Source: Phycisphaerae bacterium (GTDB taxonomy: Bacteria > Planctomycetota > Phycisphaerae > Phycisphaerales > UBA1924). Taken from it: a stretch of DNA of 64,000 bases. The notes under the pieces were generated by a model. The model had not been told where the DNA came from. It saw nothing but the letters and a program-made list of their open reading frames with translations, and searched no databases. Positions 1-64,000 of the stretch are shown here, piece after piece; positions within the stretch are counted from its first letter, which is position 1; the number at the start of each line of letters is the position of its first letter. Location of the stretch: assembly GCA_016794925.1 (NCBI GenBank), contig JAEUIW010000004.1, forward strand, positions 1-64,000, read 5' to 3'. Made by a program: the position numbers and the translations under genes.

Positions 1-10
1 CACCCCACCC

Positions 11-994
11 CTACACCGCCTTGATTACGCTCACCGCCGCGTACAGGCCCGCAACCCGTTCCCGCTCCACCACCCGCGCCGAAAACGCCGGGTTCAGCGG
101 CTGCAACCGCACCAGCTCCTCCCCTCCTTCCCCCGTCTCGAAGTACACGCGCTTGAACGTGCTGGCGTGGTCCGGCTCCAGACGCGCGAAGCAGTCCGCT
201 CCGTCCTTCACCGCCCGAGCCGGGCTGAACACCACGATGTCCCCCTCCTCGTACTTGGGCCGCATCGACTCCCCCACCACCCGCGCCGCGAAGGCGTCCG
301 GATCGTTGATGTCCGGGCACCGCACGTACTCGTCGGCCACCCGCGCCGGGTACGACAGGTCGGTGAATTCCGTCGGGTAGCCCGCCGCCACCCGGTTGAT
401 CAGCGGCACCTCCAGCGGCAGCAGCCGCGCCACGCCGCCGATTCCCGCCCCGACGCCATCCCCTCCCGCGCTCCCCCCGCGCTCCCGACCCCCCGCGCCC
501 GCTCCCTCCTCCGGCGCCAGTCGCGACACCAGACGCGCCAGCCGACCCGACCGGTACGCCTCGTCCAACCCTCCACTCGCCTTTCCTCCGGTGTCCGATC
601 GCACCAGCGTCGCCAGTTCCCGCGCCGCCCGCACCCGCGCCGCCAGCGACACCATCTCGCGCTTGATCTCACCCGGTGTCGCCTGCCACCGCGCGCTCGC
701 CATCAGGCTCCCCGCGGCCAGGCCCAGCGCCGATTCCAGTCGCCGCACGATCGCGTCGCGCGGCGGTCGTTCGCGCTTCCCGGTCTCAATCGCCGAGAGA
801 TAGCTCTTCGTACACAACGCCCGCCGCGCCAGGTCCGACAGCGACAGCCCCGCCCGCTCCCGCTCGTGGCGGATGACTACACCGAGCGCGAGTTCCCTTC
901 CTTCTCTTGCAGGTGCGTGGGCATGTTCCACGAAAATGCCACCACAATTGGGGATGTTTGCGGGCGTGTCTGGGTGTTGATTTTCTGTAATCAC
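11..994 (-). CDS. LexA/CI-type repressor (XRE HTH + S24 peptidase), probable prophage repressor
   Basis: A 327-residue protein with an N-terminal XRE-type helix-turn-helix (about residues 37-92) and a C-terminal S24/LexA peptidase fold (about 195-327). The catalytic Ser-Lys pair is visible as Ser243 in VVGESMRP and Lys281 in STFKRVYF. An Ala-Gly bond in RVAAGYP (204-205) matches the LexA/CI autocleavage site. In this family RecA-stimulated self-cleavage lifts repression after DNA damage; that role here is inferred. A Gly-rich low-complexity linker (about 163-188) separates the two domains. The start is GTG at 994-992. A good promoter places transcription initiation at or next to this codon, so the message is probably leaderless, like lambda cI from PRM. 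It is divergent from the phage-like operon at 1130-4886, which it probably controls. Confidence 0.9.
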   Translation of the reverse strand: MITENQHPDTPANIPNCGGIFVEHAHAPAREGRELALGVVIRHERERAGLSLSDLARRALCTKSYLSAIETGKRERPPRDAIVRRLESALGLAAGSLMASARWQATPGEIKREMVSLAARVRAARELATLVRSDTGGKASGGLDEAYRSGRLARLVSRLAPEEGAGAGGRERGGSAGGDGVGAGIGGVARLLPLEVPLINRVAAGYPTEFTDLSYPARVADEYVRCPDINDPDAFAARVVGESMRPKYEEGDIVVFSPARAVKDGADCFARLEPDHASTFKRVYFETGEGGEELVRLQPLNPAFSARVVERERVAGLYAAVSVIKAV

Positions 995-1000
995 AACAAA

Positions 1001-1029
1001 ATACTATCATATACCAAACTTTTTTTCAA
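1001..1029 (-). promoter_or_regulatory. Predicted promoter of the repressor gene (leaderless)
   Basis: On the minus strand TTGAAA (1029-1024) and TAGTAT (1006-1001) are separated by exactly 17 bases. Initiation about 7 bases past the -10 box falls on the GTG start at 994, leaving no room for a Shine-Dalgarno sequence. The -35/-10 spacer contains the operator-like GTTTGGTATA, which fits autoregulation. Confidence 0.65.
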
Positions 1030-1075
1030 CCAAAACCGAACAAAATGCTTGCAAAAGAGTATTCTGTTTGGTATA
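1010..1075. promoter_or_regulatory. Inverted operator-like pair between divergent promoters
   Basis: TATACCAAAC (1010-1019) and its exact reverse complement GTTTGGTATA (1066-1075) lie in mirror orientation, one beside each -10 region, with centres about 56 bp apart. The right site also sits in a looser dyad, AGTAT-N10-ATACT (1058-1077). These are the natural candidates for binding by the repressor at 11-994. Direct binding is inference. Confidence 0.55.
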
Positions 1076-1077
1076 CT
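1049..1077 (+). promoter_or_regulatory. Predicted rightward promoter of the phage-like operon
   Basis: TTGCAA (1049-1054) and TATACT (1072-1077) are spaced by 17 bases, one of the best sigma-70-type matches in the window. It lies about 50 bases before the ATG at 1130 in a markedly AT-rich island. The operator-like GTTTGGTATA overlaps the -10 box, so a bound repressor would block polymerase. Confidence 0.7.
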
Positions 1078-1129
1078 ATCGGTGATTGTTCACTGTTTGA
1101 AGAACATCAATCACACAGGAACGTGTTCA

Positions 1130-1630
1130 ATGACACCAAGAACACACGCAATCATGGATTATCAGACCACAGATTCCTGTCCAATCCTCAAAAACGAGGA
1201 ATTGGAGGCTCGTGGAAGGGCCCGCGACCGCTGGCTTATCTCGTGGATTCCCTCGCTCCCGGAGGGCGACCGCGAACTTGTCCGCGCCGTCGTCGAGCGC
1301 GGCACGCCCGAGCGCGAGGTCGCCGAGCTGCAGGGCCTTCCCCTGTCCGCCGTGCGCGCCCGCGTCCGGCGTCTCAAGCACCGGCTCCGTTCGCCCGTTT
1401 TCCGTGTGGTCGCGGCCCGCAGCGCCGAATGGCCCGAGGACGTCCGCGCGGTCGCCCGCGCCTGTTTCCTCCGTGGGATGAGCATCCGCGCCGCCGCCGG
1501 CAGCCTCGGGCTCTCGTACCACCACGCGCGCACGCTGCGGGGCGCGGCGACCCACCTTGCGCGCGCCGTCGTCGAACGTGCCGCGCGCCCGCGGCCGGCT
1601 CCCGATGCGCCCGGGCGCGCCCGCGCGTGA
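1130..1630 (+). CDS. Double helix-turn-helix protein (small-terminase- or sigma-region-4-like)
   Basis: A 166-residue basic protein. The first HTH-like segment (around GTPEREVAELQGLPLSAVRA) resembles sigma-70 region 4. A second lies around RGMSIRAAAGSLGLSYHHAR. The tail is Pro/Ala/Arg-rich. The ATG at 1130 was chosen because it follows ACAGGA (1115-1120) at about ten bases and lies just inside the rightward promoter; an open frame extends further upstream but crosses the promoter. It is the first gene of the operon that ends in terminase genes. A small terminase subunit or an operon regulator are therefore the two best guesses, and the sequence alone does not decide between them. Confidence 0.65.
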   Translation: MTPRTHAIMDYQTTDSCPILKNEELEARGRARDRWLISWIPSLPEGDRELVRAVVERGTPEREVAELQGLPLSAVRARVRRLKHRLRSPVFRVVAARSAEWPEDVRAVARACFLRGMSIRAAAGSLGLSYHHARTLRGAATHLARAVVERAARPRPAPDAPGRARA

Positions 1631-1691
1631 CGCCGCCTCGGATGCCGACGGTCATGAACTGAACCAGATTCCGCACGGGAAGGGGGGTCCG

Positions 1692-2462
1692 ATGGGACGC
1701 ATGAGTCTTCAGGCGCGTCGGGTGTCGGCGATGTTCGGACTGGATCCGCGCGCCGGCCGATGCGCCCGCCGCCGCACCCTCCGACGACTCGACCGCGCCG
1801 CGCGCCGGCTGCTCGATGCGCTCGCCCGCGCGGAAGCAGAGGGGGATGGAGGGGGTGTGGGGGGTGTGGGGGGAGTGGGGGGTGTGGGGTTGATCATCGG
1901 CGCCAGCGGCACGGGCAAGAGCACGCTGCTGCGGCGCATCGGCATCCTGGCCGAGCGTCGTGGCGTGCGCGTGGTTCGCGATGCCCCCGCCGCCCGGCCC
2001 ACCTCCCGCACCATCGACGCCGTGTCCGGCGACCTCGCCGATCGGCTCGGCGCGCTCGCGCGCGTGGGGCTCGCCGAGGCCGCCGCCTTCACCCGCCCGC
2101 TTGCCTCGCTCAGCGACGGCGAACGGTGGCGGCTCCGCCTCGCGCGCCTGTTCGACCGGGCCCGCGCCGTGCCGAGCCCGGCTCCGACGTCCGCCCGCGT
2201 GATCCTGCTCGCCGATGAGTTCGCGACCAGCCTGGACGCCCGCGCCGCCCGCAACCTGGCCTGGTTGTCCGGCCGTCGCGCCCGCGCGTCAGGGGTTGTC
2301 CTGCTTGCCTCGACCGTCCGCGACGACCTCGCGGGCCCGCTCGACCCGGACATCACGGCCCGGCTGAGCCGCCGCGCCGTGCGCCTGCACGGGCCGGCCC
2401 TGCCGCGGGAACTGCGATTCGAGACACGCGCCCCCGTTCGCTCGACAAGGAGAACACGATGA
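1692..2462 (+). CDS. ABC-type ATPase of a phage-like operon
   Basis: A 256-residue soluble ATPase with no membrane segments. Walker A is GASGTGKST (70-78), the signature-like motif is LSDGE (140-144), Walker B is VILLADEF (170-177) with Glu176 as catalytic base, and the D-loop is SLD (180-182). The usual H-loop histidine is not seen; the equivalent stretch reads VVLLASTVRD. A Gly-Gly-Val repeat (about 53-66) encoded by a G-rich 9-bp repeat precedes the Walker strand. The start ATG follows AAGGGGGG. The stop overlaps the acetyltransferase start (ATGA), so the two products are probably made and used together. This is not a transporter in any obvious way; its job in the module is unknown. Confidence 0.75.
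   Translation: MGRMSLQARRVSAMFGLDPRAGRCARRRTLRRLDRAARRLLDALARAEAEGDGGGVGGVGGVGGVGLIIGASGTGKSTLLRRIGILAERRGVRVVRDAPAARPTSRTIDAVSGDLADRLGALARVGLAEAAAFTRPLASLSDGERWRLRLARLFDRARAVPSPAPTSARVILLADEFATSLDARAARNLAWLSGRRARASGVVLLASTVRDDLAGPLDPDITARLSRRAVRLHGPALPRELRFETRAPVRSTRRTR
1841..1891 (+). repeat. G-rich 9-bp tandem repeat inside the ABC ATPase gene
   Basis: About four imperfect copies of GGGGGTGTG encode Gly-Gly-Val repeats just before the Walker A strand. The coding strand has at least five runs of four or more G and could form a quadruplex. The unit is nine bases, so copy-number change would keep the reading frame. Confidence 0.7.
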
Positions 2463-3229
2463 CCCGCCCCACGCCGCCCGACACGTCCGCCCGGGCGCGG
2501 CCCGCCCGCCGCCGGCCTCGCAACCCCGCGCGCGCGCTGCGCCTGCGCGAGGGCACGCTCGACTCGTACCACGACCTCGCGCCGTTCCACTACATCGCGA
2601 ACCCGCCCGGCCCGGTCGAACTGGTGCTGGTCGCCGAGGATCGCACGGGTGCGCGGCGGGACGATCGTCTCGCCGGCGTGCTCACGCTCTCTCGCCCGGT
2701 GCTCAACGGGCCGTGGCGTGCCGTGGCGTGGCCCGACCTGGCGGGCCCGGACCACGCACGCGACCTCAACGCCTCGTTGCGGACGATCTCCCGGCTCATC
2801 GTCGAGCCGCGCTGGCGGGGGATGGGCGTGGGCACGGCCTTGGTGCGCGCGGCCCTGCGGTGGTGCACGGGACGGGGCATCGGGCGCGTCGAGGCGCTGG
2901 CGTCGATGGGCCCGGTCAGCCCGGTCTTCGAGCGCGCGGGGATGCGCCGCGTCACGTTCCCGTGCGCCCGGCGCGAGGCCCGCCTCCGCGCGACGCTCGC
3001 CCGCCTCGACCTGATGCCGTGGGACCTGATCGATGCCCGCCGGGTGTGGCGCGACCGCGCCACCGGAGAGACGGTCGAGCGGGCCGTCCGGCGCTGGGCC
3101 AACGACAGCCGCGCCACTCGGGCCGGCGCGTCCGATCCGCTCGGCGCCGTGTGCGTGCGCGCCGCGCGGGCCCTGTGCGGGCGCGCCGGCGCGTACGTGT
3201 GGGAGGGACGCGCCCGCGACGCGGGCTGA
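2459..3229 (+). CDS. GNAT-family N-acetyltransferase of the phage-like operon
   Basis: A 256-residue protein with a GNAT acetyl-CoA-binding motif A: the strand SRLIVEP is followed by the pyrophosphate loop RWRGMGVG (about 118-125). The C-terminal hundred residues are Arg-rich and not recognised. The ATG overlaps the stop of the ABC ATPase gene and has its own AAGGAG six bases upstream, which indicates translational coupling. The substrate is unknown; GNAT enzymes acetylate amines on proteins, small molecules or modified bases. Its place between an ATPase and terminase genes suggests a role in the same phage-derived system, but that is inference. Confidence 0.75.
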   Translation: MTRPTPPDTSARARPARRRPRNPARALRLREGTLDSYHDLAPFHYIANPPGPVELVLVAEDRTGARRDDRLAGVLTLSRPVLNGPWRAVAWPDLAGPDHARDLNASLRTISRLIVEPRWRGMGVGTALVRAALRWCTGRGIGRVEALASMGPVSPVFERAGMRRVTFPCARREARLRATLARLDLMPWDLIDARRVWRDRATGETVERAVRRWANDSRATRAGASDPLGAVCVRAARALCGRAGAYVWEGRARDAG

Positions 3230-3253
3230 GCACCAGATCCGAAAGGGGGGAGC

Positions 3254-4429
3254 ATGGGGGAGCGAACACGCACGATCCGCACGGCGCCCGACGATTCAAC
3301 CGGCCCGACGCCCGGGTCGCGCGCCGCCGCCGGCGCGAACACCGAGGCGGGCGGGGGCGGGCGACCGCCCCGGAACGAGGACGAGCTGCACGCGTGGCTC
3401 ATCCGGGCCCTGCGGGTGCACGTCCCGCGGCGCGGGCTCGCGGACGGGGACGGGCCCTTCGAGTACCTCGCGCACGCGTTCTTCGAGGGCCGCCCGCCCG
3501 GCCGACGGGCCGGGTCGCCGGCCGCCCCGGGCGGGCGTGAGGCCCGCCCCGGCGACTGCGTCGTGTGGGCCAACCGCGGCGGGGGCAAGACGTTCCTCGC
3601 GGCGGTGGCCACCGTCCTCGACCTGGTGTTCAAGAAGGGGATCGAGGTCCGCCTGCTGGGCGGGTCGCTGGAGCAATCCCGGCGGATGCACGAGCACCTC
3701 TCGCGCCTGCTCAGGATGAAGGAACTGGCGGCCGACGTCGGCCCGCTCAAGCCGAAGATCACCGCCCGCGGCGCGGTGCTGGCCAACCGGTCCCGGGCCG
3801 AGGTCATGGCCCAGAGCGAGCGTTCGGTGCGCGGCACGCGCGTGCAGAAGGTGCGCTGCGACGAGGCCGACCTCTTCCAGCCGGACGTCTGGCACGCGGT
3901 GCAGCTCACCACGCGCTCGATCGACCTCGCCGGTCCCTGGGGCGACTCCGTGCTGGGGAGCGTCGAGGCCCTCAGCACCATGCACCGTCCGATGGGCCTG
4001 ATGCGCTCGATCGTGCGCGCGTGCGAGACCCCCGCCGTCGCTCTGGACCCGCTCGGTGGCGGCGAGCCCGCGCGCCGGCTCATCCGCTGGGGCGTGACGG
4101 ACGTGCTGGAGCCCTGCCCGGCGACGCGCTCGTGCCAACGGTGCTGCCTGTGGGACGAGTGCCTCGGGCGGGCCAAAGGGCGCGCCCCGGAGCAGGCCGG
4201 GCACGTCCGGATTGACGACGCCGCGGCCATGAAGACCCGCGTCCCGCTGGAGGTGTGGCGGAGCGAGATGCTGTGCCTGGGGGTGTCCCGGGGATCGTGC
4301 GTGTACCCGGACTTCGACCGGAAGGAGCACGTTTCGAAGGGGGGAGAGCATGATGATGGAGCGCTGGGTGGGGGGGATCGACTTCGGCTGGCGGAGCCCG
4401 ACGGTGGTCCTGTGGGCTCGGCTGGATGA
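3254..4429 (+). CDS. Terminase large subunit, ATPase half (DNA-packaging motor)
   Basis: A 391-residue protein with the ATPase half of a phage terminase large subunit. Walker A is ANRGGGKT (106-113) and Walker B is KVRCDEAD (199-206). A Cys cluster at 288, 294, 297, 298 and 303 may bind metal. The sequence runs to CVYPDFDRKEHV (about 349-360), where related terminases would be expected to continue into the nuclease domain. Here the last thirty or so residues are unrelated to that domain, because the nuclease lies in the +1 frame as a separate gene starting at 4350. The ATG is preceded by GAAAGGGGGGAGC, a strong G-rich ribosome site. No portal or capsid gene is next to it. Confidence 0.8.
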   Translation: MGERTRTIRTAPDDSTGPTPGSRAAAGANTEAGGGGRPPRNEDELHAWLIRALRVHVPRRGLADGDGPFEYLAHAFFEGRPPGRRAGSPAAPGGREARPGDCVVWANRGGGKTFLAAVATVLDLVFKKGIEVRLLGGSLEQSRRMHEHLSRLLRMKELAADVGPLKPKITARGAVLANRSRAEVMAQSERSVRGTRVQKVRCDEADLFQPDVWHAVQLTTRSIDLAGPWGDSVLGSVEALSTMHRPMGLMRSIVRACETPAVALDPLGGGEPARRLIRWGVTDVLEPCPATRSCQRCCLWDECLGRAKGRAPEQAGHVRIDDAAAMKTRVPLEVWRSEMLCLGVSRGSCVYPDFDRKEHVSKGGEHDDGALGGGDRLRLAEPDGGPVGSAG

Positions 4430-4886
4430 ACGCAACGTGCTGTGGGTCGAGGACGAGCTGGTGCGCCGTCAAACGGTGCTGGACGATCTGGTGCGCCAAG
4501 CCGAGGCGCGTCCCTGGCCGCGCCCCGAGTGGTTCGGCGCCGATCCCGCGGGCCACGCCGCCCACGAGCAGACGGGGCGGAGCTCCATCGGCGCGCTGGC
4601 GCGCCTGGGATGGCGGATCCGCGCCCGGCGCGCGGGGCTCCGCGAGGGAATCCACCTCGTCAAGGCCCGGTTGCGCCCGGGCGCCGGCGCGTCGCGCATC
4701 CGCGTGGCGTCCCGGTGCGATCTGCTGCTCGAGTCGCTGGAGCGATACCGCTACCCGGACCACGACCCGGAGACCGAGGTGCCGCTCAAGGACGGTCACG
4801 ACCACGCCTGCGACGCGTTGCGGTACATGGTGCTGAACCTCGACGCCCCCGGCGCGGACGGCCCGCGTTGCACGCGGTATGTCTGA
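4350..4886 (+). CDS. Terminase large subunit, nuclease half (RNase H fold)
   Basis: A 178-residue protein matching the C-terminal nuclease domain of terminase large subunits. The opening strand is GGIDFGWRSP with Asp11, followed by GADPAG (Asp65) and GHDHACDALRYM (Asp151/Asp155). These are the acidic positions expected to hold two metal ions. It overlaps the end of the ATPase-half gene by 80 bases in the +1 frame. It has its own start (ATGATGATG) preceded by AAGGGGGGAGAGC, the same kind of ribosome site as the other operon genes. The two halves may therefore be translated as separate, coupled subunits rather than being a broken gene. A one-base change in the G6 run (4339-4344) of an ancestral single gene is the alternative. 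Confidence 0.75.
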   Translation: MMMERWVGGIDFGWRSPTVVLWARLDERNVLWVEDELVRRQTVLDDLVRQAEARPWPRPEWFGADPAGHAAHEQTGRSSIGALARLGWRIRARRAGLREGIHLVKARLRPGAGASRIRVASRCDLLLESLERYRYPDHDPETEVPLKDGHDHACDALRYMVLNLDAPGADGPRCTRYV

Positions 4887-4927
4887 ACCGTCGGGAGGGC
4901 GTGAGCCCGGGAGAGGAGTGTGTTAGG

Positions 4928-5965
4928 ATGGGGCGGATGCGGTCGGAGCACGAGGATCAAGGCGATCACGCCGCGCGCCGCGGCGGCTCGGGATGGTGGG
5001 CGTTCCTGCGCCTGGCGCGTCCCACCCAATGGGCCAAGTGCGGCTTCGTGCTGATCGGCCCGGCCTATGGGTACGCCGCCGTGACGCCGGATTCGGCGCG
5101 GAGCGTGGCGGGCGCGGTGCTCGCCTTCGCGCTGGCCAGCAGCGCCTGCTACGTGATGAACGATCTGGCGGACCGCGAGGCGGACCGGGTTCACCCCCGC
5201 AAGCGGAAGCGGCCCCTCGCCAGCGGTGCGGTCTCCCCCGGCGCGGCCCGGGTGTTCACGGGCCTGCTGCTGGCGGGCGCGGCGGGGGGGATCGTGCTGG
5301 TCCCGGGCGCGGCCCGCCTGTGGCTGGCCGCGTGCGTGGCGCTGTACGTCCTCAACGTCTTCGCGTACACCGCCGTGCTCAAGCGGGCGGTCATCCTGGA
5401 CGTGATCTCACTGGCGTCGGGGTTCGTGCTGCGGGTGCTGGGGGGGTGCGCCGCGGCGGGGGTTCCGCCCTCGAGCTGGCTGCTGAACGTCACGTTCTTC
5501 GTCTCCATGTTCCTGGCGTTCGGCAAGCGACTGGGCGAGCGCCGCACCATGGGGGCGGACGCCGCGGCGGCCCGGAGCGTGCAGTCGATGTACACCGACG
5601 AGTTGCTGCGGATGGCGGTGGTGGTGACGGCGGTGGCGACGCTGCTGACGTACTCGGAGTACGTGGCCTCGCAGGCGGAGGGATTCACGCGCGGGTTCAA
5701 CCTGTTCTGGCTGACCATGCTGCCCGCGACGTACGCGCTGCTGCGCTGCATCGTCCTGTTGGAGCGGGGGGCGTACGACGACCCGACCGAGCTGGCGGTG
5801 CGGGACCGCCCGTTCCAATTGTCGGTGCTGCTCTTCGCCCTCCTGACCGTGCTGCTGATGACGGAGGTGCGGATCGAGCACGGGGGCGGCGCGCGGGGTG
5901 TGGCGGGCCCCCCCGGGGCGGTGGCCCCCGCGCGAGCGATCACGGGAGCGGAGCGTGATCCATGA
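4928..5965 (+). CDS. UbiA-family prenyltransferase, decaprenyl-phosphate phosphoribosyltransferase-like
   Basis: A 345-residue polytopic membrane protein (about eight to nine hydrophobic segments). The first Asp-rich motif reads NDLADREADRVHP with KRKRP following (78-96). The second region, LKRAVILDVISLASGFVLR, lies near residue 155. The HPxKxxRP continuation is typical of the UbiA branch that transfers phosphoribose from PRPP to polyprenyl phosphate (Rv3806c-like), feeding arabinose or ribose lipid donors; that substrate assignment is by motif only. The ATG follows GAGGAG at about nine bases. The Gly/Pro-rich C-terminal tail (about 315-345) is not conserved-looking. It is the first ordinary chromosomal gene after the terminase module. 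Confidence 0.8.
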   Translation: MGRMRSEHEDQGDHAARRGGSGWWAFLRLARPTQWAKCGFVLIGPAYGYAAVTPDSARSVAGAVLAFALASSACYVMNDLADREADRVHPRKRKRPLASGAVSPGAARVFTGLLLAGAAGGIVLVPGAARLWLAACVALYVLNVFAYTAVLKRAVILDVISLASGFVLRVLGGCAAAGVPPSSWLLNVTFFVSMFLAFGKRLGERRTMGADAAAARSVQSMYTDELLRMAVVVTAVATLLTYSEYVASQAEGFTRGFNLFWLTMLPATYALLRCIVLLERGAYDDPTELAVRDRPFQLSVLLFALLTVLLMTEVRIEHGGGARGVAGPPGAVAPARAITGAERDP

Positions 5966-6278
5966 CGGGAACGTCCCCGAGGCGCATCCAGAGGTCCACG
6001 CGGACGGAAGCAGGGGGGTGGTTGCGCGCCGGGCGGGCGTGCGGTCCAGTGAACGCCGCGTCGATCACGCAAGAAAACTCGAAAAATCGATCGGGACGCG
6101 GATGCGAGGATTGTGAAAATAGCCTAGAGTGAAATCGGCTCGCCGCGACGGTTCGCGACGGGTCGGCGCGCGTGGGGAATCGCACCCGGGGGGGAAGCCG
6201 GGGGAGCGCGGGGGGGAGCGGGGGTCGGGTGGTTTGGGCGCACACACGGCCCGCCGCGTGCGGGCGAGGAGATCTCAC
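5966..6278 (+). other. Intergenic leader with G-run cluster before the metalloprotease
   Basis: These 313 bases hold no convincing gene, although the frame of the downstream gene stays open from 6129. An AT-richer patch (about 6065-6130) is the likely promoter zone, but no clear -35/-10 pair stands out. A cluster of G runs of 7, 5, 7, 5 and 3 bases (6188-6229) on the coding strand is a strong quadruplex candidate in the probable leader. Confidence 0.5.
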
Positions 6279-9245
6279 ATGGCGAGGCTTGCGTCGGCGC
6301 GAATTCTGACCGGGGCGGTGCTGTTCGTGGTGTCGGGCACGGCGATGTCGGTGCTGGGCCAGCCGGGCGGCGCTCCGCCCGCGGCGCCGGGCGCGCCGGC
6401 CGAGGCGCCCAAGCCCGACTTCCGCCCGTGGGCGGAGGTGTCGAAGGACTTCCGCCAGGTGGTCTCCACGGCGGACGGCCAGCCCTCGTTCTACGGGGTG
6501 TGGGTGCGTGACAAGGACAGCCAGATGCTGGCCGAGTTGCCGCGGAACTGGGCGAGTCAGAAACAGTTCATCGCGATGACGCTGCCGACGGGCGAGCTGT
6601 TCGCGGGCCTGCAGGCGGGCGACATGTACGTGTACTGGAAGCGGGTGGACAAGCGCCTGCTGCTGGTGGCGCCCAACACGGACGTGCGCTCGACCGGGGA
6701 CAAGGAGAGCAAGGACTCGATCCAGAATCACTTCGTGGACCGGGTGCTGGTGGACGTGCCGATCGAGTGCATGGGCCCGAACGGGAACCCGGTGATCGAC
6801 ATGCGCGGGCTGCTGGTGGGGAACATCGGCGTGTTCTACGGCGGGATGGCCGGGGGCGCGCGGGGCAACCTGGCGACGATCGCGGCCGCGAAGGCCTTCC
6901 CGAAGAACGTCGAACTTTCGTGGCAGATTCCCGCCGCGGGCGGCCTGCTCAAGACGTTCCACTGGTCGATCAGCCTGATCGAGGACACGCCCGGGTACCA
7001 GCCGCGCGCCGCGGACGAGCGCGTGGGGTACTTCACGACCGAGTTCCGGGACCTGGGCAAGTTCGTGGACGACCAGGTGCCGGTGCGGTACATCAACCGG
7101 TGGCACCTGGAGAAGGCGGACCCGAAGCTGAAGCTGTCGCCGCCCAAGACGCCCATCGTGTACTACGTGGAGCACACCGTGCCGGTGCGGTACCGCAGGT
7201 GGGTGCGCGAGGGCATCGTGTACTGGAACAAGGCCTTCGAGCAGGTGGGGATCAAGGACGCGATCGAGGTGTACTACCAGGAGTCGGCGACCGGGGCCCA
7301 CATGGACAAGGACCCCGAGGACGTGCGGTACAACTTCGTGCGCTGGCTGAGCAACGACATCGGGACGGCGATCGGGCCCAGCCGCGCCCACCCGCTGACG
7401 GGACAGATCCTGGACGCGGACATCGTGCTCACGGACGGATGGATCCGGCACTTCTGGTACCAGAGCCAGGACGTGCTGCCGATGGCGGCGATGGAGGGGA
7501 TGAACGCGGAGGCGCTGGCGTGGCTGGACGAGCACCCGTCGTGGGACCCGCGGGTGCTGCTCGCGGCCCCCGAGGACCGTGAGGCGGTGCTGGCGCGCCG
7601 GATGGCGCAGCGGGCCGAGCGGCTCATGACCCAGGCGTCCGGGGACGGGCACGAGCACGCAACGGTGGGCGACGTGAACGTGGACATGAACCCCGAGCTG
7701 GCCCGCCTGAGTCAGCTGCTGGGCGGCAAGGGCAACCTGTGCACGGCCAGCGAGGGCATGGCGCGGAACATGGCGATGATGGGGCTGTTCATGCACGTCA
7801 ACGACATGCTCGACCTGTCCGACCCGGCCGGCCAGGACGGGGGCGCCAAGCCCGGCGGCGAGGGCAAGAAGGACGAGAAGAAGGACGAGGGCGACAAGAT
7901 CGACGGCATCCCCGAGTGGTTCGTGGGCCCGGCGCTGGCCCACCTGACCGTGCACGAGGTCGGCCACACCCTGGGCCTGCGGCACAACTTCAAGTCGTCG
8001 TCGATCTACACCATGGCGCAGATCAACTCGGCCGAGATGAAGGGCAAGCCCTTCACCGGCTCGGTGATGGACTACACGCCCGTGAACATCAACATGAACG
8101 AGAAGCTCGTTCAGGGCGACTTCAACCAGATCGGCATCGGCCCCTACGACATGTGGGCGATCGAGTACGGGTACACCACCGGCGACGTGAAGGAGGTGCT
8201 CAAGAAAGTGAGCGACCCGCTCCTGACGTACGCGACCGACGAGGACACCGGCGGGCCGGACCCGCTGGCGCGCCGGTACGACCTGGCGGCCGATCCGCTC
8301 GCGTACGCGCAGGACCTCGTGAAACTGGCGGCGACGGGACGCACGAAGATCATCGAGAAGTTCGTCAAGGACGGCGAGCCGTGGTCACGGGCCCGCCGCG
8401 GGTACGAGATCACGCTCTCCACGCAGATGAACGGCGTGAACATCATCGCCAACTGGCTGGGCGGCTCGAACATCGTGCGGGACCGCAAGGGCGACCCGGG
8501 CAACCGGGCGCCGGTGACGCCCCTCCCGGCCGAGACGCAGCGCGCGGCGCTCAAGTTCGTCATCGATAACTCGTTCTTCGACGCGGCGTTCGGCCTCACC
8601 CCCGAGCTGCTCGGACGCATGACCGTCAACAAGGACGCCACGCCCGGCAGCGACGCCACCTGGCCCGTGCACGACCGCGTCAGCGGCGTGCAGGCCTCGG
8701 CGCTCACCATGCTCATGAACCCCGTCCGCCTGCGCCGGGTGTACGACAACGAGTTCATGACCCCCGCGGACAAGGACGCGTTCACGCTCCCGGAGATGAT
8801 CGACACGATCTCCGCGGCGATCTGGTCCGAGCTCGACAAGGACTCCGCCCAGAAGTACACCGCCCGGCAGCCCATGATCAGCTCGCTGCGGCGGGCCCTG
8901 CAGCGCGAGCACGCCGAGCGCCTGATCGACCTCTCCATCGGCGGCGGCTCGGGCCCGGCGGGACGCACCATCGCCACCCTGGCGACCGCCAAGCTCCGTG
9001 AACTCCAGGGCCGCATCGAGGCCTCGGCCAAGCGCGGCGACGCGAACCTGGACCCGTACAGCCGCGCCCACCTCGGCGAGATCAAGACGCGGATCGCTCG
9101 GGCGCTCGACGCGCACTTCACCTACAACGGCGGCGGCGGCGGCGCGGCCAACTTCCCGTGGTTCATGTTCATGCGTGACGCTAAGGGGCAGCCCATGGGC
9201 ACACGCGGCGAAGAGTCCCGCTCCCAGTCGTCCGGCGAGCGCTGA
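6279..9245 (+). CDS. Secreted zinc metalloprotease, metzincin type (DUF5117/DUF5118-like)
   Basis: A 988-residue protein with an N-terminal signal-like segment (about 1-27, ending near SVLGQ). The metzincin zinc motif HEVGHTLGLRH (559-569) supplies three His ligands and the catalytic Glu560. A Met-turn SVMDYTP lies near 594. The architecture resembles the large planctomycete/Bacteroidetes zinc-dependent proteases annotated with DUF5117 and DUF5118 domains, with a long N-terminal half (about 40-400) before the catalytic domain. A charged Gly/Lys-rich linker (about 523-545) precedes the catalytic helix. The ATG at 6279 was preferred over the open frame from 6129 because GCGAGGA lies eight bases upstream and a signal peptide follows. 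Expected to act outside the cytoplasm; the substrate is unknown. Confidence 0.85.
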   Translation: MARLASARILTGAVLFVVSGTAMSVLGQPGGAPPAAPGAPAEAPKPDFRPWAEVSKDFRQVVSTADGQPSFYGVWVRDKDSQMLAELPRNWASQKQFIAMTLPTGELFAGLQAGDMYVYWKRVDKRLLLVAPNTDVRSTGDKESKDSIQNHFVDRVLVDVPIECMGPNGNPVIDMRGLLVGNIGVFYGGMAGGARGNLATIAAAKAFPKNVELSWQIPAAGGLLKTFHWSISLIEDTPGYQPRAADERVGYFTTEFRDLGKFVDDQVPVRYINRWHLEKADPKLKLSPPKTPIVYYVEHTVPVRYRRWVREGIVYWNKAFEQVGIKDAIEVYYQESATGAHMDKDPEDVRYNFVRWLSNDIGTAIGPSRAHPLTGQILDADIVLTDGWIRHFWYQSQDVLPMAAMEGMNAEALAWLDEHPSWDPRVLLAAPEDREAVLARRMAQRAERLMTQASGDGHEHATVGDVNVDMNPELARLSQLLGGKGNLCTASEGMARNMAMMGLFMHVNDMLDLSDPAGQDGGAKPGGEGKKDEKKDEGDKIDGIPEWFVGPALAHLTVHEVGHTLGLRHNFKSSSIYTMAQINSAEMKGKPFTGSVMDYTPVNINMNEKLVQGDFNQIGIGPYDMWAIEYGYTTGDVKEVLKKVSDPLLTYATDEDTGGPDPLARRYDLAADPLAYAQDLVKLAATGRTKIIEKFVKDGEPWSRARRGYEITLSTQMNGVNIIANWLGGSNIVRDRKGDPGNRAPVTPLPAETQRAALKFVIDNSFFDAAFGLTPELLGRMTVNKDATPGSDATWPVHDRVSGVQASALTMLMNPVRLRRVYDNEFMTPADKDAFTLPEMIDTISAAIWSELDKDSAQKYTARQPMISSLRRALQREHAERLIDLSIGGGSGPAGRTIATLATAKLRELQGRIEASAKRGDANLDPYSRAHLGEIKTRIARALDAHFTYNGGGGGAANFPWFMFMRDAKGQPMGTRGEESRSQSSGER

Positions 9246-9270
9246 GACCAGATTCAGATCGACCGAACAA

Positions 9271-9297
9271 AGACCGCCCCGAAGGGGGCGGTCTTTC
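9271..9297 (+). terminator. Intrinsic terminator after the metalloprotease
   Basis: A GACCGCCCC stem pairs perfectly with GGGGCGGTC around a short GAAG-type loop, followed by TTTCATT. Confidence 0.8.
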
Positions 9298-9398
9298 ATT
9301 GCGCCCCGACCGGTTCGTCCCCTTGCTTGGCCTGGCCTGGTCGTTTTTTCGTGCGTGTCCAGCTCGCGTTCTCGAACTCTCCAGCGTCGGCGCCGCTA

Positions 9399-9421
9399 TT
9401 AAGGATAATACTATCCTTTAA
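9399..9421. promoter_or_regulatory. Palindrome upstream of a dockerin gene
   Basis: AAGGATA (9401-9407) and TATCCTT (9412-9418) form a perfect 7-bp inverted repeat around ATAC, about 16 bases before the next start codon, in one of the few AT-rich spots nearby. The right arm plus one base, CTATCCTT, is exactly the unit of the ten-copy octamer repeat at 15722-15801. It could be an operator or a hairpin in the leader. Confidence 0.45.
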
Positions 9422-9434
9422 TGGAGGACGGACC

Positions 9435-11519
9435 ATGAAATCCGCGAGCACGGCGATGCGAACGTTGGTGGGAACCGTCTTGGCGTTGGCGATGTTGGGC
9501 GCGTCCGCTCGCGCCGACGTGGCGTACGCGCAGCCGCCCGATCCGGCGGGCGGCCAGTACAAGTCGGCGTGGTACGCGCCCGACGGGCTGGACGACGACG
9601 CGTACGTGTGGGACGCCTTCGCGCTGGCGTCGAACACGGCCATCACCGAGGTGCACTGGCGCGGCGCGTACACGAACTACCTGTCGGGCGCGGGCAAGGC
9701 GCCGGTGTACGACTTCACCGTTTCGATCTACGCATCGATCGCGGGCGGCTCCCAGCCCGACGTGACCCACCCGCCGCTGATCCGGCACCACACCAACGGC
9801 AACGCGGGTGAGACGCCGGCGGGCAGCGCCGGGGGCGTCGCGATGTACGACTATCGTTTCACGCTGCCCGCGCCGTTCCAGGCGGTCGCGGGGACCAAGT
9901 ACTGGATCCAGATCGAGGCGTACCAGGGCCTCACGCCCACCTATTACTGGCCGCCGGACTGGAGCATCGCCAGGGGCACGGGCGGGGACGGGTCGCACTT
10001 CCGCAGGATCGGCGGATCGGGCGGGATGTACCAGTCCATCTCCGGCGACTGCGCGTTCACGCTCATGAAGGCCGCGGGGTCGTCGTTCACCATCGGCGCG
10101 AGCGCATCCCCCGCCGCGGCGGGCACGATCACGGGCGCGGGGGCGTACCCGAGCGGGTCGGTCGCGACCCTGACGGCGACCGCCAACGCGGGCTACGGCT
10201 TCTCCAGTTGGACCGAGGGCGGCACGCGGGTGAGCGCGAACCGCGTGTACTCGTTCACGGTCACGCAAGACCGGACGCTGGTCGCGAACTTCGTGCCCGC
10301 CTACACGATCACGACCATCACGCTCCCGAGCTACGGCGGCACGGCCACGGGCGGCGGCACGTTCAACGAGGGCGCGAGCGTGACGGTGACGGCGGCGGCG
10401 AACCCGGGCTTCGCGTTCGCCGGATGGACGTGGTACGGCCTGCCCGTGAGCGCCGCGTCGGTGTACACGTTCCCGGCAAGCGCGGACCTGGTGCTCACGG
10501 CCGAGTTCGTGCACGATCCGCTCTCGACGACGTTCACTTTCGACGACGCCCCGCCGTACACGTCGTTGCCGGTGAGCCTCGCGTTCGACGGGCTGGCCGC
10601 GCACCTCTCGGCCACGGGATCGGGCTTCTCGATCCAGCACGCCGACGCGCTCGGTTTCACGCCCGCGGGCTTCGGGGGGCTGTGCGTCTATCCCAACAGC
10701 GTGTTCCCGGCCGACCTGATCGCCGATTTTTCCGAGCCGCTGACGTTCTTCTCGATCATGTACGCGCCGCAGGAGCTGGGCTGCGACGACTCGGCGCGCA
10801 TGCGCGTCACGGTGTACCTGGGCGGCGTGCAGGCGGGGACGGCCACCGCCGCCGCGCCCGTGCCGGGCACGTGGCCGACGGGAACGCTCAGCATCTCGGC
10901 GCCGGGCGGGTTCGACCGCGCCGTCGTGCACTACGACGCTCGCCCGCCGACCTGCCAGGACTACGGCGTGATCTTCCTCGCCGACAACATGACGGTCACG
11001 CGGGCGTGCGTCGCGGCGGGGATCAGCGACCAGCCCGCCCCGGCGACGACCTGCCCGGTCGGGGGCGCGGCCTTCACCGTCGGCGCGACGGGCGCGGGCG
11101 CGTTGACACACCGATGGCAGCGGGAGGCCGCGCCGGGCGTGTTCGCCGACCTCGCCGACGGGCCGACGGGTTCATGGGACGGGGGCGCGCCGGGCGTGGG
11201 CGCGGTCGTTTCGGGCTCCGGGTCCGGCACGCTCCGCATCGACGCGGACATCGCGAACGCGCGCCGATTGGCCGCGGTTCACGCGGTGCGCTACCGCTGC
11301 GTGGTGAACAACGCGTGCGGCGCGGCGGCCAGCGTCCCGGCGCCGCTCACCGTGTGCCCCGCCGACTTCAATTGCGACGGCGGCGTGGACGATTTCGACT
11401 ACTTTGACTTCCTCAACGCGTTCTTTGCGAGCGGCCCCGCCGCCGACTTCAACGGCGACACCAGCGTGGACGACTTCGATTTCTTCGATTTCCTCAACGC
11501 GCTCGGCGCCGGGTGCTGA
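9435..11519 (+). CDS. Exported protein with two InlB-type repeats, Ig-like module and GC-type dockerin tag
   Basis: A 694-residue exported protein with a signal peptide (1-28, ending ASARA). An unrecognised N-terminal domain (about 29-210) is followed by two divergent InlB-B/Listeria-Bacteroides-type repeats (about 217-280 and 288-358, with GYGFSSW and GFAFAGW). Then come a beta-rich domain (about 365-520), an Ig-like module (about 539-635, with HRWQRE and YRCVVNNACG) and a C-terminal dockerin (about 642-694). The dockerin has two EF-hand loops, DFNCDGGVDDFD and DFNGDTSVDDFD, each followed by an FDFLN helix, and ends in Gly-Cys. The Ig-like module is closely related to that in the protein at 15846. 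The start follows GGAGG. A surface or matrix role is inferred from the domains. Confidence 0.85.
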   Translation: MKSASTAMRTLVGTVLALAMLGASARADVAYAQPPDPAGGQYKSAWYAPDGLDDDAYVWDAFALASNTAITEVHWRGAYTNYLSGAGKAPVYDFTVSIYASIAGGSQPDVTHPPLIRHHTNGNAGETPAGSAGGVAMYDYRFTLPAPFQAVAGTKYWIQIEAYQGLTPTYYWPPDWSIARGTGGDGSHFRRIGGSGGMYQSISGDCAFTLMKAAGSSFTIGASASPAAAGTITGAGAYPSGSVATLTATANAGYGFSSWTEGGTRVSANRVYSFTVTQDRTLVANFVPAYTITTITLPSYGGTATGGGTFNEGASVTVTAAANPGFAFAGWTWYGLPVSAASVYTFPASADLVLTAEFVHDPLSTTFTFDDAPPYTSLPVSLAFDGLAAHLSATGSGFSIQHADALGFTPAGFGGLCVYPNSVFPADLIADFSEPLTFFSIMYAPQELGCDDSARMRVTVYLGGVQAGTATAAAPVPGTWPTGTLSISAPGGFDRAVVHYDARPPTCQDYGVIFLADNMTVTRACVAAGISDQPAPATTCPVGGAAFTVGATGAGALTHRWQREAAPGVFADLADGPTGSWDGGAPGVGAVVSGSGSGTLRIDADIANARRLAAVHAVRYRCVVNNACGAAASVPAPLTVCPADFNCDGGVDDFDYFDFLNAFFASGPAADFNGDTSVDDFDFFDFLNALGAGC

Positions 11520-11561
11520 GTCGGACGGGCGGAACCCCGGCCGCGAACAAGAAGCCAAGAC

Positions 11562-11589
11562 CGGCCCCGGCGCGGGGTCGTTTTTTTGT
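11562..11589 (+). terminator. Intrinsic terminator after the first dockerin gene
   Basis: An eight-pair stem (CGGCCCCG with CGGGGTCG, one G-T wobble) with a three-base loop is followed by seven T residues and GTT. Confidence 0.85.
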
Positions 11590-11759
11590 TGATCGAACGC
11601 GGAGAATCGCGGAATACAGGGATTTTTCTGGTTGTTCCGGCGGATTCGATTAGACTGGATGGTTGGCTCCCGCGCTCGCGCACCGGACACGGGCGGCGCG
11701 GCCCGCGTGGGGGTGCGGCCCTTGGCCGCCCGCGCGCGGCCGGGGCGAAGGAGGGACGG

Positions 11760-14450
11760 ATGAGACGGGCGATGCTGGTGCTGGCGGCGGCGGGAATGGC
11801 GGCGCCGGCGAGCGGGCAGGTGCGGTCCTGGGCGGTTGCGGGGAACGGGTCGTGGGGCGACGCGTCCCGATGGTCGCCGGCGGACGTCCCCGACTCCGGC
11901 GCGGAGACCGCCTCCATCGCGACGACGGGGAGCTACATCGTCACGCTCTCGGGCAGCTACGGGATCGGCGCGCTCGCGCTGAGCAACCCCGACGCGGAGC
12001 TGCACATCAGCGACGGGTCGGTCCTCTGGCTCATGGGGGACTCGGTCAACGCCGGCCGCGTGCGGATCAACCCGGGCCAGGGCGGCAACGCGACGATCCT
12101 GCGCCTGACGGGGGGCACGACGCTCTCGGGGGGCGGGGAGATCGTGCTCAGCGCCGCGGGCGAGGTGCTCGACCGCGCGTACATCTACAACGACGCGGCC
12201 GGGGGCAACAACTACTTCGTCAACGGGTCGGGGCACACCATCCGCGGCACGGGACGGATCTATTACGGCGTGGTGAACCAGGGGACCATCGCCGCGGACG
12301 TGCCCGGCAGCACCATCGAGTTCACGAGCTCGACGGTCGCCAACTCGTGGTTGCTGGCGGCGATGGGCGGGACGCTGCGGCTGCCCGGAACGGTGGTGAC
12401 GCAGACCGGCGGGGGCGGGATCCTCGCGCAGGGATCGAACGTGACGCTGCAGTCCGCCTCGATCACGGGCGGCACGATGGCGGCGACGGCCGGCGGGCGG
12501 ATCGTCTCGGAGATCGGGACGCAGACGCTCAGCGGCGTGACGGTCAACGGCCCGATGGACATCAATGACGGGACGTACATCACCGCGGCGGGGGACCTGG
12601 ACCACACCGGCACGCTGACCGTGAATGCGCAGTCGGGCCCGAACGCGACGATCCTGCGCGTGCGAGGGGGCGGGGCATTGACGGGCACGGGCGAGATCGT
12701 GCTCAACGCCACGGGCGGGGTCCTCGACCGCGCGTACATCTACAACGACGCGGCCGGGGGCAACAACTACTTCGTCAACTCCTCCACCAAGGCCATCCGC
12801 GGGAGCGGCCGGATCTACTACGGGCTGGTGAACCAGGGGACCATCTCGGCGGACCGACCGGGGGAGTTCATCGAGCTGACCAGCGGCCCGGCGGACAACT
12901 CGGGCGTCATCAAGGCCGCGGGGGGCGAGCTGCGCCTGACGGGGATGACCGTCACCCAGGCGGGCGGTGTGATCGCGGCCGAGGGCTCGGACGTCCACCT
13001 GGTCTCCACGAGCATCGCCGGCGGCACGCTCGCGGCGAGCGGCGGCGGCGTGTTCATCTCGGAGGCCGGCACGCAGACGTTGACGAACGTGACGCTGTCG
13101 GGCGACCTGGACATCAATGACACCACCAACCTGAGCGTCCAGGGCGTGCTCACGCACGCCGGGACGATCACGGTGAACACCTCCGGCGGCGGCAACGCCA
13201 CGATCGTGCTCGTGCAGGGCGGGGGGACGCTCGCCGGGAGCGGCGACATCCTCCTCAACGCCACCGGGGACGTGCTCGATCGCGCGTACATCTACAACAA
13301 CGGCGCGGGGGGCAGTAATTACTTCATCAACGGGCCGGGGCGCACGATCCACGGGAGCGGGCGGATCTACTACGGCCTGCGCAACCAGGGCCTGGTCAGC
13401 GCCGATCGTTCCGGCGCGGCGATCGAGCTCACCAACGGGCCGATCGACAACACCGGCACGCTGCGGGCCGAGGGCGGGGGCGAGCTGCGCCTGAGCGGCA
13501 CCACGCTGGCCCAGAGCGGCGGGGGCGCGCTGCGGGCCCAGGGCGCGAACGTGACGCTCACCAGCACGTCGATCTCGGGCGGGTCGGCGATCGCCTCGGG
13601 CGGCGGGCGGTTCGTGTGCCTGGCGGGCGCGCAGCACCTCAGCGGCGTGGCGGTGGATGGGCTGGTGGACGTCACGGCGGGCACGAACATTTATTTTGAC
13701 GGCGGGGGGCTGTCGCACGCGGGCGTGGTCACGCTCAACACCGCCGCCGCGAACCAGACCACCATCGCCCTCATGCCCGGCGGGGGCACGCTGGGGGGCG
13801 CGGGGCTGGCGGCGGGCGAGCTGCGCCTCAACGCCCCGGCCGGGAACCTCGACGCCGCGTACCTCTTCGCGTCCAGCGGCACCATGACCCAGGCCGCTAC
13901 GCACACGCTCAGCGGCGTCGGCCGCGTGTACGGCAACTTCGTCAACCAGGGGACGATCAGCCCCGGTGCGGCGGGGAGCGCGGGCGTGATCGATTTCCAG
14001 TACGGCCCGAGCCTGACGCTGACGGGCTCGTCGGGGCTGCTGATCGACATGGTCGGTTCGGGTCCGGACCAGCATGACCGGGTGACGAGCACCGTGCCGG
14101 TGCAGCTCGGCGGCACGTTGACGGTGGCGGTGGCGGGCGGGTTCGTGCCCGCGCCGTGCTCGACCTACACGGTCGTTTCAAGCACGGGCTCGGTGACGGG
14201 GAGCTTCTCGAACATCAACCTCTTGGGCGCGGGCTCGGGCGGGGTGCAGGTCGAGTACCTGAGCAACGCGGTGGTGCTGACGTTCCACGCGTCGGACTAC
14301 AACGGCGACGGCTCCCTGGACGACTTTGATTACTTTGATTTCCTCAACGATTTCTTCACCACCAACCCCCGCGCGGACGTGAACCACGACGACAGCGTGG
14401 ACGACTTCGACTACTTTGATTTCCTGAACGCGTTCTTCGCGGGATGCTGA
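11760..14450 (+). CDS. Exported repeat protein (autotransporter-like beta-helix) with GC-type dockerin tag
   Basis: An 896-residue exported protein with a signal peptide (1-20, ending ASGQ). A tandem array follows of about three and a half units of roughly 185 residues, each containing motifs such as NATILR, GGG-L-G-GEIVL, VLDRAYIYND and GRIYYGLVNQGTI. The short Gly/Thr/Ser strands suggest a right-handed beta-helix, similar in style to autotransporter passenger domains, but no beta-barrel translocator is present. A non-repeat beta domain (about 750-845) precedes the dockerin (about 848-896), which has two FDYFDFLN segments and ends in Gly-Cys. The ATG follows AAGGAGGGA. Probably a cell-surface or extracellular-matrix protein. 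Confidence 0.85.
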   Translation: MRRAMLVLAAAGMAAPASGQVRSWAVAGNGSWGDASRWSPADVPDSGAETASIATTGSYIVTLSGSYGIGALALSNPDAELHISDGSVLWLMGDSVNAGRVRINPGQGGNATILRLTGGTTLSGGGEIVLSAAGEVLDRAYIYNDAAGGNNYFVNGSGHTIRGTGRIYYGVVNQGTIAADVPGSTIEFTSSTVANSWLLAAMGGTLRLPGTVVTQTGGGGILAQGSNVTLQSASITGGTMAATAGGRIVSEIGTQTLSGVTVNGPMDINDGTYITAAGDLDHTGTLTVNAQSGPNATILRVRGGGALTGTGEIVLNATGGVLDRAYIYNDAAGGNNYFVNSSTKAIRGSGRIYYGLVNQGTISADRPGEFIELTSGPADNSGVIKAAGGELRLTGMTVTQAGGVIAAEGSDVHLVSTSIAGGTLAASGGGVFISEAGTQTLTNVTLSGDLDINDTTNLSVQGVLTHAGTITVNTSGGGNATIVLVQGGGTLAGSGDILLNATGDVLDRAYIYNNGAGGSNYFINGPGRTIHGSGRIYYGLRNQGLVSADRSGAAIELTNGPIDNTGTLRAEGGGELRLSGTTLAQSGGGALRAQGANVTLTSTSISGGSAIASGGGRFVCLAGAQHLSGVAVDGLVDVTAGTNIYFDGGGLSHAGVVTLNTAAANQTTIALMPGGGTLGGAGLAAGELRLNAPAGNLDAAYLFASSGTMTQAATHTLSGVGRVYGNFVNQGTISPGAAGSAGVIDFQYGPSLTLTGSSGLLIDMVGSGPDQHDRVTSTVPVQLGGTLTVAVAGGFVPAPCSTYTVVSSTGSVTGSFSNINLLGAGSGGVQVEYLSNAVVLTFHASDYNGDGSLDDFDYFDFLNDFFTTNPRADVNHDDSVDDFDYFDFLNAFFAGC
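12076..13990 (+). repeat. Tandem repeats of about 555 bp inside the beta-helix gene
   Basis: Units begin near 12076, 12631, 13186 and 13738, with the last one shorter and more diverged. A 57-base segment is identical between 12168-12224 and 12723-12779 (offset 555). The third copy, near 13275, is close but not identical. Such long exact repeats are substrates for unit gain or loss by recombination. Confidence 0.8.
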
Positions 14451-14479
14451 GCCGTACTCCGCCCCACCAAGGAGCGCCC

Positions 14480-15622
14480 ATGGCCGTGCGCCGGTTGCCG
14501 TCCGTTCCCGCTCTGGCGATCGTTCTGGCGGGGATCGCGTCCGCCCGCGCGCAGACCGCCGCGCCGGGATGGACCTGGCGCGTCCACGCCGTGAACGTCT
14601 CCACGCTCACCGCCAACGGCGGGGGGAGCGAGATGGTGACGCAGGTCCGGGCGACCAAGGAGGTGTTCGTCCGCTCGACCCGTTACCCGGACGGCGACCG
14701 CGTGCAGATCTCGAAGATCACGCCGGGCGGGGGCGTGTCGATCCTGTTCGATCAGACCAACACGTTCCGCAACTCGGGGGAGTCCGGGATTCACTACGAC
14801 CCGTTCAGCGGGCGCCTGCTCATCGCCAACGAGGTGCCCAACCCGGGGACGATGGTGGGCGTGCTGCCGTCAACCGGCGCGGCGTCCACGCTCCACACGT
14901 TCGCCTGGCGGTTCAACCCCGCCGGCAACGGCACGGGGCAGCAGCGTTGCTGCTCGGGCCCGGCGGGATCGGGCCTGGTCTATGTCTGGGACTCCACGAC
15001 GGCGTCGGTGTACGAGGTGAATCTCTCGAACGGCGTCCGCCGCGTGCTCCTCGCGCTCGACCCGTCACACGCGGCGGGTCAGCACGTCGCGACGGCCCTG
15101 AACGACGTGGAATTCGACGCCCGCGCCGGCACGGTGCTCACCTCCGACCGGCTCTCGGTCTCGATCATGGAAACCGTGCCGGCGACGGCCGTCACGACCG
15201 TGCTGCAGCCGCTGCCCGGCGTCGGCGGCAGCGCGATCGCGCTCGACGCGGGGCGCGGGCGCGTCTTCGCGCTGACCCCGGCGGGCCTGAGCGACACGCT
15301 CTACATGGCGCCCAAGGGTTCGGCGGGCTGGGCCCCCGTGCTCTCGGGCCTGGACCACGCCACCGACGTGACCCTCGGCCGTGCCGCGCTGGCTGATCGG
15401 CCGGCGCTGTTCATCACCGAACGGCTCAAGAACCGGGTGCTGGAGCTGACGCTGGACTGCCCCGCCGACTGGAACGCGGACGGCGGCGTGGATGACTTTG
15501 ACTTCTTCGAGTTCCTCAACGACTTCTTCGCGACCCCGCCCAACGCCGATTTCAACGAGGACGGCACGACGGACGACTTTGATTACTTCGACTTCCTGAA
15601 CGCGTTCAACGCGGGGTGTTAA
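14480..15622 (+). CDS. Exported propeller-like protein with GC-type dockerin tag
   Basis: A 380-residue exported protein with a signal peptide (about 1-22, ending ASARAQ). A beta-rich domain follows (about 25-320) with recurrent strand motifs such as ISKITPGGGVSILF, GLVYVWDSTTASVYEV and GRVFALTPAG, resembling NHL/SMP-30-type propeller blades; the fold is inferred. The C-terminal dockerin (about 327-380) contains DWNADGGVDDFD and DFNEDGTTDDFD and ends in Gly-Cys. The ATG at 14480 follows AAGGAG at five bases and lies 29 bases after the previous stop. Co-transcription with the beta-helix gene is therefore likely. No enzymatic motif was seen. Confidence 0.8.
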   Translation: MAVRRLPSVPALAIVLAGIASARAQTAAPGWTWRVHAVNVSTLTANGGGSEMVTQVRATKEVFVRSTRYPDGDRVQISKITPGGGVSILFDQTNTFRNSGESGIHYDPFSGRLLIANEVPNPGTMVGVLPSTGAASTLHTFAWRFNPAGNGTGQQRCCSGPAGSGLVYVWDSTTASVYEVNLSNGVRRVLLALDPSHAAGQHVATALNDVEFDARAGTVLTSDRLSVSIMETVPATAVTTVLQPLPGVGGSAIALDAGRGRVFALTPAGLSDTLYMAPKGSAGWAPVLSGLDHATDVTLGRAALADRPALFITERLKNRVLELTLDCPADWNADGGVDDFDFFEFLNDFFATPPNADFNEDGTTDDFDYFDFLNAFNAGC

Positions 15623-15721
15623 CTCCAGCATCCGCAAGGACTTGTGAACTCCGCGGCCCTGCCGAGGGGGACCTTGATTCACAGCACCGATGTGCCTTTC
15701 AGGGCTTGCCTAAAATCGAGC

Positions 15722-15801
15722 ATCCTTCTATCCTTCTATCCTTCTATCCTTCTATCCTTCTATCCTTCTATCCTTCTATCCTTCTATCCTTCTATCCTTC
15801 T
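15722..15801 (+). repeat. Perfect octamer microsatellite, 10 copies of ATCCTTCT
   Basis: Ten uninterrupted identical copies of an 8-base unit span 80 bases. They end 44 bases before the start codon of the next dockerin gene. The tract is in the promoter or leader, not in a supported gene. Perfect short tandem repeats of this length usually reflect slippage and can vary in copy number between cells. Confidence 0.95.
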
Positions 15802-15845
15802 TGCTCGAATCGTCGATTCCGCACCACCAAACCGGGAGGCGAATG

Positions 15846-17057
15846 ATGAACACCAAGCCGTGCCGCGTCGGAGCGTCGGTCGTGTCGATGGCGAGCGTTG
15901 TGGGAACGCTGAGCGGGATATCCGCCGGCGGACCACCGCTGGTCGTGATGCAGGTCAGCGCGCCGGGCGCGAACGACCCGCGGGACAACATCGTCGGCGT
16001 GGTCACGCCCTGGGTGAGCACGAACTCTGCCGCGGCGGAGTACGCGTACGGGGCGCAAAATCCTGCTTCGTACAACGGCACGCACGTGCAGCTCGTGGGC
16101 AACCGCAGCCACCTCTTCTTTGTGGATTGCGCGCTCCCAGACGGATTGTCGATGTTCGTGGTGCATGACCGGACGAACTCGGGGAGCGGCGGACGCGCCA
16201 AGACGTTCGTCCGCGTCGTTCCGACTTCGCCGAACGTACGCATCGCTGTCCGTGATGACCCGTCCGACCCTACTCCCTGCACGTACCAAGATTCGGACTG
16301 GCTCAGGTGGTTCGTGCATAACTGGGAACCGAACAACACAGACGGATTCGTGATCAGCGGGTTGTATGGAACATGGAGCGACGTCGTGCTTGCCTTCGTA
16401 CAACCGAATGTTAACTGCTCCCTCAACACAACATCGGATCCGATCGTCGGGCTCGACGAGTGGTACGCGTACTCCGCGGACGGCACGGGCCCCATCCGGC
16501 TTGCGCTGGCGCAAACCCAGCGCGTGGTGGTCCGCCCGATGACGGCTTGCGAAGGGATCGCCTGGCCGAGCCGCGTTCGAGTGCCGTGCGAGGGCGCCGC
16601 CGTATTCACCGCATCGACCACGGACGACGCCGCGACCGCGTACCGGTGGCAACGCGAGACCGCGCCGGGAAGCGGACAATTCGTAGATCTTGCGGACGGG
16701 TCAACCGCGGCGTGGGACGGTGGTGCTGCCGGCGTCGGCGCGGTCGTCTCGGGGTCGAGCACCGGGGTCGTGCGCATCGCCGCCGACGTGGCCAACGGGA
16801 AGCGCATCGGCGCGGCGCACGCGCGGGGCTATCGCTGTGTGGTCACCGAGCCCTGTGGCACAATCAGCACGAGCGTCGCCCGGGTGCTGGAGTGCCTCGC
16901 CGATTACAACGACGATTGCGAGGTCGATGACTTCGACTACTTCGATTTTCTCAACGCGTTCCTAGCGAACAGCTCCGCCGCCGATTTCAACGGCGACACC
17001 AGCGTGGACGACTTTGATTATTTCGATTTCCTGAACGCGTTCAACGCGGGGTGCTGA
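15846..17057 (+). CDS. Exported Ig-like protein with GC-type dockerin tag, behind the octamer repeat
   Basis: A 403-residue exported protein with a signal-like N-terminus (about 1-28). An unrecognised N-terminal domain (about 30-240) is followed by an Ig-like module (about 245-345, with YRWQRETAPG and YRCVVTEPCG) nearly superimposable on the one in the protein at 9435. The dockerin (about 350-403) has the loops DYNDDCEVDDFD and DFNGDTSVDDFD and ends in Gly-Cys. Two adjacent ATG codons are possible; the second (15846) has the better distance from GGGAGG (six bases rather than three). Expression may depend on the ten-copy octamer repeat just upstream. The N-terminal half is less GC-rich than its neighbours, which could mean a different origin. 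Confidence 0.8.
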   Translation: MNTKPCRVGASVVSMASVVGTLSGISAGGPPLVVMQVSAPGANDPRDNIVGVVTPWVSTNSAAAEYAYGAQNPASYNGTHVQLVGNRSHLFFVDCALPDGLSMFVVHDRTNSGSGGRAKTFVRVVPTSPNVRIAVRDDPSDPTPCTYQDSDWLRWFVHNWEPNNTDGFVISGLYGTWSDVVLAFVQPNVNCSLNTTSDPIVGLDEWYAYSADGTGPIRLALAQTQRVVVRPMTACEGIAWPSRVRVPCEGAAVFTASTTDDAATAYRWQRETAPGSGQFVDLADGSTAAWDGGAAGVGAVVSGSSTGVVRIAADVANGKRIGAAHARGYRCVVTEPCGTISTSVARVLECLADYNDDCEVDDFDYFDFLNAFLANSSAADFNGDTSVDDFDYFDFLNAFNAGC

Positions 17058-17073
17058 GCGCGCCGCCGCGGCC

Positions 17074-17319
17074 TCACCGGTTCTGCATGGTGCGCACGAA
17101 GACCTCGACCAGCAGGTAGAACGCGACGGCGAGCGCGACCATCCCGAGCAGGGTCTGCGCGGTCATCACCACCACCTCGCGCCAGTACCCCGCGAAGGAG
17201 CGCACGCGGATGGCCTTCCACGCGATGGAGATGAACAGGCACATCGGCGCCAGCAGGACGAACCAGTACGAGGACACGTTGAGCGGGTCCAGGAATGGGC
17301 GGTGGGCGAGGAGGATCAC
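17074..17319 (-). CDS. Small membrane protein
   Basis: An 81-residue protein with two clear hydrophobic segments (about 18-35 and 53-75) and a short basic loop between them. The start is GTG at 17319, overlapping the stop of the upstream gene as GTGA, so it is translationally coupled to the membrane protein at 17316-17918. No family was recognised. It probably forms a unit with that partner in the inner membrane. Confidence 0.65.
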   Translation of the reverse strand: MILLAHRPFLDPLNVSSYWFVLLAPMCLFISIAWKAIRVRSFAGYWREVVVMTAQTLLGMVALAVAFYLLVEVFVRTMQNR

Positions 17320-17918
17320 GCGGGCCGGGCCTTCCTGCGGTTGAACGCCGCGTCGATCATGCAGATCAGGTTCATCATCCCCGCGACCGTGGTGTAGAGG
17401 GTGCCCAGCTCGTTGGCCCGGCCCAGCGACTTGGAATACGGCGGCCGTTCACCCTTGGACGCGTCCAGCGGGGCGGCGGTGCCGTCGGGCAGGCGCTTCT
17501 CGTTGGGGCGCGGCGAGCGGGGCACGTTTGACCCGGGGTCCGTCACCTTCAGGTGATTCTGGTGGTAGTAGTCCACGCCGAAGGCCACCGGCCCCACCAA
17601 CGCCTGGCCCAGGAACCAGAAGAAATCCTCACGCCGATCCACGCTGTCCACGCCCCCGATGAACAGCCCGCTGATGAAGAGTCCAAGCACGCCGATGCCG
17701 ATCATCACGCCGCGGCGGGCCTGTCCCAGGTAGGCATGCCCCAGTCCGGGGATGAGGAAGGCCAGCGCGAAGGCCACGGGCTGGAGCATCTCCTCATCAT
17801 GGGTGGGGTCGAAGGATGTGTGGGGCGTTGCGGGTGGCTGCGAGACCGGCGACGCGACGGGAGGCGCGGCGGCGGCGGGAGCGGCGGGGCTCGGGATCGG
17901 CGGTTGCGGCGGGTTCAT
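17316..17918 (-). CDS. Planctomycete-type integral membrane protein of unknown function (DUF6677-like)
   Basis: A 200-residue protein. The N-terminus is Pro/Ala-rich (about 1-37), then a segment reading LAFLIPGLGHAYLGQARRG is followed by hydrophobic stretches (about 45-90). The middle is hydrophilic and contains YYHQNHL, and a final hydrophobic stretch (about 172-190) precedes a basic tail. The PGLGHAYLG element is typical of small membrane proteins annotated as DUF6677 or TM2-like in planctomycetes; this assignment is from memory of the motif. It overlaps the following 81-residue membrane protein gene by four bases. The function is unknown. Confidence 0.7.
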   Translation of the reverse strand: MNPPQPPIPSPAAPAAAAPPVASPVSQPPATPHTSFDPTHDEEMLQPVAFALAFLIPGLGHAYLGQARRGVMIGIGVLGLFISGLFIGGVDSVDRREDFFWFLGQALVGPVAFGVDYYHQNHLKVTDPGSNVPRSPRPNEKRLPDGTAAPLDASKGERPPYSKSLGRANELGTLYTTVAGMMNLICMIDAAFNRRKARPA

Positions 17919-18038
17919 ATGGGGATCGGGGGGCAGGGCAATGGTCGGGCGGGAAGGCGTCGGGCCATGAAAAGAGGGGAAACCGGAGCGCCACGTTCAT
18001 GTGGATGAAGGGGGGAAAACACAGTCGTGTGAGCCCGG

Positions 18039-18066
18039 TTGACACCGGCCGCAAGTGCAGTAGTGT
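18039..18066 (+). promoter_or_regulatory. Predicted promoter for the acidic-protein gene
   Basis: TTGACA (18039-18044) and TAGTGT (18061-18066) are spaced by 16 bases, in the 271-base gap between divergent genes and about 120 bases before the ATG at 18190. The rest of the gap shows nothing else recognisable. Confidence 0.45.
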
Positions 18067-18189
18067 ACCGCGACGATCCGGGGGTCTTGCGGGACCGAAA
18101 TGGAATCGGTCCGGAACGAAGGCCGGGGGTGGTTCCCGGCGGATCGGATCGGGAAGGATGCAGCGGTGAAACGAGCAGAGGGAAGCATC

Positions 18190-18519
18190 ATGGCCGCGGA
18201 ACTTCTGGTGGCGTCGTCCGGCGGCGCGGGGACGGTGGGTCTGTCGGGGATGTTCGGTCCGTCGGAGCGCTGGTGGGAGCGCGGCGGGCCGGGCGTGGAG
18301 GTGCTGGGCGCCAAGGGCCGCCCCGGTGAGGAAGAAGCCGAGGGTGACGAAGATGAGGACGATGAGGAAGAGGACGATGCGGAGGGCGGCGCCGACGATG
18401 AGGAAGGCGAGGAAGATGACGAGGAGTTTGACGAAGGGGACGACGATTATTTCGGCGACGACGACGACGACGAGGACCTGGACGATGACTTTGACGATGA
18501 CGAAGACGACGACTTCTAG
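18190..18519 (+). CDS. Hyper-acidic low-complexity protein
   Basis: A 109-residue protein. The first 45 residues are ordinary (MAAELLVASSGGAG onward, with a Trp-Trp near 28). The last 63 residues are almost entirely Asp and Glu with scattered Gly and Phe/Tyr. No fold or family is recognisable. Similar Asp/Glu tails in other proteins act as nucleic-acid mimics, metal sponges or disordered tails, but none of this can be decided here. The ATG at 18190 was preferred over an in-frame ATG at 18100 because GAGGGAAG precedes it. The next gene (18588) lies 68 bases downstream in the same direction. Confidence 0.6.
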   Translation: MAAELLVASSGGAGTVGLSGMFGPSERWWERGGPGVEVLGAKGRPGEEEAEGDEDEDDEEEDDAEGGADDEEGEEDDEEFDEGDDDYFGDDDDDEDLDDDFDDDEDDDF

Positions 18520-18587
18520 CGCGGCGTGACGGCCGGCCGGCACCACTCGGCCCCCGCCCCCGCGCGTCCACGCGAGGGGAGCACGCC

Positions 18588-19154
18588 ATGTCGAACGATC
18601 CGCGTCGGCCCGACCCGTCCGAACCGAATCCGTCCGCCGCGCCGCCGCGGCGGGGCGATCCCGGGGAGGCGCGCGCCCCGTATCGGCCCGCGACCGTGGA
18701 CCGTCGCTTGGGCCTGGACCGGCGCGAGGTGGAGCGCTTGGCGCGGGAGCTGGGCGTTCGTGCCGGCGACGACGCGGCGGCGTCCGCCCGTGGCGATGAG
18801 ACCGAGCCGGACGTAAGCGGGCTGGAGCGCCGCCGGGGCCCCGGGCGCCGGCTGAGTGATTTTTCCAAGAGCGCCGAAGAGGGGGAGATGACCAAGGAAC
18901 AGTTCCTGTTCCTGATGGCCATCGAGGCGTTCAAGCGATCCAACGCCAAGGGTTTCCCCACGTGGACCGACGTGCTGGAGGTGGTGCGCCTCCTCGGGTA
19001 CCGCAAGACCTGCGGCAGCGAGATCCGCGTGGGCAGCGCCGAGGACTGGACCGAGCCGCACAACGCCCCGGCGAACGTCCGGCCCGACGGCTGGGAACGG
19101 CGTTTTCGCGTGGGGGCCGGCCCGACCGGCGGCACGGGAAAGGAAGCGGCCTAG
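18588..19154 (+). CDS. Conserved-looking protein of unknown function
   Basis: A 188-residue soluble protein. The N-terminal 40 residues are Pro/Arg-rich and probably disordered. A compact basic segment (about 41-62) follows, and then a helical domain (about 95-145) with EMTKEQFLFLMAIEAFKR and FPTWTDVLEVVRLLGYRK. The helical part looks like a real folded domain with two to three helices, possibly HTH-like. It was not assigned to a family. The start follows GAGGGGAG, and it is likely co-transcribed with the acidic protein upstream. Confidence 0.6.
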   Translation: MSNDPRRPDPSEPNPSAAPPRRGDPGEARAPYRPATVDRRLGLDRREVERLARELGVRAGDDAAASARGDETEPDVSGLERRRGPGRRLSDFSKSAEEGEMTKEQFLFLMAIEAFKRSNAKGFPTWTDVLEVVRLLGYRKTCGSEIRVGSAEDWTEPHNAPANVRPDGWERRFRVGAGPTGGTGKEAA

Positions 19155-19209
19155 CGGGCTCGTCCGCCGCGCGGGGTCGCGTCGTCACGCGGTTGGATCG
19201 TGGGTCGCG

Positions 19210-20574
19210 TTACCGCGACGGGCCGGCGAGCAGGCCGGCGGCGCGGAGGGTTTGCTTGCGCAGTTCGGGCACCGCGGTGGCTTCCCAGTGCTGGGCCCGG
19301 CGCCACGGCCCGACGATGATCATGCCGGGCACGGGCCGGCCGTCGGCGCCGAGGGGGCGGCCCTCGGGGTCGGCCAGCAGCCCCAGGCGCAGGGCGTCGG
19401 TGCGAACGATCCCGGAATCGAGCAGCTGCCGGGTGAGCGGATCGGCCGAGCGCGAGAGGTCGGTGTCCGGGCCCAGGCAGTTGATGGCGGCGTCAACGAT
19501 CATGCGCTGCACCTGCTCGGATCCCCGGGGGCGGAACCGGGCCTCGAGCTTGGCGCCCGCCGGGGCGAGCGATTCGAGGCGCGCGGGCCGGATCTTGAGG
19601 CGGCGCGCGGCCATGAGGTCGGCGATGAGGGCCCCGATCTCGGGCGCGGCCCGGTGCCGCACGACCTCCCAGTACGAGCGGAGCCGGCGGAGGAAGCGCG
19701 ACCGTTCGGTCTCGGCCATCCGGCTCCACAACTGCGGGGTGATGGTGCGGATCGAGTTGACCGCCTCGCGCCAATCGGCGCCCGCGGCGGCGCCGTCGGC
19801 CACCGCGGCGCGCAGGATCCGCAGCATGCCCAGGGCCGAGCCGTCCCAGCGGTCGAGGGCCTCGGGGGGGCGACGGCCAACGGGCGGCTTGGACGGCGAG
19901 CGGTGGGTTCGCGGGGCCACGCCGTGGCGCGAGATGGCGGTCATGGGGCCGGTGTGGCCGCGGTCGCGGAGGGTGAGCACCGCGTCCACCATGGTCAGGC
20001 CGGCGCCGATCAGCAGCACCGAGGCGCCGGCGTCGATGGCCCGCAGCCGTTCCACGTTCCAGGGGTTGGAGACGTAGCCCGCGTGCCCGAAGACCCGAAC
20101 GTCGGCCCCGGGTGGCGGTTGGGGCGGGGTGTTGCCCAGGGCCAGCACCAGGGCCGCGGAGGTCAGCGCCTCGCCGGAGCGCAGCTCCACATGCCAGGAG
20201 CCGTTGTCCCACCGGCCCCGGAGGGCCTCGTCGTGGCACAGGCGGATGCGGTCGGGGTGGGCCGAGCGTGCCGCGTCGAGCACCGAGCGGATGTACTCGC
20301 CGTACAGGCTGCGGCGGACGAACGAGCCGGTGTGAATGCTGGGGTCGGCCGAGCGGGCCCAGTCGAGGAAGTGCGACGGCTGGTCATCGAAGGCGGACAT
20401 GTTGCCCGCGGGGACGTTCAGCAGGTGGGAGGGGTCGGGCGTGGAGTAGGCCAGGCCGGGCCCGAAGCGGCCGCTGCGTTCCACCAGCGTCACGCGGATG
20501 TCGGAACGGGCGCGCACGAGGTGGACCGCGGTGAGCGTCCCCGAGAACCCGGCCCCGATGATGGTGATGTCCAT
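19210..20574 (-). CDS. FAD/NAD(P)-binding protein (NAD_binding_9 type)
   Basis: A 454-residue flavoprotein. The N-terminus MDITIIGAGFSGT is a Rossmann FAD-binding motif (GxGxxG type). It is followed by GPGLAYSTPDPSHLLNVPAGNM-type residues that are characteristic of the PF13454-like FAD-NAD(P)-binding family. A second nucleotide-binding strand, VLLIGAGLTMVDA, lies near residue 190. The start at 20574 makes the Rossmann strand begin at residue 2, as usual; an in-frame start at 20595 would add seven residues. It follows a ferredoxin gene by 54 bases on the same strand, so electron exchange with that ferredoxin is possible. The substrate is unknown. Confidence 0.8.
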   Translation of the reverse strand: MDITIIGAGFSGTLTAVHLVRARSDIRVTLVERSGRFGPGLAYSTPDPSHLLNVPAGNMSAFDDQPSHFLDWARSADPSIHTGSFVRRSLYGEYIRSVLDAARSAHPDRIRLCHDEALRGRWDNGSWHVELRSGEALTSAALVLALGNTPPQPPPGADVRVFGHAGYVSNPWNVERLRAIDAGASVLLIGAGLTMVDAVLTLRDRGHTGPMTAISRHGVAPRTHRSPSKPPVGRRPPEALDRWDGSALGMLRILRAAVADGAAAGADWREAVNSIRTITPQLWSRMAETERSRFLRRLRSYWEVVRHRAAPEIGALIADLMAARRLKIRPARLESLAPAGAKLEARFRPRGSEQVQRMIVDAAINCLGPDTDLSRSADPLTRQLLDSGIVRTDALRLGLLADPEGRPLGADGRPVPGMIIVGPWRRAQHWEATAVPELRKQTLRAAGLLAGPSR

Positions 20575-20628
20575 GCGCTCAGCCCCGGTCGGCATCGGAA
20601 GAGGTATCGGACCGAACGGGGACCCGGA

Positions 20629-20895
20629 TCAGCCCTTGGACTTGTAAAAATCGAGGTTGATCTGCACGTACCCCTTCCAGGGAGCGGGAAGATCCTCCTC
20701 GGGGAAGATCGCCTTGACGGGGCACTCGTCCACGCACAGGCCGCAGTCGATGCAGGTGTCGGGGTCGATGTAAAGCTGATCGGTCTTTCCGAAGGTCGGT
20801 TCGTTCTTGGTGGGGTGGATGCAGTCCACCGGGCAGACCTCGACGCACGAGGTGTCCTTGGTTCCGACGCAGGGCTCGGCGATGACGTGAGGCAT
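20629..20895 (-). CDS. 7Fe-type ferredoxin (3Fe-4S + 4Fe-4S)
   Basis: An 88-residue ferredoxin. The N-terminal cluster motif is Cys-x7-Cys-x3-Cys-Pro (CVGTKDTSCVEVCPVDCIHP). The second is a standard CIDCGLCVDECP near residues 48-59. The first motif, with wide spacing, fits the FdxA-like 7Fe group rather than a 2[4Fe-4S] ferredoxin. The length matches that family. The ATG at 20895 begins MPHVIAEPC, which is the expected N-terminus; the frame stays open upstream but without similarity. It probably carries electrons for the flavoprotein encoded just downstream or for a more distant partner. Confidence 0.9.
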   Translation of the reverse strand: MPHVIAEPCVGTKDTSCVEVCPVDCIHPTKNEPTFGKTDQLYIDPDTCIDCGLCVDECPVKAIFPEEDLPAPWKGYVQINLDFYKSKG

Positions 20896-21018
20896 GGGGG
20901 AGAACGATAGGTGCCGCGCCCGTCGGAATGAAGCGGGCGAGACGCCATCGCCGGGACGCGAGCCCGCTCCCATTGAGGTGGCGGATGATGAGCGATCATC
21001 CCGCGCGTGCACCGCGAC

Positions 21019-21249
21019 TCAGCGGGCGTGCACCGGCGCGGGCTTGCGCTTCAGGAACGGGAAGATCCGGGTGAGGGCGAAGCCCCTGGCGGAGCCGCGG
21101 CCGTCACGCTGCGCGAGGAACTGCTCGATGAGCCGGAGGTTCTGGCGGGCTTCGTGCTCGGTCCGCCCCACGTCGGAGATGAGCGGATCGTCGCGGAGCG
21201 AGGCGAGGTACATGCCCGACGGGATCCGCTTGACGACGATGTCGCTCAT
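21019..21249 (-). CDS. HicB-like small protein without HicA partner
   Basis: A 76-residue protein. The pattern of the first 48 residues (VVKRIPSGMYLASLRDDP, then GRTEHEARQNLRLIEQFL) matches the partial RNase-H fold of HicB-type antitoxins, where a strand pair is followed by a Gly-Thr-x-Glu-Glu-Ala helix. The C-terminal 25 residues are basic and Pro-rich. No HicA-like double-stranded RNA-binding toxin lies beside it, so it is an orphan relative or a distinct small regulator. A well-formed promoter lies about 115 bases upstream. It is followed after 123 bases by the ferredoxin gene. Confidence 0.55.
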   Translation of the reverse strand: MSDIVVKRIPSGMYLASLRDDPLISDVGRTEHEARQNLRLIEQFLAQRDGRGSARGFALTRIFPFLKRKPAPVHAR

Positions 21250-21361
21250 GGCTCACGCTCCCGCAAGGGCAAGCAAGGTAGCAAACCAGATCGGATGCCG
21301 CGAGGGGCGGCGGGGGTAGGGCGTCTTGCCCCGAGGCGTGCGAAGCGTCCGTGTTAGGGAA

Positions 21362-21389
21362 AATATAGCATAAGAGCAGGGATTGTCAA
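21362..21389 (-). promoter_or_regulatory. Predicted promoter for the HicB-like/ferredoxin/flavoprotein genes
   Basis: On the minus strand TTGACA (21389-21384) and TATATT (21367-21362) are spaced by 16 bases in a local AT-rich patch. This is among the best promoter matches in the window and points to the gene at 21249. Confidence 0.65.
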
Positions 21390-21476
21390 GGCAATCGCCG
21401 GATAATGGGATCGGGTGAACGGCCGCCGCGCATGAATCTCCTGGAGGGAGTTCGGCGTGTGGCGAGCGATCGTGGA

Positions 21477-22067
21477 TCAGGATCCGAGGACGCGGCGGAT
21501 CCAGCCTTTCAGGAAGGACTCCTTCACGGCCGGGTTCGTCTCAACCTTCATGGAATAGAGCGCAAAGCGAGCGACCTGCGCAGCCGGGGCGTACCAACCC
21601 CCCTGGTCCATCCACGGTTCGGGCCTCGCCTTGTGGTCGATCCTCCAGTTCCAGAGGAAGACGCGGAGGGGAGCGGTTCGCTTGGGCCCGTCGTCGGCCC
21701 GGCGGTAGAAGAACACGTTTTCGAGTTTTTTGAGGGACTCCTTGCGGACGGAGCCGTTCCTGACCGCGTGCTCGAAATCCGACTGGATATCCGGCGAGCG
21801 CGTGAACCCCAACTCGCTCAGCCACTGTTCGGCCAGCGCCAGGGGCATGTAATCGAGATCAACGAGGTAGAAGTGGCTTGCGTCTTTGCCCGTGAAGCGT
21901 GTGCGGCCGACGGAGTTGAGGTCGCGCGGCCCCTGCGCGGCGGGATCCCTGGAAACGTTGACCTTTTCGGTCGGCTCGGCCGGGCTGTAGCCGAAGCGGG
22001 AGAAGACCTCCAGGGCATCCGGATCGATTTCTGGATCGGGTTTGCGCTGCGGGTGTGGGGGTGTCAT
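21477..22067 (-). CDS. Unrecognised soluble protein
   Basis: A 196-residue protein rich in aromatic and charged residues, with segments such as SHFYLVDLDYMPLALAEQWL, KLENVFFYRR and RVFLWNWRIDHKARPEPW. There is no signal peptide and no membrane segment. Composition and codon use look like a real gene, but no family or catalytic motif was recognised. The start is uncertain: ATG at 22067 gives MTPPHPQRKPDPE, while an in-frame start at 22130 would add a low-complexity 21 residues. It stands alone on this strand. Confidence 0.55.
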   Translation of the reverse strand: MTPPHPQRKPDPEIDPDALEVFSRFGYSPAEPTEKVNVSRDPAAQGPRDLNSVGRTRFTGKDASHFYLVDLDYMPLALAEQWLSELGFTRSPDIQSDFEHAVRNGSVRKESLKKLENVFFYRRADDGPKRTAPLRVFLWNWRIDHKARPEPWMDQGGWYAPAAQVARFALYSMKVETNPAVKESFLKGWIRRVLGS

Positions 22068-22306
22068 GCCGGTCCGGGCCGCGGACGCGGCGCGCCACGA
22101 GCGTGCCGCGAGCGGGCTCGGACCGAACAAATGTTAGGAATTCGCGACGGCGTTCACAAGAAAATGTTCAAGAATCTCTCGGGCCTGCGGGTCCGGACGT
22201 TTTTCATCACGGCTTGGATGGCGTGCACGGCCGGCGCCCCGGGCACGACCGCGCCCGATTCGAATTCGAGCGCGCCCCGGCGCATTGGGTAGCGGCCGCG
22301 TCGGCC

Positions 22307-24466
22307 TCAGCACCCCGCTCCGAAGGCGTTGAGGAAATCGAAGAAATCGAAATCGTCAACGGAGGTGTCCCCGTTGAAGTCGGCGCTGATGTCGTTGGCG
22401 AAGAAGGCGTTGAGGAAATCGAAGTAATCGAAGTCGTCGAGGCTGGTGTCGCCGTTGAAATCGCCCGGGCACGGCCCCGGCGGCGCGCCGAACGTGAGCG
22501 TGAAGTCCGAGGTGGAGTGACCGACGGCGACCTCGGTGGTGAGAACCGGGACGTCCCAGTAGTCCTCGCTGGGGAACTCGCTCATGATGAGGCCGGGGGT
22601 CGTGCTGAAGTTGGCGAGCTCACCGTTGACGGCGTTGACGAGGTTCGCGAGCGACGCCCCGGCCTGCGTGACCACGCCGGGGACGGCCCGCTCGAGGGCG
22701 TGAACGAGGTTCGACTTGACCCCGATCACGACGGTCTTGGCGAAGCCCGACTCGGTGGCGCCGGCCAGCAGGGCCACGCGGCCGAGGCGTGAGAGGTCGC
22801 CGGTGGTGTCGGCGGGCCCGCCGTTCCAGAACCCGCCGCTGTAGCACTGGTTGAGAACGAAGAGCTTGTCGACCTGGGACCAGACGGGCTTGGACGGGTC
22901 GGCGAAATAATCTGCGAACTGGTCGTCGGTCCAGCGCTCCTTGCCATGGAGGATCGTCTTGGACATGCAGATGGACTCGTCCTGCGAGGACGGGGCGTAG
23001 TGGGATTCGTCGTGCGCGTCGTCCTGGATCTGGATGAGCGGCTCGTCGCCGGGGCCGTTCTCGTCGGTGCGCCCCGAGCCGTGGGAGTTGATGTAGAAGA
23101 CGAGACGGTCGTCGGGCTTCATCCGGGCGTACATGGCGTCGAGGGCGGTCTTCACGGTGTCGATGTTCCCGAAGTCGCCGTCGTCAAGGGGGAGGTACAC
23201 CACGTCGGCGGCCCGGATGAGGGGGAGCATGGCGTGGATGAAGTACTCGCCCGATTTGTGCCAGGGAGAAAGGACCCCCCAGTCCACGCCCGAGGCGAGA
23301 ATGTGCGTGCGCGGCGTGGCCCGGACGATGCCCGTGCCGCCCGAGCTGAAGCCGGCGAGCACGGCGATGTTGCCGTGCTGATCGACGGGGTCGTACAGGG
23401 AGATGCTGGAGATGGTCCGGCCGTCCACCACGTCGCCGACTTTCATGACGAGCACCGGGGGCCCGACCGGGATGGCGACCTTGTCGAAGATGGAGACGCT
23501 GGACGTGTAGACGCCCAGGACGCCGTCCTTGATCGCCGCGAAGACCGCGCCCGCGAAGCGGTAGTCGGAATCGTCCGAGTTGACTCGGGTCCACACGCCG
23601 ACACGCTGCTCATCGGGGAACGCGTACCCGTCCGCGGTGGAGGCGAGCGTGTACCGGACGTAGGCGCTCGTGTCGGGGTTGGTGCCGCGTACCGAGAGGT
23701 ACACGCCCTGGCCCTGGCCCACGTCGGTCACGTAGCCCACGGCGTGGGCGTCGGCCGACACGCCCGGCCGCACCAGCGCGAGCGCGGCGTTGCCGGGCGC
23801 GGGGGCGATCACCTCGTCGGCGCCGACCAGGTAATCGATGAGCAGGATGCGGCCGTTCTGATCGCGCAGGACGGCCTCGTCGGTGTTGCTCAGCTGGGGG
23901 CGAAGGCGGGTCGAGGTGGGGCCGAAGCTGCGCACGTAGCGTGTGTTGACGTTCGATCCCCAGACGATCCCGGCGTTGGTGGAGCTGTTGGTGAGGGCGG
24001 CGGTGATCATGTACCCCTCGTCGTCGATGTCCGGGAACCCCAGCACCGAGCTGACCACGGCCCCGTCCGTGCCGGAGACGAGCGTGGAGGAGTTGTTCGA
24101 GGTGTTGAAGATGTACGCGAAGAACAGCGGTCCGCTCACGCGCTTGCGGGTGGCCAGTTGCGCGGGCATGAGGTTGTTGATCGAGCCGCCCAGGTAGGTG
24201 TCGGACGACGCGGACTGCGCCACCACCTGGTACGAGCCGGTGGCCGGGCTGACGAATGCCTTGGACACGCCCGACTGCACGCCGCTGAACCCGATCCATC
24301 CCTGGTTGTTGATCGAGACCCGGTCGTCGATCGACGTGAGCGTGCCGTCGGTCTGCGCCACGATCTCCAGCCGATAGTCGCGCGGCGGGTCCGCGATCGC
24401 CGTGGGCAGCGGGGACGCGGCGAGCAGGCCGAGCGTCACGCGGGCGATCCGGGTGGTGAGCTTCAT
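22307..24466 (-). CDS. Exported caspase-like cysteine peptidase with GC-type dockerin tag
   Basis: A 719-residue exported protein with a signal peptide (1-26, ending TAIADP). A large beta-rich N-terminal region (about 30-410) is followed by a C13/C14-like (caspase/gingipain-type) domain (about 415-620). The catalytic His462 lies in FYINSHGSGR and Cys541 in LNQCYSGG; the His-Gly and Gln-Cys-x-Ser-Gly contexts are typical of metacaspase-like peptidases. The C-terminal dockerin (about 667-719) has DFNGDTSLDDFD and DFNGDTSVDDFD and ends in Gly-Cys. The ATG follows a perfect AAGGAGG. Secreted proteolysis of matrix or surface proteins is inferred. Confidence 0.85.
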   Translation of the reverse strand: MKLTTRIARVTLGLLAASPLPTAIADPPRDYRLEIVAQTDGTLTSIDDRVSINNQGWIGFSGVQSGVSKAFVSPATGSYQVVAQSASSDTYLGGSINNLMPAQLATRKRVSGPLFFAYIFNTSNNSSTLVSGTDGAVVSSVLGFPDIDDEGYMITAALTNSSTNAGIVWGSNVNTRYVRSFGPTSTRLRPQLSNTDEAVLRDQNGRILLIDYLVGADEVIAPAPGNAALALVRPGVSADAHAVGYVTDVGQGQGVYLSVRGTNPDTSAYVRYTLASTADGYAFPDEQRVGVWTRVNSDDSDYRFAGAVFAAIKDGVLGVYTSSVSIFDKVAIPVGPPVLVMKVGDVVDGRTISSISLYDPVDQHGNIAVLAGFSSGGTGIVRATPRTHILASGVDWGVLSPWHKSGEYFIHAMLPLIRAADVVYLPLDDGDFGNIDTVKTALDAMYARMKPDDRLVFYINSHGSGRTDENGPGDEPLIQIQDDAHDESHYAPSSQDESICMSKTILHGKERWTDDQFADYFADPSKPVWSQVDKLFVLNQCYSGGFWNGGPADTTGDLSRLGRVALLAGATESGFAKTVVIGVKSNLVHALERAVPGVVTQAGASLANLVNAVNGELANFSTTPGLIMSEFPSEDYWDVPVLTTEVAVGHSTSDFTLTFGAPPGPCPGDFNGDTSLDDFDYFDFLNAFFANDISADFNGDTSVDDFDFFDFLNAFGAGC

Positions 24467-24571
24467 TCGGTTTCCTCCTTCAGGTGGGGTGGCGGTGTGG
24501 GGGGCCGGGCCACCCCCGAACCAGTGTACCGGCTCGGCAGGAGGCGTGTGCACGGCCCGTCACGCGAACAA

Positions 24572-24601
24572 GAGAACCGGCCCGAGAGCGAGACGGTTCT
24601 C
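24572..24601 (-). terminator. Possible terminator after the C39-like dockerin gene
   Basis: On the minus strand a seven-pair stem (GAGAACC with GGTTCTC) with a 16-base loop is followed by TTGTT. It lies about 80 bases past the stop codon at 24680. A longer alternative pairing (CCGGCCC with GGGCCGG) overlaps it. Confidence 0.4.
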
Positions 24602-24679
24602 GCGCCCGGGCCGGTCCGTGTGCCGTTGGCTTCGTATCGCGGATGACGGCGAGAGGGGCCTTCGCTTGGGCGGCGCGTG

Positions 24680-26590
24680 TCAGGCGCAGGGCGTGTTGAA
24701 CGAGTTCAGGAAATCGAAGAAGTCGAAATCGTCGATGGACGTGTCGCCGTTGATGTCCGCGTCGGGGTCGTTGGAGAAGAACGCGTTGAGAAAATCAAAG
24801 TAGTCGAAATCGTCCACGACGCCGTCGATGTTGAAGTCGGCCGGGCAGTCGCGGACCTCGTGCTGCAACCCGCCGTGCGGGTCCAGCACGTTGTTGTCCC
24901 AGCCCGGGCCGGTGTGCAGGGCGGGATCGAAATTGGTGCGCGAGCGGGTGGTGAAGAGGAAGTTCTTGGCGGGCAGGTTGTGCAGCGGCGCGGTCGTGTC
25001 CGCGCTCCATGCCCCGGTGAGCTCGCGCTTGAACTGCTGCGCCTTGCCGCCGCTGAGGATCTGGATCTTCCCGGTGTTGGAGAACTGCAGGTCCTCGATG
25101 CCGGTCATCGCCGCGTTGCTCGCGGTCTGCTCGACCTGCCAGACGTTCGGCCCGCCGGTGGCGGGGGGGTGCAGCCCGATCTTGCGCACGTTGGTCACGC
25201 CCTGCGACGCCAGCCACAGGGTGCCGTCCACGGGGTTGATCGCCAGGCTCCCCTTGCCCGAGAACGGCACGGGTGTGTCCAGCGAATTGGTCACGCCCTG
25301 GGTCAGGTTCCCGCCGGGGTAGCGGCGGATCGTCCGCGTGCCCTCGTCCAGCGCGTAGATCGTGTCGGTCGCGTCGTCGATGGCCAGGTCGTCGTAGTTC
25401 ACGCCGCCGGCGTCCTGCTGCACGATCGTGGGGGTGCGGCCGCCGATCTTGAGCTTGCGCACCGAGCCGTCGCCGGCGAGGATCACGTAGCCGCGCCGAT
25501 CGGTCAGCAGCGACGTGGGCAGCGCGGTGGTGTCCATGAGGTTGGTGTAGGTCATGGTGGAGGGGTCAAGGCTCCAGAGGCGCGGCGGGGGGTTGTTGAA
25601 CAGCCCGGGCGTGGACACGATGTACAGATTGCGGGTGGCGTCGTCGAGCGCCACGTGCTTGATGGTGCGCCCCCCCGGCCCGGCGAGCACGTCCTCCATC
25701 GGACGCGGGTGCGACGGGAGCTTGAACAACCGGCGGAGCTTCAGGCCGTCGGTGCTGGTCCCGGTGAAAACGAAGTTCGGCCGCATGACGCACACCTCGT
25801 CGATGTACCGGCGCGTGTTCGCGTCGGAGATGTCCACCATCCGCCACTGCAGGCGGTCCTCGTAGTTGATCCGCACGTTGTCTCCCTGCAGGGCCGTGCT
25901 GGCCGAGGAGAAGGCCGACTGGCTGGTCTTGCTGTCGCTCGTCCACGGGTCCTTGTACCCGATCGAGGGCGTGTTGCCGCACGCGTTGGTGGTGCGGAAC
26001 AGCGTGCAGATGTGGCCGCCCGTGCGGTACCAGCCCCGCGTCGCATTCGCGTAGGCGTACGGACCGTGCGCGAACGCCACCAGCGAGCCGTAATAGTCCA
26101 TCTCGACGTGCATGAAGATCGGGCTGGGCGTCCATTCGGGGCTCGACCCGTGCCAGTACACCGAGAACTCGTCGTACAGGCCCACCGCCTGCAGCCACGC
26201 CTCCGTGCCCGCGACCCATCCGTTGGAGCCCGTGCCCGAGCTGGCGCCGGTGCCCATGAAGTTGCCCATCTCGGTCAGGTAGCCCGAGACCCAGTAGTAG
26301 TTGTTGCTGTTCTGCCAGTTCGAGGGCCCGGGCCGGTTCATGGCTTCCGGGAAGCCCTGGTTCGACAGGTAGGCCATCAGGTTCACCATCGATGTGGGCA
26401 CGCAGTACCAGCCGCCCTCGCCGGGCAGGCCCGACCCCGTGTCCCACAACGAGCCCGAGCGCCGCTGGTCGAAGTCCGGGATCCCCAGCCACGAGAAGTT
26501 GCACTGAGCGGAAGCCGTCCGGACCGCCCCGGCCGCTCCGACCAGGACCGCCGCGCCCATCGCCGCCGCCGACATCATGCTTGTCCGCAC
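24680..26590 (-). CDS. Exported C39-like cysteine peptidase with propeller and dockerin-type tail
   Basis: A 636-residue exported protein with a signal peptide (1-29, ending TASAQ). The N-terminal papain-like domain (about 30-225) has Cys63 in GGWYCVPTS, His193 in TGGHICTLF and Asp214 in YKDPW. This order and spacing is that of C39-type peptidases. A beta-propeller-like region (about 270-560) with repeated VALDDATRNLYIV-type blades follows. The dockerin (about 585-636) has DFNIDGVVDDFD and DINGDTSIDDFD, but it ends FNTPCA rather than Gly-Cys. GTG at 26590 was chosen because GGAGG lies six bases upstream. Catalytic activity is likely from the intact triad; the substrate is unknown. Confidence 0.8.
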   Translation of the reverse strand: MRTSMMSAAAMGAAVLVGAAGAVRTASAQCNFSWLGIPDFDQRRSGSLWDTGSGLPGEGGWYCVPTSMVNLMAYLSNQGFPEAMNRPGPSNWQNSNNYYWVSGYLTEMGNFMGTGASSGTGSNGWVAGTEAWLQAVGLYDEFSVYWHGSSPEWTPSPIFMHVEMDYYGSLVAFAHGPYAYANATRGWYRTGGHICTLFRTTNACGNTPSIGYKDPWTSDSKTSQSAFSSASTALQGDNVRINYEDRLQWRMVDISDANTRRYIDEVCVMRPNFVFTGTSTDGLKLRRLFKLPSHPRPMEDVLAGPGGRTIKHVALDDATRNLYIVSTPGLFNNPPPRLWSLDPSTMTYTNLMDTTALPTSLLTDRRGYVILAGDGSVRKLKIGGRTPTIVQQDAGGVNYDDLAIDDATDTIYALDEGTRTIRRYPGGNLTQGVTNSLDTPVPFSGKGSLAINPVDGTLWLASQGVTNVRKIGLHPPATGGPNVWQVEQTASNAAMTGIEDLQFSNTGKIQILSGGKAQQFKRELTGAWSADTTAPLHNLPAKNFLFTTRSRTNFDPALHTGPGWDNNVLDPHGGLQHEVRDCPADFNIDGVVDDFDYFDFLNAFFSNDPDADINGDTSIDDFDFFDFLNSFNTPCA

Positions 26591-27072
26591 AGGTCACCTC
26601 CGGTTGGCCCCGCCCGCCGCCGCGTTTCGCCCGACCGGAACAGGTCCGTTTCGGGGTCGCCCGTCTTTCCTACCAGAGCGAGAAAATCGGCTCCGCTGGC
26701 CAGAGAATCACCCGGAATTCCGCGGCAGGCGCTGACGCGGGCGTGGCGCCGTGCGATCCACGCGATCCCGCCCGGGAATGAAACTCGCACGCGTTCGCGG
26801 CCGGGGCTCGATGCCCCGCCGTCGGATGCCGCGATCGTTCCGTCCGCACTCAAACCGCGCCACCCCTCCCCATCAACTACCGCGCGCCGTGCATGCGCCG
26901 AACCGATGCCCCATCAGACAGGTCCAAATCGTGTTCCTTCCGCAATGATCCTACTTTGAAAAGAGGGCCGCGACCGACCGTGCGCGGTGCCACAGCCGGA
27001 TCGCTCGCTGGGTGCGGCGCGCATGGAATTGACACGCGAGCGAGGCAAGAGGCATGATGCGACGCCGAAGGC
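26591..27072. other. Gene-free gap of about 480 bases
   Basis: No supported gene lies here. A 92-codon minus-strand frame (26575-26853) overlaps the start of the upstream gene and has no ribosome site or recognisable product. The right half is less GC-rich than the surroundings. An isolated TTGACA at 27029-27034 has no matching -10 box in a useful position. Promoters for the minus-strand gene starting at 26590 are expected in the left half but none was clear. Confidence 0.5.
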
Positions 27073-28056
27073 TCATGCCCCTCGCTTCAGCCGGCGATAC
27101 GAGGCGATGACGGACAGCACGGCGGCGGCGCCGATCAGACCAAGCAGCCACGGACGCCACGTGCCTTTTCCAGCGGCGGCATCGAAAGCGGCCATCGCAC
27201 TGTCCTCGTTGTAGAGTTTGCTGCCATCGGGAGCGAATACGTCCTTTGTCTTGGGATCGAAGCGATTGGTTTTCAATGCCACGGGATCGAAGGCCGGATC
27301 GGATTCCGATCCGGCAGCGGCTATGTCAAAGGCGATGACGTTGTAGTCATGGTCGCTCTCAAGCTTCACCCGTGAGGCGGGCTCGGAGCGAATGGTCTCA
27401 TGAAGGCTGATCGGTCGCGGCAACGACTCCGCTTCGCCCTCCGCATAGCCAAACGAGACGGCAAACACGTAACCGGTTGCCTCTTCCCTCGCGACGCGCT
27501 GGATACGGCCCGAATTGTTCCAATCGAGCGCCAGCATCGATTGAACGCTCGTTGCGGAATACTCCCCTTCCCGGGAAACGGTGATGTGCAGGTCCGGAGC
27601 CTTTTCAAGCCATTCGACCAGCTTCGGAATCACGGGCCATGGGCAGTACGTCCACTGGATCGGCCCGGGTGGTCCGCCCATCAGCCCGGGCGGCGCCGGC
27701 CGCTCTTCGTACGTTCCTCCCGGCGGCTGAGCGATGCGCATCACGTGTCCGTCGAAATGTACGAAATAGTGAGGCACCGCCAGCCAGTCCGCAAGCCGGG
27801 CTTGTGGTTGGTAATAATCCTTGGCGAGAAATCGCCCGCTTTGCGTGACGTCGAGATGACGCTCGATTCCGAGGTTGGGTGCCGTGTCTTTCATCGCCAA
27901 TCGGAGTCGGACCGCGCCCACCTGCGCATACCGCGCGGACAGCCGACGCAAATCAGTCGCCGAAGCAGCGTCCTGCGCCCTCGACCAAGAGGCGCAGATG
28001 CTCAGTGCCGCAAAGGTGCCCGCGAGAGCGGACGAGCCATGCCGCTTCGTGCGCAT
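27073..28056 (-). CDS. Exported single-pass membrane protein of unknown function
   Basis: A 327-residue protein with a signal-like N-terminus (about 1-28, ending SWSRAQD). A soluble periplasmic-type domain (about 30-295) contains VRLRLAMKDTAPNLG and DYYQPQARLADW, which hints at a LolA/LolB-like lipid-binding fold but not strongly. One C-terminal transmembrane helix (about 298-318) is followed by YRRLKRGA, a basic stop-transfer tail. The ATG at 28056 begins MRTKRHGSS. It lies five bases after the stop of the small secreted protein at 28062, so the two form an operon. No family was assigned. Confidence 0.65.
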   Translation of the reverse strand: MRTKRHGSSALAGTFAALSICASWSRAQDAASATDLRRLSARYAQVGAVRLRLAMKDTAPNLGIERHLDVTQSGRFLAKDYYQPQARLADWLAVPHYFVHFDGHVMRIAQPPGGTYEERPAPPGLMGGPPGPIQWTYCPWPVIPKLVEWLEKAPDLHITVSREGEYSATSVQSMLALDWNNSGRIQRVAREEATGYVFAVSFGYAEGEAESLPRPISLHETIRSEPASRVKLESDHDYNVIAFDIAAAGSESDPAFDPVALKTNRFDPKTKDVFAPDGSKLYNEDSAMAAFDAAAGKGTWRPWLLGLIGAAAVLSVIASYRRLKRGA

Positions 28057-28061
28057 TGTAC

Positions 28062-28424
28062 TCACGGGCAACCGCCCGAGCAGGACTGGACCGGAATCGG
28101 ACCTGGCGTCGTGATAACGTCAGGAATCACCAGCACGCCGCCGCCGCAAGCCGGACACGCGCCCGTGCCGCCCGTATACGTGTGACACGGCTGGATGCTG
28201 TAGGTGATGGGGCTCGCGTAATTGTTGGTTGATCCCGGCATGCACAGGATGCGTCCCGGGCAAACGGTGTAGCTCGTGCAGCTTCCATCGCACTGGATTG
28301 AATTGTTGAGCTCCTTGCGCTCCCAGCACGCGGGCGGAGCGCCGCCGGGCCGCGCAAATACCACGGCTGTCACAGCGAGCGGCAGCATCGTCAGGGCAAC
28401 GCTCAGGATAATTGTGTATCTCAC
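28062..28424 (-). CDS. Small secreted cysteine-rich protein
   Basis: A 120-residue protein with a signal peptide (about 1-24, ending VVFARP). The mature part has nine or so Cys residues in a pattern including CDGSCTSYTVCPG, ACPACGGG and a C-terminal SCSGGCP, which suggests disulfides or metal binding. The start is GTG at 28424 with GGAG about nine bases upstream. It is less GC-rich than most genes here and precedes the exported membrane protein at 28056 in the same operon. No family was recognised. Confidence 0.65.
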   Translation of the reverse strand: MRYTIILSVALTMLPLAVTAVVFARPGGAPPACWERKELNNSIQCDGSCTSYTVCPGRILCMPGSTNNYASPITYSIQPCHTYTGGTGACPACGGGVLVIPDVITTPGPIPVQSCSGGCP

Positions 28425-28802
28425 GGGCGAGCTCCAGTCGAAACAGGAACATGCTTACAAAATAATTTGCTCTGCTCAAGAGCTTACCAATAATTCATTA
28501 TTTGTCAACACTTACTTGACGTGCCCACAGATCGAATGGATCTGGCGCAAACCATGACACGCACGGTCTTTATATTGAACGAGCTCCGCTTCGCGGGCCG
28601 TTGAAGAAGTCACCCAGGTTGCGCGGCGATATTCCCCTGCGCGGGGAACGGGCGGGTGGGGGGGGGAGGGGGGGGGACAAAGCAAAGCCGTCCGCCGCGC
28701 AACCAGCGAGCGTCATCCGGCGACCGTCGAATCACGATCGTGATCGATCGCCGACCGCTCGTGCCACGCCCGAGCGATTCCGTCGGGGTACCGTCCCCAA
28801 CA
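28425..28802. other. AT-rich then G-rich intergenic region
   Basis: The left part (28440-28560) is the most AT-rich stretch of its neighbourhood. It contains a perfect 14-base palindrome, AATAATTCATTATT (about 28489-28502), and a minus-strand TTGACA just to its right, and probably holds the promoter of the small secreted protein gene. At 28632-28647, TTCCCC and GGGGAA form a short hairpin. At 28654-28676 a run of G3-T-G9-A-G9 is a strong quadruplex candidate. No gene is supported. Confidence 0.5.
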
Positions 28803-29846
28803 GTGAACGCCAGCGCGGCACGATTCCCGCTGATCGTGGGGCCGACCGCATCGGGCAAGTCCGGTGTGGCTCTTGCCCTCGCCCGCGCCCTGAGCGTTCG
28901 TCGCGGCGGCGACGGTGGTCGTGGAAGCGGGGTGGGTGGAGGGGCGGGGGTGGGAGCGCAGGTGGGGGGGGCTGAGATCATCGCCGCGGATGCCTTCCAG
29001 ATTTACCGGGGCATGGACATCGGTACCGCCAAACCCTCCGCCACGGAGCGCACCGAGGTCCCCCACCATCTGGTCGATGTGGCCGAACCCGATGGCGCGG
29101 CGTTCACCGTGGACGACTGGCTGCGCGCCGCGGAGGCCTCGATCGCTTCGATCCGCGCGCGCGGCGGCCTGCCCGTCGTCGTCGGCGGCACGCACCTCTA
29201 CGCCAAGGCCCTGCTCGATGGGCTCTTCGAGGGGCCGCCCCCGGACCCCGCTCTGCGCGCGCAACTCGCCGCGATGGACCCGGCCGCGCGCCGCGCGGAG
29301 CTCGAACGCATCGACCCCGCTGCCGCGGCGAGGATCCATCCCAACGACTCCCGCCGCACCGTGCGCGCCCTCGAGGTCTTCCGACAGACCGGCGCGAGCC
29401 TCTCTTTTCATCAGCAGCAGTGGGATCGGGGGCGGGCGCGGCGCGATGTGCTCCTGGTCACGCTCGAGTGGCCGGTCGAGGCGCTCAACCGGAGGATCAA
29501 CGCCCGTGTGCGCGCGATGATGGACCAGGGCCTGCTGGAAGAGGCGCGTGGACTCTGGCGCGCCGGGCGGCTTGGCCCGCAGGCCCGCGAGGCCCTCGGG
29601 TACAAGCAGCTCATGGAGCACTTCGAGGGGAGAGCGGCCTTGGACGATGCCGTCGAGCGGATCAAGATCGAGACCCGACGGTTCGCCAAGAATCAGCGCA
29701 CGTGGATTCGACGATTACGGGCTTCGGTATCCGGATTGGCTCTTTCGGGCGAGATGGATCCTCTCGAAGCGGCCGCGGCGATCGTGCGCGCGATCTCGGA
29801 CCCTGTGCTGTCTCAGGGCCACAATTCACCTGATTGTGGGATATAG
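28803..29846 (+). CDS. miaA: tRNA dimethylallyltransferase
   Basis: MiaA adds a dimethylallyl group to N6 of adenosine 37 in tRNAs that read codons starting with U. The 347-residue product has the P-loop GPTASGKS near residue 12, the family motif ADAFQIYRGMDIGTAKP and VVVGGTHLYAKALLDGL. It also has PNDSRRTVRALEVF and GYKQLMEHFEG near the end. A Gly-rich insertion of about 25 residues lies between the P-loop helix and the EIIAADAF strand, encoded by a G-run tract. The start is uncertain: GTG at 28803 gives VNASAARFPLIVG, which reaches the expected first strand. An upstream ATG at 28656 would add a poly-Gly leader and was rejected. Confidence 0.9.
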   Translation: MNASAARFPLIVGPTASGKSGVALALARALSVRRGGDGGRGSGVGGGAGVGAQVGGAEIIAADAFQIYRGMDIGTAKPSATERTEVPHHLVDVAEPDGAAFTVDDWLRAAEASIASIRARGGLPVVVGGTHLYAKALLDGLFEGPPPDPALRAQLAAMDPAARRAELERIDPAAAARIHPNDSRRTVRALEVFRQTGASLSFHQQQWDRGRARRDVLLVTLEWPVEALNRRINARVRAMMDQGLLEEARGLWRAGRLGPQAREALGYKQLMEHFEGRAALDDAVERIKIETRRFAKNQRTWIRRLRASVSGLALSGEMDPLEAAAAIVRAISDPVLSQGHNSPDCGI

Positions 29847-30039
29847 GTTGTAGATCAAGGGGTGGATCAGACCGATAGGCCAACAGCCCACGTATACGGA
29901 CGGGCGGCTTGACAACCCGGCCCAATCGACATTTCCTGTCGCTTCGGATCTCGCGAATCCAAAAATAATACGAACAAACGAACGTCGGATCCGATCTTGA
30001 GCATCCGAACGGCGTATGAAGAGTAAGGCTGGAGCACGG

Positions 30040-32859
30040 ATGGCAAAGGGCGCGACCAAATCCAAGCGATCGGCGGCACCTCGAAGCAAGGGCGCGGCGG
30101 CGGTCGAATCGCCTCGTCAGGGTGAGCAGATGGATGAACGCGCAGAAGAGGGAAGTGGGGGAGCAAGCGGCAAAGACCTGGTGATCGTGGAATCCCCGGC
30201 CAAGGCCAAGACCATCAACAAGTACTTGGGAAGCGGGTACAAAGTGATGGCCAGCGTGGGGCACATCCGGGACCTGCCGAGCAAGAACCCCAAGGGCGTG
30301 AAGAGCCCTGTTCCGGGGGTTGATCTGGAGCACCGGTTCTGCCCGACCTACGAGGTGCTCCCCGGCAAGGCCAAGAACATGACCGAGCTCAGGCGTGCCG
30401 CAAAGGGCGCTCGAGAGGTTTGGTTCGCAACGGACCTGGACCGCGAAGGGGAGGCGATCGCGTGGCACCTGGCGGAGGAGTTGAAGATCGACCCGCGGCG
30501 TGCCAAGCGGGTGATGTTCAGCGCCATCACCAAGGACGAGATCGCGCGCGCGTTCCAGAACCCCCACCCCATCGACATGGACCGCGTGAACGCGCAGCAG
30601 GCGCGCCGGATCCTGGACCGGATCGTGGGGTACCAGGTGTCGCCGCTGCTCTGGAAGAAAGTGGCCCGGGGCCTGAGCGCCGGCCGTGTGCAGAGCGTGG
30701 CGGTGCGGCTGGTGGTGGAGCGTGAGCGTCAGATCCGCGCGTTCGTGCCCGACGAGTCGTGGACCATCACGGGCTACTTCGCGCTCAGCGGCGCTGACGC
30801 GGCGCGCCTGGGGCCGTCGTGGCGCGAGTTTCTGGCGCGCACCAACGAGAAGGGGGAGGGGCCGACGGTCCGCGAGCAGAACGGATGGCTGGGGGATGCG
30901 CGGGCGATCCGGGCGGAACTGGTCGAGTTCGACGGCGCGCCGTTCGAGCCCGCGATCCGGGCCGACGCGATCATCGGGGCCATCGAGGGCCTGGACGAGC
31001 GGTCCACCCGGGCCCGCCTGGAGCGGGCCGCGAAGGCCTTCGGCACGCCCGGCGCGCACGACCTGGCACCGGAGGTGGCGCGGGTGGCGGGGGCGTGCGG
31101 CCTGCGCGACGTCAGGGTGAGCGTGCGCGAGGACGCGTCCGGCGCCGGCCCGGCCCGCTGGCGGCGTTCGGTGGCGGGCGTGGCGGACCCCTCGATCACG
31201 TGGGCGGTGCGGGCGATCGAGACCAAGCGATCGAGTGTGCGGCCGCCGCCGCCGTTCATCACCAGCACGTTGCAGCAGGCGGCCAGTTCGCGCCTGGGCT
31301 TCGGCGCGCAGCGGACGATGCGGACGGCCCAGGGCCTGTACGAGGGCGTGGACATCCCCGGCGAGGGCCCGGTCGGCCTGATCACGTACATGCGGACGGA
31401 CTCGACGCACCTGTCCGGGGCGGCGCTGGAGATGGCGCGGGGCTACATCCGCGCCTCGTTCGGGGACGCGTACCTGCCCGAGAAGCCCAACTTCTTCACG
31501 AGCTCGAACAAGGACGCGCAGGAGGCGCACGAGGCCATCCGGCCCACCAGCCTCAACCACCCGCCCGCGCGGGTGAAGGGCGCGCTGAACCCGGATCAGT
31601 TCCGCCTCTACTCGCTCATCTGGGAACGCTTCGTGGCGTGCCAGATGACCCCGGCGCAGTGGGACTCGACCAGCGCGTACCTCGCGCACGGCCCGGCGGT
31701 CTTCCGGGCCACGGGCCGGGTGCTGGTCTTCGACGGTTTCTACAAGGTCGCGGGCGTGCCCAAGGGGGACGAGCTGACGCTGCCGGCGCTGCGCGAGAAG
31801 CAGGAGCTGCACGCGTTCGGTTTCGAGCCGCGGCAGCGGTTCACGTCGCCGCCGGCGCGCTACAGCGAGGCCTCGCTCATCAAGATGCTCGAGTCGGAGG
31901 GGATCGGACGCCCCAGCACCTACGCCTCGATTATCGGCGTCATCCAGGACCGCAAGTACGTGGAGCAGCACGACCGCCGCTTCCACGCCACGGACCTGGG
32001 CGAGGTGGTGACCGACAAGCTCATCGAGGCCTTCCCCAAGATCATGGACGTGGGGTACACCCGCGAGATGGAGGCCGAGCTCGACAAGGTGGAGGAGGAC
32101 CACCACGACTGGGTCACCATGCTGGAGAAGTTCTACGGCCCGTTCCGGGACGACCTGGCGCACGCCATGGAGAACCTCTCGCACGCCAAGGCGGAGACCC
32201 GTCCCGCGCCCAAGGAGTTCCGCTGCCAGAAGTGCGGCGCGGGCCTGGTGTACCGCTTCGGGTCCAACGGCCGGTTCCTGTCGTGCTCGACGTTCCCGGC
32301 CTGCGACTACGCGTGCCCGTGCGACCGTGACGGCAGGCCGCGCCCGGTGGAAGCCACGAAGGTCGCGTGCCCCAAGTGCGGGGCGCCCATGAGCAAGCGC
32401 ACGGGCCGGTTCGGGGCGTTCCTGGGCTGCACCCGCTACAACGACAAGGCCAGCCCGTGCGACGGCATCCTGCGGCTGGACAAGAAGGGCCGCGTCGTTG
32501 CCCCGTCCGTGCCGCCGCTGGTCGTCGAAGAGCTGAAGTGCGAGAAGTGCCAGAGCCCCATGAACCTGCGCAGCGGCCTGCGCGGGCCGTGGCTGGGGTG
32601 CTCGAAGTTCCCCAAGTGCCGCGGCCGCATGGCGTGGAACAAGATCGACCCGGCGCTCCAGAAGTCGCTCGAGAAGGCGCTGGAGGCGCACGATCGCGCC
32701 CACCCCGTGACGATCGTCCGCACCCTTCAGGGTGCGGCCCTCACCGACGAGAAGGGCAAGCCGCTGCCGGAGGCGGACACGCTCTCGGGCCTGGCCCCCG
32801 GCGGAGACGCCGCGCCGGGCGCGACGCTCGAGGCCGTCGCCGAGGAGCTCGGCGTGTGA
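30040..32859 (+). CDS. topA: DNA topoisomerase I
   Basis: A type IA topoisomerase that relaxes negative supercoils through a covalent 5'-phosphotyrosine. The 939-residue product opens with a Lys/Ser-rich 45-residue leader, then the Toprim domain (IVESPAKAKTINKYLG, and ATDLDREGEAIAWHL). The active-site Tyr450 lies in GLITYMRTDSTHL. Three C-terminal four-Cys zinc modules begin CQKCGAGL, CPKCGAPM and CEKCQSPM. An unusual insertion of about 100 residues (roughly 255-375) lies before FITSTLQQAAS. The ATG at 30040 follows GGAG at five bases; an in-frame ATG at 30016 lacks a ribosome site. It follows miaA by about 190 bases of AT-richer sequence. Confidence 0.95.
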   Translation: MAKGATKSKRSAAPRSKGAAAVESPRQGEQMDERAEEGSGGASGKDLVIVESPAKAKTINKYLGSGYKVMASVGHIRDLPSKNPKGVKSPVPGVDLEHRFCPTYEVLPGKAKNMTELRRAAKGAREVWFATDLDREGEAIAWHLAEELKIDPRRAKRVMFSAITKDEIARAFQNPHPIDMDRVNAQQARRILDRIVGYQVSPLLWKKVARGLSAGRVQSVAVRLVVERERQIRAFVPDESWTITGYFALSGADAARLGPSWREFLARTNEKGEGPTVREQNGWLGDARAIRAELVEFDGAPFEPAIRADAIIGAIEGLDERSTRARLERAAKAFGTPGAHDLAPEVARVAGACGLRDVRVSVREDASGAGPARWRRSVAGVADPSITWAVRAIETKRSSVRPPPPFITSTLQQAASSRLGFGAQRTMRTAQGLYEGVDIPGEGPVGLITYMRTDSTHLSGAALEMARGYIRASFGDAYLPEKPNFFTSSNKDAQEAHEAIRPTSLNHPPARVKGALNPDQFRLYSLIWERFVACQMTPAQWDSTSAYLAHGPAVFRATGRVLVFDGFYKVAGVPKGDELTLPALREKQELHAFGFEPRQRFTSPPARYSEASLIKMLESEGIGRPSTYASIIGVIQDRKYVEQHDRRFHATDLGEVVTDKLIEAFPKIMDVGYTREMEAELDKVEEDHHDWVTMLEKFYGPFRDDLAHAMENLSHAKAETRPAPKEFRCQKCGAGLVYRFGSNGRFLSCSTFPACDYACPCDRDGRPRPVEATKVACPKCGAPMSKRTGRFGAFLGCTRYNDKASPCDGILRLDKKGRVVAPSVPPLVVEELKCEKCQSPMNLRSGLRGPWLGCSKFPKCRGRMAWNKIDPALQKSLEKALEAHDRAHPVTIVRTLQGAALTDEKGKPLPEADTLSGLAPGGDAAPGATLEAVAEELGV

Positions 32860-32905
32860 GCGAATCGCGGCCCGCGCGACGGTCGTGCCCGCGGGGCCGC
32901 CGGGG

Positions 32906-33463
32906 CTACTTCGGCTTCTTCTTCTCGTCGGGCGCGATCTTCGCCCACTGCTCGTCCGAACGCGGGCGGAGGGCGGCGGTGTCGGCAAGCCATTTCTTGC
33001 GGGTGTCGTTGAAGAAGTCCTTGTAGAACAGGCAGAGACGACCCTCCGTGATCGTGAACGAGGCGGCGTCCACCTCGACCTTCTTGCCGTCGGCCATCGC
33101 GAAGGCGCACCAGCCGCCGTACGCGGGCTCGAACTTCTCCGGGTCCTTGGCGAACGCCTGCTGGTGCTCGCGGGTGGCGAAGCGGTAGGTGACGCCGCGG
33201 TGCCGGTGCGTGAACTCCGTGGTCCCCCTTTGCGGTTTGCCGCCGCCCTCGGCGAAGTAGCTGACCGGATCCATCCCCTCGAGCGCGAGGCCGTCCTTGC
33301 CCACGTTGAAGTTCTTCAGGTCGCGCGGCTTGGGGGCGGGTGCGGCGTCCGGGGCGGCCGCGTTGGGGGTTGTCGGCGCGGCGGGGGTCGGGCCCTGCTG
33401 CGCGAGCGTGGCGGCGCCGCACCCGCACAGGACGAAGATGGACGCGAGCGTGAGAGTCCGCAT
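32906..33463 (-). CDS. Exported YHS-domain protein
   Basis: A 185-residue protein with a signal peptide (1-21) that may be a lipoprotein signal (IFVLCGCGA gives an imperfect lipobox). An Ala/Pro linker follows (about 25-45). The YHS domain (about 50-115) has LEGMDPVSYFAEGG, TYRFATREHQQAFAKDPEKF and YGGWCAFAM, the standard pattern of this small metal- or haem-associated domain. The C-terminal 60 residues form a second unit with LCLFYKDFFNDTRKKW. The ATG at 33463 follows AAGGAG at eight bases. The function is not known; YHS proteins are often linked with copper or redox handling. Confidence 0.85.
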   Translation of the reverse strand: MRTLTLASIFVLCGCGAATLAQQGPTPAAPTTPNAAAPDAAPAPKPRDLKNFNVGKDGLALEGMDPVSYFAEGGGKPQRGTTEFTHRHRGVTYRFATREHQQAFAKDPEKFEPAYGGWCAFAMADGKKVEVDAASFTITEGRLCLFYKDFFNDTRKKWLADTAALRPRSDEQWAKIAPDEKKKPK

Positions 33464-33619
33464 GTGACGATCTCCTTCTTGGGCGCGCCCGCGATCCCGA
33501 CCGCCGGCACGACGGATCCGGGGCGCGGCACGAGCATGGGTGCCCGGTCGCGGCCGGCGACGCCGGGGCTCGGGGGAGGACAACGGGCGTGCCGTGAAGA
33601 AACGCCGGGCCGGCGGGCC

Positions 33620-35035
33620 TTATTCCCGCGCGGACGGGACCGGCCGCGTGAGGCGGTCGACGACGATGTCCAGCGCCGGCGGGGCCTCGGACGCTTCGTA
33701 TCCCACCAGGGCCCGCAGGGAATTCTCGACGGGCGTGCGCTTGATCATCCAGCGGTGGTTGGTGCCCACGATGACGAAATCGTCCACGCCCTCAAGCCGG
33801 GCCGACTCGAGGCTGACCACGCCGTCGCCGAGGCCGTTGATCGCGCCGCGGAGCTTCTCCGCCGCCCAGTCGAGGCGTTCGCCCTCGGCGCCGCCCAGCA
33901 CGCGGCGGAGCGTGGGCGAATCCAGCAGGCGCACCGCGTCGGCGGTGCCCGGGTCGGCGACGCGGGCCGCGACGATGGTCATCGAGACGTCCGCCGGGAC
34001 CGGACGGGCGTTGAGCCCGCGCAGGAATGGCGAATCCGGTAGAAGGTCCGCTCCCGCGCCGCCGACATGGTCGTACAGGAAGCCCAGCAGCAGGCGCGGG
34101 TCGCCGCGCCTGACGCCCGGGGTGCGGTCGTAGGCGAACGAGGAGATCCAGCGTTCGAGGTGCTCGCGGGCCTCGGCGACGCCGCGCAAGCGGGCCAGGG
34201 CCGAGCCGTGGTTGGGCGTGCCGAGCATGACCAGGCGCTCGACCGACGGGCGGCCCGAGGCGGGGTCGGCGGCGCCGCGGCCGCCATACATGTCGGGGTT
34301 GGTCAGCACCTCGCGTGACAGCAAACCCCCCATGGAGTGGCCGACGAGATCGACGCGGCGCACCCCGCGGCAATGAAGGTCGCGCAGCGATTCGAGCAGG
34401 GCGGACGCGGAATCGGCGATGGGCGCGTCGTTGGCGTAATCGAAGCGGGCCACGCGCAGGCCACGGTCGCGAAGGGCGGGCGCGAGGTCGTCCCAGATGG
34501 AACCCGGCTCGTCGAGCCCGTGAACGAGGACGACGAGCCGCTCGGGCAGGGCCTCGTGCGAGCGCGCGAGATCGGTCCAGCCCAGCCTCGAGTCGAGGAA
34601 CACGGCCCGGGCCGTGCCGTCCGCGGCGACGGTGCGGCTCTCGGTCGGCTCGGCATCGGCGAGCAGGCGCACGCCGCGCGGGTACGCGGGCGCGGCCGCG
34701 GTGTAGCGTCTGGCCTGATCGGTGTACGACGAGGCGCGGTCGCGGACGGACTCCCATTGGCGCGAGGCGTAGCCCGAGCTCTTGTTCGCCCATTCTTTGG
34801 CGGCCCGGGCCGCACGCTCGTACCAGCGTTGATCGGCGCCCTCGGCGGCGGAGTAGGAGGATCCGGCGTCGTGCGCGCCGGTGGGATCGCGGGGCGGATT
34901 CGGATCGTTCATCGCGTGAACCCCGTTGAGAACCGACCCGAGCGTGCCGACGAGCGCCAGCAGGGTCGCGCGAGCCCCACGGACGGGGGCGGGATCGTTC
35001 GATGCTCGTTCGTGCTCACGCGGCGCGCGCACCAT
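33620..35035 (-). CDS. Alpha/beta hydrolase, lipase-like, membrane-anchored or exported
   Basis: A 471-residue protein with an N-terminal hydrophobic stretch (about 22-43, ATLLALVGTLGSVLNGVHA) acting as an anchor or signal. A charged helical region follows (about 60-120). The hydrolase domain (about 160-450) has the oxyanion strand LVVLVHGLDEPG and the nucleophile elbow DLVGHSMGG (Ser in GHSMG). The acid and His residues are not certain; His in GTNHRW near 435 is a candidate. The closest resemblance is to triacylglycerol-lipase/PGAP1-type hydrolases. The ATG at 35035 follows an AGGAC site. It is downstream of ispD on the same strand, separated by 118 bases including a G-rich tract. Confidence 0.8.
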   Translation of the reverse strand: MVRAPREHERASNDPAPVRGARATLLALVGTLGSVLNGVHAMNDPNPPRDPTGAHDAGSSYSAAEGADQRWYERAARAAKEWANKSSGYASRQWESVRDRASSYTDQARRYTAAAPAYPRGVRLLADAEPTESRTVAADGTARAVFLDSRLGWTDLARSHEALPERLVVLVHGLDEPGSIWDDLAPALRDRGLRVARFDYANDAPIADSASALLESLRDLHCRGVRRVDLVGHSMGGLLSREVLTNPDMYGGRGAADPASGRPSVERLVMLGTPNHGSALARLRGVAEAREHLERWISSFAYDRTPGVRRGDPRLLLGFLYDHVGGAGADLLPDSPFLRGLNARPVPADVSMTIVAARVADPGTADAVRLLDSPTLRRVLGGAEGERLDWAAEKLRGAINGLGDGVVSLESARLEGVDDFVIVGTNHRWMIKRTPVENSLRALVGYEASEAPPALDIVVDRLTRPVPSARE

Positions 35036-35100
35036 GTCCTGCTCCCGTGGTCGTGTTGGTTCGGTCGGCTCATTATTCGAGGAATCGGGGGTCAGGTTTC

Positions 35101-35130
35101 GGGGGCCTGGGGGGGGGGCGGGGGGGCGGG
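35101..35130 (+). other. Quadruplex-prone G tract between ispD and the lipase gene
   Basis: The plus strand reads G5-N3-G9-N1-G7-N1-G4, so four long G runs lie within 30 bases. It is 66 bases upstream of the minus-strand lipase start, placing the G-rich strand as template. This is one of several extreme G tracts in the window. Confidence 0.7.
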
Positions 35131-35153
35131 GTTGCAGTTTCGTGGGCCGACAA

Positions 35154-35972
35154 TCAGAATTTCTTGTGGACGGCCCGTTCGGCCGGTGGTCGCACGCCCA
35201 AAATGGCGCGGACGAGCACGAGATCGATGGGGCGGGTGATCTTGAGGTTGCGGGCGTCCCCCTCCACGACATGGACCTTCACGCCGAGCCGCTCGACCAG
35301 CTGGGCGTCGTCGGTGCTGGTCAGGTCGGCCTGGTCGTAGGCACGGCGCAGGACGTCGGCCCGGAAGACCTGGGGCGTCTGAACGCCGACGAGGTTGTCG
35401 CGCGGGACGGTCGATTCGACCACGCGGGCGGAGGAACGTGCGGAAGGGTCGAGCCCGAGGATGGCGTCGATGCCGTCACGTTCGGTCGCGGCGACACGGG
35501 CCGAGCCGACGCGCTTGAGGGTGTCGTTGACGTCCAGGCCCGGGATAACGGCGTCGAAGCGGTCCGCGGCGGAGAACACGCGGTCGATGAGCTCGTCGGG
35601 GGTGCAGGGTCGGGCCGCGTCGTGAACGGCGATGTGGGTGCAGGAGTCGGGGACCTGGCGCAGGGCGTTGCGGACGGTCTCGTAGCGGTGGTCCTTTCCG
35701 CCCGCGCAGATGCGGACGCCGAGCAGCCCGAGCTTGTCGGCGTGCCGCTCGCGGAAATGGGCCATGGCGGCCTCGTCCTCGGGGCCGGCGACGACGATCG
35801 CCGAAACCTCCGCCCGGCCCGTGAAGAGTTCGACGGTGCGTTGGAGCACGGGGCGTCCGCCGAGGTCCTCGTCCAGCTTGCTGCGCACGATCTCGTCGGT
35901 CGGCGCCGCGGCGCCAACGGGCGCGAAGCGGCGCGAGGAACCGGCGGCGGGGAGGATGACGCAGACGTGCAT
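35154..35972 (-). CDS. ispD: 2-C-methyl-D-erythritol 4-phosphate cytidylyltransferase
   Basis: IspD joins MEP with CTP to give CDP-methylerythritol, in the non-mevalonate isoprenoid pathway. The 272-residue product opens VCVILPAAGSSRRF, the CTP-binding loop. It continues with VLQRTVELF, VHDAARPCTP and STVPRDNLVGVQTPQVF, then TDDAQLVERLG near the end. It is about 40 residues longer than typical, partly from an insertion between SRRF and KLDEDLGGRP. The ATG at 35972 follows GGGAG. It lies divergent from the membrane glycosyltransferase gene at 36136 and upstream of the lipase-like gene. Confidence 0.9.
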   Translation of the reverse strand: MHVCVILPAAGSSRRFAPVGAAAPTDEIVRSKLDEDLGGRPVLQRTVELFTGRAEVSAIVVAGPEDEAAMAHFRERHADKLGLLGVRICAGGKDHRYETVRNALRQVPDSCTHIAVHDAARPCTPDELIDRVFSAADRFDAVIPGLDVNDTLKRVGSARVAATERDGIDAILGLDPSARSSARVVESTVPRDNLVGVQTPQVFRADVLRRAYDQADLTSTDDAQLVERLGVKVHVVEGDARNLKITRPIDLVLVRAILGVRPPAERAVHKKF

Positions 35973-36135
35973 GGTGGCTCCCGGGGAGCGTGTTCGCGTC
36001 GAGGCCGGACGACGGGCCGGGCGCGCTCGAGCCTGTCGCGGGTGGTCCCGGCGCGTGACGGGATACGGCCGCCCCGCGAACGGGAGCAGTGTACGAGCGG
36101 ACGGACACCGGCGCGGGGGGCTCCAATACTCCAGC

Positions 36136-38142
36136 GTGGCCCTGGCCGTGGCGCATGTTGTCGTCGCGATGGCGGCGGGCGCGCCGGTGCTGCTGGCGTG
36201 GATGGTGCTGCTGCGCCGTCGCGGCGGGTTCCGCGCCACCGGCCTGCTGCTGGGCGCGACGGTGCTGACGAGCGTGACGCTGCTGGGCGAGGTGGCGCTG
36301 CTGGGCTCGCTGCCGATCGAGCGGCCGCTGGATTGGCTGCCCACGGCCCACGGCGGGGCGTGCCTGGCGGTGATGGCGTGGCTGTGGGCGCGGCGGATCG
36401 AGGCCCGACGGACGGCGGGGCGCGTGCTCCGCTCGCTCCGCTCGTACCGGCGCGAGACGCCGGGCCTGGAGCGCGCGGTGGTCGCCTGCGCGGTCGCGGC
36501 GCAATTGAGCGTGACGGCGCTGGGCGTGTGGCTGCCGGCGACGGAGACGGACGAGCTGAGCTACCACTTGCCGCAGGCGGTGCAGATCATCCAGGACGCG
36601 CGCCCGGGGCGGGTTCACGAGCCCGTGGTGTGGGCGGACTCGTACCCACGCGGCGTGCCCATGCTGTGGTCGTGGGCGTACCTGATCGCGCGCGACGAGG
36701 GTGTGTTCCACGCGATGAGCGGCGTGTTCGGGCTGGCGCTGATGCTCGCCGGCGCGACGGCGGGCCGTCGGGCGGGCCTCACGCGGGCGTCGTCGGCGTT
36801 GGCGGGGGCGCTCGTCGGGGCGACGCCGGTCGCGTGGAGGCTCTCGTGCACGGGGCTGATCGACCTGCCGACGTGCGCCCTGACGGCGGCCGGGATCGCG
36901 TTCGCGCTCGGGCCGGGGGCGGGCCGTCGGGCCGACCTGGCGCTGGCGGTGCTCGCGTGCGTCGCGGCCGTCTGGATGAAATTCACCGCGATGGCGCCGG
37001 CCGTTGTGGTGATCGGTCTGCGGGTCCTGGCGGCCGCGTGGCACGATCGCGGCGGGCCGCGCCCGACCCGTCGCAGCACCGGGCCGGGCGTGTGGATGGC
37101 GGCACGGGCCGGACCGCGGGGGGCGCTGGCGCTCGCGTTGATCGGTCTCGCGTTGGCCTCGGCCCCGTACCTGCGGACGTGGGCCTCGTATCCGACGCCG
37201 GTGTGGCCGCTGCGCTTGAGCGTTGGGGGCTGGGTGCTCGCGGACGGGTTTCTCGAATCGACGGCGCTGGGGGCGAGCAACCTGGGCTGGGCGGCGCGGT
37301 ACATCCACTTCTGGACCGCGTTCCAGACGCCGACCACGGTTGAATCGCCGGGCGGGCTGGGCGCGGCGTTCGCGCTCCTGCTGCTCCCCGCCTCGCTGGT
37401 GCTCGCCGCGGGCGCGGGCAGGGGCGCGTGGAGGGATCGGAGCGGGACGGGCTCAGCGGCGATCCTGGCGGCGGTGTTCGTGCTGGCCCTGGCTGCGCCG
37501 GGCTTTCATTTTCCGAGGTATGTCGCCTATCTGCCGCTGCCGGGCGCGGTCGCCCTGGGGTGGTTGCTCGACCGGATGCGAGCCGATCGGTCGCCGGCGC
37601 GCGAGGCGATCGTTCTGGTGACGGGCGCACTGCTGGGGGTCAACGCGTGGTTCTACGCGGGGGCGGAGATGGAGCGGGTGCGCGAGTTGCTTGGCGCGAG
37701 TGGCGGATTTGCGCGCGCGGAACTGACCGCCGCGCGGGACGCGGGCGTTCGGTTGGAGTCGGACCAGCCGCACCCGAGCACGCGGGCGTTCGTGCGCGCC
37801 GCGGCCCGCCCGGGGGACCTGGTGATGGCCGTCGCGGTCCCGGGTCCGACGGTGCTGCTGCACGGGCCGGGGTACCGATATCGGGTCGAATGGGACCCGG
37901 GTCTGCGTGGCGAGGCGGGGAGGCGGTACGCGGGGAACCGCGGCGTGAGCGAGATCGGAGCGTCGCTGGACGGGGACGCCTGGGCGGGGGAGATCGAGCG
38001 GCGCGGCCCGAGGATCGTGCTGGCGTACGCGGGCTCGGACGAGGCCGCGGCGCTGACGCGGACGGGTCGGTTTGCCGAGGTGTTCCGACAGGACCGGGCC
38101 TTCGGCCCGCGGGTCGTGGTGGTCCTGGCGCACACGCCGTAG
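36136..38142 (+). CDS. Membrane glycosyltransferase, GT39/ArnT-like
   Basis: A roughly 668-residue polytopic membrane protein with ten or more hydrophobic segments. An early loop has ATETDELSYHLPQAVQII, where the Asp-Glu pair followed by Tyr-His matches the catalytic first loop of GT-C enzymes of the ArnT/protein-mannosyltransferase group. These transfer a sugar from a polyprenyl phosphate donor. The soluble C-terminal part (about 550-668) faces the periplasm. The start is uncertain: GTG at 36136 precedes the first hydrophobic segment, and no strong ribosome site was seen. A link with the UbiA-type gene at 4928 (polyprenyl-linked sugar donors) is possible but speculative. Confidence 0.7.
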   Translation: MALAVAHVVVAMAAGAPVLLAWMVLLRRRGGFRATGLLLGATVLTSVTLLGEVALLGSLPIERPLDWLPTAHGGACLAVMAWLWARRIEARRTAGRVLRSLRSYRRETPGLERAVVACAVAAQLSVTALGVWLPATETDELSYHLPQAVQIIQDARPGRVHEPVVWADSYPRGVPMLWSWAYLIARDEGVFHAMSGVFGLALMLAGATAGRRAGLTRASSALAGALVGATPVAWRLSCTGLIDLPTCALTAAGIAFALGPGAGRRADLALAVLACVAAVWMKFTAMAPAVVVIGLRVLAAAWHDRGGPRPTRRSTGPGVWMAARAGPRGALALALIGLALASAPYLRTWASYPTPVWPLRLSVGGWVLADGFLESTALGASNLGWAARYIHFWTAFQTPTTVESPGGLGAAFALLLLPASLVLAAGAGRGAWRDRSGTGSAAILAAVFVLALAAPGFHFPRYVAYLPLPGAVALGWLLDRMRADRSPAREAIVLVTGALLGVNAWFYAGAEMERVRELLGASGGFARAELTAARDAGVRLESDQPHPSTRAFVRAAARPGDLVMAVAVPGPTVLLHGPGYRYRVEWDPGLRGEAGRRYAGNRGVSEIGASLDGDAWAGEIERRGPRIVLAYAGSDEAAALTRTGRFAEVFRQDRAFGPRVVVVLAHTP

Positions 38143-38149
38143 GAGCGGG

Positions 38150-38977
38150 CTACTTCTGGCAGCGCGGGCACCAGACCGTGGTGCGTTGCGCGACCGTCGC
38201 CGACTTGAGGGCGCCGGCGCACGCGACGCAGGGCTGGCCGGCGCGCCCGTAGACCCGGTGCAGGCGCGCGGCCCCGCCGGGTTTGCCGTCCGCGTCGAGA
38301 TAGTCGCGGAGGGTGGATCCACCGGCCTCGATGGCGCGGGCGAGCACCGCGCGCACGGATCGTGCGAGCGCATCGAATTCGGGCGCGCGGAGGCGCGCGG
38401 CGGGCCGGGTGGGCCGGATGCGGGCCTCGAAGAGCGCCTCGTCGGCGTAGATGTTGCCCACGCCGGCGAGCACGGACTGATCGAGCAGCGCGGCCTTGAC
38501 GGCCCGCCGGGACCCACGGAGCCGGTCCGAGAGGCGCGCGGCGGTGGTTTCCAGGGCGTCGGGCCCGAGTTCGCCGAGGCGTTCCGCGACGAAGCGCTCG
38601 GCGGATGGGAACGTCCACAGCCCGCCGAAGCGGCGCGGGTCGCGGAAGACGAGCCAGCGCACCACGCGGGCGCGCGCGAGCGTCCACACGGCATGGACGT
38701 GGGTCTCCCGGCGGGGGTCGGGCGCTTCGTTCCGGATCGTGAGCTGGCCGGTCATTCCCAGGTGAACGCACAGCACGCGGCCGGACCGGCCGTGGATGGA
38801 CATGAGCTTGCCGCGCCGGGACACGGCCGCGATAGAGTCGCCCTCGAGCAGGTCCGCGGGCGTCGAGGGACCCTCGCAGATGTCGCGTCGGAGGAGCCTG
38901 ACCGCGTGGACAACGGCCCCCAGCGCGTGGGGGCGGAGCGATCGGACCACGCGCTCGACCTCGGGGAGCTCGGGCAT
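38150..38977 (-). CDS. mutM: Formamidopyrimidine-DNA glycosylase
   Basis: MutM/Fpg removes 8-oxoguanine and formamidopyrimidines from DNA and nicks the abasic site. The 275-residue product starts MPELPEVERV, so Pro2 is the catalytic amine and Glu3 the general acid. LGMTGQL, DPRRFG and QSVLAGVGNIYADEALF are family motifs. The C-terminal zinc finger is CVACAG plus WCPRCQK with four Cys. Length and ends are as expected. It is convergent with the membrane glycosyltransferase gene and 44 bases from the next minus-strand gene. Confidence 0.95.
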   Translation of the reverse strand: MPELPEVERVVRSLRPHALGAVVHAVRLLRRDICEGPSTPADLLEGDSIAAVSRRGKLMSIHGRSGRVLCVHLGMTGQLTIRNEAPDPRRETHVHAVWTLARARVVRWLVFRDPRRFGGLWTFPSAERFVAERLGELGPDALETTAARLSDRLRGSRRAVKAALLDQSVLAGVGNIYADEALFEARIRPTRPAARLRAPEFDALARSVRAVLARAIEAGGSTLRDYLDADGKPGGAARLHRVYGRAGQPCVACAGALKSATVAQRTTVWCPRCQK

Positions 38978-39021
38978 GGCGCAGTCTCCGGGCCGGCGGG
39001 GCGGTTCCTGCGCGGGCGGGT

Positions 39022-41067
39022 CTACTTGCCGATCTTCTCGTCGAGGAACTTGGCCATGCGTTCGGCGAAGATGAGGCGGTTGCGGAGCTTCTGGAACCCG
39101 TGCCCCTCGTCGGGGCAGAAGAGCAGCTCGGGGTCGTCGCCGCGCTCCTGGAGCGCGACGGCGAGCTGCATGGCCTCGCCGACGGGGACGCGGGGGTCGT
39201 TCAGGCCGTGGGCGATCATCATGGGGACCTTGATGCGGTCGATGTGCTCGATGGGGGAGATGCTCTTGAGGAAATCGGGGTCGGTGAGGGGCCCGTATTC
39301 AACCTCGCGGAGCTTGCGGCGGTAGCTCGCGGTCTGCTCGAGGAAGGTCTTCATGTTGACGATCCCGACGACGTCGATGGAGGCGCCGAACACCGGCTCC
39401 TTGGCGGCGCCGTCCTCGACGATCGTCGCCACGGCCATGAACCCGCCGTACGAGCCGCCGTACGCGGCGATCTTCCCGGCCTTCGCGTAGCCCTGCTTGA
39501 CCAGGAAACGGGCGGCCTCGACGCCGTCCTTGACGCTGTCCCAGCGTTTCTTGTAGTCGTCCATCATCAGGAACGCGCGCCCGTAGCCGGTGGAGCCGCG
39601 CACGTTGGGCTGGAGCACGCCGAACCCGCGCGAGAGCAGGTACTGGATGGTGCGATCGAAACCGGGCCGCCATTGTCCCTCGGGCCCGCCGTGGTAGTTC
39701 ACGACGAACGGGATCGGCGCGCCTTTCTTGAATCCCGGCGGCGTCCAGAGGAACGAGGGGATGGGCGTCCCGTCGAACGAGGTGAACTTCACCAGCTCGG
39801 GCAGCGGGAACTTCGCGAGGTCGATGCCGCCGGTCTCGGCGAACGTGAGCTGGCGGGTGAGCGGCGCCGCGAGTTGCGCGCCGGCCTTGGGCAGCGTCGT
39901 GGAATAGGCCAGCCCGGGGGTGCGGGCGTTGCTCAGGGTCCAGACGAGGGTGCGGTCGCGGACGTCGTTGACGCTGATCACGCCCTTCTCCATCGTCGGC
40001 AGGTCGACTTTCGCGAGCGCGGGCAGCTCGTACACATGGGGCACGCCGTAGCCGTCCTCGTTGGTCACGGCCACCACGAGCGACTTCTCCCGGTTCATGC
40101 CCGCGCCGTCGAGCTCGAACGCCTTGAGGTCCGGCAGCGACTCGACGACCTTGGCCGTCGCCAGGTCACGGTTGTAGAGCCGCTTGATGCCCTCGACGTG
40201 GTCGCTGACGATGAACACGCTCTTCTCGTCGGGCGCGTAGCCGACGATCTCATTCGCCGCCGTGCCCTGATCGCCCTTGATCGTCAGGTCCTTGAGCTCG
40301 CCGGTGGCGGGGTTGAGTTCGTACGCGAGACTGTCCGAGGCCGAGTTGTACTTGCTCACAAGGATGCGCGAGCCGTCGGCGGTGGCGTCCTGGACGGACC
40401 ACGAGCCCTCCTTCGCCAGGACCTTGGTCGCCGCGCCCTTGCCGCCGTCGGCCGCGAAGTCCCAGCGGTAGAGGTGGAAATCGGCGGGGCTGGTGTCGTT
40501 GGCGGAGTAGTACAGCGACGCGCCGTCCCGCGACCACAGGTTGGCCGAGGCCTGCACCTTCGGGTTCGCGAGGATCGGGGTCATCGACCCTTTGCCGCCA
40601 TTGGCGGCGGGGTCAAGGAGCGTGAGCTGTGTGTTCTCGTTGCCGCCCACGGCGTGCGCCAGGACGATCCGCTTGCCGTCAGGGGAGAGGGAGTATCCGG
40701 CCAGGCCGTCCTTGAAATCGGTGAGGCGGGTGATCGTGGTCTTGCCGGGCTCGAATGACGCAATGGTGTTGGCGCCCTTCTCGGCCTGCGGCGGGGTGAC
40801 GCGGTAGAGCTGCCACACGCCGTCGGGCCAATCGCGGACGTAGAGCGTGCCGTCGGGGGCCAGCGTGGGGCTCGCCGGCGTGCGGATCTTCATGAACGCG
40901 TCGATGCCCGGCCCGCGCGTCGTCGCCGCGGGCTGCGGCGATTTGGCCGCCGGCGGTGCGGGTGGAACGGGGAACGCGGGCTGGGGTGACTGCGCCGTCG
41001 CGGATCCGGCGAGCAGCACCATCAGCGAAAGGGAAGTGAGCGCGGATCGGGACGAGAGATTCAGCAT
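39022..41067 (-). CDS. Exported S9 family prolyl oligopeptidase
   Basis: A 681-residue exported serine peptidase with a signal peptide (1-25, ending SATAQ). A Pro/Ala-rich linker and a beta-propeller (about 55-400) regulate access. The catalytic alpha/beta domain (about 420-681) has the Ser in AAYGGSYGGFM, Asp in HGLNDPRVP and His in PDEGHGF, in the order expected for S9C/S9B members. VNYHGGPEGQW is the oxyanion region. The ATG at 41067 follows AGGAG at eight bases. It probably degrades short peptides in the periplasm. It lies downstream of a divergent intergenic region with a 12-base palindrome at 41171-41182. Confidence 0.9.
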   Translation of the reverse strand: MLNLSSRSALTSLSLMVLLAGSATAQSPQPAFPVPPAPPAAKSPQPAATTRGPGIDAFMKIRTPASPTLAPDGTLYVRDWPDGVWQLYRVTPPQAEKGANTIASFEPGKTTITRLTDFKDGLAGYSLSPDGKRIVLAHAVGGNENTQLTLLDPAANGGKGSMTPILANPKVQASANLWSRDGASLYYSANDTSPADFHLYRWDFAADGGKGAATKVLAKEGSWSVQDATADGSRILVSKYNSASDSLAYELNPATGELKDLTIKGDQGTAANEIVGYAPDEKSVFIVSDHVEGIKRLYNRDLATAKVVESLPDLKAFELDGAGMNREKSLVVAVTNEDGYGVPHVYELPALAKVDLPTMEKGVISVNDVRDRTLVWTLSNARTPGLAYSTTLPKAGAQLAAPLTRQLTFAETGGIDLAKFPLPELVKFTSFDGTPIPSFLWTPPGFKKGAPIPFVVNYHGGPEGQWRPGFDRTIQYLLSRGFGVLQPNVRGSTGYGRAFLMMDDYKKRWDSVKDGVEAARFLVKQGYAKAGKIAAYGGSYGGFMAVATIVEDGAAKEPVFGASIDVVGIVNMKTFLEQTASYRRKLREVEYGPLTDPDFLKSISPIEHIDRIKVPMMIAHGLNDPRVPVGEAMQLAVALQERGDDPELLFCPDEGHGFQKLRNRLIFAERMAKFLDEKIGK

Positions 41068-41170
41068 GAGTGAGCTCCTGGGCACACGGGGCGGCAGGAC
41101 GATATGCGCGGCCCCGCCAGAATCATCGCATCAGCTACCGAACAGAATCCGGGCCGATGGCGCCACCGAG

Positions 41171-41182
41171 GATTCCGGAATC
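41171..41182. promoter_or_regulatory. Perfect palindrome GATTCCGGAATC in a divergent promoter region
   Basis: A 12-base perfect palindrome lies in the 243-base gap between the divergent genes at 41067 (minus) and 41311 (plus). It may be an operator for either gene; no regulator is known. The rest of the gap shows nothing else definite. Confidence 0.3.
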
Positions 41183-41310
41183 TCATCGCGCCGAACCGCC
41201 GAAGGAGAGGTGCATCCATCGGGCGGGGCGCGGGCCGCGAATAATCATATGGATCCGGGTTCGGAGCCTCGGCGTCCCGAGGCTCGAACGGCGGGCATGA
41301 GGAGCGTGTG

Positions 41311-42216
41311 ATGAAGGTTCGATCCGGGCAGTTGAGCGTGAGGCTGGTGTTGGTCGCGGCCGCGGGTTCGGCCGCGAGCGGCGGAGGGGCGTGGGCCCAG
41401 GTGGTCCCGCCGGTGCCGCCGCCGGTCGCGCCCGCCCCCGAATGGACGCCGCCGCCCCCGCCCGAGCCGGCCCCTCCGCCCGAGCCTGAAAAGCCCGACC
41501 CTTCCCTGATCAAACGGGACGCGAGCGGCAACCTCGAGATCATCAAGGGCAACCCCGAGGAGGCGGGCCTGGCGCTGCTGGACCTGACGCCCGAGCAGCG
41601 CGCCTCGGCGGAGCGCGTGCTGGCGGCCCGCCGCATCCAGTTCGAGCAGATCGTGCTGGCGAACCTCCCCACCGCCCTGGACCTGCGCCGCAAGCTCACG
41701 ACCGGCGCGAAGATCGACACGCCCACCGAGATGCGGAACGTCAACGATCAGGTTCGCAAGCTGGACTCGGCCGAGCCCCTCTCGTCGCAGCTGCAGCGGG
41801 ACAACGCGATCCCCGCCAAGGAGGCGCAGCGGCTGTCGCGCGTCGCCAAGTCGTACAACGACGCGGTCCGCGACGAGCAGCGCAAGAAGGTCGACACCAA
41901 GGACATGACGGCGATGGTGAACCTGATCGGGCGCTTCGCCGCCGAGTCCAAGACGTACGAAGCCTTCGCCGCGCTCGACCGGCTGATCGACGCCTCCGGC
42001 AAGAAAGACGCGTTCGCGTCCCTCAGCGATGATCTGAAGCGCGAGGCGCTGGAGGCCTCGTTCCGGGCCACGCACCCCGGCGTGGACCTCACGCCGCCCA
42101 AGCCCGTCGCCCCGGCCGCGACCCCTTCGGGCACGCCGGCGAACCGGACCAATCCGACCCCGCCCCGACGCCCGGCTCCGCCCCCTCCCCCGGCCGGGAC
42201 CAAGGGCGGCGGCTGA
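41311..42216 (+). CDS. Exported Pro-rich/helical protein of unknown function
   Basis: A 301-residue protein with a signal peptide (about 1-30, ending GGAWAQ). A Pro-rich segment follows (about 31-62), then an all-helical domain (about 75-250) with LTPEQRASAERVLAARR and KEAQRLSRVAKSYNDAVR, and a second Pro-rich tail (about 265-301). No family was recognised. The ATG at 41311 follows AGGAG at seven bases; a GTG three bases earlier is possible. A strong terminator follows. Confidence 0.65.
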   Translation: MKVRSGQLSVRLVLVAAAGSAASGGGAWAQVVPPVPPPVAPAPEWTPPPPPEPAPPPEPEKPDPSLIKRDASGNLEIIKGNPEEAGLALLDLTPEQRASAERVLAARRIQFEQIVLANLPTALDLRRKLTTGAKIDTPTEMRNVNDQVRKLDSAEPLSSQLQRDNAIPAKEAQRLSRVAKSYNDAVRDEQRKKVDTKDMTAMVNLIGRFAAESKTYEAFAALDRLIDASGKKDAFASLSDDLKREALEASFRATHPGVDLTPPKPVAPAATPSGTPANRTNPTPPRRPAPPPPPAGTKGGG

Positions 42217-42250
42217 GCGCGCGTCCGCCCGCATCCGACCGTTCCATCGA

Positions 42251-42277
42251 GACCCGCGCCCGGCGCGGGTCTTTCAT
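42251..42277 (+). terminator. Intrinsic terminator between convergent genes
   Basis: GACCCGCGC pairs with GCGCGGGTC around a three-base loop, followed by TTTCATT. It serves the plus-strand gene and reaches the stop codon of lysS on the other strand. Confidence 0.75.
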
Positions 42278-43890
42278 TCCCGCTCCGACGGGCCGCCGGG
42301 CGATGCGCCCTCCGGCCGCATGAGCGGGAACAGGATCACGTCGCGGATGGTGCGCTGGTCGGTCAGGATCATCACGAGCCGATCGACGCCCAGCCCCATG
42401 CCTCCCGCCGGGGGCATGCCCACCTTCAGGGCGCGGATGAAGTCCTCGTCGAACGTGCGGAACGTGCTCTCCTCGTCGCTCTTGCCCGCGTCCGCCCCGC
42501 GAAGCTGCTCGCGGAACTTCGCCGCCTGCACGTCCGGGTCGTTCAGCTCGGTGTAGTGCGGGGCGATCTCCATGCCCGCGATGAACAGGTCGGCCCGGTC
42601 CGCGATCGCGGGGTTGACGCGGCTGGGGCGCGTCAGCGGGCTGATCGCGGACGGGTACCCGGTGATGAACGTCGGGCGCGAAGGATCGAGCCGCGCTTCC
42701 CCGCCACGCTCCTTGTCCTCGAACAGCTCGTTGACCACCGACGCGTCGTCCATGCGGCCGACCGTCGCGGCCAGCCCCGGCCGCATTCGGGCCAGCTCCG
42801 CCCGCGCCCGGGCCACGTCCGTCATCTCGAAGCCGTACGCCCGCGCAAAGAGGTCCCCGTACCCGACCCGCTCGAACGGGCGGGCGTAGTCGATCCGCAG
42901 ATCGCCGAAGGGGAGGACGATCCCTCCGTCGCCGGCGCCGGGATCGCGGGCGGACCGCACGAAGGCCGCCGCGTCGCGGACCAGGCTCTCGGTCAGCTCC
43001 ATCACCGTCTCGACGTCGCCGAAGGCCTGGTACGCCTCGAGCATCGTGAACTCGGGATTGTGCTGCTTGTCGAGCCCCTCGTTGCGGAAGTTGCGGTTGA
43101 TCTCGAAGACGCGCGGCAGGCCCCCCACCAGCAGCCGCTTGAGGTACAGCTCGGGGGCGATGCGCATGAACAGCGGCAGGCCCAGCGCGTTCATGTGGGT
43201 GACGAAGGGCCGCGCCGCCGCGCCCCCCGCCAGCGTTTGCAGCATCGGCGTCTCGACCTCCAGGAAGCCGCGATCCTCCATGAACCGGCGCATCCGCGCC
43301 ACGATCCGCGACCGGAGCGTGAGCACCCCAAGCGTCTCGGGGTTCGACCAGAGGTCCACGTATCGGCGCCGGTAACGGATCTCGATGTCGTGCAGGCCGG
43401 CGTGCTTCTCGGGCGGCGGGACGAGGCACTTGGCCGCCGCGTCCAGCTCCTCCGCCCACACCGTGATCTCGCCGGTGCGCGTGCGGGTCACGCGCCCGGC
43501 GGCCGTCAGCACGTCGCCCAGGTCGGTCGCCTTGGCCAGATCGAACCCCCGGCCGTTGCCGCCGGTGCAGTCCTTCTGACTCACGGCCACCTGCACGTCG
43601 CCGGTGTCGTCGCGGAGGTTCATCCACACCAGCTTGCCGTTGTCCCGGTGCAGCATCACGCGCCCGGCGACGCGAGCCCGGGGACGCGGATCGACGAACC
43701 CCGCCGGCGGCGACCGGCCCGCGGCCTGCACCGCCGCGTCGGCGCCCGGGTCGTACATGCCCCGCGCCCGCGCGATCGGGATCAGCCCGTCGGTGCGCCG
43801 GCCGTAGGGCTCGAACCCGAGCGACGCCGCGGCGTCGCGGTTCCGACGGCGCTGCGCCTCCAGCTCGTGCGTGGGCTCATCGGGAATCAT
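42274..43890 (-). CDS. lysS: Lysyl-tRNA synthetase, class II
   Basis: LysS charges tRNA-Lys. The 538-residue product has an N-terminal OB-fold anticodon domain (about 70-175, with VAGRVMLHRDNGKLVWMNLR). The class II core contains motif 1, motif 2 (FRNEGLDKQHNPEFTMLEAY) and motif 3 (GLGVDRLVMILTD). There is an Ala/Arg-rich insertion before the OB fold (about 38-70), and the protein is slightly longer than most bacterial forms. The ATG at 43890 opens MIPDEPTHELEAQRRR. It lies 66 bases after the Rrf2 gene in the same direction. Confidence 0.95.
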   Translation of the reverse strand: MIPDEPTHELEAQRRRNRDAAASLGFEPYGRRTDGLIPIARARGMYDPGADAAVQAAGRSPPAGFVDPRPRARVAGRVMLHRDNGKLVWMNLRDDTGDVQVAVSQKDCTGGNGRGFDLAKATDLGDVLTAAGRVTRTRTGEITVWAEELDAAAKCLVPPPEKHAGLHDIEIRYRRRYVDLWSNPETLGVLTLRSRIVARMRRFMEDRGFLEVETPMLQTLAGGAAARPFVTHMNALGLPLFMRIAPELYLKRLLVGGLPRVFEINRNFRNEGLDKQHNPEFTMLEAYQAFGDVETVMELTESLVRDAAAFVRSARDPGAGDGGIVLPFGDLRIDYARPFERVGYGDLFARAYGFEMTDVARARAELARMRPGLAATVGRMDDASVVNELFEDKERGGEARLDPSRPTFITGYPSAISPLTRPSRVNPAIADRADLFIAGMEIAPHYTELNDPDVQAAKFREQLRGADAGKSDEESTFRTFDEDFIRALKVGMPPAGGMGLGVDRLVMILTDQRTIRDVILFPLMRPEGASPGGPSERE

Positions 43891-43956
43891 GAGGCGGATC
43901 GTAGTCGCCGCCGTCCGCGGCCCCCCGCCCCGCGGGACCGAACGGGTTCCGCGGCG

Positions 43957-44421
43957 CTACCCCCGCCCGATCGCGGAGACGGTGAGCTTGGCCGTCAGCT
44001 CGGCGTTGCACAGGGGCTTGGAGTCCTTGGAGTCATTCAGCAGGTCGGCGAGCGTCTTGCCCTCCCAGATCTCCAGCACCGCCTTGATGGCGTTGTCCAT
44101 GGTGCGGTGCAAGGGGCAGAGATTGGTCCCGTGGTTGGGCAGCCCCAGCGGGCACGTGTGGATCCGCGAGATGGTCGCGACCGCGGCGATGACCTCGGTC
44201 AGGTTGATCTTGTCCGCCGGCCGCGCCAGCCGGTATCCGCCACCCACGCCGCGCCGCCCGGAGACCAGGCGCGCCGCCGACAACTGCTGCAGCACCTTCG
44301 CGAGGTAGTGCATCGGGATCTTGGTGTGCCGGGCGAGTTCGGAAGTGGGCAGCAACTGATCCGGCGTGAGCGACAGCCAGGTCATCGCCCGCATCGCGTA
44401 CTCAGCGGTCTGTGAGAGCAA
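43957..44421 (-). CDS. Rrf2-family transcription regulator
   Basis: A 154-residue winged-helix regulator. The N-terminus LSQTAEYAMRAMTWL and the wing SGRRGVGGGYRLARPADKINL are diagnostic of Rrf2 (IscR/NsrR/CymR group). Cysteines occur at TCPLGL, NLCPLH and PLCNAE, so an iron-sulfur cluster is possible, though the spacing is not the classic IscR pattern. The start is TTG at 44421 with GGGAGG upstream. It follows a metal-transporting ATPase gene on the same strand after about 100 bases and may sense a metal or cluster status for it. Confidence 0.85.
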   Translation of the reverse strand: MLSQTAEYAMRAMTWLSLTPDQLLPTSELARHTKIPMHYLAKVLQQLSAARLVSGRRGVGGGYRLARPADKINLTEVIAAVATISRIHTCPLGLPNHGTNLCPLHRTMDNAIKAVLEIWEGKTLADLLNDSKDSKPLCNAELTAKLTVSAIGRG

Positions 44422-44441
44422 GGTGAGCCTCCCGGAAAGTT

Positions 44442-44465
44442 CGCCCCCGCTTTGCCGGGGGAGCG
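44442..44465 (-). terminator. Hairpin between metal ATPase and Rrf2 genes
   Basis: On the minus strand CGCTCCCCCG and CGGGGGCG can pair around a short GCAAAG-type loop, followed by AACTTTCC. It may end transcription of the ATPase gene or attenuate read-through into the Rrf2 gene. The U tract is weak. Confidence 0.3.
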
Positions 44466-44523
44466 ACCCGAAGTCTAACCGTCGGCTCGGTCGAGAAGGA
44501 CATCGGGCGGACAGTATGTGAAT

Positions 44524-46581
44524 TCATGTTGAGATTACGTCCGTTCGTTGCGGAACACCACCCGAGTGAGGGATGTGTTCGCGAGGAAGCTCCGATGGGT
44601 CGCCGCGCCGGCTCCGGTACGCGAGCAGCCAGAGCGAATTGGCGACCACCAGCAGGGTTCCGCCCTCATGCCCGAGCACGCCCAGCCACAAGGGCATCCG
44701 CCATCCCGCCAAGGATCCGGCGAGCACGCTCACGCCCATCATCACGATGGCGCTCAGCGAGAAAGCCAGGTTCAGCTTGACGGTCCGGCGCACCGCGCGG
44801 GCCAGGCCGATCGCCCACGGCACCACGCCGAGGTCGTCGCTGAGCAGCACGATGTCCGCCGATTCCAGCGCCGCGTCCGAGCCGATCGATCCGATGGCGA
44901 TCGACACGTCCGCCGCGGCCAACGCCGGGGCGTCGTTCACCCCGTCGCCGATCACGCCCACCCCGCCGCGCCGGCTGGTCTGCGCCACCCGGCGCCGCAG
45001 CCGTCCGACCTGATCGACCTTGTCCGCGGGGAGCAGCTCGGCGTGCCACTCGTCCAGGCCCAGCGACGCCGCGACCCGCTCGGCGGTGAGGCGGTTGTCC
45101 CCCGTGAGCATCACCACGGGCGCGACGCTCTGGCGGTGCAATTCGCGCACCAGCTCGGGCGCCCCGGGACGGACGGCGTCCACGAGGATGCCCACCGCGG
45201 CCTGCTCGCGCCAGGCGGTGATCACGCCGATCTGGCCACGCTCCTGGACCTTTCCCAGCAGCTCCCGCACGCGGGCGCGCAGGCACACCGGGATGAGCGC
45301 CTCAGTGTGCGCGAAGTTGCCCAGGCGGGCCTCGACGCCGTCGATGAGCCCCGTCACGCCGCGCCCGACGACGTTCTTGACCTCCACGGCCCGCTCGTCG
45401 GGGACGCCCCGAGCGGCCGCGGCCTCGAGGATGGCCTTGGCGATGGGATGGGTCGAGTCGCGCTCCAGGGCCGCCGCCACGCCCAGCAGGTCGTGCCCGT
45501 CGGACCAGGCCACGGGGTGGAACTGCGTGAGCCTGGGGCGGCCGATGGTGAGCGTGCCAGTCTTGTCGAAAGCCATGGCGCGGACGCGGGCCAGCCGGTC
45601 GATCGATTGCCCGCCCTTGAACAGCACGCCGGCGCGGGCGCCGCGCGCGATCCCCGCCAGCGTGGCCGTGGGTGTTGAGATGATCAGCGCGCAGGGCGAG
45701 GCGACGATCAGCAGCGTGATGGCGGTGTAGGCCGCGTCCGTGGCCGCCCGCCCCAGCCCCAGCCACCACACCAGCATCACCACGACGCTCAACGCCAGCA
45801 CGCCCAGGGCGTACGGCTCGTTGAACCGATCGATGAACCGTTGCACCGGCTCGCGCCGCGCCTGCGCCTCGAGCACCAGCTTCAGCACGCGGCTCACGCT
45901 CGACTCCGAGACCGGCCGGGTCACCCGCACCTCCACCGGGTTCCCAACGTTGACGGTGCCCGAGTACACCTCGTCGCCCGCGCGCGCGTCCCGCGGCACG
46001 CTCTCGCCGGTGAGCGTGGACTGGTCCAGCGAGGTCTCGCCCTCGTGGATCACGCCGTCCGCGGGGATCAGCTCGCCGGGCTTGACCTTCACACGGTCCC
46101 CCGGCGCCAGCGCCTCCGGCGCGACCTCCGCCCAGTCGCGCCGCGCATCGTCCCAGCGCAGCGTCGCGGTCGGGATCAGCCGGTGCAAGGCCTCCACGGC
46201 CCGCGTGGTGCGCGCCCCCGCGAGCGCTTCGAGCGCGCCAGAGAGCACGAACAGGAACAGCAGCAGCGCCCCCTCCTCGGGGTGCCCGATCGACGCCGCC
46301 AGCCCCGCGCCCACCGCCATCAGCACGTCGATGTCGAACCGCGCGCGCGAGACCGACACCCACGCCGCGCGCAAGCCGTGGATCATCCCCACGCCCAGGC
46401 TCGCCCAGTACAACGCTTCGCTGATCGTCCCCGCCGCCGACCACGGGCGCAGCCCCCACCCCGCGAGCAGCAGCACGCCCGCGATCACGGCGCTGATCAG
46501 CTCGCCGTGCGGCGAAAAGACCGCGCCCAAGCCCCCCGGCACGCCCTGAGAATCACGGTTCGTTCCCGGCTCCGGCTTCAT
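44524..46581 (-). CDS. P1B-4-type metal-transporting ATPase (cobalt/iron/zinc efflux)
   Basis: A 685-residue heavy-metal P-type ATPase. The TM4 metal site is SPC (295-297) rather than CPC, and the last transmembrane helix carries HEGGT (about 638-642). This pair defines the P1B-4 subgroup, known for Co, Fe or Zn export. The phosphorylated Asp339 lies in DKTGT, the actuator loop has TGES (191-194) and the hinge has GDGVNDAPAL. There is no N-terminal metal-binding domain. The ATG at 46581 lacks a strong ribosome site. The regulator gene just downstream is on the same strand. Confidence 0.9.
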   Translation of the reverse strand: MKPEPGTNRDSQGVPGGLGAVFSPHGELISAVIAGVLLLAGWGLRPWSAAGTISEALYWASLGVGMIHGLRAAWVSVSRARFDIDVLMAVGAGLAASIGHPEEGALLLFLFVLSGALEALAGARTTRAVEALHRLIPTATLRWDDARRDWAEVAPEALAPGDRVKVKPGELIPADGVIHEGETSLDQSTLTGESVPRDARAGDEVYSGTVNVGNPVEVRVTRPVSESSVSRVLKLVLEAQARREPVQRFIDRFNEPYALGVLALSVVVMLVWWLGLGRAATDAAYTAITLLIVASPCALIISTPTATLAGIARGARAGVLFKGGQSIDRLARVRAMAFDKTGTLTIGRPRLTQFHPVAWSDGHDLLGVAAALERDSTHPIAKAILEAAAARGVPDERAVEVKNVVGRGVTGLIDGVEARLGNFAHTEALIPVCLRARVRELLGKVQERGQIGVITAWREQAAVGILVDAVRPGAPELVRELHRQSVAPVVMLTGDNRLTAERVAASLGLDEWHAELLPADKVDQVGRLRRRVAQTSRRGGVGVIGDGVNDAPALAAADVSIAIGSIGSDAALESADIVLLSDDLGVVPWAIGLARAVRRTVKLNLAFSLSAIVMMGVSVLAGSLAGWRMPLWLGVLGHEGGTLLVVANSLWLLAYRSRRGDPSELPREHIPHSGGVPQRTDVIST

Positions 46582-46698
46582 CCATGGGAGCGTAGCTCGA
46601 TGCGGGCGGCACTTATCGGGACGTAGATACCCCCCGCGATGCCGGAACTTCTCTCCCGCTCGTGCGTCGAATGTTCCGGCGACACGAGGGCACGCACC

Positions 46699-47337
46699 AT
46701 GACGACCGGGCATCCACTCCCCCAGCTCAACAACCTCCGTATCGCTTCGCCGTGCGCGGCGCGCTGGGAGGACATGTCGGGCGACGACCACGTGCGCCGG
46801 TGCGGTCAATGCGACCTCAACGTTCACAACCTCTCGGCCATAACGAGCCGGGAAATCGCGACGCTGCTGGGCGCGCATTTCAGCGCCGACGGCACGCCGA
46901 AGGGCGGGCGTTTCTGCGCGCGGCTCCATCGTCGGGCCGACGGCACCATCCTGACGGGTGACTGCCCGGTCGGTCTGGCCGCGGTGCGCGCGCGGGCACG
47001 CGCGGCGTTGGTGCGGCTCGCCGCCGCGGTGGGCCTGATGGGCGCGTCCGCGCTGGCGCTGGCGAGCGGGCGCGCCCCGGCGCGCCGCGACGACCCGATC
47101 ATGGGCAAGGTCGCCGCGTGGAGTGTGCCGCCGCCGCGCCTGCGCGACCGGGAACCCTTCGCCAGCGTGGCCCGCTGGTTCGCGGCGGGAGCCGTGCCGA
47201 CGACGATCAGCGGCAGCGTGGTCATGGGCGACGCGATCTGCCCGACGATCACCTCACCCCCACCCCCACCCCCACCCCCACCCCCACCCCCGAGCGCGAC
47301 GCCCGTCGATGCGGGCGCGCCGGGTTCGCCCGAGTAG
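46699..47337 (+). CDS. Cys-motif protein with transmembrane segment and polyproline tail
   Basis: A 212-residue protein. The N-terminal domain (about 10-80) has CAARWEDMSGDD, RRCGQCDLNVHNLSAIT and SREIATLL. This Cys-x2-Cys plus LNVxNLSxxT pattern recurs in uncharacterised proteins of planctomycetes and Bacteroidetes. A hydrophobic segment lies near 98-122. The tail includes twelve consecutive Pro residues encoded by a CACCCC repeat. The ATG at 46699 was chosen for its GAGGG site; the open frame starts at 46639. The function is unknown. Confidence 0.65.
   Translation: MTTGHPLPQLNNLRIASPCAARWEDMSGDDHVRRCGQCDLNVHNLSAITSREIATLLGAHFSADGTPKGGRFCARLHRRADGTILTGDCPVGLAAVRARARAALVRLAAAVGLMGASALALASGRAPARRDDPIMGKVAAWSVPPPRLRDREPFASVARWFAAGAVPTTISGSVVMGDAICPTITSPPPPPPPPPPPPSATPVDAGAPGSPE
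47255..47290 (+). repeat. CACCCC hexamer repeat, 6 copies
   Basis: Six perfect copies of CACCCC encode a run of twelve Pro residues near the C-terminus of the Cys-motif protein. The unit is two codons, so copy-number change would alter only the length of the Pro run. Confidence 0.9.
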
Positions 47338-47361
47338 ATCGTTGCGGAAACGGAGTCTCTC

Positions 47362-47928
47362 ATGCGTCACTTCCTGCTTGGGCTCTTCGTGGCGTACGGC
47401 GCGGCGGTGGCCGCGGCGCTTTGGCTGAGCCGGCCGGCGCCCGTGGAATGGCCGGAGCCCGGCTCGTGGGTGCAGGTGACGTTCGGGATGCTCATCGCGC
47501 CCGTGCTCACGGCCTGGGCGGCGGCGGAGATCGTGAACCTGCGCGCGCTCCGGCGGGGCCGGGGCTCGACGACCGAAGCGTTCTTCCGTCCATTGCTGGC
47601 GGGCGTGTCGGCGGGCGTGACGGGGCTCGGGCTCGCGGCCGTCGCGTTGCCGCTCCTGGACCGGTTTGTTCCGGACGCGGCCCTGACCGCCGCGGCATCG
47701 GGGGCATCGGCGCTGGTGTTTGTTTCGCTCGTGCGGCGCGCGCGGCCGGGGTCCTGTCCGGCCTGCGGCTTTGACCTGAGCGGCAACACGCCGGCGTGCA
47801 AGGGGCGATGCCCCGAGTGCGGGCTGGCGCTCTTTGCGACTCAGCCAAATCCCGGCGGCCGCTTCGCGGCCACGCCCAGTTCCCGCTCCAGGGCCATGCC
47901 GATGCCGCACAGCCCGCCCTCGTCGTAG
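47362..47928 (+). CDS. Membrane protein with planctomycete-type zinc ribbon
   Basis: A 188-residue protein with four hydrophobic segments (about 3-22, 40-58, 75-95, 105-122) followed by a C-terminal zinc ribbon: CPACGFDLSGNTP, then CPECG about 16 residues later. This CPxCGxDLxGN ribbon is frequent in planctomycete membrane proteins. The last 88 bases overlap, on the opposite strand, the 3' end of the amidase gene. The start follows GGAAACGGAG-type sequence. It lies 24 bases after the Cys-motif protein gene and is probably co-transcribed. The function is unknown. Confidence 0.7.
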   Translation: MRHFLLGLFVAYGAAVAAALWLSRPAPVEWPEPGSWVQVTFGMLIAPVLTAWAAAEIVNLRALRRGRGSTTEAFFRPLLAGVSAGVTGLGLAAVALPLLDRFVPDAALTAAASGASALVFVSLVRRARPGSCPACGFDLSGNTPACKGRCPECGLALFATQPNPGGRFAATPSSRSRAMPMPHSPPSS

Positions 47929-49652
47929 AGACGCCCGATCAGGCTGACCCCGTGCGGCGTGCCGTCGGGGCGGAAGCCGGCCCGGATGGTGAGCGACGGG
48001 TGCCCCGTGAAGTTCGTCAATCCGCAGAGGAACAGATTGCCGTCGCTGGGATCAACGATCGCGTCCACCGCGCTCAACCGCTCGTGCATCCGCATCATGG
48101 CGCGGCGGCGGAGCCGGTCGGCCTGCACCACCTCGCAAGCCGGGATGAACCACGACTGCCGGAAGATGTTGGGCCAGGCGTCGCTTCCCTGGGCCGAGAG
48201 CGCATCGTCCCCGCCCGAGCGGGTGAGCGACTCGAACGACGCCGCGGCCTCGGCCAGCAGGATCACCTCCAGCGTCTGGAACGGGCCGTCGGGGAAGTCG
48301 ATCTCGACCAGTTCGAGCCCGGCGCGTCGGGCGGCGTCGAGCACCACGCGGGCGTCCCGGTTCGCGCCCTCCAACTCGAACCACGCCGGGTGGTACCCCA
48401 GGCGCCGTCCCCGGACCGGGCGGGCGGCGTCGAACGAGAGCGGCGCCTCGATGGAGGATGGGTCCTCGACGTCGGCGCCGTTGATCGCGTGCAGAACGAC
48501 GAGCGCATCCTCGACGCGCCGGGTCATGGGCCCGATCTTGTCGAGCGACCAGCAGAGCGCCATCGCGCCGGTGCGGGCGACGCGCCCGAACGTGGGGCGC
48601 AGGCCGACGCACCCGCAGGTGACGGACGGGGACACGATGGACCCCCAGGTCTCGGTGCCGATGCCGAAGGAGACGAGGCCCGACGGGACCGCCGCGCCGC
48701 AGCCGGCGCTGCTGCCGCTCGAACCCTTGGAGGTGTCCCAGGGGTTGTTGGTGCGTCCGCCGAACCAGACGTCGCCCATCGCGAGCGCGCCAAGGGAGAG
48801 CTTGGCGACGAGCACGGCCCCGGCCCGCTCCAGCCGTTGCACGACGCGGGCGTCGCGGTCGGGCACGCGCGCGACGAAGGGCTCGGCGCCCCAGGTGGTG
48901 CGGATGCCCGCGGTATCGAACAGGTCCTTCGCGCCCCAGGGCAGGCCGTGGAGGGGCCCGCGCCAGTGTCCGGCCCGGATCTCGGCGTCGGCACGGTCGG
49001 CCTGTCGCAGCGCGAGTTCGTCGGTCAGCGTGACCACGCAGCGGAGCCGATCGTCGAATCGGGCGAGGCGATCCAGGCAGATCTCGGTGAGGCGGCGGCT
49101 CGAGATCGCGCCGGAGCGGATCCACGAGGCCTGCTCGAGCACGGACGCGAACGCGATGTCCTCATCGCGGCTGGGGCGCGGCGGCGCCGCGCCACCCGCA
49201 TCGAGCGAGGTGCGCACGACGCCGTCGCCCGCGTCCGAGGTCATCCCGGGCGGGCGAGGATCGAACCGCAGCGCGGGGGGCTCGGCGTTCTCCGGAAGCG
49301 CGAAACGCCGGCGCGACTCCAGCGTCCGCATCGCGGCGGGCAGGCTCTTGAGCAGCAGATCGCGCTCCGCGGGCGTGTACGAGACGCCCGCGACGCGTTC
49401 GGCGGCGGCGAGGGTCGCCGCGTCCAATGGCGGAGGTTCGCGGGCGGGTGCGGGGTCGGGTTGGGCGCCGCGCGCCGGCGTGCCGCGAGCGTGCGCGCCG
49501 ACCGCGGCGAGGGCCGAGGCCCAGAGGAGCGTGCGGCGCGACACGGGCGCGGCGGGCGTGGAGCCGGGCCCGGGCGTCGCGCGCGACGCTCCCGTCGCCG
49601 AGGGTTGGAGGACGGGTTCCTCCCCCGGTTGCCGGTCGAGGGCGTTCCCCAT
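47841..49652 (-). CDS. Amidase-signature family hydrolase, Tat-type signal
   Basis: A 603-residue amidase. An SRRTLLWASALAAVGA twin-Arg-like signal (38-53) follows a 37-residue leader. The AS catalytic Lys242 lies in WGAKDLFDTAG. The Ser-rich loop KGSSGSSAG (309-317) carries the bridging Ser, and the nucleophile is Ser338 in ETWGSIVSPS. The substrate may be an amide of a small acid or a peptide; it cannot be read from sequence. Its start is one base from the MoxR stop, so it is co-transcribed with that gene. Its 3' end overlaps the zinc-ribbon gene on the other strand. Confidence 0.9.
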   Translation of the reverse strand: MGNALDRQPGEEPVLQPSATGASRATPGPGSTPAAPVSRRTLLWASALAAVGAHARGTPARGAQPDPAPAREPPPLDAATLAAAERVAGVSYTPAERDLLLKSLPAAMRTLESRRRFALPENAEPPALRFDPRPPGMTSDAGDGVVRTSLDAGGAAPPRPSRDEDIAFASVLEQASWIRSGAISSRRLTEICLDRLARFDDRLRCVVTLTDELALRQADRADAEIRAGHWRGPLHGLPWGAKDLFDTAGIRTTWGAEPFVARVPDRDARVVQRLERAGAVLVAKLSLGALAMGDVWFGGRTNNPWDTSKGSSGSSAGCGAAVPSGLVSFGIGTETWGSIVSPSVTCGCVGLRPTFGRVARTGAMALCWSLDKIGPMTRRVEDALVVLHAINGADVEDPSSIEAPLSFDAARPVRGRRLGYHPAWFELEGANRDARVVLDAARRAGLELVEIDFPDGPFQTLEVILLAEAAASFESLTRSGGDDALSAQGSDAWPNIFRQSWFIPACEVVQADRLRRRAMMRMHERLSAVDAIVDPSDGNLFLCGLTNFTGHPSLTIRAGFRPDGTPHGVSLIGRLYDEGGLCGIGMALERELGVAAKRPPGFG

Positions 49653-49653
49653 C

Positions 49654-50745
49654 TCAGCGCACCACGCTGGCGAGCATCTTCTTTTCCTCGCCGCTCACGC
49701 CCTCGACGGGGATCTCCGCGATCATGCGCTCGATGATCATCTCGGTCGTGACCTTCTCGGCCTCGGCGTTGAAGTTGGTGAGGATGCGGTGGCGGAGCAC
49801 GGGGCCCGCGACGGCGCGCACGTGGTCCGGCGTGACGTGCCCCGAGCCGGCGAGCACGGCCTTGGCCTTGGCGGCGAGGACGAGGTACTCGCTGGCGCGG
49901 GGGCCGGCGCCCCAGGCGACGTAGTCCTCAACCGCCTTGGGCCGCGGCGCGCCGCCGTCCATGGGGTCCTTGACGCGGGTGGCCCGCACCAGCCTCAGGG
50001 CGTACTTCAGCACGTGGTCGGCGACGGGGGTGCGCCGCACCAGTTCCTGCAGCCGGTTGATGTCCGCGGCGTCGAGCACGGCCTCCGGTTCGCCGTGCGC
50101 GCCCCCGGTGGTGCGTTTGACGATCTCCAGTTCCTCCGCCGCGCTGGGGTAGCGGATGACGATCTGGAACATGAAGCGGTCGAGCTGGGCCTCGGGGAGC
50201 GGGTAGGTGCCCTCCTGCTCGATGGGGTTCTGGGTCGCGAGCACGAAGAAGGGCTGGGGCAGGACGTGGCGCACCCCGCCGACGGTGACCTGGTGCTCCT
50301 GCATCGCCTCCAGGAGCGCGGCCTGGGTCTTGGGGGGCGTGCGGTTGATCTCGTCGGCGAGCACCACGTTGGCGAAGATCGGCCCCTTGACGAACCGGAG
50401 CTGCCGGGCACCGGTGGTCTTGTCCTCCTCGATGACCTCGGTGCCGGTGATGTCGCTGGGCATCAGGTCGGGCGTGAACTGCACGCGCGAGAAGCCCAGG
50501 CTGAGCGTGCGCGCGATGGTCGAGATGAGCAGGGTCTTGGCCAGGCCGGGCACGCCCACCACCAGGGCGTGGCCGCGGCAGAACATGGCCATGAGCACCT
50601 GTTCGACGACCTCATCCTGCCCGACGATGACCTTGCGGATCTGGGCCCGAAGGCCCTCGAACGCGGCCCGCACTTCGGCGCTGCCCGCCCCGTCCGCCCT
50701 GCCGCCCGCCCCGTTCCCGTCCGACTCCGATCCCTGGTTGGTCAT
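49654..50745 (-). CDS. MoxR-family AAA+ ATPase
   Basis: A 363-residue AAA+ ATPase of the MoxR/RavA branch. Walker A is GVPGLAKT, the family strand reads [14 protein letters not shown], Walker B is [15 protein letters not shown], and the sensor region has [19 protein letters not shown]. The N-terminal 25 residues are Gly/Ala-rich. MoxR proteins act as chaperones that assemble or activate partner complexes, often with von Willebrand-type proteins. No such partner is next to it; instead the gene abuts an amidase gene by one base. The start ATG at 50745 follows AAGGAG-type sequence. Confidence 0.92.
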
Positions 50746-50832
50746 GGTGGCTCCTTGGGTCCCGAGGCCATGATACCGGGCGGGGTCGCCCGGGCCCGAT
50801 CTTCCGGGCTTCCAACTGTTGCGCCGATCAAC

Positions 50833-50865
50833 AAAAAGACCCGCGGGGGGCGTTCCCGCGGGCCT
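50833..50865 (-). terminator. Intrinsic terminator after the PDZ gene
   Basis: On the minus strand CCCGCGGG (50862-50855) pairs with CCCGCGGG (50847-50840), followed by TCTTTTTG. It ends the sigma/anti-sigma/PDZ operon. Confidence 0.8.
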
Positions 50866-50891
50866 GTGGGTTCGTTCGGTCCGGGCGCGGC

Positions 50892-52022
50892 TCAGCGGCC
50901 GCCGGAGCGGCCGGGCTCGAGCTTGTCGAGTTTCTCGGAGAGGCGCCGGAGCAACTCCTCCATGCGGGCCAGTTTCTCCTCGAGGCGGTCGCGTTCGGCG
51001 ACGGCGCGGGTCTTCTCCTCCGCCAGCTTGGCCATCTGCTCGGCCTGCTGGGCGAGCTCGGCGGCGTTGCGCCGCTCGTCGTTCATGAAGCCCCTGACGT
51101 CGCCGGTGCCGGAGCGGGTGAAGAACCGGACGTTCGGCTCGCCGGCCTTGGCCCGGTAGCGCTCGGCCATCCGGAGCGCTTCGGCGAGAGACTTCTGGTC
51201 CATCTCGAGGTTGTTCAGGCCCTCGAGCCCCTTGATCTGGATGTTGTTGGGGAACGCGAAGACGCCCTCGCCCGCATCGATCGAATCGACCTCCGCCTTG
51301 CTCAGCCGCTCCTCGTCGAACTTCTCGAGCTCGATCGAGACGTCGCGCCGGACGCCGCCCTGGACGATCGTCAACCGCACGCTCTGGCCGGGCTCCTTGC
51401 CCCGGAGCACTTCGCGCACGGTCGCGTCGTCGGCCTTGCCGCGCCCCTCGACGTCGACGATGAGGTCGTAGGGTTTGAGTCCGGCGCGCGAGGCGCCGAG
51501 CCCGCGGTAGACCGAGGCGATCATCGCGGCGGTCCCGTCCTTGAGACCGAAATGTCCCAGCAGCAGCCGGTCGGGCGCGGCCATGGAGATGCCGACCATC
51601 ACCTTCGGATTCTCGGTCTGCCGGAGCGTGGACTTGCCGTCCGGGTCGGTGCTGTAGGTGTAGCGATAGACGCGGTCGCGGGGCGCATCGCCGCCCTTGG
51701 AGCTCGGCCCGTCCGGGCGGGGCGTGGCGGGTGTGGGCGGAGCGGGCGGCGTTTCGAGCACGCTCGTCTCGACGACCGTACGGCCCTGCTCATCGACGAT
51801 GCGGAGCCGCTGCCCCTGGCGCACGATCCGGTCGTGCGGGATGTCCTTGCCGTCGAGCGTGGCCTCGGTCACGGCGCCGTTCTCGATCACCAGGCGCAGG
51901 GCCGGCGAGTCCTTCATGATCTCGATCCGGCTCTGCTCCACCGCCTCCGGCTGGGCCGACGCGGCGGACCCCGCCGCCGCCACCGCCGCCGCGAACATCT
52001 GCATGATCCTGCTGCTTCTCAC
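50892..52022 (-). CDS. Exported PDZ-domain protein
   Basis: A 376-residue protein with a signal peptide (about 1-23, ending SAASAQ). A beta-rich region (about 30-130) is followed by a PDZ domain (about 140-240) with [28 protein letters not shown] and [16 protein letters not shown]-terminal coiled coil (about 310-372) is rich in Arg, Glu and Leu. There is no protease domain, so it is more likely a scaffold or sensor. The GTG at 52022 follows AAGGAG at five bases. It closes an operon with an anti-sigma-like gene and an ECF sigma gene, and a terminator follows, so it may be part of the envelope-stress signal. Confidence 0.75.
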
Positions 52023-52116
52023 GTGAACTCCTTTCGCACCAGACACCGTCGGCACACTTGATGATGGCCCCGCCGAGGCACGCGCCGGAAGCCGGAAACA
52101 CCGCACCGATCACCCC

Positions 52117-52815
52117 CTAGAACGAGCCCTTCGGACGCACGACCGAGACCGGGACGGGCACCGCGTTGCCGGCGTCGTCCTGCCCGGCGCGGAAGAGGGA
52201 CTTGACGCGCGTCCGCTCCACGAACTGCCGCAGGTACACCACCTCGAAGCCCTCGCCGTCCGCGGCGGGGCGCGCATCGAGCAGCACGTGCGAGGGCATC
52301 TCCCCCGCGACCATTCCCTGCTTCTGCCCCACGTTCACGTACGCCTTGAGCGCGTCTTCGGGCGTGTTGATGCGGAACAGGCCCGCCTCGTGGCCGGGCA
52401 TCGGGCCGAAGTTGCCCCCGCCCGAATTCACCGGAAGCACGCCGCCGCTCCATGCCAGCACCACCGCCGCGGCGGCGGCCCAGCCGGCCCAGCCTTTCCA
52501 TGACGCCGCCCGCGCGGGGCCGATGCGTCCGACGACTTCCGATCCGTCCAGTCGCTCCAGGGCCCCGGCGGCCCGCAGACGCCGCATCTCGGTGTCGCCG
52601 GGCAGTTCGACGCGGTCCGCGGCATCGGTCAATTCGGCGAGCGCGCCGGCCAGCAGGGCCTTGCTCCGCTGGGCCTCGACCACCTCGCCCCACATCGCCG
52701 CGTCGGCCTTCACGCTCACCCCGAAGTCCCGCCACTCGCGGACCGTCGCCTCGCCGTCGATCAGGCGGCTGATGAGCAGATCACGATCGTCCGGACGCGC
52801 ATCAACCTGGTTCAT
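52117..52815 (-). CDS. Membrane-anchored anti-sigma-factor-like protein
   Basis: A 232-residue protein. The N-terminal cytoplasmic part (about 1-100) has LISRLIDGEATVREW and a helical region, as in anti-sigma proteins. One transmembrane segment (about 110-127, AGWAAAAAVVLAWSGGVL) follows and the rest is periplasmic. No zinc-binding HCC motif is visible, so it is not a ZAS-type anti-sigma. The gene overlaps the ECF sigma gene by four bases (ATGA), which strongly supports a pair. It precedes the PDZ gene by 95 bases. Confidence 0.75.
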   Translation of the reverse strand: MNQVDARPDDRDLLISRLIDGEATVREWRDFGVSVKADAAMWGEVVEAQRSKALLAGALAELTDAADRVELPGDTEMRRLRAAGALERLDGSEVVGRIGPARAASWKGWAGWAAAAAVVLAWSGGVLPVNSGGGNFGPMPGHEAGLFRINTPEDALKAYVNVGQKQGMVAGEMPSHVLLDARPAADGEGFEVVYLRQFVERTRVKSLFRAGQDDAGNAVPVPVSVVRPKGSF

Positions 52816-53495
52816 CGCTTCGTCTCCCGGGCGGGCGTCCGGCCCGCCGACCCCCCGCCCACCACGCTGACCCCGTCCACGCCCCGCGCCTGCTCGTGCC
52901 GCTCGCTCAACTCTCGGAGCATCCTCCGGCCGCGCACGATGCGGTTCTCGATCGTCGTTTCCGGCTGTCCCATGGCGTCGGCGATCTGGCGGTAGCTCAT
53001 CCCGCGAAGGGCCCGCAGCAGCAGGGGCTCGCGGTACTCATCGGGCAGTTCGCCCGCCAAGGTCAGCAGCCGTGCCCCGTCCTCACGGGCCTGGGCCACG
53101 CCGGAGGGCTCGGTCTCGCGTCGGGCCGCGTCCGGTCCGCGATCCTCTTGGGGGCCCGCGTCGTCCAGGGCCACCATCCGCCTCGACTGATCCCGACCAA
53201 CCCGCTTGCGCGCCAGCGACCGGGCCGCGTTGATCGCGATGATCCGCAGCCAGGGCCGGAACGCGCCCGCGTCCTCCAGCGTCGAGATCTTCGAGACCAG
53301 CGTCACCGCGACCTCCTGCAGCAGATCTTCCAGGTCCTCTTCCGCGTGACGACGCCCGCCGCCGGGCATGTGCGCCACCAGGATCGCCGCCACCCACCGA
53401 CGGTTCTGTGCCCACAAGGCGCGCAGCGCGGCGTGATCCCCCCTGACCGCGGCGGGCACCAGCACCTCGGATCCGTGAAGCGTCGTTTCGCTCAA
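52812..53495 (-). CDS. ECF-type RNA polymerase sigma factor
   Basis: A 227-residue sigma-70 relative. Region 2 (about 45-105) includes EDLEDLLQEVAVTLV and FRPWLRIIAINAARSLARK. Region 4 (about 160-205) includes LPDEYREPLLLRALRGMSYR and IADAMGQPETTIENRIVRGR. A Ser/Gly-rich tail of about 20 residues follows. The start is TTG at 53495 with AGGAG seven bases upstream; longer starts up to 53660 have no ribosome site. It overlaps the anti-sigma-like gene by four bases. It probably directs its own operon, but no ECF-type promoter was confirmed. Confidence 0.85.
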   Translation of the reverse strand: MSETTLHGSEVLVPAAVRGDHAALRALWAQNRRWVAAILVAHMPGGGRRHAEEDLEDLLQEVAVTLVSKISTLEDAGAFRPWLRIIAINAARSLARKRVGRDQSRRMVALDDAGPQEDRGPDAARRETEPSGVAQAREDGARLLTLAGELPDEYREPLLLRALRGMSYRQIADAMGQPETTIENRIVRGRRMLRELSERHEQARGVDGVSVVGGGSAGRTPARETKR

Positions 53496-53671
53496 CCGCT
53501 CGCTCCTGTACCCAGGGACGCCCTTCCTACCCTTTTCCGTCAAGCGGGGTTCGGCGGTCGTCCCAACCCGGGCGCGGTACGCTCGTGCGGCCTTCGGCCG
53601 ATCGAGCCCGGGGGCGTGTTTTCCGCAATCCCGATAACCGATCGCTTTGTTCGGAATCAATCAGGCGACCC

Positions 53672-54829
53672 GTGATCCCGAAGCAGCCGCAAGACACCGT
53701 CATGTCGTTCGGGGAGCATCTGGACGAGCTCCGCCGACGCCTCATCCACACGCTGCTCGGCCTGGCGCCGATCTTTTTCCTCTCGCTGCTCGTGGGCGAC
53801 CGGCTGCTGGGGTGGATGATCATCCCGGTCGAGCAGAGTCTCCGCAGCGCGGACATGACCGTCATGCTCCAGGGCACCAGCCCGCTGGAGACATTTTCAG
53901 CGTACCTCAAGGTCTCGCTCATCGCGGCGATCATCGTCGGCAGCCCCTGGGTGCTGTACCAGGCGTGGCTCTTCGTGGCGCCGGGCCTGTACGCCCGCGA
54001 GCGCCGCTTCGCGTACTTCCTGCTCCCCTTGAGCGTCGTCCTGACGCTGGCGGGGACCTACTTCCTGTTCCGGGTGATCCTGCCGGTCATGCTCGCCTTC
54101 TTCGCCGGGTTCGGTTCCGGCATCGGCGTCAGGCCGATCGAGACCGCCCCCATCCCCTCCAACATCGTGCTCCCCACGCTGCCCGTGCTCGCGGCGGATC
54201 CGCCCAACCCGGCTCCCGGGCAGGCCTGGGTCAACTCGGCCCTGCACAAGATGCGCGTCGCGGTGGCCGAGGGCAAGGTCCTGAGCGTGGAGCTGCACGG
54301 CGACGCCGTCATCGCGCAGCACTACAAGATCTCCGAGTACGTCAACCTCGTGTTCCTGATGACGCTGGCCTTCGCGCTGGCCTTCCAGACGCCCGTGGTC
54401 GTGCTCCTGCTCGGCTGGGTCGGCATCCTCCGCATCGAGACCCTGCGCCACTATCGCAAGTACGCCCTGTTCCTGGCGTTCGTCGCCGGCGCCATCATCT
54501 CGCCCTCACCCGATCCCTTCTCCATGATCCTCCTGGCGGTGCCGCTCTACCTTCTTTACGAGTTGGGCGGGATCCTGCTCCGCTTCATCCCCGCCTCGCG
54601 AGTCGCCGAGGGATTCTGGACCCCCGCCTCACGCGCGCGCCGTTCGCGCGCCCCCGACCGGCCGCGTGCCCGTTTCGCGCCGCCCGCCGATCCCCATGAA
54701 CCCGATCACGGGCGGGCCAACGGGGTCGGCGGACGCACCGTTCCCGCGTCGGATCCCCGGGCCGTCCCCGCCGCCCCGCACCCGCCCGAGGTCGCGCCCG
54801 ACGAGGATCCCCCGCGCGGCAACGGCTGA
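53672..54829 (+). CDS. tatC: Sec-independent protein translocase TatC
   Basis: TatC is the signal-recognition core of the twin-arginine translocase. The 385-residue product has the N-terminal SFGEHLDELRRRLI and six transmembrane segments. A long periplasmic insertion (about 160-225, with PTLPVLAADPPNPAPG) and a Pro/Arg-rich C-terminal tail of about 70 residues make it larger than usual (about 250). The start is GTG at 53672, giving VIPKQPQDTVMSFGEHL; ATG at 53702 is an alternative. tatA/tatB are not in the window. It stands divergent from the sigma gene and just upstream of tadA. Confidence 0.93.
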   Translation: MIPKQPQDTVMSFGEHLDELRRRLIHTLLGLAPIFFLSLLVGDRLLGWMIIPVEQSLRSADMTVMLQGTSPLETFSAYLKVSLIAAIIVGSPWVLYQAWLFVAPGLYARERRFAYFLLPLSVVLTLAGTYFLFRVILPVMLAFFAGFGSGIGVRPIETAPIPSNIVLPTLPVLAADPPNPAPGQAWVNSALHKMRVAVAEGKVLSVELHGDAVIAQHYKISEYVNLVFLMTLAFALAFQTPVVVLLLGWVGILRIETLRHYRKYALFLAFVAGAIISPSPDPFSMILLAVPLYLLYELGGILLRFIPASRVAEGFWTPASRARRSRAPDRPRARFAPPADPHEPDHGRANGVGGRTVPASDPRAVPAAPHPPEVAPDEDPPRGNG

Positions 54830-54844
54830 TCACTGCCGACCCCC

Positions 54845-55315
54845 ATGCCCGAGGCCACCCCCACCGACTTCGAGATGATGCGACTCGCGCTGGGCCTGGC
54901 GCGCGACGCGGCGGCGCTGGGCGAGGTCCCCGTCGGCGCGGTCGTCTACGAGACCGTCGCGGGCCGCGTGCTCGCGCGGGCGCACAACCGGCGCGAGATC
55001 GACCGCGATCCCGCGGCGCACGCCGAGCTGCTCGCGATCCGTGCCGCGGCCGCGGCCCTGGGCGACTGGCGGTTGACCGCGTGCACCCTCGTGGTCACGC
55101 TCGAGCCGTGCCCCATGTGCGCGGGGCTGATCGTCAACGCCCGCGTCGGCCGCCTGGTCTACGCCTGCAGGGACCCGAAGGCCGGCGCGTGCGACTCGCT
55201 CATGCGTCTGACCGCGGACAGCCGTCTCAACCACCGGGTCGAGCCCGTTCCGGGCGTGCTCGAGGCGGAGTCGGCCGACCTGCTCCGCGCGTTCTTCCGC
55301 GGGCTCCGCGCCTGA
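54845..55315 (+). CDS. tadA: tRNA-specific adenosine deaminase
   Basis: TadA converts adenosine 34 to inosine in tRNA-Arg. The 156-residue product has AHAELLAI (His ligand and catalytic Glu) and LEPCPMCAGLIVNARVGRLVY (two Cys ligands), exactly the deaminase pattern. The length fits the bacterial family. It begins MPEATPTDFEMMRLALGLAR, 15 bases after tatC. Its 3' end faces the convergent ComEC-like gene 11 bases away. Confidence 0.93.
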   Translation: MPEATPTDFEMMRLALGLARDAAALGEVPVGAVVYETVAGRVLARAHNRREIDRDPAAHAELLAIRAAAAALGDWRLTACTLVVTLEPCPMCAGLIVNARVGRLVYACRDPKAGACDSLMRLTADSRLNHRVEPVPGVLEAESADLLRAFFRGLRA

Positions 55316-55326
55316 TCGACCCACGC

Positions 55327-57933
55327 TCAGCGTGCCCCCGGCCGCGTCCCGGTCCGGATGGACCCGTCCATCCCGATCTCGCACCACAGCGCCCCGTCGC
55401 GCGCCGTGCTCAGCCACGTCCGCCCGTGCCGGATCTCGTCCCAGCGCGGATCGTCCAGACGCGATGCGCCCGTGGATTGCAGCACCACCCGCGGGTCCAG
55501 GCTCGACACGAAGTCGCGCGCCGCCGGCTTGTAGCTCCCGTGATGCGGGGCCTCCATGACGGCCACGGGCAGCCCCGGTCGCCGCGCCGCGATCCCTTCC
55601 ATCGCCGGGCCCTCGATGTCCCCGCACAGCAGCAGCGCCGGGCCTTCCCCGGCCGCGAACCGAGCGACCAGCGACGCGTTGTTGTCCGCCGGCGACGCGG
55701 CACGCCACCCCTCGGGCGGCCAGATCAACTCGCCCCGCGCCCGACCCAGGTCGATCACGTCGCCCGCGCGCGCCACGCGCAGGTCCACCCCCCGGCGCGT
55801 CAGCTCGGATGCCAGGCGCGCGGTCGGGCCGGACGGAAACTGACGGACATGATCCATGAACACACCGGTCACCAGCACCCGCTCGACACCGAGCGGATCG
55901 AGCACGTCGAGCACCCCCGCGTAGTGATCGAAGTTGGCGTGCGTCACCAGCACCGTCGGCACCCGCCACGCGCCCAGCGCTCGCGCCGCGGCGGGGATCT
56001 CCCGCACGCCCACCCCCGGCGACAGCGAGCCGCAGTCCCACAGCATCGCCGACGAGCCGGACCGAACCAGGTGGCACGTCCCGTCCCCGACCGCCAGCGT
56101 GTCCACGCGCAGCGCCACACCGCGAGCGGTTCCGGTGAATCCGAGCGTCACCCCCAGCCACGCGGCGAGCAGCACGACCGCCGCCGCCGCGCCCCGTCGC
56201 ACCAGCCGCGCGCGCGTCCCGCCCCCCGGCTCTCCCCAGCGGAACCACGCCACGACCACCGCGGTCGCGCCCCAGGCCCACGCCGCGGGGATCGACGGCA
56301 ACCGCACGGCCATCCACGGCAGGCCGTCGAGCGCCTCGACCATCGACAGCAGCGCCGTTCCGATCCCGTCGGTCAGCCCGGTCAGCACGCCCGCGAGCGA
56401 GGGCGCCGCCACGCCCAGCAGCAGCGCCGCGAATCCCACGCCGAGCGCGGCCGCGATCACCGGCACCACCACGATCGACGTCAGCCATCCCACCGTCGAG
56501 AGCACCCCGGTGTGGAGCGCGACCGCCGGCGCGGCCGCGGCCCAGCACATCACGTTCACCCCCACGACGTCCCGTGCCCGGTCCGCGAGCACGCGCCGCA
56601 CGCCCCGGGGCCGCTCGTCCTGCACCGTGCCCCGCAGTCGCGCGCCCAGCAGGCGCTCCCCGGCGCTCCCGCCCATCCAGAGCAGCAGCGCCGTGATGCC
56701 CAGCGAGAGCTGGAACCCCGCCGACCACAAGTCCAGCGGCCGCCACAGCAGCAGCGCCGCGCCGATCCACGCCAGCAGGTTCACCCGGTCGTACCGCCGG
56801 CCGAACGCCTCGGCGAGCAGGAACGCCAGCACCATCAGCGCCGAGCGCACCATCGGCGCCTCCGCGGGAACCACCAGCAGGTACGCGCCCACCAGCGCCG
56901 CCAACGCCAGCGGCTCGATCGCCCCGCGGTCGCCGCTCAGCCGCAGCAGGGCCATCGCCAGCGCGGCCATCACCGACAAGTGGAACCCCGAGATGGACAA
57001 CGCGTGGACCAGCCCCAGACGCGCGAACGACCGCTCCGCGTCCGCCAGCACCGGGTCCTTGTAGCCCAGCAGCAGCGCGCCCATCAGGGCCCGCGCCTCG
57101 CTCGCGCCCCCGCCCTCCACCGACGGTTGATCCAGCCCCAGCGCGCGTTCCGCGAAGACCCGGGCCCGCGCCAGCCCGCCGAGCCATCGGCCCGCGAACG
57201 CCTCGCTCGCACGCGCCGGCCCGATCCGCTCCAACACCCCCGACGCGGCCGAAGACGACACACGCAGCGTCCCCGCGAGGCCCTCCTGACGCGCGGCGAG
57301 CACAGGATCCCAGCGACCCGGGTTCCGCGCGCCAACGACCGGCTGAAAGAACCCCTTCACCCGCACGCCGTCGCCCGCGCCGATCCCGCTCAGGTCCCCG
57401 GGCGCTCGGATCCGCACCCGGCCGCTCGTTTCGATCCAGCCCGCTTCGCTTGCCGCCCGACAGGCCCGAAGCGTGAAGAGCGTTTCTTCCTCCCGGTGCG
57501 CCCAGCGTGCCAGCGCCCCCGCCCCGACACCGGCGCGCCGCGGCGTCTCTTCAACGATCCCCTCCAGCTCAATCAGCACCGGTCCCTCGGGCGTCGCCGG
57601 GATCAGCGCCCCCAGCGACGAACCCGTCCACGGTCCCATTCGCAGCCCCCACCAACCGGCTCCGAAGGCCGCCATCGCCCCCGCCAGGCACGCCACACAC
57701 AGCCTGCCGCGGCTCAGGCCGGCGCCGATCAGCGCCGCCGCGCACACGCCCAGGCACGCCGACGGCGCGAGCGCGTCCGCCCCGATCCAGCGCCCCGCGA
57801 TCAGGCCCAGCGCCAGCCAGGCGAACGCCCACACGCCCCGCCGGCTTGGTGTCGTCCGATGCCGTGGATGCGCCTCGCCGGGCGCGACCGCCGTCCGCGT
57901 CGCGCGATCAACCTCGTCGTCGCCCGGTCTCAC
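55327..57933 (-). CDS. ComEC/Rec2-family DNA-uptake channel protein
   Basis: A roughly 868-residue protein with the ComEC layout: an N-terminal DUF4131-like membrane/OB region (about 30-230), the competence domain with SFARLGLVHALSISGFHLSV (about 300-315) and many transmembrane helices up to about 590. A C-terminal metallo-beta-lactamase domain (about 620-868) has VTHANFDHYAGVLDVL and ALLLCGDIEGPAM. ComEC carries single-stranded DNA across the inner membrane during transformation. The start is uncertain: GTG at 57933 was preferred to TTG at 58011. A pseudopilin gene lies just upstream on the same strand. Confidence 0.85.
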   Translation of the reverse strand: MRPGDDEVDRATRTAVAPGEAHPRHRTTPSRRGVWAFAWLALGLIAGRWIGADALAPSACLGVCAAALIGAGLSRGRLCVACLAGAMAAFGAGWWGLRMGPWTGSSLGALIPATPEGPVLIELEGIVEETPRRAGVGAGALARWAHREEETLFTLRACRAASEAGWIETSGRVRIRAPGDLSGIGAGDGVRVKGFFQPVVGARNPGRWDPVLAARQEGLAGTLRVSSSAASGVLERIGPARASEAFAGRWLGGLARARVFAERALGLDQPSVEGGGASEARALMGALLLGYKDPVLADAERSFARLGLVHALSISGFHLSVMAALAMALLRLSGDRGAIEPLALAALVGAYLLVVPAEAPMVRSALMVLAFLLAEAFGRRYDRVNLLAWIGAALLLWRPLDLWSAGFQLSLGITALLLWMGGSAGERLLGARLRGTVQDERPRGVRRVLADRARDVVGVNVMCWAAAAPAVALHTGVLSTVGWLTSIVVVPVIAAALGVGFAALLLGVAAPSLAGVLTGLTDGIGTALLSMVEALDGLPWMAVRLPSIPAAWAWGATAVVVAWFRWGEPGGGTRARLVRRGAAAAVVLLAAWLGVTLGFTGTARGVALRVDTLAVGDGTCHLVRSGSSAMLWDCGSLSPGVGVREIPAAARALGAWRVPTVLVTHANFDHYAGVLDVLDPLGVERVLVTGVFMDHVRQFPSGPTARLASELTRRGVDLRVARAGDVIDLGRARGELIWPPEGWRAASPADNNASLVARFAAGEGPALLLCGDIEGPAMEGIAARRPGLPVAVMEAPHHGSYKPAARDFVSSLDPRVVLQSTGASRLDDPRWDEIRHGRTWLSTARDGALWCEIGMDGSIRTGTRPGAR

Positions 57934-58068
57934 GACCCATTCTTCACCACTTCCATCCAACCCGGATCCGCCCGCGGAGCGAGGCCGCTCGCGCCCGGCG
58001 CGCGTGCGCAACCAGCAACGCCGCCGGCGGCTCGGTCTGGTTGGCCACGTTCATGGCGCGCCGCGGGA

Positions 58069-59088
58069 TCAGTTCCCGACCGCGGTCATCAGGTCGTCGA
58101 AATCGATCATCGCGTCGTCCGGCGAGGTGTACTTGATCTGACCGCCCCGGCCCATCGCCACCTTGCCGCCCTTGTCCGTCGAGCCCACGAAGTACCCGTC
58201 GGTCCCCGCGGCGTGGAAGATCAGGCCGCCCCGCGCCGATCCCGGGGCCAGCGTGTTGCCCGACGTCGCCGGGTCCGGGAACGACGGGTGCCCCAGTATT
58301 CCCGTCATGGACGCGATGAGGTTCGCCGCCGGGTTGCCCCCGCCCACCATGCTCTTTCCCGCCAACGGGTCGCTCGACGTGCCCTTCTGGTTCTTCCCCA
58401 TCTTCCCCGGCGCGGCGTTGAGGAACCCCGCGTTCGACGCCCAGTAGAACCGGGCCCCGCCGCCGTTGAGCGTCTTGGTGGACATGATCGCCGCGAACGG
58501 CGTCGTCGGACCCGCGGGCACGTCGTCCTGCTGCCACGCCAGGATCGGCGTGCCGAACGAGTCAACCAGGTCCGGGATCTTCAGGTGCCCGTCCACGTTC
58601 GTCGCCTTCTTCGCCTTCGTGTCCTGCAGCACGAAGTTCGCCTTGTCCGGCACGAAGTAGCCCTTCGCGCGCGTGTTCGTGCCCGAGAAATTCGAGGCCG
58701 GTGCCGCGATCAGGTTCACGTTCACGTTCACCGTGCCCTGCACCTTCGGGCCCACCGCGTAGATCCCCTTGGTGTCGTCCGCCGCGTCCGTGGTGATCCC
58801 GCCCGACAGGTCCAGCAGCACGTTCTCCATCGCCATGAACCCGCGCGTCGAGTTCGACTGCGCGCCCATGTCGAACGCGTTGAAGTACCCGGGCGTGCGC
58901 CGCTCGTCCAGGACGAACTGCTGCGATCCGTTCGACAGGTCGTTGAGCAGCGCCAGCGTCGCGGCGCGCTTGGCCGTGTTCCGCGCCCCGCCCAGCACCG
59001 GAAGGATGATCGCGATCACCACCCCCACGATCGCCAGCACGATCAGCAACTCGATCAGCGTGAATCCGCGGCGTGTCGCACCAGCCAT
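58069..59088 (-). CDS. Type IV/type II pseudopilin-like protein
   Basis: A 339-residue protein with the prepilin peptidase site RRGFTLIELLIVLAIVGVV (about 7-25), where Gly-Phe cleavage and Glu5 of the mature form are conserved. After the hydrophobic helix comes a large globular domain (about 40-339) rich in Gly, Asn and Thr, which is much larger than a standard pseudopilin. This size is common in planctomycete prepilin-like proteins. The ATG at 59088 follows AAGGAG at six bases. It may belong to a secretion or DNA-uptake pilus; the ComEC-like gene follows on the same strand. Confidence 0.85.
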   Translation of the reverse strand: MAGATRRGFTLIELLIVLAIVGVVIAIILPVLGGARNTAKRAATLALLNDLSNGSQQFVLDERRTPGYFNAFDMGAQSNSTRGFMAMENVLLDLSGGITTDAADDTKGIYAVGPKVQGTVNVNVNLIAAPASNFSGTNTRAKGYFVPDKANFVLQDTKAKKATNVDGHLKIPDLVDSFGTPILAWQQDDVPAGPTTPFAAIMSTKTLNGGGARFYWASNAGFLNAAPGKMGKNQKGTSSDPLAGKSMVGGGNPAANLIASMTGILGHPSFPDPATSGNTLAPGSARGGLIFHAAGTDGYFVGSTDKGGKVAMGRGGQIKYTSPDDAMIDFDDLMTAVGN

Positions 59089-59315
59089 CGAACGCTCCTT
59101 CCGCATGCGCACCCCGTGCAGAGTAACCGAGATGAGCCTCCCCGCTCACGGAACACGAGAGCCGAACGCGGCTCCCACAAAACAGGTGCAGCGCGAGCCC
59201 GAGATTCGGTCCCATCTGCGAGGTTCTCTTCGTCACTATTCGCTCAGGCCTGCCGCCGGATCCGGTGAACTTCCCTGTCGAACTCACGTGGCCTGTAGAA
59301 AGGACCGCTTTCTTG

Positions 59316-59795
59316 TCACCCGCCGTACATGAACTCTTCCCGAACAATCTTCCCGTTCATCACGGTGTACACGCCGACCTCTTCCATCATCGTTCGCTGG
59401 CCGGTCTTGGTGTCCTCAACGTCCATCCGCAGCTTCACCGCGAAGCCCGTCGCGCCAACGTACGGCCCCTCCGCGCTCGCCCCGTGGATGCGGTGGCTCG
59501 CCATCCACTCCGCCCCCTTGGCCCGGACCGCTTGTTCGCCTTTCCACGACATCGCCACGCCCACCCCCTCGATCGACTCGATGGCCGGCGACCACCACTT
59601 CTTCTCGATCGCTTCCAATTTCCCCGCGTTGAACATCGATACGAGCGATGCCCCGATCTCGGCCGCGCCCGGGCCGCGGCCCGTTTTCACCACCTTCGGC
59701 GCGGCGATCCTGCCGCTCTTGACTGTCTTCTTCGCGCCGCTCTTCGATGGCTTCGACGCCTTGGTCCGACGTCCCTTTCCCTTTGCCTTCGCCAT
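59316..59795 (-). CDS. SnoaL-like (NTF2-fold) protein
   Basis: A 159-residue protein. The first 45 residues are Lys/Ser/Thr-rich and disordered-looking. An NTF2/SnoaL-like domain (about 48-159) follows, with EIGASLVSMFNAGKLEAIEKKWW and YVGATGFAVKLRMDVED, then VYTVMNGKIVREEFMY. Such domains act as small enzymes, binding modules or oligomerisers. No catalytic residue can be assigned. The ATG at 59795 follows AGGAG. The Lys-rich head could bind nucleic acid. Confidence 0.7.
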   Translation of the reverse strand: MAKAKGKGRRTKASKPSKSGAKKTVKSGRIAAPKVVKTGRGPGAAEIGASLVSMFNAGKLEAIEKKWWSPAIESIEGVGVAMSWKGEQAVRAKGAEWMASHRIHGASAEGPYVGATGFAVKLRMDVEDTKTGQRTMMEEVGVYTVMNGKIVREEFMYGG

Positions 59796-59935
59796 GCTCC
59801 CGACTCCTTTGTGTGTTGCGTTCCCGCCCGGTCGCCCGCGATTCCCAGGTCGCTGCGGAACGACCGTAGCCGCTCCGCACCGCCCGGGTTCGTCGTCCCG
59901 TTCGATCCGTGCGGAGCAGGGCCGAACACGCGGAC

Positions 59936-61342
59936 TTACCCGACACCTTCTCTGGGCCGGCTCCCCAGGCTCAGCGCCGCCAGCGTCCACCATAGCGCCG
60001 CGGTCTGCTGGTTCAGCAGCACGCTGTCGAACAGGCTCACCAGCATCAGCCCCACCAGCGCCCACCCCGGCCCGGTGTGCTCGAACGGCGCCCGCGGCCG
60101 CAGGCCACCCCGCGCCAGCTCCAGCGCCAGCAGCAGCAGCAGCACGCCGCCGGGCACGCCCTGCGCGCACAGCGTGTGCAACATCTGGTTGTGCGCGTGC
60201 CGGTGCAGCCTGGGCGGCCGGATGTCCCGATCGGCGGGATCGCCGCCGGCCAAGGCCGCCTCGCGCCGCAGGTCCAATTCCGCCACCCGCTGCTTGCAGT
60301 ACGAGTTGAACCCGCCCACTCCCAGGCCCCGCACCGGGTGCTCCAGCGCCCCGTCCACCGCCCACCGCAGCATGATCACGCGCGCGCCCGTGTCGGTCGA
60401 GAAATCGCCCCGCTCGATCGCCCCCCGCACCTCTCCGACGCCCGCCGCGATCCGCGCCCGCGCTCCCTCGCCCAGCGTCAGCCACGCCACCCCCGCCGTC
60501 GCCACCAGCACCGAGGACACTCCGATCAGCGCTCCCAGGCTTGGCCCCCGCGCGCGCCCGCCGGTCGTCGCGGCCGATTCGCGCGCCCGGCGGAACCGAC
60601 CCACCAGCACCCGCGCCGCGACGAGGAGCACGAGCACCGCCGCCGCGAGCCACGCCCCCCGCGTCCCCGTCGCCGCCAGCCCCGTCCCGGCGACCACCGC
60701 GAGGGCCGTGCTCAAGCGCCGCGCGCGGGGTTGTTCCAGCGATGCCAGCCCCCCCAGGTGCAGCCCCACCACGCCCACCAGCAGCGTCCCGGCGACCGCC
60801 GGGTCCCACCACCCCGAGTTGCGATTCTCCGGGCGCGACCACGTCAGGGACTCGATCTCAAACACCGAGCCGACCAGGTGCAACCCCTGCGAGCACTGCC
60901 CGACCACGAACCCCGCCGCCACCGCCCCGATCAACCACCGCCGTCCATCCAGCACGGGCCAGAGCGTTCCCAGCACCAGCGCCCAGCGGAACTGCCCGAA
61001 GTCCTTCACGCCGTGCGCGCGGTCGGGCGTCCAGATGAACGACAACGCCTGCCACGCCGCGAACGCCAGTGTGAGCCACACCACCGGCTCGCGCACCAGC
61101 GCGAAAAAAACCCGGTGCGACCGCGGCACCCGGACGAGCCACACCACCAGCAACGGGATCGGGGCCCACTCCAGGAAAGTCGTGGGCCATCCCAGAAAGA
61201 AGCAGTAGAACATCGCCGCGCCGAGGTGAATCCGCCACCCGTTGCCGTCTCGCGCGCGCACCTCGCCAAACCGGAGCTCATTCTCCGTTGGGGGAGCGCC
61301 GGGCGTTGCGTCGGTGGGCTTGGTTCGGAACATCGCGGCCAT
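59936..61342 (-). CDS. O-antigen ligase/polymerase-like membrane protein
   Basis: A 468-residue polytopic protein with ten or more hydrophobic segments. The Wzy_C-type loop contains RLHRHAHNQMLHTLCAQGVPG, whose His-x-His-Asn and Gly-x-Pro-Gly pattern is typical of O-antigen ligases and polymerases. Those enzymes transfer or join polyprenyl-linked sugar chains on the outer face of the inner membrane. A preceding loop has RGLGVGGFNSYCKQRV. The start at 61342 is uncertain; 61333 is an alternative. It stands alone between a SnoaL-like gene and a divergent membrane protein gene. Confidence 0.8.
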   Translation of the reverse strand: MAAMFRTKPTDATPGAPPTENELRFGEVRARDGNGWRIHLGAAMFYCFFLGWPTTFLEWAPIPLLVVWLVRVPRSHRVFFALVREPVVWLTLAFAAWQALSFIWTPDRAHGVKDFGQFRWALVLGTLWPVLDGRRWLIGAVAAGFVVGQCSQGLHLVGSVFEIESLTWSRPENRNSGWWDPAVAGTLLVGVVGLHLGGLASLEQPRARRLSTALAVVAGTGLAATGTRGAWLAAAVLVLLVAARVLVGRFRRARESAATTGGRARGPSLGALIGVSSVLVATAGVAWLTLGEGARARIAAGVGEVRGAIERGDFSTDTGARVIMLRWAVDGALEHPVRGLGVGGFNSYCKQRVAELDLRREAALAGGDPADRDIRPPRLHRHAHNQMLHTLCAQGVPGGVLLLLLALELARGGLRPRAPFEHTGPGWALVGLMLVSLFDSVLLNQQTAALWWTLAALSLGSRPREGVG

Positions 61343-61563
61343 CCAAGAGCATCATGGTCCGTATCCGTTATCACTGCAACTTCGGGAACTTCCCGCGCCT
61401 TCGGGCGTCGAACACTTCACGAACCTCATTTCGTCTCGAACGACTCGCGCTTGACATCCGAAGTAGACTGCTGGAGATCCGATCAAGCAACGGGTGCGAG
61501 TGGGGGAGCGGGTGTGGGAGGGAGAGGGGTGCCGGGTCCTTCCGGCTGCCGGGAGATCATCCG

Positions 61564-63342
61564 ATGGGCGAAATCTCACGAGTGCTCGCTTCGGCCGCGC
61601 GTCGGCTGTTCCTGAGCGAGCTGCTTCGGGGTGTGGTGCTGGGCCTGTGCGTGGCGCTCGGCGCGCTGATCGTGCTCCGGGTCTCCCAGCAGATGTTCGG
61701 GTTCGCACTGGAATGGCCCCGCATCGGGTGGTACGCGGCCCTGGGCGCGGCGGCGGCCGGCCTGGCGTGGGCGGCATTCAACTATCCCGCGCGCGCAACC
61801 GTGGCTCGCCGTGTCGATGAGGGCGCCGACCTCCGCGAGGCGCTGAGCACGGCGCTGTGCGTCGCGGATGCTCCCGACGGATGGGCGCGGGCCGTCGTGG
61901 CCTCCGCCTCCGAGCGGGCCCGCACGGTGGACGTCCGCAAGGCGGTTCCCATCCGCGGCCCGCGGTTCTGGCCCGCGCCGCTGGCGCTGGGGCTCTCGTT
62001 CCTCGTCGTCTACCTGGCCTTGCCCTCGTGGGACGTGCTGGGCTGGAAGCAGCAGGCCCAGGCCAGGGTCGAGCAGGCCCAGCAGGTCGAGCTCGCGCGA
62101 CAGCAGGCGGACGAGGCCACCCGGACCATCGAGGAGGCCGCGGCGAAGTTCGACCCCGGTCGCGAGAACCCGGACGCCGCGCCGTCCGAGCCCGCCGCGC
62201 CGCTCAAGACTCCCGAGGAGATCAAGCTCGCGGCGGTGAAGAAACTCACCGACCTCACCGAGCGTCTCGAGCAGGTCCGCACGGGCGAGCAGGGTCGGGC
62301 GCTCGACGAACTCAAGGACATGCTGCGGCAACTCAAGCCCTCCGGCCCGGGCCCGCTCTCGGAGGTCAACCAGAGCCTCGCCAAGGGCGACTTCAGGAAG
62401 GCGTCGGAGGACCTGCAGCAGCTCGCGACCAAGCTCGCCGCGCAAGAGCTCTCGCCCAAGCAGCAGGAGCAGCTCGCCGAGCAGATGAAGAAACTCGCCG
62501 CGCAGCTCGACAAGCTGGCCGAGAACCAGCAGGAGATGGAGCGGAAGCTGGCGGAGTCGGGCCTGGACAAGAAACTGGCCGCGGACCCGGACGCGTTGCG
62601 GAAGGCGCTCGAATCGGCGACCCAGATGAGCCCGGAGCAGAAGCAGCAGCTGATGCAGGCCGCCAAGGCGATGAAGAGCGCCTCGTCCGCCAGCAAGAGC
62701 ATGTCGCAGTGCATGAACGCGATGGCCTCCGGCATGCGCGCGCAGGGCCTCAGCCAGGAGGGCATGGACGGGCTCCAGGGGATGATGGCGCAGCTCAGCA
62801 AGGGCGAGATGATGGCCAGCGACATGGCGTCGCTCGAGGCCACGCTCAACGAGGCCAAGCTCTCCATGGGCAGGCTCACGCAGGGCATGCCCTGCAACTC
62901 CACCGGGCTGGGTCAGTGCGAAGGGGGCCTGGTCGCGAACACCAAGCCCTGGCAGGCGGGGCAGCCCAAGGGCGGCGGCGCGGGGCAGGGCGGGCCCGGC
63001 ACCTCGCGCGGCGGCGGGAACACCGGCACCGCGGAGGACGTGGAGAACTGGGAGAAACGCAAGTTCCACACGCCCACGACGCAGGGCCCCATCATCGGCA
63101 CCATGCTCATCGAGGGGGGAGAGCAGATCAAGGGTGAATCGCAGGCCGCGTTCGCGCAGGCCGTCGCGGCGGCCAGCCAGGCCTCGTCGGACGCCATCGA
63201 GACCAATGTCATCCCGCGTGAGTATCAGGACGCGGTGAAGCACTATTTCGGACGCCTGCAGGCCAAGGCCGGCGCCGGCGCCAAGCCCTCGGGCAAGCCG
63301 CCCGCCGAAAAACCAGCCGCCCCGGCCCCCGCGCCCAAGTGA
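61564..63342 (+). CDS. Large coiled-coil membrane protein (DUF4175-like)
   Basis: A 592-residue protein with three hydrophobic segments (about 20-45, 55-75, 140-160). A long Gln/Glu/Lys/Ala-rich coiled-coil region (about 165-430) follows, with LAEQMKKLAAQLDKLAENQQ, and then Gly-rich and charged stretches up to the C-terminus (Lys/Pro/Ala-rich, 575-592). It resembles DUF4175-type proteins of planctomycetes and proteobacteria, often encoded near MoxR-type clusters. The ATG follows GGGAG at eight bases. It is followed after eight bases by the solute-binding protein gene, so the two may form one operon. The function is unknown. Confidence 0.75.
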   Translation: MGEISRVLASAARRLFLSELLRGVVLGLCVALGALIVLRVSQQMFGFALEWPRIGWYAALGAAAAGLAWAAFNYPARATVARRVDEGADLREALSTALCVADAPDGWARAVVASASERARTVDVRKAVPIRGPRFWPAPLALGLSFLVVYLALPSWDVLGWKQQAQARVEQAQQVELARQQADEATRTIEEAAAKFDPGRENPDAAPSEPAAPLKTPEEIKLAAVKKLTDLTERLEQVRTGEQGRALDELKDMLRQLKPSGPGPLSEVNQSLAKGDFRKASEDLQQLATKLAAQELSPKQQEQLAEQMKKLAAQLDKLAENQQEMERKLAESGLDKKLAADPDALRKALESATQMSPEQKQQLMQAAKAMKSASSASKSMSQCMNAMASGMRAQGLSQEGMDGLQGMMAQLSKGEMMASDMASLEATLNEAKLSMGRLTQGMPCNSTGLGQCEGGLVANTKPWQAGQPKGGGAGQGGPGTSRGGGNTGTAEDVENWEKRKFHTPTTQGPIIGTMLIEGGEQIKGESQAAFAQAVAAASQASSDAIETNVIPREYQDAVKHYFGRLQAKAGAGAKPSGKPPAEKPAAPAPAPK

Positions 63343-63350
63343 ACCTCGGC

Positions 63351-64000
63351 GTGCCCATTGTCACGTCGGGGCTCAGCCGTCGGGAGGCGCTGCGCGTGCT
63401 GGGCGCCGCCGCCGCGTCCGCCGCGCTCCCGGCGTGCGCGCCGAGCGTGTCCCACGCCACGCCGGACGACATCGTTCTGTATTCGTCGGTCGATGGGGAG
63501 ATCATCCGCCCGCTGCTGGACGCGTGGCACGCCCGGCCCGGGAATGGCGAGCGGGTGCGGCTGCTGGGCGACACCGAGGCGACCAAGACCACGGGCCTCA
63601 TGCGCCGCGTGCTGGACGAGCGCCCCGCGCCCCGGGCGGACGTGTGGTGGTCCAACGAGTTGCTCGCGACGGTGCGGCTGGCGCGCGAGGGCGCGCTCCA
63701 GTCCTTCACATGCGCCGGGGCGGAGCGGGACGCCGAGTGGGCGGGGGGCGGGTGGCCGGGCGCGTTCCGTGCCCGCGACGCGACCTGGTACGCCTTCGCG
63801 TGCCGGGCGCGGGCGATCGTGTCCAGTTCCTCACGCCTGCGCGAGACGGAGCGGCCGCGCGTGCTGGGCGACCTCGCCGCGCCGCGCCTGCGGGGCCGGG
63901 TCGGGCTGGCCCGGCCGGCGTTCGGCACCACCCGGGCCCAGATGGCCCTGCTGCTGAGCGTGCACGGCGAGGGCCCGTTCACGCGCTGGCTCGAATCGCT
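63351..64000 (+). CDS. ABC-type iron/solute-binding protein, partial (runs off the window)
   Basis: The frame from GTG at 63351 stays open to the window end, so about 216 residues are visible and the C-terminus is missing. The N-terminus SRREALRVLGAAAASAALPAC combines a twin-Arg-like motif with a lipobox (LPAC), suggesting a Tat- or Sec-exported lipoprotein. The mature part begins DDIVLYSSVDGEIIRPLL, then GDTEATKTTGLMRRVLDE and ADVWWSNE, which is the fold of Fe(III)-binding proteins of the FbpA/FutA type. The next genes, likely the permease and ATPase, would lie beyond the window. Confidence 0.75.
   Translation, partial: MPIVTSGLSRREALRVLGAAAASAALPACAPSVSHATPDDIVLYSSVDGEIIRPLLDAWHARPGNGERVRLLGDTEATKTTGLMRRVLDERPAPRADVWWSNELLATVRLAREGALQSFTCAGAERDAEWAGGGWPGAFRARDATWYAFACRARAIVSSSSRLRETERPRVLGDLAAPRLRGRVGLARPAFGTTRAQMALLLSVHGEGPFTRWLES

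Follow-up and report, generated by a model that had tools for sequence, protein, structure and literature searches.

Why would a bacterial genome contain a terminase without a neighbouring head gene? The module in question begins near the left end of the window (by which we mean the whole stretch of 64,000 nucleotides analysed), position 1 of which, C289:1, is the end of its contig. We consider it likely that this module is the regulator and packaging locus of a vertically inherited, multi-locus system resembling a gene transfer agent (GTA), derived from a tailed phage and known here from its genes alone. GTAs are virus-like particles carrying host DNA, and the finding that nearly the whole class has inherited the packaging motor suggests such an agent.

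Domain and profile searches of the window genes (Pfam, PHROG, NCBIfam) recovered, at or near the positions given in an earlier note, everything it had read there: terminase ATPase and nuclease motifs, an ABC ATPase, a GNAT protein, HTH genes and a LexA/CI-type repressor. The repressor (11..994, minus strand) joins an N-terminal HTH to an S24 autopeptidase (PF00717, Peptidase_S24, 1.9e-15; HTH_31, 5e-12; phrog_4 repressor, 8e-21) and has the residues of self-cleavage, i.e. an Ala-Gly site (NRVAAGYP), a Ser (VVGESM) and a Lys (TFKRVY). Among 17 homologues, the cleavage site is present in 16, the Ser motif in 15 and the Lys motif, by the same pattern, in 8. In the modules of relatives the repressor gene (cluster C4) is divergent from the operon. 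The divergent intergenic region of the window contains a likely operator, the palindrome GTTC-N10-GAAC (GTTCACTGTTTGAAGAAC; 1088..1105), a motif defined post hoc; it is found with equal spacing and at equal position in genomes G011, G012, G040 and G055. Elsewhere in the genomes G000, G011, G012 and G040, few exact matches were observed, with no clear excess over a control pattern. The operon opens with a small protein containing a sigma-70 region-4-like domain and a second HTH (1130..1630, plus strand; Sigma70_r4_2, 1e-7; HTH_23, 5e-4), which we propose by analogy to be an activator and the homologues of which (cluster C3) adjoin repressor and ABC/GNAT genes in 19 of 31 loci.

An ABC-type ATPase (1692..2462, plus strand; phrog_11143, 2e-13; phrog_293, 7e-11) and a GNAT-fold protein (2459..3229, plus strand; Acetyltransf_1, 4e-8) follow. 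For the ATPase, profile support as ABC/AAA ranges from 1e-5 to 1e-13, and its reading frame is open from 1557, the start at 1692 agreeing with homologues; in relatives it is often fused to GNAT, as seen in the fused ABC-GNAT alignment. According to PMC7824862, citing Iyer et al. 2013, ABC ATPase and GNAT pairs, often fused, are predicted to modify DNA bases, and we predict that the two proteins here form a DNA-base acyl modifier pair. The AlphaFold2 model of the GNAT (pLDDT 73) has phage Mu Mom (8bv8) as its top PDB match by E-value in Foldseek (8e-5; TM 0.42/0.52), with other GNATs only slightly behind, and no Mom family is found among its Pfam or NCBIfam matches. The domain pair, often fused, is common to the systems of Iyer et al. 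2013 and to ours but, unlike theirs, the pair described here, with its predicted modification, is an inherited host locus.

TerL itself is encoded in two halves. The ATPase half (3254..4429, plus strand; phrog_7579, 2.5e-4, a weak match) ends early compared to homologues, while the RNase H-like nuclease half (4350..4886, plus strand; PF17289, 6e-4; phrog_5653, 1.3e-9; profile match 8.5e-64) lies in a different frame, and UbiA starts at 4928. The identity of TerL is secured because the family alignment of 23 homologues shows strong conservation of the ATPase motifs (Walker A WANRGGGKT, Walker B RCDEVELFD) and of the nuclease motifs (DFG, DPAG and DHxxDALRY). The ATPase half is 46-59% identical to the single-ORF TerLs of most relatives. 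The split terminase described in the earlier note is therefore a property of the window genome and not of its relatives, in which TerL is one ORF of about 450-700 aa.

Inspection of 20-kb neighbourhoods revealed a gene order conserved in many genera and recurring in complete genomes across what we take to be the class Phycisphaerae. The flanks of the module in relatives are mostly unrelated host genes, and the genes to its left are host genes. Of 121 related genomes, 90 encode TerL, essentially as one copy each; in a sample of the phylum, all but two of the class members listed have it. In a comparison with RpoB over 30 genomes, the Mantel r is 0.87 (0/5000 permutations), and the two trees share 18 of 27 splits where 0.2 are expected, with no strong conflict. 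The dN/dS analysis that the earlier note had suggested gave 0.11-0.30 for TerL. Together, these sequence comparisons indicate that TerL is under purifying selection and inherited vertically. No relative was found among 50,697 phage records beyond one weak match; that of Microcystis phage Mvi-JY20 was set aside as a distant TerL without ABC/GNAT neighbours. A scan of viral contigs with the TerL alignment returned distant terminases only (21-31% identity).

The head genes are located elsewhere. A second locus encodes an SPP1-type portal (phrog_104, 1e-26), a scaffold (PF06810, 4e-6), an SU10-type major capsid protein (MCP; PF17236, 3e-85; phrog_1328, 8e-74), connectors and a holin/spanin-like protein. 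The earlier statement that no head gene follows the terminase thus holds for the window locus but not for the genome. Portal PF05133 is found in 48 of 61 relatives, about one per genome, and MCP (dN/dS 0.11-0.18) in 86 of 121. TerL and MCP co-occur (both, TerL only, MCP only, neither: 79/11/7/24, P = 3.5e-11), as do portal and MCP (47/1/1/12 in the same order, P = 1e-10). Both track RpoB (Mantel 0.73 for portal and 0.72 for MCP, 0/3000), MCP sharing 8 of 26 splits with it, fewer than TerL, with one supported conflict. In single-contig genomes the loci are 25 kb to 980 kb apart, less than 130 kb in 10 of 12 (P = 1e-10), and never adjacent: mostly, this would probably be too far for one small head. 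The cultured strain Poriferisphaera heterotrophicis ZRK32 (CP066225) has both loci, and the genome of Phage-ZRK32 (OP650935) contains none of these TerL, portal and MCP genes and no DNA in common with the two loci. We found no complete set of tail genes; loci of the f1 type stop after small connector-like and holin/spanin-like genes, and several tail/fibre-like genes are added only in f5, f6 and one f9 genome (G396).

The repressor motif GTTC-N10-GAAC was not found at the head locus, and a shared motif upstream of the portal gene, TGTGCGCACA, is locally enriched but scattered genome-wide and is thus not a GTA regulon signal. HK97 MCP (PF05065) and PF04860 portal, considered as companions of TerL, represent sporadic prophages only: PF05065 is found in 14 of 121 relatives and, among controls, in Caulobacter, and the weak PF04860 matches come from unrelated prophages that themselves encode a large terminase-like ORF.

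The window genome has both loci, with the portal gene at C44:100825-102453. Its MCP gene is in halves (C44:103067 and C233:13603-14598), interrupted by an inserted element. Because TerL is in two frames and MCP is interrupted, the system is probably impaired in this organism. More tentatively, one might possibly see here an ancient GTA of the Planctomycetota, independent of the classified families and with its own DNA-modification enzymes to mark or protect the packaged DNA; in eight genomes, a ~11-kb element with a serine recombinase, inserted at one fixed codon region of the capsid gene, would have inactivated this GTA or brought it under the control of a switch.

How might such a system work? 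The S24 repressor would keep the operon off by binding the palindrome that lies between the two divergent genes. DNA damage or stress would stimulate, via RecA, its self-cleavage, as the conserved cleavage site (Ala-Gly) and the Ser and Lys residues suggest, and the operon would be released. The sigma-region-4-like HTH protein may then activate its own operon and the distant head operon, by analogy with Caulobacter, where RogA represses GafYZ. TerL, joined in other families by TerS and a ParB-like protein, would dock on the SPP1-type portal produced from the second locus and pump DNA, with bases predicted to be modified by the ABC ATPase and GNAT, into the SU10-type capsid. As distances of tens to hundreds of kb separate the genes, it is unlikely that one particle would hold them all, and its content would therefore be mainly host DNA. 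What the genomes show is the two loci, their synteny, co-occurrence and co-diversification, and purifying selection; induction, the activator role, host-DNA packaging and transfer we infer.

Could the same genes serve another purpose? The earlier note had considered a decayed prophage, which the conservation of gene order across families rejects for the lineage, even if the copy in the window genome looks damaged; the contiguous structural genes of a prophage are not observed, the head genes being at a separate locus and the neighbours of the module being host genes, and the ORF lists show no recognised integrase. It is unlikely, although the same genomic evidence speaks for it, that domesticated head and packaging genes make particles that do not transfer DNA but, for example, dispose of it, kill kin or act as a storage compartment. 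The few or absent tail genes of f1 make delivery into recipients doubtful, while purifying selection on terminase and capsid, the portal and the holin/spanin-like gene argue for DNA-filled, released particles. A stand-alone domesticated motor, also raised by the earlier note, might work like restriction-modification, ABC-GNAT modifying self DNA and TerL, as translocase-nuclease, cutting unmodified DNA. Its separation from the head genes, the predicted modification and G092, the single-contig genome among the eleven with TerL but no MCP, which keeps the module with neither portal nor MCP, are consistent with this. However, portal and MCP accompany TerL in most genomes, far above chance and with the same phylogeny, and PADLOC returned no terminase match, only generic ABC, HTH and ParB-like parts matching weakly. 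We consider it very improbable, and dropped it once PF05133 showed one portal in most genomes. The gene order which the earlier note proposed to search for does recur in many genera, with TerL as a single ORF and, in most genomes, with portal and MCP at a second locus.

Recurrent recent infection by a temperate phage, leaving remnants without vertical descent, is strongly disfavoured: the CI-type repressor and the existence of phages of similar gene order speak for it, but TerL is essentially single-copy and congruent with RpoB, its only match in the phage records is weak and, in the ORF lists read, the modules contain no recognised integrase. Least credible of all is a satellite using foreign capsids, which a terminase without neighbouring head genes had suggested. 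Satellites of the PICI type are mobile, depend on a helper and have no portal of their own; here, TerL is single-copy and co-diversifies with its hosts, the genome has its own portal and MCP genes, and no recognised integrase or replication genes are seen in the modules. The GTA-like packaging unit, the remaining proposal of the earlier note, is the one supported here: TerL is inherited vertically and under purifying selection, and portal and capsid genes at a second locus are inherited along with it.

GTAs are defined by particle proteins derived from Caudoviricetes, by endogenisation, often at several loci, and by vertical inheritance with co-diversification; further criteria are that their own genome is not fully packaged, that mostly random host DNA is encapsidated and that DNA is delivered to other cells (PMC9662315). 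At gene level we find Caudoviricete-derived TerL, portal (PF05133), MCP (PF17236) and scaffold (PF06810), two loci in almost every genome inspected, and TerL, portal and MCP that follow RpoB. Three GTA families with a known genetic basis have been formally classified (PMC9662315), none in Planctomycetota, and our literature searches found no report of a GTA in Phycisphaerae. If our GTA reading is true, a whole class, of which most is known from environmental genomes, possibly inherits gene transfer as a trait, another GTA has been exapted from a different phage type, and the long-standing question of why hosts keep GTAs becomes testable in the cultured ZRK32. There is also a caution: where annotation shows an isolated terminase, its head genes may be encoded at another locus.

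The system is unlike the known GTA families. The GTAs of Caulobacter and Rhodobacter (CcGTA and RcGTA, Rhodogtaviriformidae) have structural genes derived from tailed phages, several chromosomal loci, vertical inheritance and the LexA-like repressor RogA over the sigma-like/HTH activator GafYZ/GafA (PMC9632790, PMC9638019). Ours shares phage-derived genes, several loci, vertical inheritance and a LexA-like repressor over a sigma-like/HTH gene, but its hosts are of a different phylum, its capsid is SU10-type (PF17236) rather than the HK97-type PF05065 matched in Caulobacter, its repressor retains the cleavage residues that RogA lacks, and its terminase lies not with the head cluster but beside the regulator and the genes predicted to modify DNA. 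The marker of Rhodogtaviriformidae is an HK97-type capsid cluster next to terL; the window genome has no PF05065 match. BaGTA (Bartonella) and BhGTA (Brachyspira), compared by description, are likewise host-maintained phage-like gene sets, independently exapted in other hosts (PMC9662315). Similar in gene order are the packaging regions of Pseudomonas phage nickie, Rhizobium phages RHEph10 and V1VFA-S, Leptospira phage LE4 and Salmonella phage SSU5, with ParB-like, ABC ATPase, GNAT, HTH/TerS-like and TerL genes in the same order as here where TerL is in view. Their TerLs are only distantly related to ours and, in nickie, LE4, RHEph10 and V1VFA-S, TerL is followed by the portal, whereas here the head genes lie far away, at another locus, and the host inherits the set vertically.

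The window comprises the first 64 kb of contig C289 (198,935 bp), in a draft genome of 3.66 Mb and 344 contigs; the assembled sequence of the contig starts at window base 1, nothing lies leftward of it in the assembly, and the G+C content of the window is about 70%. An S24/LexA-type repressor gene (11-994, minus strand) is separated by a palindrome-bearing intergenic region from a divergent operon encoding a helix-turn-helix (HTH) protein with a sigma-70 region-4-like domain (1130-1630), an ABC ATPase (1692-2462), a GNAT protein (2459-3229) and the ATPase and nuclease halves of a terminase (TerL; 3254-4429 and 4350-4886, respectively). The genes named in the earlier note are thus correct. Host genes follow TerL, the first encoding a UbiA-family prenyltransferase (from 4928).

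Of 121 related genomes, 90 carry a TerL homologue, in single copy except for HSP fragments, mostly at 46-59% identity and encoded as a single ORF. In a phylum-wide sample, nearly all same-class genomes listed contain full-length TerL, and matches in Planctomycetota outside the class are partial or distant only; from the named loci, CP066225.1 among them, we infer that the group is Phycisphaerae. Twenty 20-kb stretches and the named loci were compared, and a recurrent order was observed, with the divergent repressor next to a run of HTH, ABC, GNAT, optional ParB-like and TerS-like genes, and TerL, in mostly unrelated host surroundings. The ParB-like and TerS-like genes occur outside family f1 and are missing from the window, several genera have a fused ABC-GNAT gene, and the catalytic motifs of TerL are strongly conserved in both the ATPase and nuclease domains. 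At six loci, which represent several genera of family f1 and a single f5 genome, the module is flanked by conserved host genes (C7-C10, one of them ferredoxin-like), possibly its ancestral chromosomal position. One single-contig genome (G092) has an intact TerL module, and neither a PF05133 portal nor an SU10-type major capsid protein (MCP) was found in it.

Of 27 splits, the TerL and RpoB trees of 30 genomes have 18 in common (under label permutation, mean 0.2 and maximum 4), with no strongly supported conflict, and their patristic distances correlate with r = 0.87, a value reached in 0 of 5000 permutations. TerL dN/dS within two genera is 0.11-0.30. The decayed prophage considered in the earlier note does not hold for the lineage, across whose families the gene order is conserved, and the module is not a product of chance.

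Among relatives, the HK97-type capsid (PF05065) and PF04860, the common portal family, occur only sporadically. Of 61 relatives, 48 (the window's genome among them) have an SPP1-type portal (PF05133), nearly always in single copy; it was not found in the f2 family members searched, the same members that have no TerL. The portal (match to phrog_104 at 1e-26) lies in a conserved locus with a scaffold-like protein, an SU10-type MCP (PF17236, E = 3e-85; phrog_1328, 8e-74), one ~215-aa and two ~130-140-aa proteins, a ~100-aa holin/spanin-like protein and a lipoprotein, to which tail/fibre-like genes are added in families f5 and f6 and in one f9 genome (G396). Portal and MCP trees track RpoB (Mantel 0.73 and 0.72, 0/3000), portal and TerL trees share 14 of 24 splits, and MCP dN/dS is 0.11-0.18. 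A distinct Phycisphaerae prophage family (four loci) encodes a divergent portal and has a large terminase-like ORF of its own.

The MCP was found in 86 of the 121 genomes, 79 of which also have TerL (TerL alone 11, MCP alone 7, neither 24; P = 3.5e-11); for portal and MCP the corresponding counts are 47, 1, 1 and 12 (P = 1e-10). Because phylogeny contributes to these P values, the tree comparison also matters. In 12 single-contig or near-complete-contig genomes, TerL and MCP lie 25-168 kb apart in 11 and 982 kb apart in one; the distance is at most 130 kb in 10, with 0.8 expected (P = 1e-10). MCP relatives in Planctomycetota of other families, f30 for example (E ~1e-110 to 1e-150), usually accompany a TerL-nuclease match, and therefore the system or a relative may extend outside the class. 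Genomes of five such families (f30, f51, f81, f83, f91) have a single related SU10-type MCP each, and the neighbourhood is conserved at both f30 loci read, which suggests a second or older branch.

In the window's genome, the portal is at C44:100825-102453 and the MCP is in two pieces, the N-terminal one at C44:103067, adjoining the contig end, and the C-terminal one on C233 with connector genes. The break falls at codons ~57-68 in eight genomes, this one included, with a gap of ~11 kb in the four where the sequence is contiguous. The inserted element spans ~2,067,600-2,078,700 of contig C1 in G035 and 4181-15783 of a further locus (L320), and the C44 end matches the start of the G035 element at 97% identity over 319 bp. 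In G035 and G098 it carries serine recombinase and DNA-methyltransferase-like genes; such elements may inactivate the particle system or act as a switch for it. Because the MCP is interrupted and TerL, one ORF in relatives, is in two frames, the window organism's own copy is probably impaired, or else restored under certain conditions. Many relatives have intact copies.

We consider the window likely to contain the control and packaging half of a system resembling a gene transfer agent (GTA), one of the alternatives in the earlier note. Of six features published as defining GTAs (PMC9662315), three were found. The main rival, particles with a function other than transfer, appears improbable. 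The cultured strain ZRK32 (CP066225.1) has both loci and was reported to release ~30-nm hexagonal particles (PMC10945688); the deposited Phage-ZRK32 genome (OP650935) contains no such TerL, portal or MCP and has no DNA in common with either locus.

For the GTA-like system, the repressor carries the Ser and Lys of S24 proteins as well as an Ala-Gly cleavage site; the site and Ser are present in most homologues, and SOS-type induction is therefore suggested. In several genera, the palindrome GTTC-N10-GAAC occupies the gap between the divergent genes, and the genomes tested show no clear excess of it at other sites. ABC and GNAT pairs are predicted to be acyl modifiers of DNA bases (PMC7824862), a role the pair might play here; for the GNAT model (pLDDT 73), the best PDB match by E-value is phage Mu Mom, barely ahead of ordinary acetyltransferases.

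In diverse phages, too, ParB-like, ABC ATPase and GNAT genes adjoin (six loci), and at four of these loci TerL and portal are visible just downstream; the PHROG label for the phage GNAT is ABC transporter subunit. The order in free phages, ParB-ABC-GNAT-HTH-TerL and then portal, suggests an ancestral arrangement from which portal and head genes were split off. The repressor and HTH pair resembles that of the Caulobacter GTA, where the LexA-like RogA represses the activators GafYZ (PMC9632790); GafA has sigma-like DNA-binding similarity (PMC9638019), and by analogy with GafYZ/GafA the sigma-4-like HTH protein would be the activator.
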